A stretch of DNA of 22,280 nucleotides from a virus: positions 1 through 22,280 of IMG/VR virus record IMGVR_UViG_3300015374_000073; one strand, written 5' to 3'. The stretch's first letter is position 1. Every line of letters starts with the position of its first letter. Positions 1-22,280 of the stretch are shown here, one piece after another. Position numbers and translations under genes: made by a program. The notes beneath the pieces are model-generated. The model was not told the origin of the DNA. It saw only the letters and a program-made list of their open reading frames with translations, and searched no databases.

Positions 1-468
1 ATTGTGACCGCTGCTGCGACCAACGCCTTCGCCGTCGGCGACGTCTACAACACGTCGGATGCGCTCCGCCCGCGGGACGCATCGCAGGCCTCCTGGGTCG
101 GCAACAAGAAGATCTTCAGCCTCCCCCGACGGTTCGACACCTCCGGCGGCAGCTCCTTCTGGGCCAACCTCGGCATGGGAGTCCCCAACCAGCTCCTCGG
201 CCAGCCCACCTACGAAGCCTCCTCCATGACCGGAGTTGTTACCACGGGCGCGAACATTCTGCTCGCCGGTAACTTCTCGGAATACTATATTGTGGATCGT
301 GTCGGCATGGCGGTAATGTATGATCCCATTGTGAAGGGGTCGAATGGTCGCCCGACTGGTCAAGGTGGATGGTTCGCTTTTTGGCGAGTTGGGGCCGACG
401 TGGTGGACGCCTCGGCGTTCCGATTGCTGCAGCTCAACACGGTTGCGGCCGCCACGGCACTCGCCTAG
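1..468 (+). CDS. Major capsid protein, HK97 fold (C-terminal part)
   Basis: This is the shell-forming protein of the head. The reading frame is open at base 1, so the gene begins outside the window and only about the last 155 residues are seen; the GTG at 4 is not taken as a true start. The visible part has the usual C-terminal layout of HK97-fold capsid proteins: a segment with MGVPNQLLGQPTYEA, followed by the beta segment NILLAGNFSEYYIVDRVGMAVM, interrupted here only in quoting, and a final hydrophobic strand ending in QLNTVAAATALA. It is followed by hairpins rather than directly by connector genes, which is not the usual order. Codons up to about base 230 end almost only in C or G, and then GTT, ATT, TAT, GAT and GGT become common to about 400, a possible recombination joint. 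The family call is by sequence style; without the N-terminus it is fairly sure but not complete. Confidence 0.85.
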   Translation: MVTAAATNAFAVGDVYNTSDALRPRDASQASWVGNKKIFSLPRRFDTSGGSSFWANLGMGVPNQLLGQPTYEASSMTGVVTTGANILLAGNFSEYYIVDRVGMAVMYDPIVKGSNGRPTGQGGWFAFWRVGADVVDASAFRLLQLNTVAAATALA

Positions 469-515
469 CAGGACCGTCTCGGGTTCGCGTTCTGGCGGCC
501 TGAGAAAGTAGTCAA

Positions 516-554
516 ATAGTCGGTGGCCCTGATTCGAGAAGGGCCACCGACTAT
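516..554 (+). terminator. Perfect 15-bp inverted repeat after the capsid gene
   Basis: Bases 516-530 (ATAGTCGGTGGCCCT) and 540-554 are exact reverse complements with a 9-base loop. It lies 48 bases after the capsid stop codon. There is no T-run after it, so it is either an actinobacterial-type terminator without a U-tract, a partial terminator, or an RNA-stabilising 3' end for the abundant capsid message. The structure is seen directly; the function is inferred. Confidence 0.6.
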
Positions 555-576
555 CCCACCGGAAACGGAGTCATGT

Positions 577-738
577 ATGTCGATGCCCGGTTCGATGGTG
601 CCTGCGACGGGTGAGACCCAGACGTCCGATGGCGGCGATATGGGTGCGCCGATGGATATGGGTGGGGCGTGTGAGCAGGCTGTGTCGGCTGCTGATGCGT
701 GTTGTAGGCAGAATGCGCCGGCCGCCGGCCTGGCGTAG
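577..738 (+). CDS. Small Met/Cys-rich protein of unknown function
   Basis: This frame encodes 53 residues if it starts at ATG 577, which has GGAG at 567-570 six bases upstream. An in-frame upstream start at 523 would lie inside the 516-554 hairpin and is less likely. The product is rich in Met (MSMPGSM, MGAPMDMGG) and has three Cys near the C-terminus (ACEQAV, ACCRQN); no membrane segment or known domain is seen. It sits alone between two hairpin blocks, just after the capsid gene, so it may be a small head accessory protein. Translation is supported by the ribosome binding site and position only. No function is recognised. Confidence 0.45.
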   Translation: MSMPGSMVPATGETQTSDGGDMGAPMDMGGACEQAVSAADACCRQNAPAAGLA

Positions 739-747
739 TTGATAGGC

Positions 748-808
748 ACCCTCCGGTAGCGCACCGGTGGGTAGGAACGCCCCGGGTCCCAGGTGCTCGG
801 GGCGTTCC
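748..808 (+). terminator. Two tandem hairpins before the sugar cassette
   Basis: The first hairpin pairs 748-757 with 763-772 (9 of 10 bp, 5-base loop). The second pairs 774-784 (GGAACGCCCCG) exactly with 798-808 (11 bp, 13-base loop). They start 10 bases after the stop of the small ORF and end 24 bases before the glycosyltransferase start. No T-run follows. A tandem terminator or read-through attenuator between capsid and cassette genes fits; the role is inferred. Confidence 0.55.
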
Positions 809-831
809 GCATACCTGGGAGAAAAATTTCT

Positions 832-1605
832 GTGAGAGATCCTTCTGAGAAGGTCGTGGTCGGCTACCTGTCGCCCGGCTTGGTGCACTCCGGTTTCGCG
901 GAGTCGATGCTGGACCTGCTGGTGTACGACATGGCGTTCCACAAGCGGATCGTCAACGGCGGCGGCCGGCTGTGCACGCAGGCCGGGGCGAACCTGTCCG
1001 GGCCGCGGAACGGGCTGATCCGCAAGTTCCTGGCCTACGGCAAGGCTGACTGGTTGTGGTTGGTGGACTCGGACATGGTGTTCCGGCCGGACACGGTGGA
1101 GCGCCTGCTGGAGCACGCTGATCCGGTGACGGCACCGATCGTGGGCGGTCTGTGTTTCGGGTTCGACGACAAGGCCAACGTGCAACCCACGCTGTTTGGC
1201 CTGGTGGGGGATGAGGACAGCCCGCAGGTCATCCGCTATCACGAGTGGCCCCCGGACTCCATGTTTGAGGTGGCGGCGACCGGGGCGGCGTGTCTGTTGA
1301 TTCACAAGTCGGCGTTGGAGCGGATCCGGGATGTGCAGCTGCCCCGCCGCAACGGCCGGCCGGGCTATAACGACGCGTTCCCGTGGTTCCAGGAGACCGA
1401 GCACGACGGCAACCCGGTGTCCGAGGACATCACGTTTTGTTGGCGGGCGATCCAGACCGGCTGTCGGGTGTGGGTGAACACCGCCGTGCAGATCGGCCAC
1501 ATCAAGGACCGCGAACTCACCATGGACGTCTACCTCGCCGAGCGCGGGCTACTCAACGACCCCACGTTCGGGGCCGCTTTCAAGGAGCAGGAGAGCATCG
1601 GATGA
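832..1605 (+). CDS. GT-A-type glycosyltransferase
   Basis: This protein of 257 residues probably transfers a sugar from a nucleotide-sugar donor in the host cytoplasm. It has the pattern of phage GT-A enzymes: an N-terminal strand (VVVGYLSPGLVHSGF), a GPRN segment before a helix, and a strand leading into a metal-binding D-x-D (D79-S80-D81 in WLWLVDSDMVFRPD). A later ATGAACLL and a histidine-bearing IGHIKDRE segment near the C-terminus fit the acceptor half. The GTG at 832 was chosen because GGGAG at 817-821 lies upstream at a good distance; the longer frame from 793 runs through a hairpin. It is the first gene of an overlapped cassette with a second transferase, a methyltransferase and an epimerase. 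Donor and acceptor cannot be told; a virion protein is a plausible acceptor. Confidence 0.85.
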   Translation: MRDPSEKVVVGYLSPGLVHSGFAESMLDLLVYDMAFHKRIVNGGGRLCTQAGANLSGPRNGLIRKFLAYGKADWLWLVDSDMVFRPDTVERLLEHADPVTAPIVGGLCFGFDDKANVQPTLFGLVGDEDSPQVIRYHEWPPDSMFEVAATGAACLLIHKSALERIRDVQLPRRNGRPGYNDAFPWFQETEHDGNPVSEDITFCWRAIQTGCRVWVNTAVQIGHIKDRELTMDVYLAERGLLNDPTFGAAFKEQESIG

Positions 1606-1805
1606 GCAAGGTTCGGGTTAACGGCGAGCACGGCTTCGTCGGTCACGATGGTGTGCCGGTGTTGTTGGCGGGCGGCGACGAGTATGACTCGGAGCATCCG
1701 TTGGTGCAGGCCCGTCCGGAGTTGTTTGATGAGGTTCCGGAGCCGGCGAAGCGTGCGGTGTTGGGGCGGCCGCGTAAGGATGCGGATGAGAGCCCGCGCC
1801 GATGA
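1602..1805 (+). CDS. Small conserved-type phage protein, unknown
   Basis: This gene encodes 67 residues. Its ATG overlaps the stop of the upstream glycosyltransferase by four bases (ATGA), which indicates translational coupling. The sequence has an N-terminal beta-like part (KVRVNGEHGFVGHDG, PVLLAGGDEYD), then the segment EHPLVQARPELFDE and a basic tail (GRPRKDADESPRR). Proteins with the pattern 'DEYDxxHPLVxARPELF' are common as unnamed small genes near capsid genes of actinobacterial phages, from memory. It may be a small head-associated protein; no function is assigned. Confidence 0.75.
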   Translation: MSKVRVNGEHGFVGHDGVPVLLAGGDEYDSEHPLVQARPELFDEVPEPAKRAVLGRPRKDADESPRR

Positions 1806-1993
1806 ACACTCCGGATTACGGCCAGGTCGCCTACGAGGCGTACGTCGTCTCGGTGGGTGGTCGCTCGGTGAAGGGTGATCCGCTCCCTGCCTGGGCTGAC
1901 CAGTCCAAGCGAATCCAGGGTGCTTGGATCGCGGCGGCGGATGCGGTCCTGCAGGCCAAGCCTCCGGTCAACCCGCTAGGCACGGATGGCTGA
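1802..1993 (+). CDS. Small phage protein of unknown function
   Basis: This gene encodes 63 residues and starts with a four-base ATGA overlap with the upstream gene. It looks like a short helical protein: YGQVAYEAYVVSVGG, then GDPLPAWADQ and GAWIAAADAVL. Short proteins with a Trp in a final 'AWxAAAxAV' helix are frequent in phage genomes and are usually left unnamed. Its place within the cassette suggests co-translation with its neighbours rather than a shared function. Confidence 0.7.
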   Translation: MNTPDYGQVAYEAYVVSVGGRSVKGDPLPAWADQSKRIQGAWIAAADAVLQAKPPVNPLGTDG

Positions 1994-2201
1994 CGTGATT
2001 ACGGAGTCGCATGGCGTTCTTCGGGTTGAAGCGCCAGTGTCAAATTACGTTATCGAGCCCCATCGGTTTGCGCTCGGCCTGACCAAGGTCGAGATGGTCG
2101 ACGACCACCTGGCCCGGTTGATCGTGGACGGGAGGCATTGCAGCCCTGATGCCGACGCGCTGCTCGATGCGCGGGTCGCATTCGCGGTCTCGGATGCCTG
2201 A
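1986..2201 (+). CDS. Small protein of unknown function
   Basis: This gene encodes 71 residues. The ATG at 1986 overlaps the previous gene by eight bases (ATGGCTGA). The protein looks beta-rich in its first half (VLRVEAPVSNYVIEPHRFALGL, quoted only in outline), with VEMVDDHLARLIVDGRHC after it, then a short helix (ADALLDARVAFAV). No domain is recognised. Base use is a little less GC-strict than in the neighbours. Support comes from tight coupling on both sides. Confidence 0.65.
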   Translation: MADVITESHGVLRVEAPVSNYVIEPHRFALGLTKVEMVDDHLARLIVDGRHCSPDADALLDARVAFAVSDA

Positions 2202-2883
2202 TCTGGTTGTGGTCGTCCCGTCTCGGGAACGGCCGGGGCAGGCTCATGCGCTGGCGGCGGCGTTTGAGGCGACGTGCACGGCGGACACGCATGTGGTGTT
2301 CGCGGTGGATGACAACGATCCGACGAGGGCTGAGTATCCGGCCTGGACCGGGTTGTACAGGACTCAGGTCTTTCCGTCGCGGAACATGGGCGAGGCGCTG
2401 CGCTGCGCCGTCGATGTCGTGATCGCGGGGGATGCGTTCGCGGCGGGGTTTATGGGTGACGACCACATGCCGCGCACGGTCGGCTGGGATCAGGCATACC
2501 TCGATGCGCTGCACGAGCTCGGTACCGGGATCGTGTACGGGGATGACTTGCTGCAGGGCCGGGCGCTGCCGACGCAGTGCGCGATGACGTCGGACATCAT
2601 CCGGGGGTTGGGGTATATGGCGCCGACGTCGTTGGTGCACATGTATTTCGACAACTTTTGGGCGTCGCTCGGTCGCAAGGCTGGATGTATCCGGTATTTG
2701 CCGGATGTGGTGGTGGAGCACCGGCATCCGGTGGCGGGTAAGGCGGCGGTGGATGCCGGGTATGAGCGGGTGAACTCGCAGGCGATGCTGTCGCGGGATG
2801 AGGCCGCGTTCCTGGCGTATCTGGAGTCGGATTTCGACGCGGATGTGGCGAAGGTTCGGGCATTGCGGGGTGCCCATGTCTGA
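2194..2883 (+). CDS. GT-A-like glycosyltransferase (second)
   Basis: This protein of 229 residues is a likely second sugar transferase. The start is ATG 2194, overlapping the upstream stop by eight bases (ATGCCTGA); the longer frame from 2149 is an unsupported extension. The N-terminus reads as a GT-A nucleotide-binding strand (PDLVVVVPSRERPGQ). There are two acidic clusters, D39-D40-N41-D42 in VVFAVDDNDP and D89-D90-H91 in FMGDDHMPR; the second stands where the metal-binding DxD would be. Later come GTGIVYGDDLLQGRALPT and a conserved-looking HRHP segment. It overlaps the methyltransferase gene downstream. Transferase fold is fairly sure; substrate is unknown. Confidence 0.75.
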   Translation: MPDLVVVVPSRERPGQAHALAAAFEATCTADTHVVFAVDDNDPTRAEYPAWTGLYRTQVFPSRNMGEALRCAVDVVIAGDAFAAGFMGDDHMPRTVGWDQAYLDALHELGTGIVYGDDLLQGRALPTQCAMTSDIIRGLGYMAPTSLVHMYFDNFWASLGRKAGCIRYLPDVVVEHRHPVAGKAAVDAGYERVNSQAMLSRDEAAFLAYLESDFDADVAKVRALRGAHV

Positions 2884-3439
2884 CCGGGTCCGGCTGCGTC
2901 CCGCCTACTCGCCCGACGAGCTCGCCAGGATTTACGCGACCCCGCACGATCACACCCAGTGGCAGGACCATCTGGCGCGGGTGGTGATGACCGCCCAGTT
3001 CGTGCGTTCGGCGGCGGGGGCGATTCGCGGGGATGCTGCGGACTTGTCGTGTGGTGACGGCGCGATCCTGAAGTCTGTTGATGTTGAGGGTGTCCGCCTG
3101 TTCGGCGACTACGCCCCCGGCCACGAGTTCACGGGCCCGATCGAGGAGACGATCGACCAGATCCCCGGCGTGGACCTGTTTGTGTGCACGGAGACGTTGG
3201 AGCATCTCGACGACCCCGATCTGGTGTTGAAGCAGATCCGGGGCAAGGCCCGGTTCCTGGCGTTGTCGACCCCGATCGGGGCGTGGGGCGACACCAACCC
3301 CGAGCACTACCACGCGTGGTCGCGGGCGGGTGTGGAAGACATTTTGAACGCGACCGGATTCAGCCCGCACGCGTTCATGGAGTTGGACTACCGCCCGGCG
3401 GGTGGGGCTTACAGCTACGGGTGCTGGGTGGCCCGGTGA
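2876..3439 (+). CDS. Class I SAM-dependent methyltransferase
   Basis: This protein of 187 residues probably methylates a small molecule or sugar using S-adenosylmethionine. Motif I is seen as D56-L-S-C-G60-D-G62, a variant of the usual DxGxGxG. The post-motif acidic segment VDLFVCTETLEHLDDPDLVL starts at residue 99 and matches the Methyltransf-11/23 style, ending in an EH pair. The strand ARFLALSTPIG and the final GGAYSYGCWVAR fit the last beta strands. The start at ATG 2876 overlaps the upstream gene by eight bases (ATGTCTGA). Between a glycosyltransferase and a sugar epimerase, an O-methyl sugar is a reasonable product. A DNA or protein substrate is less likely because no target-recognition domain is seen. 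Confidence 0.8.
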   Translation: MSDRVRLRPAYSPDELARIYATPHDHTQWQDHLARVVMTAQFVRSAAGAIRGDAADLSCGDGAILKSVDVEGVRLFGDYAPGHEFTGPIEETIDQIPGVDLFVCTETLEHLDDPDLVLKQIRGKARFLALSTPIGAWGDTNPEHYHAWSRAGVEDILNATGFSPHAFMELDYRPAGGAYSYGCWVAR

Positions 3440-4335
3440 AGGCGCTGGTCACGGGGAGCGAAGGCTTCGTCGGCCGGCACATGGTCACGGAGCTGTACCG
3501 GCGCGGGTACCGGGTTGAGCAGTGCGACCTGAAAACCGGTGACGACCTTGTCGACGTGTGCAGGTCGTCGCTGAAGACGGTGTACGACCTGGTGGTTCAT
3601 TGCGCGTTCCACGTCGGGGGTCGGGCAGCGATCGACGGCGAGCCCAGACTGTTGGCGCGTAACCTGCAGTTGGACTCGGCCCTGTTCGACTGGGCAACAA
3701 CCACTGGGCAGGGCCGGGTCCTTTACTTTTCGTCGTCGGCGGCGTACCCGGTGCATCTGCAGGTGTCGCCGCTGCTTGGTGAGGATCTTGTCGAGACCGA
3801 CATCGATCTGGACGACGTTGAGCAGCCTGATGCCCGGTATGGGTGGGCGAAGCTGTGCGGCGAGCAGTTGGCGCGGGCGGCTCGTGAGTCTGGGCTTCCG
3901 GTGACGGTGGTCAGGCCATTCAGCGGGTACGGCGAGGACCAGAGCAGTGATTATCCGTTTCCGTCGATCGTGGAGCGTGCCCGCGCCCGCATGGATCCGT
4001 TCCCGGTTTGGGGTCCGGGGACGCAGGTCCGGGACTGGGTCCACACCGACGACGTGGTTGAGGGTGCGCTCGCGGTGGCCGAGTCCGGCACCGACGAGCC
4101 GGTCAATCTGTGCACCGGGGTGGGTACGTCGATGTTGGAGCTCGCGCAGCTGTGTTGCGAGCAGGTCGGTTACACGCCGGTGTTTGAGCCGCGGCCGGAT
4201 AAGCCGACTGGTGTCGGCTACAGGGTGGGGGATCCGGGCCGGTTTCACCGGTGGACGGGTCTGACCCCCCGGGTGACGCTCGAAGAGGGCGTGCGGCGGG
4301 CGTTGGCGGCGGCGCCGTCTCCGCAGCCTGTGTGA
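3436..4335 (+). CDS. NAD-dependent sugar epimerase/dehydratase (extended SDR)
   Basis: This protein of 299 residues is an extended short-chain dehydrogenase/reductase that likely alters a nucleotide sugar in the cytoplasm. The Rossmann motif TG7-SE-G10-FV-G13 is at the N-terminus; FSSSAAYP (residues 98-105) gives the catalytic Ser region, and Y135-GWA-K139 is the YxxxK pair. VVRPFSGYG and RDWVHTDDVVEG are the usual substrate-side segments of this family. The GTG at 3436 shares four bases with the upstream stop (GTGA); the longer frame from 3184 is rejected because it covers the methyltransferase. It ends the overlapped cassette and may supply the donor sugar for the two transferases. The exact reaction (epimerase, dehydratase or reductase) cannot be read from sequence. 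Confidence 0.88.
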   Translation: MKALVTGSEGFVGRHMVTELYRRGYRVEQCDLKTGDDLVDVCRSSLKTVYDLVVHCAFHVGGRAAIDGEPRLLARNLQLDSALFDWATTTGQGRVLYFSSSAAYPVHLQVSPLLGEDLVETDIDLDDVEQPDARYGWAKLCGEQLARAARESGLPVTVVRPFSGYGEDQSSDYPFPSIVERARARMDPFPVWGPGTQVRDWVHTDDVVEGALAVAESGTDEPVNLCTGVGTSMLELAQLCCEQVGYTPVFEPRPDKPTGVGYRVGDPGRFHRWTGLTPRVTLEEGVRRALAAAPSPQPV

Positions 4336-4362
4336 TCCAGTACTTCTCCCGAGGGGAATCCC

Positions 4363-4662
4363 ATGTCTGAAAACACCCCGACGAGGACCTCTGTGGCGGC
4401 GTCCGCCACGGTGGTCAATCTGTTTGCGGCGGTCGGGGTGGGTGCGACCAGCGGCGGCAACGCGGTCAACCGGATCGTGTTCAACGACTCCACAGCCACC
4501 CTGTACCTGGGGTATGGGGCTGCGACGACCACGACCGACTTCAGTTACAAGATCGACCCGGCTGGTACCTGGGAAGCTCCTGCCCCGGTGTTTGACGGGT
4601 TGATCACCGGGATTTGGTCGTCGGCGACGGGTTCGGCCCGCTGCACCGAGGTCACCGTCTAA
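4363..4662 (+). CDS. Small beta-rich virion protein, possible decoration protein
   Basis: This protein of 99 residues has a clear binding site (GAGGGGAA) before ATG 4363. It is rich in Ser, Thr and Ala (TSVAASATVVNLFAA), followed by IVFNDSTATLYLGYG, a Thr run (TTTTDF), and the end ITGIWSSATGSARCTEVTV. Small phage proteins with 'NDSTAxLYxxxG' and 'GIWxSATGxARxTE' are common in phage structural regions, from memory, usually without a set function. Standing alone between the cassette and the connector gene it could decorate the head. Its many Ser/Thr residues would suit O-glycosylation by the upstream enzymes, but this is inference. Confidence 0.7.
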   Translation: MSENTPTRTSVAASATVVNLFAAVGVGATSGGNAVNRIVFNDSTATLYLGYGAATTTTDFSYKIDPAGTWEAPAPVFDGLITGIWSSATGSARCTEVTV

Positions 4663-4669
4663 CGCACGA

Positions 4670-4709
4670 CGCCCCCGAGTAGAGAGCCTGAGGCTCTAAC
4701 CCGGGGGCG
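4670..4709 (+). terminator. Nested two-part hairpin after the small virion gene
   Basis: The outer stem pairs CGCCCCCG at 4670-4677 with CGGGGGCG at 4702-4709 (8 bp). Inside it, AGAGCC at 4683-4688 pairs with GGCTCT at 4692-4697 around a TGA loop. The block begins 8 bases after the stop codon at 4662. No T-run follows. Terminator or mRNA 3' stabiliser are both possible. Confidence 0.55.
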
Positions 4710-4767
4710 AAGGCGGACAGGATTCCCCGGCGTCCCGGGCCCTCCCGTGTCTTCACGTTAGCACCGT

Positions 4768-4803
4768 TCACGCCCCTTCTAGTCCGTGATGAGAGGGGCG
4801 TGA
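4768..4803 (+). promoter_or_regulatory. Inverted repeat covering the start of the connector gene
   Basis: TCACGCCCCT at 4768-4777 is the exact reverse complement of AGGGGCGTGA at 4794-4803, with a 16-base loop. The 3' arm contains part of the purine-rich binding site (GAGAGG from 4791) and the GTG at 4800. Folding of this RNA would hide the translation start, so it could lower or time connector synthesis. The pairing is seen; the regulatory role is inferred. Confidence 0.45.
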
Positions 4804-5171
4804 TCGGTGTGCCCTGGCCACCCCAGTTGGAGGACCTGAAGGCCGAGTTGCGGATCGATGCGGCCGATACCGCTGACGACGCCAACCTGCAGGTCGCGCT
4901 CGACGCCGCGGTGGAGTACGCCGAGGAGAAGCGGGCGGGGGATTTCAACTTCTCCGGCGCCACCACCGGCGACGAAGCGTTGCTCCCGCCGCCGTCCCGG
5001 AAGATTCATATGGGGACGCTCAGGTTGGCGGTGCGGGAGCACACGTTGCGCCGCTCCCCCGACGGGATGATCGACAACGGGGAGTTTGGTCGGGTCGCGG
5101 TCCCGCGCGGCATGGCCGACATCGAACTCCTGCTCGGTATCGGCGCCTACCGGAAACCGATCGTGCTGTGA
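4800..5171 (+). CDS. Head-tail connector, gp6-like adaptor
   Basis: This protein of 123 residues is expected to form a ring under the portal that joins head and tail. It shows the usual shape of the family: a helical start (PQLEDLKAELRI, then DDANLQVALDAAVEYAEEK), a short central part, a long helix (SRKIHMGTLRLAVREHTLRRS), and an end with DIELLLGIGAYRKP. GTG 4800 is chosen as the first in-frame start, but its spacing to GAGAGG is short (3 bases); GTG 4809, 12 bases from the same site, is an alternative. An inverted repeat covers this start. It overlaps the next gene by four bases. The call rests on fold pattern and gene order. Confidence 0.75.
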   Translation: MIGVPWPPQLEDLKAELRIDAADTADDANLQVALDAAVEYAEEKRAGDFNFSGATTGDEALLPPPSRKIHMGTLRLAVREHTLRRSPDGMIDNGEFGRVAVPRGMADIELLLGIGAYRKPIVL

Positions 5172-5518
5172 GCGCCGCCGCCGCGTTCAACTCGCTGGTA
5201 GAGACCTTGCGCACCACGAAGATCCGGGTGGAAGCGGACATCGGCCAGACGATTGTCAGCCCCCCCGCTCTGGTGGTTGCACCGCCGGAGCTGACCTACG
5301 ACGTGTACAGCCCGGAACCGTCCGAGGCCCAGTTTGAGGTCGCTTTGGTGGCCGCTCAGGACGAGCGGGCAGTGGAGCGGTTGTTCGCGCTGCTCCCCGC
5401 TGTGCAGCAGGCCGTACACGACTCCGACGACGCCGCCCTGACGGCGGCGAAGCCGGGCCATTGGGGGTCGTCCCCCTCGCTCCCCTGTTACCTACTCACG
5501 ATCGAGGTCGCGATCTAG
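5168..5518 (+). CDS. Tail terminator / tail completion protein (likely)
   Basis: This protein of 116 residues starts at a GTGA overlap with the connector gene. Its pattern is that of small tail-terminator proteins, which form the ring closing the head-proximal end of the tail tube: an N-terminal helix (AFNSLVETLRTT), a strand with a Pro pair (PPALVVAPPELTYDVYSP), a strand FEVALVAA, a helix (ERAVERLFALLPAVQQAV) and the end LPCYLLTIEVAI. It directly precedes the tail tube gene, the usual place for this role. A head-completion 'stopper' is the main alternative, since no other stopper candidate is seen here. Confidence 0.55.
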   Translation: MSAAAAFNSLVETLRTTKIRVEADIGQTIVSPPALVVAPPELTYDVYSPEPSEAQFEVALVAAQDERAVERLFALLPAVQQAVHDSDDAALTAAKPGHWGSSPSLPCYLLTIEVAI

Positions 5519-5956
5519 ATGGCCGCTCCCAAGGCACGCAAGCTCAAGACGATCACGTTCACGCTCGGCGGCACGAGTTTCGAGTCGCAGCTGAAGTCGT
5601 GGACGCTCACCAACAACACCAAGGTCGGTGACACCACGTTCACCTTCGGTGGCAACCCCGACGACCCGACTCTGCCGGGCGCGATCGTGGAGGACACCGA
5701 CCCGGACTGGTCGCTGGACCTCACGTTCCTCGCCGATTGGGCCAGTGGCGGGATTTCGGACTACCTGACGGTGCATGACACCGAAACCGCGGCGTTCGTG
5801 CTGGACCACCTGCCGAATCAGGTGGGGGAGCACGTGCGCTGGGTGGGCTCGGTGAAGCTTGCGGCCCCGAACGTCGGTGGCGACGCGAACGCCACCGAGG
5901 AAACCCAGGTCACTCTCAAGATCGTCGGGTCCCCCGTCTATTCCAGGATTGGTTAA
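5519..5956 (+). CDS. Major tail (tube) protein
   Basis: This protein of 145 residues likely builds the tail tube. It begins directly after the upstream TAG, so the two genes abut. The sequence is beta-rich with tube-protein traits: ITFTLGGTSFESQLKSWTL near the N-terminus, TTFTFGGNPD, then the WSLDLTFLADW strand, and the final TEETQVTLKIVG strand. Length and place (after the terminator-like gene, two genes before the chaperones) fit. The next gene is also a beta-rich structural protein, so which one forms the tube cannot be proved by sequence alone; this one is favoured. Confidence 0.7.
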   Translation: MAAPKARKLKTITFTLGGTSFESQLKSWTLTNNTKVGDTTFTFGGNPDDPTLPGAIVEDTDPDWSLDLTFLADWASGGISDYLTVHDTETAAFVLDHLPNQVGEHVRWVGSVKLAAPNVGGDANATEETQVTLKIVGSPVYSRIG

Positions 5957-5971
5957 AGGAGTTTCTGAATC

Positions 5972-6487
5972 ATGGCTGTCACCGCAAATCTCACGGTGTC
6001 CGCGTCGGGGTCCCAGACGGGCTCGACGATTGTCGGCGGCGCACCGACCTACCCGTTTTCTACGTCGGCGTCCGCCGCCTACAGCTCCGGGACCGGGGCG
6101 GGTCAGGTGGATCGGGTTTACACCGCCACCCGGACGCTGTCCGCGTCCGCCACGGAGGATCTGGATCTCGCCGGGTCGTTGACCGACGCGCTCGGGAACA
6201 CGGCGATTGCGTTCGCCCGGATCAAGTCGATTCTCGTGTCCGCCGCCGCCGCGAACACGAACAACGTGCAGGTCACCAGGCCCGCTTCCAACGGTGTGCC
6301 GTGGCTGATGGCGGCGGGTGACGGGATCGCGTTGCGCCCCGGTGCCGCGGTGGCGTGGCTGTCGGGTGCGGCGGATGCGTCCGGTGTGGTGGTTACCGCC
6401 GGCACCGGCGACTTGATCACGGTGACCAACTCGGCGGGCACGACCAGCGTCACCTACACGATCGTCATCACCGGCTGCTCGGCGTAA
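5972..6487 (+). CDS. Ser/Thr/Ala-rich structural protein, possible second tail or decoration protein
   Basis: This protein of 171 residues has a strong binding site (AAAGGAG at 5955-5961) ten bases before ATG 5972, which suggests high expression. It is poor in charged residues and rich in Ser, Thr, Ala and Gly (NLTVSASGSQTGSTIVGG). The centre has DLDLAGSLTDALGN, FARIKSILVSAA and NTNNVQVTR, and the end reads TNSAGTTSVTYTIVITG, a beta-sandwich-like pattern seen in unnamed phage virion proteins. Lying between the tube gene and the chaperones it may coat the tail or serve as a second tube protein. It is another plausible target for glycosylation. Confidence 0.6.
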   Translation: MAVTANLTVSASGSQTGSTIVGGAPTYPFSTSASAAYSSGTGAGQVDRVYTATRTLSASATEDLDLAGSLTDALGNTAIAFARIKSILVSAAAANTNNVQVTRPASNGVPWLMAAGDGIALRPGAAVAWLSGAADASGVVVTAGTGDLITVTNSAGTTSVTYTIVITGCSA

Positions 6488-6494
6488 GGGTCTG

Positions 6495-6791
6495 ATGTTC
6501 AAGTTTTCTTGCCATCCCGACGGTGGCCCGTCGTTCACGGTGATCGCCCGATCCAGAGCGATCTCGGCGTGGGAGAACGCCCCCGGCCAGCCCAAGGGTG
6601 AGCGTCGCAGCCTCGGCGACTTCACCAAAAACCTGTCCATGGTCGACACCGTCGATCTGGCCTGGTACGCCGCGTCGAAGGCCGGGAAAACCGACCTGGA
6701 CATCATCGAGTGGCGTAAGCAGGTCGACGTCGACCTCGAGGAGTACGACGACGCTGTAGACGGGCCGGGGCCTACCGAAGTGGCTCCCTGA
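6495..6791 (+). CDS. Tail assembly chaperone, short form (gpG-like)
   Basis: This is the zero-frame product, 98 residues. It starts at ATG 6495 seven bases after the upstream stop. Segments include FKFSCHPDGGPSFTVIARS, a middle with GDFTKNLSMVDTVDLAWYAA, and an acidic C-terminus (QVDVDLEEYDDAVDG). Position just before the tape-measure region, and a second open frame in -1 downstream, are the marks of the gpG/gpT pair that holds the tape measure protein during tail assembly. It is not expected in finished virions. Confidence 0.75.
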   Translation: MFKFSCHPDGGPSFTVIARSRAISAWENAPGQPKGERRSLGDFTKNLSMVDTVDLAWYAASKAGKTDLDIIEWRKQVDVDLEEYDDAVDGPGPTEVAP

Positions 6792-6976
6792 GCCACACCC
6801 TCGTCGCTCTGATGCTCCGCACGTCGATCCCAATGGATGTGTGGATGCGGCAGCCGGAGGGCTGTATCGAGACGGCGATCCGGATGGTCAACGAGCAGGA
6901 CGTGATTGACCGCGAAGACCAGACCGGGCAGGGCGACGACCGCTTCAGCGGGCCGGGTCCTCAGATGAGTGGCTGA
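6495..6976 (+). CDS. Tail assembly chaperone, frameshifted long form (gpGT-like)
   Basis: A -1 shift near 6767-6773 would join the upstream gene to the frame 6770-6973 (stop TGA 6974-6976), giving about 160 residues. The added part contains LVALMLRTSIPMDVWMRQP, then AIRMVNEQDVIDRE and a Gly/Asp-rich tail ending in GPGPQMSG. This -1 frame has no good start of its own; the first ATG in it is at 6812 without a clear binding site. In lambda and most siphoviruses this arrangement makes gpGT, which is needed with gpG for tail assembly. The frame is seen in the bases; use of the shift is inferred. Confidence 0.7.
6767..6796 (+). promoter_or_regulatory. Programmed -1 frameshift signal
   Basis: The zero frame reads G GGG CCT at 6767-6773, where the Gly-decoding tRNA can re-pair fully on GGG one base back; the second codon re-pairs less well, so it is not a perfect X-XXY-YYZ site. 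Six bases later GTGGCT (6780-6785) pairs exactly with AGCCAC (6791-6796) across a five-base loop, and the zero-frame TGA straddles the loop and 3' arm. The spacing suits a stimulatory hairpin. Confidence 0.6.
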
Positions 6977-6990
6977 CGAGGGGGCGGGCT

Positions 6991-7428
6991 GTGGCGACGG
7001 ACTTCGACATCACGGTCAAGGGCGTCCCCGCGGTTGAGCGCGCCCTGGTCAACCTCGACGAGGACGCCGAGAAGGCGATGGTGAAGGAGAAGCGCCGCCT
7101 GGCGAAGAACCTTGCCGCGAAGCTGCGGCGGGCGGTGATGCGGGAGGCGTACAAGCGGCAGGGCAAGCTGGTGCGCCCGACAATCCACCAAAGCGGGGAC
7201 CGGGTCATCGCCGGACCGCACGCCATCCTGAACGCGAGCGAGTACGGCGCTCGCGGCCGGTACGGCTGGTACGCCGCCGAGCGGTACCGGCATTCGACGG
7301 GCCGTCAGTTCCGGCCGCCGAACCGGTCGGGCTACTGGTGGAACCCCACCATCCAGCGCAGCAAACCGGACGCTGACGCCGCCGTCCAACGCGCGCTAGA
7401 TGCGGCCGTCCGCCAGTGGGGTGCCTGA
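6991..7428 (+). CDS. HK97 gp10-like head-tail/tail completion protein (tentative)
   Basis: This protein of 145 residues starts at GTG 6991 with GAGGGGGCGG before it. The N-terminus (TDFDITVKGVPAVERALVNL) followed by a Lys/Arg-rich helix (KAMVKEKRRLAKNLAAKLRR), then a beta part with SEYGARGRYGWYAA and a final helix (ADAAVQRALDAAVRQW), resembles the HK97 gp10-like neck family. Such genes usually lie between the connector and the tail terminator, so this place just before the tape measure is unusual. It may instead be a tail-tube-associated protein of similar fold. It ends one base before the tape-measure start codon. Confidence 0.5.
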   Translation: MATDFDITVKGVPAVERALVNLDEDAEKAMVKEKRRLAKNLAAKLRRAVMREAYKRQGKLVRPTIHQSGDRVIAGPHAILNASEYGARGRYGWYAAERYRHSTGRQFRPPNRSGYWWNPTIQRSKPDADAAVQRALDAAVRQWGA

Positions 7429-7429
7429 C

Positions 7430-10315
7430 ATGGCGTCGGTGCGTTCCACCATTGAGCTGCTCATCACCGGGTCGACCCGTGGGTTGGGTGCGGCGGCGGC
7501 TGAGGCGCGGGCGATGGCCGACCGGGTCGCCGCCGCCGAAGACCGGGTGTCCGCCGCCCGGGTTCGCTCTGCTGCGGCGGAAGAGCGGGTCCGGGTTGTT
7601 GAGGAGCGGCTGTCCGCGGCCCGGGCCCAGCAGGAAGCCGCCCTGTCCCGGGTGGGGGTTGCGGAGACCAACCTGGCCCGGGCTCGTGAAGCATCTTTGG
7701 GCTCGACGACCCGGTTGTCGCAGGCGCAGGCTGATTTGGACGCGGTCCGTTCCCGGTCGGGGGCGACTACCGATGAGATCGCCGCGGCGGAGGAACGGGT
7801 CACCCGCGTCCGGCAAGAGGCGGACACGGCAGCGGCCCGCCTGCAGGCCTCCGAAGCCCGCCTGGCGTCTGCTCGTGCCAATGCGGACCAGTCGTCGGCG
7901 CGGGTGGCTGCGGCGGAGGCGGCGATCAACCGGGCCCGGTCGGACGCGATCCGGGCCAGTGAGGATCTGGCCCGCCGCGAGAACGAGCTCAACCGGATCC
8001 GCCGCACCGGCAACAACGACATCGACCGACAACGCTCCGGTCTGTTGGGTGTGTTCGACGCGGTCGGCCGCCTGGCGGATGCGTTCACCGGCGCCGACGG
8101 CGCCTCCACGAGTTTCTTGTCGAAGATGGCCGCGCTGAACTCGGTGGTGTCCAGCATCGGCGGCCCGATCGTGCAGGCCGTGGTCGGTGTCCTCGAGCTG
8201 GTGGCGGTGATGTCCGCTCTCGGTGAGATCGTCGGGATTGTCGGCGGCCTGATCGGGCAGGTGTTGGGCGGCGTCGTTCCGGTGCTGCTCACGTTGGGCG
8301 CGGCGGCGGGCACGGTCATGCTGGGCCTGGACGGTATCCAGAAGGCTGCGGAGGCGGCCGCGCCGGCGTTTGAGCGGCTGAAAGCAGCCGTGTCCGGCGT
8401 TTTCGTGCAGCAGCTGACCCCGGCGTTCAAGGAGCTTGCCGGGGTTCTGCCGCAGTTGACGAACGGGTTCAAGGGGATCGCTCTCGCCATCTCCGGCCTG
8501 ATCAAAAACGTGATCGACTTCATCGCGTCAGCCCAAGGCATCCAGGCCCTCAACGCCATCCTGTCCGGCACCGAAGGGTTCGTCCGCGGCCTGTCCGCGG
8601 GCGTGAAGGAACTCGTCCAAGGGTTCATCCTGGCCGGGTCGGCGGCGGCGCCGGCGATGGGCCAACTCGGCGACGCGATCGGTTCGGTGTTGGGCCGGAT
8701 CGGCGAGGTCCTGACCCGGTTGTCCCTCGACGGTGTGTTGCAGAAGGCTGTTCAGGGGTTGGCGGCGACGATCAAGGGGTTGGGTGACGTCGTCGCCCCC
8801 GTGATCGAAATCTTTATTCGGATGGGCGCCGCCATCGGCAGCACGGTGGGGCAGTCCCTGTCCGAACTCGGGAAGATCATCGAGACGACGACCCCATTCT
8901 GGGAAAACCTGGCCAGGGTCGCCGGGGAACTCCTGCTGTCCGCGTTCCAGCAACTCGGCCCGCCCATCGAGCGGCTGCTGCAATCGTTGCTGCCCGGCGC
9001 CACCAACGGGATGGACGCCTTCGCGAGGATCATCGAAACCCAGGTATTTCCCGCCATCGGCCATTTTATCGACTGGCTGCGCACCGACGGCATCCCCGGG
9101 ATTGTGGCGTTCTTCCTGGCCGCGACCGTCAACGCCCTGACCTTCGCCTCCACCTTCACAGGCGTGATCGCCAGCATCCTCGGCGTGCTGTCGGGGTTCT
9201 TCGGCGCCATGGCGCAGGCCTTGGCACCGTTCGATGCGGCAGCCGAGCAGGCGTTCCAGCAGGCCGCCGCCGCAACCGGAGCGTTCAAGGATCAGCTCGT
9301 CGGGCTCAAGGCTGGCATCGACGGGCTGAAGGACAAGGCCGTCAAGGTACAGATGCAGGTGGCGGGTGGCGACGCCGTCAGAGGCCTGCAACTGCAGGTG
9401 GATGGCATCCACGACAAGTTCGTCAACATTTTCGCCGGGGTCACCGGCACCCCGAACCTTGTCGACATGAAAAACCAGATCGCGTTCATCAACAGCAAAA
9501 AGGTTGATGTAGGGGCCGCGGTCACCGGCACGCCGCAGGTTGGGGAGTTGGCCACCGGGATCGCCGGGGTCAACCCCAAAGTGGTCACCGTGACCGCCAA
9601 CGTGCCGCAAGGCCCGAACCTCGGCGCGCAAGGCAACCAGGTACTCACCGGTGCCATCGCCGGGGTCAACAGCAAAACTGTCACGACCACCGGCAACGTG
9701 CCGGAAGGCGCCACCCTGGGCAAGGCGGGCAACCAGCTACTCAAGGCGGCCATCGACGCCGTCATCCCCAAATCCGTGACGACCACTGGGAACGTGCCGG
9801 GCGGGCCCACGCTCGGCACACAGGGAAACCAGGCGCTCACCGGAGCTATCAACAACGTCAACAGCAAGACCGTGGCGGTCAACGCCAACGTCAGCGGAAC
9901 GGGCGAGGTTAATTCGTTGGCTTCGGCCATCAACGCCCTTCACGACAAGGTCGTGAACGTCGTGACGCATGTGCAGCAGGTCTTCGGGTTCCGTAAGGGC
10001 GGCTCGGTTCCCCCGAACTCGACGATCCTGGTTGGTGAGGACGGGCCGGAGCTGCTCCAGATCGGCAGCCGGGGCGGGTTCGTCACCAACGCCCCACGCA
10101 CCCGCGCGCTTCTCAACTCGGGCCCTAACAGTGCACCGTCTGTCAGGCCGGGAACAGCCTCCCCGGACAACACAGAAACCGGTGGCGGCGGCCCGATCAC
10201 CGTCAACGTCATGCTCTCGCAGGAGCAGATCGCCGGGATCGCCCAAGCCGAGATAATCCGGCAGAACCGCGCCACGAAACGCACCGTCCTCGCCGGTACC
10301 GGCGTCACCTTCTAG
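7430..10315 (+). CDS. Tape measure protein
   Basis: This protein of 961 residues sets tail length and lies inside the tube; at about 0.15 nm per residue it predicts a tail near 144 nm. The start is ATG 7430, just after the upstream stop; the longer frame from 7400 lies within the previous gene. Residues about 25-195 form a long Ala/Arg/Glu coiled coil. Residues about 234-303 and 557-598 are strongly hydrophobic (GGPIVQAVVGVLELVAVM, TVNALTFASTFTGVIASILG), as expected for a protein that enters the cell membrane. Residues 636-839 hold an array of 27- and 32-residue repeats. The C-terminus has FGFRKGGSVPP and VGEDGPELLQIGSRGGFV, the common tape-measure ending. No lysozyme or peptidase domain is recognised. 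Confidence 0.95.
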   Translation: MASVRSTIELLITGSTRGLGAAAAEARAMADRVAAAEDRVSAARVRSAAAEERVRVVEERLSAARAQQEAALSRVGVAETNLARAREASLGSTTRLSQAQADLDAVRSRSGATTDEIAAAEERVTRVRQEADTAAARLQASEARLASARANADQSSARVAAAEAAINRARSDAIRASEDLARRENELNRIRRTGNNDIDRQRSGLLGVFDAVGRLADAFTGADGASTSFLSKMAALNSVVSSIGGPIVQAVVGVLELVAVMSALGEIVGIVGGLIGQVLGGVVPVLLTLGAAAGTVMLGLDGIQKAAEAAAPAFERLKAAVSGVFVQQLTPAFKELAGVLPQLTNGFKGIALAISGLIKNVIDFIASAQGIQALNAILSGTEGFVRGLSAGVKELVQGFILAGSAAAPAMGQLGDAIGSVLGRIGEVLTRLSLDGVLQKAVQGLAATIKGLGDVVAPVIEIFIRMGAAIGSTVGQSLSELGKIIETTTPFWENLARVAGELLLSAFQQLGPPIERLLQSLLPGATNGMDAFARIIETQVFPAIGHFIDWLRTDGIPGIVAFFLAATVNALTFASTFTGVIASILGVLSGFFGAMAQALAPFDAAAEQAFQQAAAATGAFKDQLVGLKAGIDGLKDKAVKVQMQVAGGDAVRGLQLQVDGIHDKFVNIFAGVTGTPNLVDMKNQIAFINSKKVDVGAAVTGTPQVGELATGIAGVNPKVVTVTANVPQGPNLGAQGNQVLTGAIAGVNSKTVTTTGNVPEGATLGKAGNQLLKAAIDAVIPKSVTTTGNVPGGPTLGTQGNQALTGAINNVNSKTVAVNANVSGTGEVNSLASAINALHDKVVNVVTHVQQVFGFRKGGSVPPNSTILVGEDGPELLQIGSRGGFVTNAPRTRALLNSGPNSAPSVRPGTASPDNTETGGGGPITVNVMLSQEQIAGIAQAEIIRQNRATKRTVLAGTGVTF
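9335..9946 (+). repeat. Seven degenerate repeats within the tape measure protein
   Basis: Residues 636-839 fall into seven head-to-tail units, each starting K-x-V: units 1, 2, 3 and 7 are 27 residues and units 4, 5 and 6 are 32 residues. A partial eighth begins at 840 (KVVNVVTHV). The 32-residue form has KxVTTTGNVPxGxTLGxxGNQ then a helix-like part ending in xVNS or xVIP. The longer units carry a five-residue insertion after the NVP turn. Seen directly in the translation. Confidence 0.8.
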
Positions 10316-10331
10316 CTCCCCAGGAGTGACA

Positions 10332-10889
10332 TTGTCTGCCGACATCTGGCTGCCCCCTGCCCAAAACCGGGACCTGATCAGCTGGCACGGACACGCCAAG
10401 GTCGAAAAGTTCGACGGCGACGACGACGTCACCCCCATCTGGCACGGACCGGACGGGGACCTGCGGCTGAACCCGGTATGGCGGCGTCGCGCCACCCCGT
10501 ATGAGGTGGTCGAGGCCGAAAACCTGATGCTCACCGCCGGGGCCACCCTGACCCTCAACCGGCTGGCCGGGATCACCTCTACCGCGATCGATGCCACCAA
10601 CGGGCGGATCGCCGTCGGGGACGGCGTGACGGCGGTGACGGCCGGGCAAACCGATCTGCAGGGCACCAACAAGTATCGGCAGGTGTTCGACTCGGTTCCG
10701 TCTGTTTCCGGGAACCAGTTGCAGGCGGTGGCGACGGTGGCGGCCGGGAGTGCCACGTTCACCTGGAATGAGGCGGGTTTGGCGAATAGCGCATCCGGGG
10801 CCACGTTGGTGAATCGCTTTTTGCAATCGTTCGGCGCAAAAGGCGCCGGGGTTCAGTGGATTATCACCATAACACTCACACTTAGTTAG
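10332..10889 (+). CDS. Minor tail protein, tail-tip or fibre-like
   Basis: This protein of 185 residues starts at TTG 10332, with AGGAG at 10322-10326 five bases upstream; the GTG at 10326 overlaps that site and is less likely. The sequence includes RRRATPYEVVEAENLMLTAG, then GRIAVGDGVTAVTAGQTDLQG, FTWNEAGLANSASG and a final LQSFGAKGAGVQWIITITLTLS-type strand (quoted in outline). Proteins with 'VGDGxTAxxAxQTDLxG' and 'FxWNEAGLxN' are common among actinophage tail genes after the tape measure, from memory. Its last 80 bases are more AT-rich than the rest of the gene. Confidence 0.65.
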   Translation: MSADIWLPPAQNRDLISWHGHAKVEKFDGDDDVTPIWHGPDGDLRLNPVWRRRATPYEVVEAENLMLTAGATLTLNRLAGITSTAIDATNGRIAVGDGVTAVTAGQTDLQGTNKYRQVFDSVPSVSGNQLQAVATVAAGSATFTWNEAGLANSASGATLVNRFLQSFGAKGAGVQWIITITLTLS

Positions 10890-10947
10890 TGCAGACTTTG
10901 TGCTAAATAGTGATCAACCTCTGACCAGCGAAGACAGGAGCTGATCA

Positions 10948-12420
10948 GTGGGGCTGCGTCGCAACGGTGTCGTTAACCCGGCCTTAAAGAACAACATCAC
11001 CGGTACTGGGACGAGCACCGACTGGACGTCGTCCCCCGCCGGCTACACCCGCCAGACCGGCGTGACCGGGATGTCCCGCACCACCGGGTTCGGCGGGTCC
11101 GGGGCGATCGACTTTGTCACCACGCCGCGGTTCGCGGCGGTGGCCGGGCAGCAGTACATGGCGTCGGTCCAGGTGAAGACCGGCGCTTCGAACTCGTTCA
11201 AAATGCTGATCAACTGGTATTCGTCGATGACGGGTGCGTTCGTCAGCAACTCGGGCACGAGTGTGCCGTTCACCGTGAACGGCACCAGCCGGGTCGAGAT
11301 CGGCCCGTTCACCGCTCCTGTGGGTGCCGGGGCCGGGTATCTGCGCATCATCGAACTCGACGCGACCACGGTCACGCTGACCGCGTTGATGGTCGAGCAG
11401 ACCACCGCGGCCGGCAACACCTACTTCGACGGCGACACCGGCGGCGCGTCCTGGGAGGGCACGGCCGGGAACAGCCCCTCGGTGTTGCTCACCGCCGCGG
11501 ACACGGTCACCGCGACGGATGCCGGGTCGAAAACGGTCACCCCGTCCGGACCGACCGGTGGCGACACCGCATCGTTCACCGCGTCGGCGTCGGTTGTCGC
11601 CTCCGGTGTCGCCGATGAGTTCGCCACCGTCACCGACTCCGGTCTGATCGTCGCTCTCACCTACGACGGCCGGCGGGGCCGGGTCCGGGTGAACGCGGTT
11701 GGTCTGCCTGTGACGGCGTTGCGGGCGGTGGTTGATTCGCGGCCGGTGAACGGCACCCGGTGGACCACGGTGCGCGGCGGGAAGGTCGCCGTGTCCGGGG
11801 GCGTGTTCGCCCGGAATGTCGATGACTACGAGTTCACGTCCGGGGTAGCGAACACCTATCGGATCCGGGCGTTTTCCACCCCGGAGCGGGTGCCCGATGT
11901 GGTGGTGGCGCAGGCGACGGTCACCCTGGCCGCAGTGCTGGACGAGGTGTGGCTGAAGTTCATCGCCGCCCCCGTGTTCAACCGCCGCGTGCAGTTGATC
12001 GACTGGTCGGACATCACCCGCCCGTCCCGGTCCACGTTCTACGACGTGCAGGGCCGATCGGACCCCATCGGCGTGTTGGATGTGGCCGGCTCCCGACGGG
12101 TGACCGTCGAGTTGCGGACGTCGACGAAGGCCCAAGCCGACGACCTCGACTATGCGCTCGCGCAGGGGATGCCGCTGTTTCTGCATGTCCCCGAAACCGT
12201 CGCGCTCCCCAGTCTCTATGCGGCCGCGGGGGACGTCTCTTCTACCCGTCCGTCGAAGCTCACCCAGGTCCGGTATTGGTCGATCCCGCTCACGGAGGTC
12301 GCCCCTCCGCCGGCGACGGTGGTCGGCGCCGCCTCCACCTGGCAAACCATCATCGACGCGTACGGCTCGTGGGCTGACGTTTTGGATGCGTTCCCCACCT
12401 GGCAGGAGGCGTCGGGCTGA
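10948..12420 (+). CDS. Minor tail protein with N-terminal carbohydrate-binding-like domain
   Basis: This protein of 490 residues starts at GTG 10948, with AGGAG at 10936-10940 seven bases upstream. Residues about 8-165 look like a jelly-roll binding domain of the kind at the start of many phage tail proteins (NPALKNNITGTGTSTDW, then AAVAGQQYMASVQVKTG, and TYFDGDTGGASWEGTAG at the end). A Ser/Thr-rich bridge follows. Residues about 230-490 form a beta-rich domain with RRGRVRVNAVGLP, VFNRRVQLIDWSDITRP and SRRVTVELRTSTKAQADDLD, which resembles tail-tip proteins encoded before the hub gene. The end TWQTIIDAYGSWADVLDAFPTW has two similar short Trp-bearing segments (TWQTIIDAYGSW and ADVLDAFPTW). 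It overlaps the next gene by one base (TGATG). Confidence 0.65.
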   Translation: MGLRRNGVVNPALKNNITGTGTSTDWTSSPAGYTRQTGVTGMSRTTGFGGSGAIDFVTTPRFAAVAGQQYMASVQVKTGASNSFKMLINWYSSMTGAFVSNSGTSVPFTVNGTSRVEIGPFTAPVGAGAGYLRIIELDATTVTLTALMVEQTTAAGNTYFDGDTGGASWEGTAGNSPSVLLTAADTVTATDAGSKTVTPSGPTGGDTASFTASASVVASGVADEFATVTDSGLIVALTYDGRRGRVRVNAVGLPVTALRAVVDSRPVNGTRWTTVRGGKVAVSGGVFARNVDDYEFTSGVANTYRIRAFSTPERVPDVVVAQATVTLAAVLDEVWLKFIAAPVFNRRVQLIDWSDITRPSRSTFYDVQGRSDPIGVLDVAGSRRVTVELRTSTKAQADDLDYALAQGMPLFLHVPETVALPSLYAAAGDVSSTRPSKLTQVRYWSIPLTEVAPPPATVVGAASTWQTIIDAYGSWADVLDAFPTWQEASG

Positions 12421-15400
12421 TGTTCCCCGTCTCCCAACGCTTCCTGGACACCATCACCGGCACCCATCACGCCGTGTCGCGGGCGCTGCTGTTGACCGAA
12501 ACCCAATTCGGGCCTACCCCCGACGGTGTCGAGCTCCCGATCCTGTCCGGGGACGTCAAGTTCGCCGCCACCGCCGACAACAACTCCACGTTGGAGTTGA
12601 CGGTGCCCGGGGACTATTGGGAGAAGGTTCAGCCCTACGGCGGCGAGGTCTGGGCTGCCCGCGGTGTGGCGTTCGGGGACGGCACCCAAGAGTTGGTGCC
12701 GCTCGGCTACTTCCGCATCGACGAAGTCGAAATCGACGACGCCCCCTACGGCCCGGTCCGGCTGTCCTGCTCCGACCGCGTCTCCCAGCTGAAGCAGAAC
12801 CGGGTTTTGTACCCGTTCCAGGTCCCCGAGGGGTATTCGCACCGGCAGCTGTTTGAGCGGCTGGTCAACGGCCGGCTGTCCACCGGCGGCGGCACCGCCC
12901 CGGACAAGACCCAGGCTGCGGAGCTCATCCACGACCGTTTCCTGCTCGGCCAGGAGATCGGCACCGACTGGACGTGGACCGGGGCGCCGGACCTCGTCAC
13001 CACCTACCACACCGAACTGGTGACGGCGTGGGGCGGGAACAGCCTGATGCCCGCGCAGACCGAGGCCGCGCTGCTCATCGACAACCGCATCCTGGCCCAC
13101 GCCTCTATTGAAACCGACTGGACGTGGGCCGGGATGCCCCCGATCGTCGGCACCTACCACGCTGCCCTGGTCGCCTTGTACATCGCCGCCGGTTCCCCGG
13201 AGCCGACAGCCTGGCTGCAGACCTACATCACCGCCAACGGCGGCACGATGCCCACCCAGACCCGGGCGGCGACAGTCATCCGGGCCCGTCTGGAGTCCGG
13301 GCTGCCCATCAACCCGGACTGGACGTGGGAAGACCCGCCGTCGATCGTCACCACCTACGCTCCGACGATCGTCGGCCTGTATCCGGGCGCCTGGGACGAC
13401 CGGCCGACGGCGATCGCCTGGATCATCAACTACATCGCCAACAACGGTGGCGGTGGGCCACCGGACCCGGTGACGTGGCTGGAAAACTATGTCGCCGCGA
13501 ACGGCGGCTACGCCACGATCAACTCGCTCGGCTACGCCGCCCTGATCCAAGGGCCGGCCATCCCGATCGTGTGGAACGGGTATGACCCGGACCGGGCGTT
13601 CATCACCGGCGGCCCGGTCGTGGAAAACTCCACCTACGACTTCATGTCGAAGTTGGCGGACAGCCGCGGGTGTGTGTTGCGGTTCGACGAGTTCGGCCAG
13701 CTGAACATTGATGTGCGGGACCCGGACCCGGGTTCGGCGCCGGTCTATTCGATCGCGCCGGGACAAACCGGAAACCTGATCAAAGCCAGCCGGAAGACCA
13801 CCCGCGACGGCTACTACAACATCGTTGTCGCCTACGGCTCCGATCCGGCCGCCCCGACCGGCTACCGGTTGGCGTACAACAACGACCCGAACAGCCCGCT
13901 GCGGTGGGACTCCCAGTACGGCGCCGCCGCCCGCTACTACGCCTCCCCGCTGCTGCGTACCCCGCAGCAGGCCGCGGACGCCGCCGCGGCGGTGCTGTCC
14001 CACTACACCGGTTTGCCCACCACCTTGGGCTTGTGGACGGTGCCGAACCCGGCGCTCCGACCGTTGGACGCGATCCAGGCGAAGATCACCGGTCTGGCTG
14101 AGACCCACATCGTCGACACCGTCACCATCCCGCTCGCGATCGCCGGCGCCGGACCGGTGGAGATCGCCACCCGCACCCTGAACGAGGTGTTGATCCCGGA
14201 GACGGTCGACGGCACCAGCAGCGGCGGCTCCGACACCGGCACCGACCAGCCCACCCCGGCGCAGATCGCGCAGGAGAAAGCGTTCGAGCTCACCTCCACG
14301 GCAGAAAACAGCACTGTGCAGTGGTGGAACCAGTTCTCCTACCTCGAAGACATCGGCGACGGCCGCGGCTACACCTGCGGCATCGCCGGGTTCACCTCCG
14401 CCACCGGCGACCTGCTCGAGGTCGTACAAAGCTACGCCTCCACCAAACCGGGCAACGTCCTGGCGCCGTTCATCCCCGGCCTGACCACCTGCGCCAACGC
14501 AGGCATGGGCGGCACCGCGTCCACCCTGGCCAACACGAACCTGGGCACCCCGTTCAAAACCGCGTGGGCCACCGCTGCCGCGGACACCGTGTTCCAGACG
14601 GTGCAGATCAACTACCGCAACCAGGTGTACTGGACGCCGGCGTTCAACATCGCAGTCGGCGACGCACTGTCCAACCTCGGTTTGGCCATCTACTACGACA
14701 CCTCGATCAACCACGGCATGGGGTCGCCGGACGAGAACGACGGCAGCTTCGACGACATCTACGCGGCCGCCGACGTGAACGCGAACCAGGCCGCCCGCCT
14801 CATCCTGATCCGCATCCGCTCGGGGCAGACCATCCTTGAGGACTGGACGTGGCCGGGCGCACCAGCGGTGGTGGGCACCTACAACGACACCCTGCAAACG
14901 GCATGGACCGGGGCCGGGTCCCCGGACGCGGCGACCTGGCTGGAGCAGTACTGGCTGACCGCGTTCCTCGCCGCCCGCGGCGCGGTGCTCACCGCGTGGG
15001 GTGACAACCCGTCCGACGGCCGCATCCACATGTTCACCGTGCTGATGGCCACCGGGAACATGACCCTGACCACCCCTTTTACGTGGTCGGTGTACGGCGA
15101 CACCTACACCATGTCGACCGACCAGTTCCCCTACGGCTGGGTCGGCGGCAACTCGGGTGGTGGGTCGGTCACCTTCCCCAACCCCGGGGTGGCGCACAAC
15201 ATCGGCTCCGCCCCGGGCCAGAACTCGTTCAACCTGGGGGTGGGGTTCGACGGCGACCCGACGTTCGGCACCACCCACCACGACTTCTCCCGCGACGAGA
15301 TCGCCGCCGGGCTGATTGTGCCCGGCTACTACGAGCTCAACCCGGCCGGTGAAGTTGTGATGACCGCCCACCCCGGCGGCGGCAAGACCAGCAGCAAAAC

Positions 15401-17735
15401 CTCATATTCGCGGGTGGAGTACCGCGAACTCGAGCGGGACGGCACCACCAAGATGGCGTTCAACCCGTCCGTGGGACGCCACTACATCAAGGGCCGGTCC
15501 GAGGTCAACGCCCTGTCGGCGAAGAAGCCGCAGGTTGTGCTGGCGCAGATGCACAACAGCAGCGACGACACCGCCATGGTGTACATCAACAACCAGACGC
15601 AGGTGTTGGCGAAGGTCAACGGCACCAGCATCGGCACGTTGGGCACGCACACGGTTGGCGGCGCCCTCCACGACTGGATGATCGAACTCGTCGATGGGAC
15701 GATCAACTTTTATTGGGACGACCTGACCACCGTCAAACTGTCCTCGACCGCGTTCAAAAACGTCACCGCAGGCCAGTACTTCAAATCCGGCAGCTACATG
15801 CAGTGGAACCTGTCCAATGGGGACGCCACGCTGTGCCCGGTCCGGCTCGTCGGCCTCGAGCACTGGCACAGCGTCACCCCCAAGTCGCCAACGCCGTGGC
15901 CGCAGCCCGCCCGCCCCGCCAGCACCACCGGCGGCACCACCGGCGGCACCGGCGGCGGAACCGGAACCGGCAGCGGCGGCTTCGCCGCGCGCCTGTTCGT
16001 GGCCACCACCGGCAGTGACGGCAACAGTGGCCTGTCCAAGACCCTGGCCAAGGCCACCATCGCCGGGGCGTTGGCCGCGGCGAACCCGGGTGACACCATC
16101 AGCGTCGGCGCGGGCACCTACACCGGCAACATCACCATCGGCGCCGGCGGCACCTCAGGCGGCGGCTACATCACCATCCGGTCGGAAACGCCGCGGGCGG
16201 CGATCATCTCCGGTACCGGATCCGGTAGCCAGTCCGCTGTGCAGATCAACGCCGGCTACATCCGGCTACAGGATCTGACCATCACCGGCACCTCCAGTTC
16301 CGGGGTGCGGTACGGCGTCGACGTCGAAGCCAGCAACGTCGAAGTCAAAAACTGTCACATCTACCAAATCTGCCAGTTCCGCACCGAAGGAACCTCGTTC
16401 CAAGGCGGCGCCGGGATCAACTTCGACCAGCCGTCCTACAGCAACATCTCCATCGACGGCAACGAAATCCACGACATCGGCCCCGGTGTCGGCGTCGAAC
16501 AACTCGTGCACGGCATCTACTGCGGTGTCGCCGGAACCAACTTCCGCATCACCAACAACCTCATCTACGACTGCGAAGACTTCGGCGTCCACGAATACCC
16601 CACCAGCAGCGCATCCGGCATCGAGGTCGTCAACAACACCATCTCCGGGTGCGGCCGCGGCATCCTCCAAGGCAAAAACGGTGTCGTCCGCAACAACATC
16701 GTCTACAACTGCCAATCCTCCAACTACGACATCCGCGAAACCGGGAACACCGTCTCCAACAACTTCTCCGGAGGCGGCGGCAACACCACCGGCATCACCG
16801 GCGTCGCCGCCGGGGTGGACGTCAAGTTCAACAACATCACCGGACTCGACTTCCGCCTCCAACCCACCTCACCAGCGCTCAACGCAGGCACCGCCACCAG
16901 CGCCCCGCCCCGGGACATCGTCGGCACCCTCCGCCCACAAGGCTCCGGCATCGACGCAGGCTGCTACGAAATGCCCATCGGATCCACCACCACCGGCGGC
17001 ACCACCACCGGCGGCGGATCGACCGGGACCGGATCCACCGGTGGCGCCTCCAACGCCGACGATGGTGTTGAGGCCGCGAAGCTGCTCGGCTGGGGCGCTG
17101 TCATCGACGGCGACGAATTTAGCTATTCGGGTGCGCCAAATTCGCGCTGGGAAATGTACGACGGTCCTGGACATGACGGAAACGGGATTCGCACACCGTC
17201 TGCGTACAGTGTCGCCAACGGGATTTTGACCTGCACCGGCACCGCTGGTGGCGCCACCGGCGGCATGGCGTTCGGTGGACGCTCATCAAAGTTTTGGCGT
17301 GTGGAGTGGCGGGTCCGGACCTACTCGATCAATCCCAAGGGCTCTGGGCATCGCTACCACGCCGTGCTAATTCTGTGGCCGGATTCGGATCAATGGCCGC
17401 AGGGCGGTGAGGACGATTTCTACGAGGTAGATTGCGAGGACGGCGCATTTACTGCGTACATCCACGTACCCGGAAACGACGGATCGAACCAGTATGCCTA
17501 CGAAAAGATTCGGTCGCTGGACCTGGAAAACTGGCACAACATTGCGTTCGAGCGGGCTAAGACCGGTGTGACCTGCTGGATCGATGGCCAGCAGGCGTTC
17601 AAGATTACCGATTCAAAGGTCCAAGTGCCCGGCCCACTTCATATCACCACACAGCTTGACAATTTCTTCGGAAGTGGTATGGAACCGGCCAAAATGGAAC
17701 ATCAATGGGTGAGGATCTACAATCCGCCTGCGTAG
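12420..17735 (+). CDS. Giant tail hub protein with four carbohydrate-active modules
   Basis: This tail protein of 1771 residues probably cuts host surface polysaccharides outside the cell. Residues 1-600 form a hub-like part resembling actinophage minor tail proteins with DUF5047 (GYFRIDEVEIDD, VRLSCSDRVSQLKQNRV), split by three DWTW repeats (164-363). Residues about 612-898 match GH46 chitosanase: E629 in STAENS and D647 in EDIGDGRGYT keep the 18-residue spacing of the Streptomyces catalytic pair, and a fourth repeat is inserted at 789-844. Residues about 930-1165 read as a PL7-type lyase (R998-V-E-Y-R1002-E, Q1043-M-H1045, Y1120-FKSGSYMQ). After a Thr/Gly linker, 1190-1520 is a right-handed beta-helix of pectate-lyase style. 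After a second linker, 1546-1771 is GH16-like with E1664-D-D1666-FY-E1669. Activity and substrates are inferred. Confidence 0.85.
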   Translation: MFPVSQRFLDTITGTHHAVSRALLLTETQFGPTPDGVELPILSGDVKFAATADNNSTLELTVPGDYWEKVQPYGGEVWAARGVAFGDGTQELVPLGYFRIDEVEIDDAPYGPVRLSCSDRVSQLKQNRVLYPFQVPEGYSHRQLFERLVNGRLSTGGGTAPDKTQAAELIHDRFLLGQEIGTDWTWTGAPDLVTTYHTELVTAWGGNSLMPAQTEAALLIDNRILAHASIETDWTWAGMPPIVGTYHAALVALYIAAGSPEPTAWLQTYITANGGTMPTQTRAATVIRARLESGLPINPDWTWEDPPSIVTTYAPTIVGLYPGAWDDRPTAIAWIINYIANNGGGGPPDPVTWLENYVAANGGYATINSLGYAALIQGPAIPIVWNGYDPDRAFITGGPVVENSTYDFMSKLADSRGCVLRFDEFGQLNIDVRDPDPGSAPVYSIAPGQTGNLIKASRKTTRDGYYNIVVAYGSDPAAPTGYRLAYNNDPNSPLRWDSQYGAAARYYASPLLRTPQQAADAAAAVLSHYTGLPTTLGLWTVPNPALRPLDAIQAKITGLAETHIVDTVTIPLAIAGAGPVEIATRTLNEVLIPETVDGTSSGGSDTGTDQPTPAQIAQEKAFELTSTAENSTVQWWNQFSYLEDIGDGRGYTCGIAGFTSATGDLLEVVQSYASTKPGNVLAPFIPGLTTCANAGMGGTASTLANTNLGTPFKTAWATAAADTVFQTVQINYRNQVYWTPAFNIAVGDALSNLGLAIYYDTSINHGMGSPDENDGSFDDIYAAADVNANQAARLILIRIRSGQTILEDWTWPGAPAVVGTYNDTLQTAWTGAGSPDAATWLEQYWLTAFLAARGAVLTAWGDNPSDGRIHMFTVLMATGNMTLTTPFTWSVYGDTYTMSTDQFPYGWVGGNSGGGSVTFPNPGVAHNIGSAPGQNSFNLGVGFDGDPTFGTTHHDFSRDEIAAGLIVPGYYELNPAGEVVMTAHPGGGKTSSKTSYSRVEYRELERDGTTKMAFNPSVGRHYIKGRSEVNALSAKKPQVVLAQMHNSSDDTAMVYINNQTQVLAKVNGTSIGTLGTHTVGGALHDWMIELVDGTINFYWDDLTTVKLSSTAFKNVTAGQYFKSGSYMQWNLSNGDATLCPVRLVGLEHWHSVTPKSPTPWPQPARPASTTGGTTGGTGGGTGTGSGGFAARLFVATTGSDGNSGLSKTLAKATIAGALAAANPGDTISVGAGTYTGNITIGAGGTSGGGYITIRSETPRAAIISGTGSGSQSAVQINAGYIRLQDLTITGTSSSGVRYGVDVEASNVEVKNCHIYQICQFRTEGTSFQGGAGINFDQPSYSNISIDGNEIHDIGPGVGVEQLVHGIYCGVAGTNFRITNNLIYDCEDFGVHEYPTSSASGIEVVNNTISGCGRGILQGKNGVVRNNIVYNCQSSNYDIRETGNTVSNNFSGGGGNTTGITGVAAGVDVKFNNITGLDFRLQPTSPALNAGTATSAPPRDIVGTLRPQGSGIDAGCYEMPIGSTTTGGTTTGGGSTGTGSTGGASNADDGVEAAKLLGWGAVIDGDEFSYSGAPNSRWEMYDGPGHDGNGIRTPSAYSVANGILTCTGTAGGATGGMAFGGRSSKFWRVEWRVRTYSINPKGSGHRYHAVLILWPDSDQWPQGGEDDFYEVDCEDGAFTAYIHVPGNDGSNQYAYEKIRSLDLENWHNIAFERAKTGVTCWIDGQQAFKITDSKVQVPGPLHITTQLDNFFGSGMEPAKMEHQWVRIYNPPA
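12909..13508 (+). repeat. Three DWTW repeats inside the hub domain
   Basis: Units cover 12909-13058 (50 residues), 13059-13259 (67) and 13260-13508 (83). Each has T-x-A-A-x-x-I, an Arg-bearing helix, then DWTW, P-x-(L/I)-V-x-T-Y, and a second helix. Units 2 and 3 add a TAWLQTYITANGG-like tail, doubled in unit 3 (AWIINYIANNGG, TWLENYVAANGG). All share the bases GACTGGACGTGG at the core. No known family is recognised. Confidence 0.75.
14784..14951 (+). repeat. Fourth DWTW repeat, inserted in the chitosanase domain
   Basis: This 56-residue unit (residues 789-844) has NQAARLILIRIRSGQ, then EDWTWPGAPAVVGTY and a WTGAGSPDAATWLEQY tail, matching the units at 12909-13508. It lies between chitosanase segments ending DDIYAAADVN and resuming LTAFLAARGAVL, where Streptomyces-type GH46 enzymes, as recalled, have only a short loop. 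Confidence 0.75.
15921..15980 (+). repeat. Thr/Gly linker repeat (lyase to beta-helix)
   Basis: Residues 1168-1187 are almost only Thr, Gly and Ser, coded by repeats of ACCACCGGCGGC and similar 6- to 12-base units. It joins the PL7-type and beta-helix modules and should be a flexible hinge. The low-complexity DNA could also help module exchange. Confidence 0.8.
16980..17054 (+). repeat. Thr/Gly/Ser linker repeat (beta-helix to GH16)
   Basis: Residues 1521-1545 are a Thr/Gly/Ser linker coded by ACCACCACCGGCGGC-type units, very like the linker at 15921-15980. It marks the boundary of the GH16-like module, after which codon use changes. Confidence 0.8.
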
Positions 17736-18361
17736 TCCCGCATGATGTGGGCGTAGCGTCGATGGGCTTCCTCCTGCCAGGTCTCGCCTCGACACCGTTG
17801 GAAGCCGTCACGTCCGCGGTTGTAACGGGTCCGTTCGCGCCCTTGTTGTCGCAGCCGCTCGTCGTGCAGAGCGTTGGCTAGCGACAATTTGCAGGCCAAG
17901 CAATTGCGCCCGGCGCTGGACGCGACGAGGTTGGGTGCGACGAGCAGGTGGCCGAGCTCGTCGCGCTTTTTTCGGGCCTGGACGTGGTTACCGTTCTCCA
18001 CGTTGTCGTCGGAGTTCTCTGAGTACGTGCCCCAGCGTAGGTTCTCGATGTGGTTGTGGGCGGGGTCATCGTCCTCGTGCAGGCCGTTCGGCTTGTCGGG
18101 CGGCGGTTCCCCCTTGAAGGCTCTTAGGACGAGCCGGTGGACCTTGACAGCCGTGAGGTTCCCGCGCCCGTCCGCGAGTTGGACGCTCCGGTATCCGTGG
18201 GGCTTGACGACGCTGAGCTTTAGCATCCGCCCCTTCCGCAGGGTGCGGGTGCCGAACCGGTTGCCGCAGTATGCGTCGAGGCTGCGGACGCGGCCGTGAG
18301 AGCTGACCTCGTAGCGGTCTTCGTAGCCGGGGACCGGTCGCCACTCCTCGGGGGTGGTCAC
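17717..18361 (-). CDS. HNH homing-type endonuclease with NUMOD4-like N-terminus
   Basis: This protein of 214 residues is probably a site-specific DNA-nicking or cutting enzyme that spreads its own gene. The start is GTG at complement 18361, six bases after GGGAG and overlapping the upstream stop by four bases (GTGA). Residues 1-20 read EEWRPVPGYEDRYEVSSHG, the typical NUMOD4 start. Then KVHRLVLRAF, LHEDDDPAHNHIENLRWGTYSEN supply the HNH_3 core, with NCLACK and a later RCRGE giving a possible Zn-binding tail. Its 3' end overlaps the end of the convergent giant tail gene by 19 bases. It is one of only two minus-strand genes, which suggests an insertion. Confidence 0.88.
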   Translation of the reverse strand: MTTPEEWRPVPGYEDRYEVSSHGRVRSLDAYCGNRFGTRTLRKGRMLKLSVVKPHGYRSVQLADGRGNLTAVKVHRLVLRAFKGEPPPDKPNGLHEDDDPAHNHIENLRWGTYSENSDDNVENGNHVQARKKRDELGHLLVAPNLVASSAGRNCLACKLSLANALHDERLRQQGRERTRYNRGRDGFQRCRGETWQEEAHRRYAHIMRDYAGGL

Positions 18362-18660
18362 AGCAACTCCCGATGGAGCTTGGTGAGACTGATCTCGCCG
18401 TCGACGTAGGCCCAGAAGGCGGTTGTGCAACCTTCCTCACCTGCGACGAAGCGGGAGTTGAGCAGTACGTCGATCGCCGTGTTCCAGCGCTCCTCGCTGG
18501 CGCGCCGGTCGTGCGCACTCCGGCGAACATCACACGCTCGGTCGTTTCGACACTCCCACGTGTCGTTGTCTCCGCCAGCCGGGAAGTAGCTGCGCTTGCT
18601 TGTGCCGATCCGGTGACAAATGCGGCATTCATAGAACTTCAACGGGTTCATGCCTTGCAC
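18358..18660 (-). CDS. Small Cys4 zinc-ribbon-like protein next to the HNH gene
   Basis: This protein of 100 residues has C12-x2-C15 and C37-x5-C43 (ECRICHRIG, ECRNDRACDVRR), a likely zinc-binding pair of knuckles. The rest is helical (SAHDRRASEERWNTAIDVLL, FWAYVDGEISLTKLHRELL in outline). The start may be GTG at complement 18660, four bases after GAGG, or ATG at complement 18651 in frame; the first is given. It is coupled to the HNH gene by a GTGA overlap, so the two move and act together. It may help DNA binding by the nuclease or be a regulator; function is not known. Confidence 0.65.
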   Translation of the reverse strand: MQGMNPLKFYECRICHRIGTSKRSYFPAGGDNDTWECRNDRACDVRRSAHDRRASEERWNTAIDVLLNSRFVAGEEGCTTAFWAYVDGEISLTKLHRELL

Positions 18661-18702
18661 TGTACCTCACTCTAGATACTTGTCCAAGAGGAGGTGCGGC
18701 GT

Positions 18703-18954
18703 ATGTCCGCTGAGCTGTCCCGCCTGTTCCAGCCCCCCACCGTCGGTGTTGGCCTGCCGTTGCTGATGCAGGGCACCTGTACCGCCTGGGATCCGGCCAC
18801 CTCCCGTTCGACGGTGGTGGTGGGTGGGGTGGCGACCTACACGAACGCCCCCATCTTGAACGGTGCTTTGGCGACGATGGGTGTCGGCGCTGTTCTGGTG
18901 ATTTTTTCGACTGCCGGGCCGATCATTTTGGGCCGTCTCACCATCCCTGTCTGA
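18703..18954 (+). CDS. Small minor tail-region protein
   Basis: This protein of 83 residues starts at ATG 18703, with AAGAGGAGG at 18686-18694 eight bases before it; GTG 18694 lies inside the binding site and is rejected. The sequence is hydrophobic and beta-like (GVGLPLLMQGTCTAWDPATS, STVVVGGVATYTNAPIL, GAVLVIFSTAGPIILGRLTI, in outline), recalling the OB-like cores of small baseplate proteins. It is the first plus-strand gene after the HNH island, and similar small genes are common between tail genes in actinophages. Function is not assigned. Confidence 0.65.
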   Translation: MSAELSRLFQPPTVGVGLPLLMQGTCTAWDPATSRSTVVVGGVATYTNAPILNGALATMGVGAVLVIFSTAGPIILGRLTIPV

Positions 18955-18971
18955 CCTGAGGAGTTTCGAAA

Positions 18972-19691
18972 TTGGCTGACACGGGTGGGCTGTTCAGTCT
19001 GCGCTACCAAACTTTGGCGGACGCCCCGGACGGCGCCGGTTTGGGTGAGCATTTGGCGACGGACACGGCGGGTTGGTTGTCGCGGAAGTATCCGGTGGCC
19101 AACGCCGCGGCTCGGGTCGCGTTGTCTGGGCTGGGTACCGGGTTTCAGGTTATCCAGGCCGATGATGACTCGGAGTGGACGTGGAACGGGTCGGCGTGGC
19201 AGGCCGTGTCCGCCGGCACTGGGGGTGGTGGGGGCGGCGGCGGCGGGTCGGGCCTGTTCATCGAGGGCCAGTACCGGGCGGCCGGGAATCAGTCGATCCC
19301 GAACGGCACGGACACGGTGGTCGGGTTCGGCACCACCGAAACGGCGTCGGCGGCGGTCACGAGGGCCACGTCAGGAACGGGCCACAAGTTCACTTTGGCC
19401 AACACCGCCACGTACGCGATCACGGCGGTGGTCCGGTTCGCTGCCGGTACGGCGGGGTCGCGGTTCATCGAGTTGCGGGACGCGGCGCAAACCACCGGCT
19501 ATGTCGCGTCTGGTGGGCAGGGTGGGCCTGCGGCGGCGACCCGCACGTTCTCGCTGACGAAGGGGTTCACGGCGGGCACCGAGCTCGTGGTGATTGCGGC
19601 CCAGTCGTCTGGGGGGGCGCTGTCCACGGACTATCAGGGCACCTCGCCGACCGTGTACCGGGTGCGTTTGACTATCGTGCAGTTGGGCTGA
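18972..19691 (+). CDS. Minor tail protein with poly-Gly hinge and C1q-like beta domain
   Basis: This protein of 239 residues starts at TTG 18972, with GAGGAG eight or nine bases upstream. Residues 1-83 form an N-terminal attachment part (GLFSLRYQTLADAPDGAGLG, then DDDSEWTWNGSAWQAV, a Trp pattern common in phage tail genes). Nine glycines (84-92, bases 19221-19247) make a hinge. Residues about 95-239 look like a jelly roll of C1q/TNF style (FTLANTATYAITAVVRFAAG, RFIELRDAAQTTGYVA, TELVVIAAQSSGG, VYRVRLTIVQLG). A short trimeric fibre with a binding head is a fitting guess. It overlaps the next gene by one base. Confidence 0.65.
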   Translation: MADTGGLFSLRYQTLADAPDGAGLGEHLATDTAGWLSRKYPVANAAARVALSGLGTGFQVIQADDDSEWTWNGSAWQAVSAGTGGGGGGGGGSGLFIEGQYRAAGNQSIPNGTDTVVGFGTTETASAAVTRATSGTGHKFTLANTATYAITAVVRFAAGTAGSRFIELRDAAQTTGYVASGGQGGPAAATRTFSLTKGFTAGTELVVIAAQSSGGALSTDYQGTSPTVYRVRLTIVQLG

Positions 19692-20077
19692 TGTTTACGC
19701 AGGTCACGGTCACCCGCGACTACGACTTCGCCGACGGCGCCGACCCGTCTGGCACGGTGTCGTTCACGTTGTCGGAGTGGCTGGTGAACGGGGTGACCGT
19801 GCCCGCTGCGGCGGTGACGACTGCGTTGGATGTGGATGGCCGGATCAGTGTGGTGTTGTTCGCGAACACCGACCCGGCCACCGACCCGGCCGGCAGCTAC
19901 TACGTGGTGCGGGAAGACATCGCCGGTCAGCCTCGCCGCACCTACCGGATGATCGTCCCGCACGATGTGGGATCGCCCCTGGACCTGTCCGCCCTGGCCG
20001 GAGCCTACCCATCGGTTCTTACCGTTACGGGCGGCTACGGCGGCGGCGGCTACGGCACCACCGGATACGGAGACTGA
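19691..20077 (+). CDS. Small tail protein, paralogue of the gene at 22086
   Basis: This protein of 128 residues starts at ATG 19691 in a TGATG overlap; the longer frame from 19175 is a shadow of the upstream gene. It opens with TQVTVTRDYDFADGADPSGTV, continues with ALDVDGRISVVLFANTDPAT, and ends in a Gly/Tyr-rich tail (GGYGGGGYGTTGYGD). The gene at 22086 has nearly the same start and the same VDG...ANTDPAT stretch, so the two come from a duplication. They flank the spike gene and may form its collar or adaptor. No known function. Confidence 0.65.
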   Translation: MFTQVTVTRDYDFADGADPSGTVSFTLSEWLVNGVTVPAAAVTTALDVDGRISVVLFANTDPATDPAGSYYVVREDIAGQPRRTYRMIVPHDVGSPLDLSALAGAYPSVLTVTGGYGGGGYGTTGYGD

Positions 20078-20080
20078 CCC

Positions 20081-22039
20081 TTGCCTGTCACTGAGCCCTC
20101 TCTCGGCGCCACCGGCTGGAACACGTGGGGCCACGACGTCACCACCATCGTCAACACTGTGGAGACGGCGGATGCGCGGCTGGACGCGCTCGAGGCCGGC
20201 GCGGTCGGTGCGGTCACGTCGGTGACGGCGGCGAACGCCACAGTCACCGTTGGGGGTACCGGTACTGCGCCCACGGTAGCGGTGGGCACGATCGCCGAAT
20301 CGCAGGTCACTAACCTGGTCACCGACCTGGCCGCGAAGTTGGTGAAAGCCTCCAATCTGTCCGACTTGGCCAATACGGCGACGGCGCGCACCAACCTCGG
20401 GTTGGCCCCGATCGCGGCGTCGGGGTCGGCGACGAACCTATCCACCGGGACGGTGCCGACCGCCCGGTTGGGGTCGGGGGTCGCGTCCAGCACCACGTTC
20501 CTGCGGGGTGACCAAACGTGGGCCACCCCGCCCAGCGGCGGCGGCACCGGATGGTCGGTGTTCGTCAACGACGTGGGCGGGTTGGGTGACGGCACCACAG
20601 ACGAGACGACCACCCTGCAGGGCATCATCAACGCCAACGCCGGGAAGGTTCTGTCGTTTAACCCGACCGGGGTGTATCTGGTGCAGCAACTGCTGCTGCC
20701 CTCCAACACTCATCTCGAACTGAACGGTTGCACGATCCGGCGGATCATCAACACCACCGGCGCCACGAACGGTGCCACGATCCGCAACACCAACCAGGGC
20801 CCGACCAGCACCGACGTCAACATCACCGTGCGGGGCGGCACCATCGATGCCCGCAACGACTCGTCGGGGCGTCCCTGGAGCCTGAACGGGGTCACCGGGC
20901 TGCGGGTGCAGGACATGACGATCGCCCGGGGGGCGGCGATCTTCGCGGACTGGATGTTCCACTTCGAGAACTGCACCACTGTCAGGGTGGACAACTGTCG
21001 GGTGACCGGTGGCACCGAGGTCGGTGAGGACGGCTGCCACATCAAGTCGACCACCGACATGGTGGTGACCAACTGCATCTTCGAGGCCGGGGATGACGCC
21101 CTGGTGTTGGTGCACGAGTTCGACCAGGTCCGCCCGATCAAGGACATCACGATCTCGAACTGTGTGCTGGCCTCCCAGAGCGCGAACGCGCTGAAGATCG
21201 CCGTGCATGCCGACGAAACCATGGCGATCGAGAACGTGACGATCTCCAACATCGCGATCCGGCCGCCCGCCACGACTCCGGCCGGGAACTGCGTCACCAT
21301 CGAGGACATCACCGACACCGGGCTGCTGCGTCGGGTCTCCGTGTCGGATGTGGTGATCGACGCGACCGGGTATCCGGGAAACGCGGTCACCATCCTGAAC
21401 GTGGTCGACTCCGAGTTCTCCAACTGGCGCATCTACGGGGCGTCGGATCGGTCGATCATCGTGACCAAGGGTCAGCGGCTCAAGTTCACCGACATCGTCT
21501 GTGACACCCCGAACGGGGCCACCGGCAACCCACATTGGTACCTCACCGGCGGATGTGTCGACATCCAGCACATCGGCTGCGTCGTCAAGGCCGCCTCCAT
21601 CCAGGGCTGGGTCATAGACACCACCGGCACCCGCGACATCAGCTTTGTCGGCTGCCAGGCCCTCACCAACACCCAACAGGCGTGGAACATCACCTACGCC
21701 GCACGCGTGTCACTGGTCGGCTGCACCGTCCGCGGCGGCTCCGCCCCGATCATCTGCGACGCCACCCACCCGCCCACCGACCTCAAAGTGGTGGGCTGCA
21801 ACTTCTCCGGCTACTCGGGTGGTGCGGTCATCACGAACCCGCCCACCACGTTCGAGTACGTCGGCAACACCGACGACCAGGCCCGCGGCAACCAACTGTC
21901 GAACACCAAGCTCGGGTTTTTCGGCACCACCCCGGCGGCGAAACCCACCGTCACCGGCGCGAAGGGCGGCAACGCGGCATTGACATCGCTGTGCACCCAA
22001 CTGGCGGCGCTGGGTTTGATCACCGACACCACCAGCTGA
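20081..22039 (+). CDS. Tail spike with GH28/pectate-lyase-like beta-helix
   Basis: This protein of 652 residues starts at TTG 20081 with GGAG at 20069-20072 eight bases upstream. Residues 1-155 are a fibre-type shaft (VNTVETADARLDALEAG coil, then ARTNLGLAPIA and FLRGDQTWATPP, a common phage-fibre series). From 161 the beta-helix begins (FVNDVGGLGDGTTDET, the usual start of Pectate_lyase_3 spikes). G337-D338-D339 in NCIFEAGDDALVL resembles the GDD active-site motif of GH28 polygalacturonases, followed by ALKIAVHAD in place of the RIK site. The C-terminus (GFFGTTPAAKPTVTG, then NAALTSLCTQLAALGLI) is a widespread phage-fibre ending. It likely binds or cuts a host surface glycan, giving a second polysaccharide-directed protein besides the giant hub. 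Confidence 0.85.
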   Translation: MPVTEPSLGATGWNTWGHDVTTIVNTVETADARLDALEAGAVGAVTSVTAANATVTVGGTGTAPTVAVGTIAESQVTNLVTDLAAKLVKASNLSDLANTATARTNLGLAPIAASGSATNLSTGTVPTARLGSGVASSTTFLRGDQTWATPPSGGGTGWSVFVNDVGGLGDGTTDETTTLQGIINANAGKVLSFNPTGVYLVQQLLLPSNTHLELNGCTIRRIINTTGATNGATIRNTNQGPTSTDVNITVRGGTIDARNDSSGRPWSLNGVTGLRVQDMTIARGAAIFADWMFHFENCTTVRVDNCRVTGGTEVGEDGCHIKSTTDMVVTNCIFEAGDDALVLVHEFDQVRPIKDITISNCVLASQSANALKIAVHADETMAIENVTISNIAIRPPATTPAGNCVTIEDITDTGLLRRVSVSDVVIDATGYPGNAVTILNVVDSEFSNWRIYGASDRSIIVTKGQRLKFTDIVCDTPNGATGNPHWYLTGGCVDIQHIGCVVKAASIQGWVIDTTGTRDISFVGCQALTNTQQAWNITYAARVSLVGCTVRGGSAPIICDATHPPTDLKVVGCNFSGYSGGAVITNPPTTFEYVGNTDDQARGNQLSNTKLGFFGTTPAAKPTVTGAKGGNAALTSLCTQLAALGLITDTTS

Positions 22040-22085
22040 CCCCGGCCTTTTGTCCACGCTTCCGTTCCTGAACTGAGAGGGAGTC

Positions 22086-22280
22086 GTGGCCTTCACCACT
22101 GTGACCGTCACCCGCGACTACGACCTGGCCGACGGCACCGACCCCACCGGCTCCGTCACGTTCACCCCCACCACCCCGATGGTGAATGGGGCGACGGTGG
22201 TCGCGGCCCCGGTGGCTGCCCGCCTCGACGTGGACGGGCAGCTGTCGATCCAACTGGCCGCGAACACCGACCCGGCGACC
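22086..22280 (+). CDS. Small tail protein (partial), paralogue of the gene at 19691
   Basis: Only the first 65 residues lie in the window. The start is GTG 22086, preceded by GAGAGGGAG. The N-terminus TTVTVTRDYDLADGTDPTG and the later LDVDGQLSIQLAANTDPAT closely follow the gene at 19691, both in protein and in DNA. It follows the spike gene by 46 bases. Function is not known; a spike-associated structural protein is likely. Confidence 0.65.
   Translation, partial: MAFTTVTVTRDYDLADGTDPTGSVTFTPTTPMVNGATVVAAPVAARLDVDGQLSIQLAANTDPAT

Follow-up and report, generated by a model that had tools for sequence, protein, structure and literature searches.

To our knowledge, published virion glycosylation is limited to a few mycobacteriophages. 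Corndog-type (cluster O) phages encode an O-methyltransferase and three glycosyltransferases in the structural operon, and their capsid and tail tube are reported to be glycosylated (PMC4351075, PMC11600133). In Che8 (cluster F), gp110 has been reported as essential for capsid glycosylation (PMC12363180). For STIV, a review describes the protein A197 as essential and as a possible glycosylating enzyme of the coat protein (PMC10551542). Sugar-coated phages are known; what appears new here is the enzyme set together with its inheritance pattern, in which one transferase travels with the capsid gene and the sugar makers are exchanged.

Gene organization of the locus

The window, the whole stretch of DNA analysed (22,280 bp), is the structural half of an actinophage in which the cassette is followed by the connector and then by the tail genes. 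We identified the following features between the capsid protein gene (MCP) and the connector:

1..468, + strand: C-terminal part of MCP, HK97 fold, left border (PF05065 Phage_capsid, E=4.9e-14); the N-terminal part lies outside the window
516..555, + strand: very stable RNA hairpin after MCP, without a T run (-33.5 kcal/mol, z=-5.7)
577..738, + strand: small ORF, 53 aa, with a D-M-x-x-A-C-x-x-A motif; in some relatives, too, MCP is followed by comparable small ORFs
774..812, + strand: second stable RNA hairpin, directly before GT1 (-37 kcal/mol for 755-832, z=-2.9)
832..1605, + strand: GT1, GT-A fold glycosyltransferase with a GTG start, proposed capsid-protein (initiating) transferase
1602..1805, + strand: s1, conserved small protein near MCP and GT1, 67 aa, kept in relatives (weak match to phrog_9538, head-tail connector)
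1802..1993, + strand: s2, small ORF, 63 aa, seen in this phage and the near-identical contig alone
1986..2201, + strand: s3, small ORF, 71 aa, likewise seen in this phage and the near-identical contig alone
2194..2883, + strand: GT2, GT-A fold glycosyltransferase (GDDH motif, PHROG matches), proposed chain-extending transferase
2876..3439, + strand: MT, small, probable class-I SAM-dependent methyltransferase (weak Pfam match, conserved core), proposed sugar O-methyltransferase
3436..4335, + strand: EPI, extended SDR NAD-dependent nucleotide-sugar epimerase or reductase (PF01370, 3.4e-35)
4363..4662, + strand: s4, 99-aa protein between cassette and connector, from the ORF reading
4670..4710, + strand: stable RNA hairpin beyond the cassette (z=-4.3; 4660-4730 folds at -36 kcal/mol)
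4800..5171, + strand: gp6-like head-tail connector, right border (PF05135, 4e-4; phrog_5938, 1.7e-6)

The PF05135 score of the connector is just under the cutoff in the window and over it in the relative L012. A contig that is 99.9% identical, IMGVR_UViG_3300015371_000267, adds 3.7 kb upstream with the remainder of MCP, giving its full length, and upstream structural genes. From GT1 to EPI, each ORF of the cassette shares 4 or 8 bp with the next, and none of the four enzymes contains a transmembrane segment. The 363-bp gap between the end of MCP and GT1 contains the 53-aa ORF and two strong hairpins. An Rfam search gave no match, a scan for sigma-70 promoters found none exceeding chance, and a DNA-level search of phages found no match. 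The first-pass annotation had described an overlapped block of two glycosyltransferases, a methyltransferase and an epimerase between capsid and connector, which the ORFs, the domains and the recurrence in relatives bear out; we add the three small ORFs it had left unmentioned (1602-2201) and correct the start of GT2 to 2194.

The cassette is real and conserved. The gene set and order recur in dozens of contigs, the active-site residues are invariant, and dN/dS for GT1, GT2, MT and EPI is 0.18-0.39 (against the relative L011), so that the arrangement is not due to chance. Genes, order, conservation, active sites, co-inheritance and model folds are given here as read from the sequence.

Conservation beside the capsid gene

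To avoid ascertainment bias, we fetched contigs from IMG/VR by MCP rather than by GT1 and then read the downstream genes; the contigs compared are often fragments. Of the 35 contigs that have 2.5 kb or more of downstream sequence and whose MCP shares at least 55% identity with that of L011, 34 had GT1 within 4.5 kb. The sole exception, L113, has a short MCP-to-connector interval and no GT1. At 45-55% MCP identity GT1 follows MCP in 4 of 7 contigs, and below 45% in 5 of 14. Most GT1-bearing contigs of this MCP clade also encode GT2, MT and EPI in unchanged order, and separate searches with each of the four enzymes gave overlapping sets of contigs. The standing order is MCP - GT1 - s1 - GT2 - (second MT or extra GT) - MT - EPI - connector, with occasional gains, losses and shifts of s1. 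Beside some more distant MCPs GT1 stands without a recognised GT2, MT or EPI, which fits GT1 as the core enzyme. An enzyme set unrelated in sequence to those of the mycobacteriophages is nearly fixed beside one capsid lineage of uncultured actinophages.

Genomes without the cassette, the comparison proposed in the first-pass annotation, are available both among cultured phages with distant MCPs and in the closer relative L113. In Kita, Eyre, Sbash and prophiGD02-2 (MCP 33-44% identical), the stretch from MCP to the connector genes carries neither a glycosyltransferase nor an epimerase in its annotation; in prophiGD02-2 it includes one gene labelled oxidoreductase. Relatives of GT1 are also found in actinomycete genomes, and the whole MCP-GT1-GT2-MT-EPI set is present in two Spongiactinospora species, S. 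rosea (LHW63015), where its contig measures 1.06 Mb, and S. gelatinilytica (7K107).

Among candidate glycosylation sites in MCP, a single residue, T336 in L011 numbering, is clearly kept in cassette carriers and rare in non-carriers; the pattern is confounded by ancestry, which makes the site no more than a lead.

Folds and active sites of the two glycosyltransferases

GT1 has a weak Pfam score, slightly under the cutoff (1.4e-4), and matches PHROG glycosyltransferase family 34859 at 9.5e-16. In the family alignment both Asp residues of the DSD at positions 79-81 are invariant, as are E198-D199 and H223. The GT1 model is GT-A-like (pLDDT 87, 22 sequences), with STIV A197 as top Foldseek match (E 6e-10), followed by collagen galactosyltransferases, LH3, mimivirus R699 and polypeptide GalNAc transferases. 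Next to this viral enzyme, the predicted GT1 fold thus resembles mostly eukaryotic protein glycosyltransferases, at the level of the superfamily. The surroundings of distant relatives point both ways. In favour of a capsid role, one (28%) lies shortly after the capsid gene of the unrelated phage MW202462; against it, others have no clear capsid neighbour, with repetitive, tail-fibre-like genes adjoining the one in ct2KA10 and no capsid gene recognised near that in LR756501.

For GT2, two PHROG glycosyltransferase families score at 2e-48 and 2e-40, and the GDDH motif is invariant across the family. The predicted model (pLDDT 91) matches PcManGT, TarP, TarS, WrtF and chondroitin polymerase, so that its best matches are glycan or teichoic-acid transferases. 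Both GT1 and GT2 combine a GT-A fold (Foldseek probability 1.00) with invariant DxD-type motifs of the metal-binding kind, and the likeness of their models, with TM about 0.5-0.6, is one of superfamily and does not fix the acceptor. In several contigs GT2 is fused to a second methyltransferase, as it is in Pas34 of the Actinoplanes phage phiAsp2.

Predicted sugar chemistry of MT and EPI

MT scores weakly against the Pfam methyltransferases (0.005, under the gathering cutoff); its core ADLSCGDG...CTET-EH-DDP is conserved in 14 relatives and resembles that of class-I SAM methyltransferases, with DLSCGDG kept as a motif-I-like element. No MT relatives were found in phages by tblastn. MT would cap the sugar with a methyl group.

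EPI has the invariant residues of an extended SDR: G7/G10/G13 (GxxGxxG), S99/S100 and Y135/K139 (YxxxK). Its closest PDB matches are UDP-Glc 4-epimerase, MoeE5, which we take to be a UDP-glucuronate 4-epimerase, and GDP-fucose synthase. EPI is most likely a C4-epimerase or a keto-reductase. 4,6-Dehydratases follow a motif rule with a T-D-E catalytic triad; we rejected a dTDP- or GDP-sugar 4,6-dehydratase for EPI, which has SSSAAYP at the triad position and falls far under the cutoff of all the NCBIfam equivalogs. GDP-L-fucose synthase was likewise rejected (NF047922, 78 bits against a cutoff of 500), and neither NCBIfam, where no equivalog cutoff was reached, nor the PDB assigns a single exact chemistry.

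The first-pass annotation had spoken of donor-making enzymes in the cassette. A sugar-nucleotide pyrophosphorylase (NTP_transferase, PF00483) was not found in 13 related contigs, and we therefore rejected a donor made from scratch by the phage; the nucleotide-sugar precursor is probably supplied by the host.

Two evolutionary modules

We compared pairwise protein distances across 27 genomes and found a strong correlation for MCP and GT1 (r=0.93), almost none for GT1 and GT2 (r=0.13), and an intermediate one for GT2 and EPI (r=0.67); the pairs with MT gave 0.40 (MT-EPI) and 0.25 (GT2-MT). With the five most divergent genomes removed, the ingroup of 22 gave 0.80, 0.22 and 0.75 for MCP-GT1, GT1-GT2 and GT2-EPI by Pearson, and 0.72, 0.02 and 0.70 by Spearman. 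A smaller first set of 15 gave 0.58, 0.27 and 0.75, and the difference between correlations stays positive under subsampling. In the 22 genomes with a protease gene, MCP-GT1 reaches 0.89, compared with 0.81 for MCP and the adjacent protease. Since related sequences are not independent, these correlations describe a pattern rather than a strict probability.

The median gap from GT1 to GT2 is 181 bp and that from GT2 to EPI is 1.1 kb. GT1 and GT2 are the closer pair and yet show almost no correlation; physical distance is thus not the explanation, and the values imply that recombination has joined the locus at a point between these two genes. Judged by these distances, the block is two evolutionary modules, GT1 with MCP and an exchangeable set of sugar makers. 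The first-pass annotation had treated it as one sugar cassette; the gene set stands, and the split in two, seen in the GT1-GT2 value, had been missed. The natural, but not the only, cause of the correlation would be that GT1 is functionally tied to MCP; recombination that tends to fall between GT1 and GT2 can yield the same values with no such tie.

Proposed function and its alternatives

We propose that the block is a late virion-glycosylation cassette of two modules, in which GT1 modifies the MCP of its own phage and GT2, EPI and MT extend and cap the glycan; we put the probability of this reading at about 0.7. The custom virion glycan suggested by the first-pass annotation is the best-supported reading and gains partial backing from the linkage to MCP, the co-inheritance of GT1 and MCP, the protein-transferase-like fold of GT1, the position in the late structural operon and the lack of membrane segments. 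From this evidence we infer an acceptor, a donor, an order of steps and a benefit of the glycan, as follows. The cassette would be expressed late, within the structural operon. GT1 would act in the cytoplasm as a GT-A transferase that serves only its own phage's MCP, placing the first sugar on a Ser/Thr (or other) side chain of that protein directly from a host-supplied nucleotide sugar. EPI would act on a nucleotide sugar of the host, linked to UDP, dTDP or GDP, and yield the epimer used by GT2 or GT1; GT2 would add a further sugar, and the glycan would receive its methyl cap from MT. The outcome would be a capsid covered by a short glycan with a methyl cap, which could mask or protect the particle.

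The same enzymes may instead glycosylate another virion protein, such as the tail tube, the connector, s1 or s4, as the dual capsid and tail-tube glycosylation of Corndog-type phages (PMC11600133) and the connector genes on the other side of the cassette would allow. We consider this unlikely, given that GT1 tracks MCP in a comparison of loci few of which extend past the connector.

It is also improbable that the cassette acts on a polymer of the host's envelope, such as wall teichoic acid or arabinogalactan, late in infection or in lysogens and so blocks superinfection or re-adsorption. The likeness of the GT2 model to the wall-teichoic-acid transferases TarP and TarS and the two complete cassettes within actinomycete genomes speak for such a role. 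However, every copy of the full set lies in the late structural operon after MCP rather than in a recognisable lysogeny region, there is no membrane-anchored GtrA/GtrB-like partner, and the divergence of GT1 follows that of MCP, which wall modification does not predict. Serotype conversion of the gtr type, for which a GtrA flippase and a membrane-bound GtrB are expected, was rejected on the lack of transmembrane segments in the cassette enzymes.

Phage glycosyltransferases elsewhere act on DNA, GT2 relatives in Stanwilliamsviridae lie near replication genes, and one PHROG holding GT2 carries the label DNA methyltransferase. We nevertheless regard glycosylation or other modification of phage DNA as very improbable: the cassette sits in the structural operon, and the label comes from the Pas34-type fusion of GT2 to a methyltransferase, whose methyltransferase part is PF13578, a putative O-methyltransferase according to its record. 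DNA base glucosylation was rejected separately, as the thymidylate-synthase-type hydroxymethylase PF00303 is absent from 10 related contigs (39-62 kb, possibly incomplete). Least credible is a passenger block of sugar genes brought beside MCP by chance mosaicism and with no virion role: the four enzymes are all under purifying selection, and the block is kept almost universally next to MCPs of this clade.

Beyond the virion-glycosylation cassette itself, we suggest, tentatively and at slightly under even odds, that GT1 founds a new protein-glycosyltransferase family whose members are dedicated to the capsid, coevolve with the MCP of their own phage and are coupled to an exchangeable GT2-EPI-MT module, such that related actinophages keep the sugar anchor and swap the outer glycan. 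A capsid-bound transferase set against a swappable glycan module is a concrete hypothesis for how sugar coats vary among phages, and such variation bears on particle recognition and stability. If true, outer-glycan swapping would parallel the swapping of O-antigens in bacteria. The presence of the cassette in culturable Spongiactinospora makes it open to testing.

Comparison with known glycosylation systems

Individual parts of the cassette have counterparts in several viruses. The phiAsp2 genes Pas33-Pas34-Pas35 include a GT2 relative, the N-terminus of Pas34 (41% identical), fused to a methyltransferase and with glycosyltransferases on either side; they lie after the tail genes, and no GT1 or EPI relative was found there. 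The trio of two glycosyltransferases and a nucleotidyltransferase in Stanwilliamsviridae (Blueeyedbeauty gp76-78) contains a member of the GT2 family (38% identity), but near replication genes and with the nucleotidyltransferase where the cassette has EPI and MT. STIV A197, the best fold match of GT1, is likewise a minimal viral GT-A enzyme, but it has 16% identity to GT1, belongs to an archaeal virus with a double-jelly-roll capsid, and is a single gene without a glycan module.

The mycobacteriophage systems are closer in kind. Che8 gp108-gp110 are phage-encoded transferases as here, but the three genes lie at the right end of the genome without an adjacent methyltransferase or epimerase. Corndog-type phages share with the cassette a methyltransferase and several transferases in the structural operon; unlike the cassette, their block lies between the portal and the capsid protease, ahead of the capsid gene, and lacks an epimerase. 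None of the four cassette enzymes showed homology to the Corndog-type enzymes, with Firecracker (cluster O) as stand-in, and neither blastp nor profile searches found similarity of GT1 or GT2 to Che8 gp110 or to Firecracker gp36, the stand-in for Corndog gp38. The cassette would therefore work like these systems without being a member of them by sequence, and it is distinct from known mycobacteriophage glycosylation in its enzyme set, its added epimerase and its position.

A candidate glycosite and cassette variation in relatives

Nearly all major capsid proteins (MCPs) from genomes with the full cassette carry Ser or Thr at position T336 (numbering of L011, the reference relative), and these residues are rare there in cassette-less relatives. 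From this pattern, which is confounded by ancestry, T336 is a candidate glycosite. An extra protein family with an RDxDSR motif recurs inside or adjoining the cassette in four of the compared contigs:

L020, 200-880
L028, 2296-2976
L029, 1559-2812
L033, 8681-9955

These proteins have no Pfam match and in some cases are fused to a methyltransferase; the family is likely another transferase. In L025, the cassette is split between the methyltransferase and epimerase genes by an insert of ~3.5 kb (9981-13500) with minus-strand genes. In phages of Streptomyces and Arthrobacter with genomes of 130-195 kb (L004, L005, L003), relatives of the second glycosyltransferase, GT2, belong to a conserved GT-GT-nucleotidyltransferase trio, which lies close to replication genes in some of them.

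Features flanking the cassette and among the tail genes

516-555, very stable GC-rich hairpin
577-738, small ORF directly 3′ of MCP
774-812, very stable GC-rich hairpin
4670-4710, very stable GC-rich hairpin
6495-6976, pair resembling tail assembly chaperones (6495-6791, plus a short ORF at 6833-6976)
12420-17735, tail protein of 1771 aa (DUF5047, GH46 chitosanase and PL7-type alginate lyase domains, repeat region)
17717-18430, minus strand, gene for a homing-type endonuclease (NUMOD4/HNH), an insertion within the tail genes

The three hairpins flank the cassette and lack T runs. They may serve as terminators or as sites of RNA processing, holding MCP expression well above that of the enzymes. 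In L013 and L025, MCP is likewise followed by a small ORF that resembles 577-738 and has a D-M-S-x-A-C-like motif; the small ORFs at this position in L012, L015, L019, L022, and L037 are different ones. Programmed frameshifting may join the chaperone-like pair. The chitosanase domain of the tail protein (PF01374, E=8e-52) has motifs in common with the solved chitosanase 1chk. Streptomyces phages, DrGrey among them (about 38%), have similar domains, which suggests that the host is Streptomyces-like or that polyglucosamine is the target.
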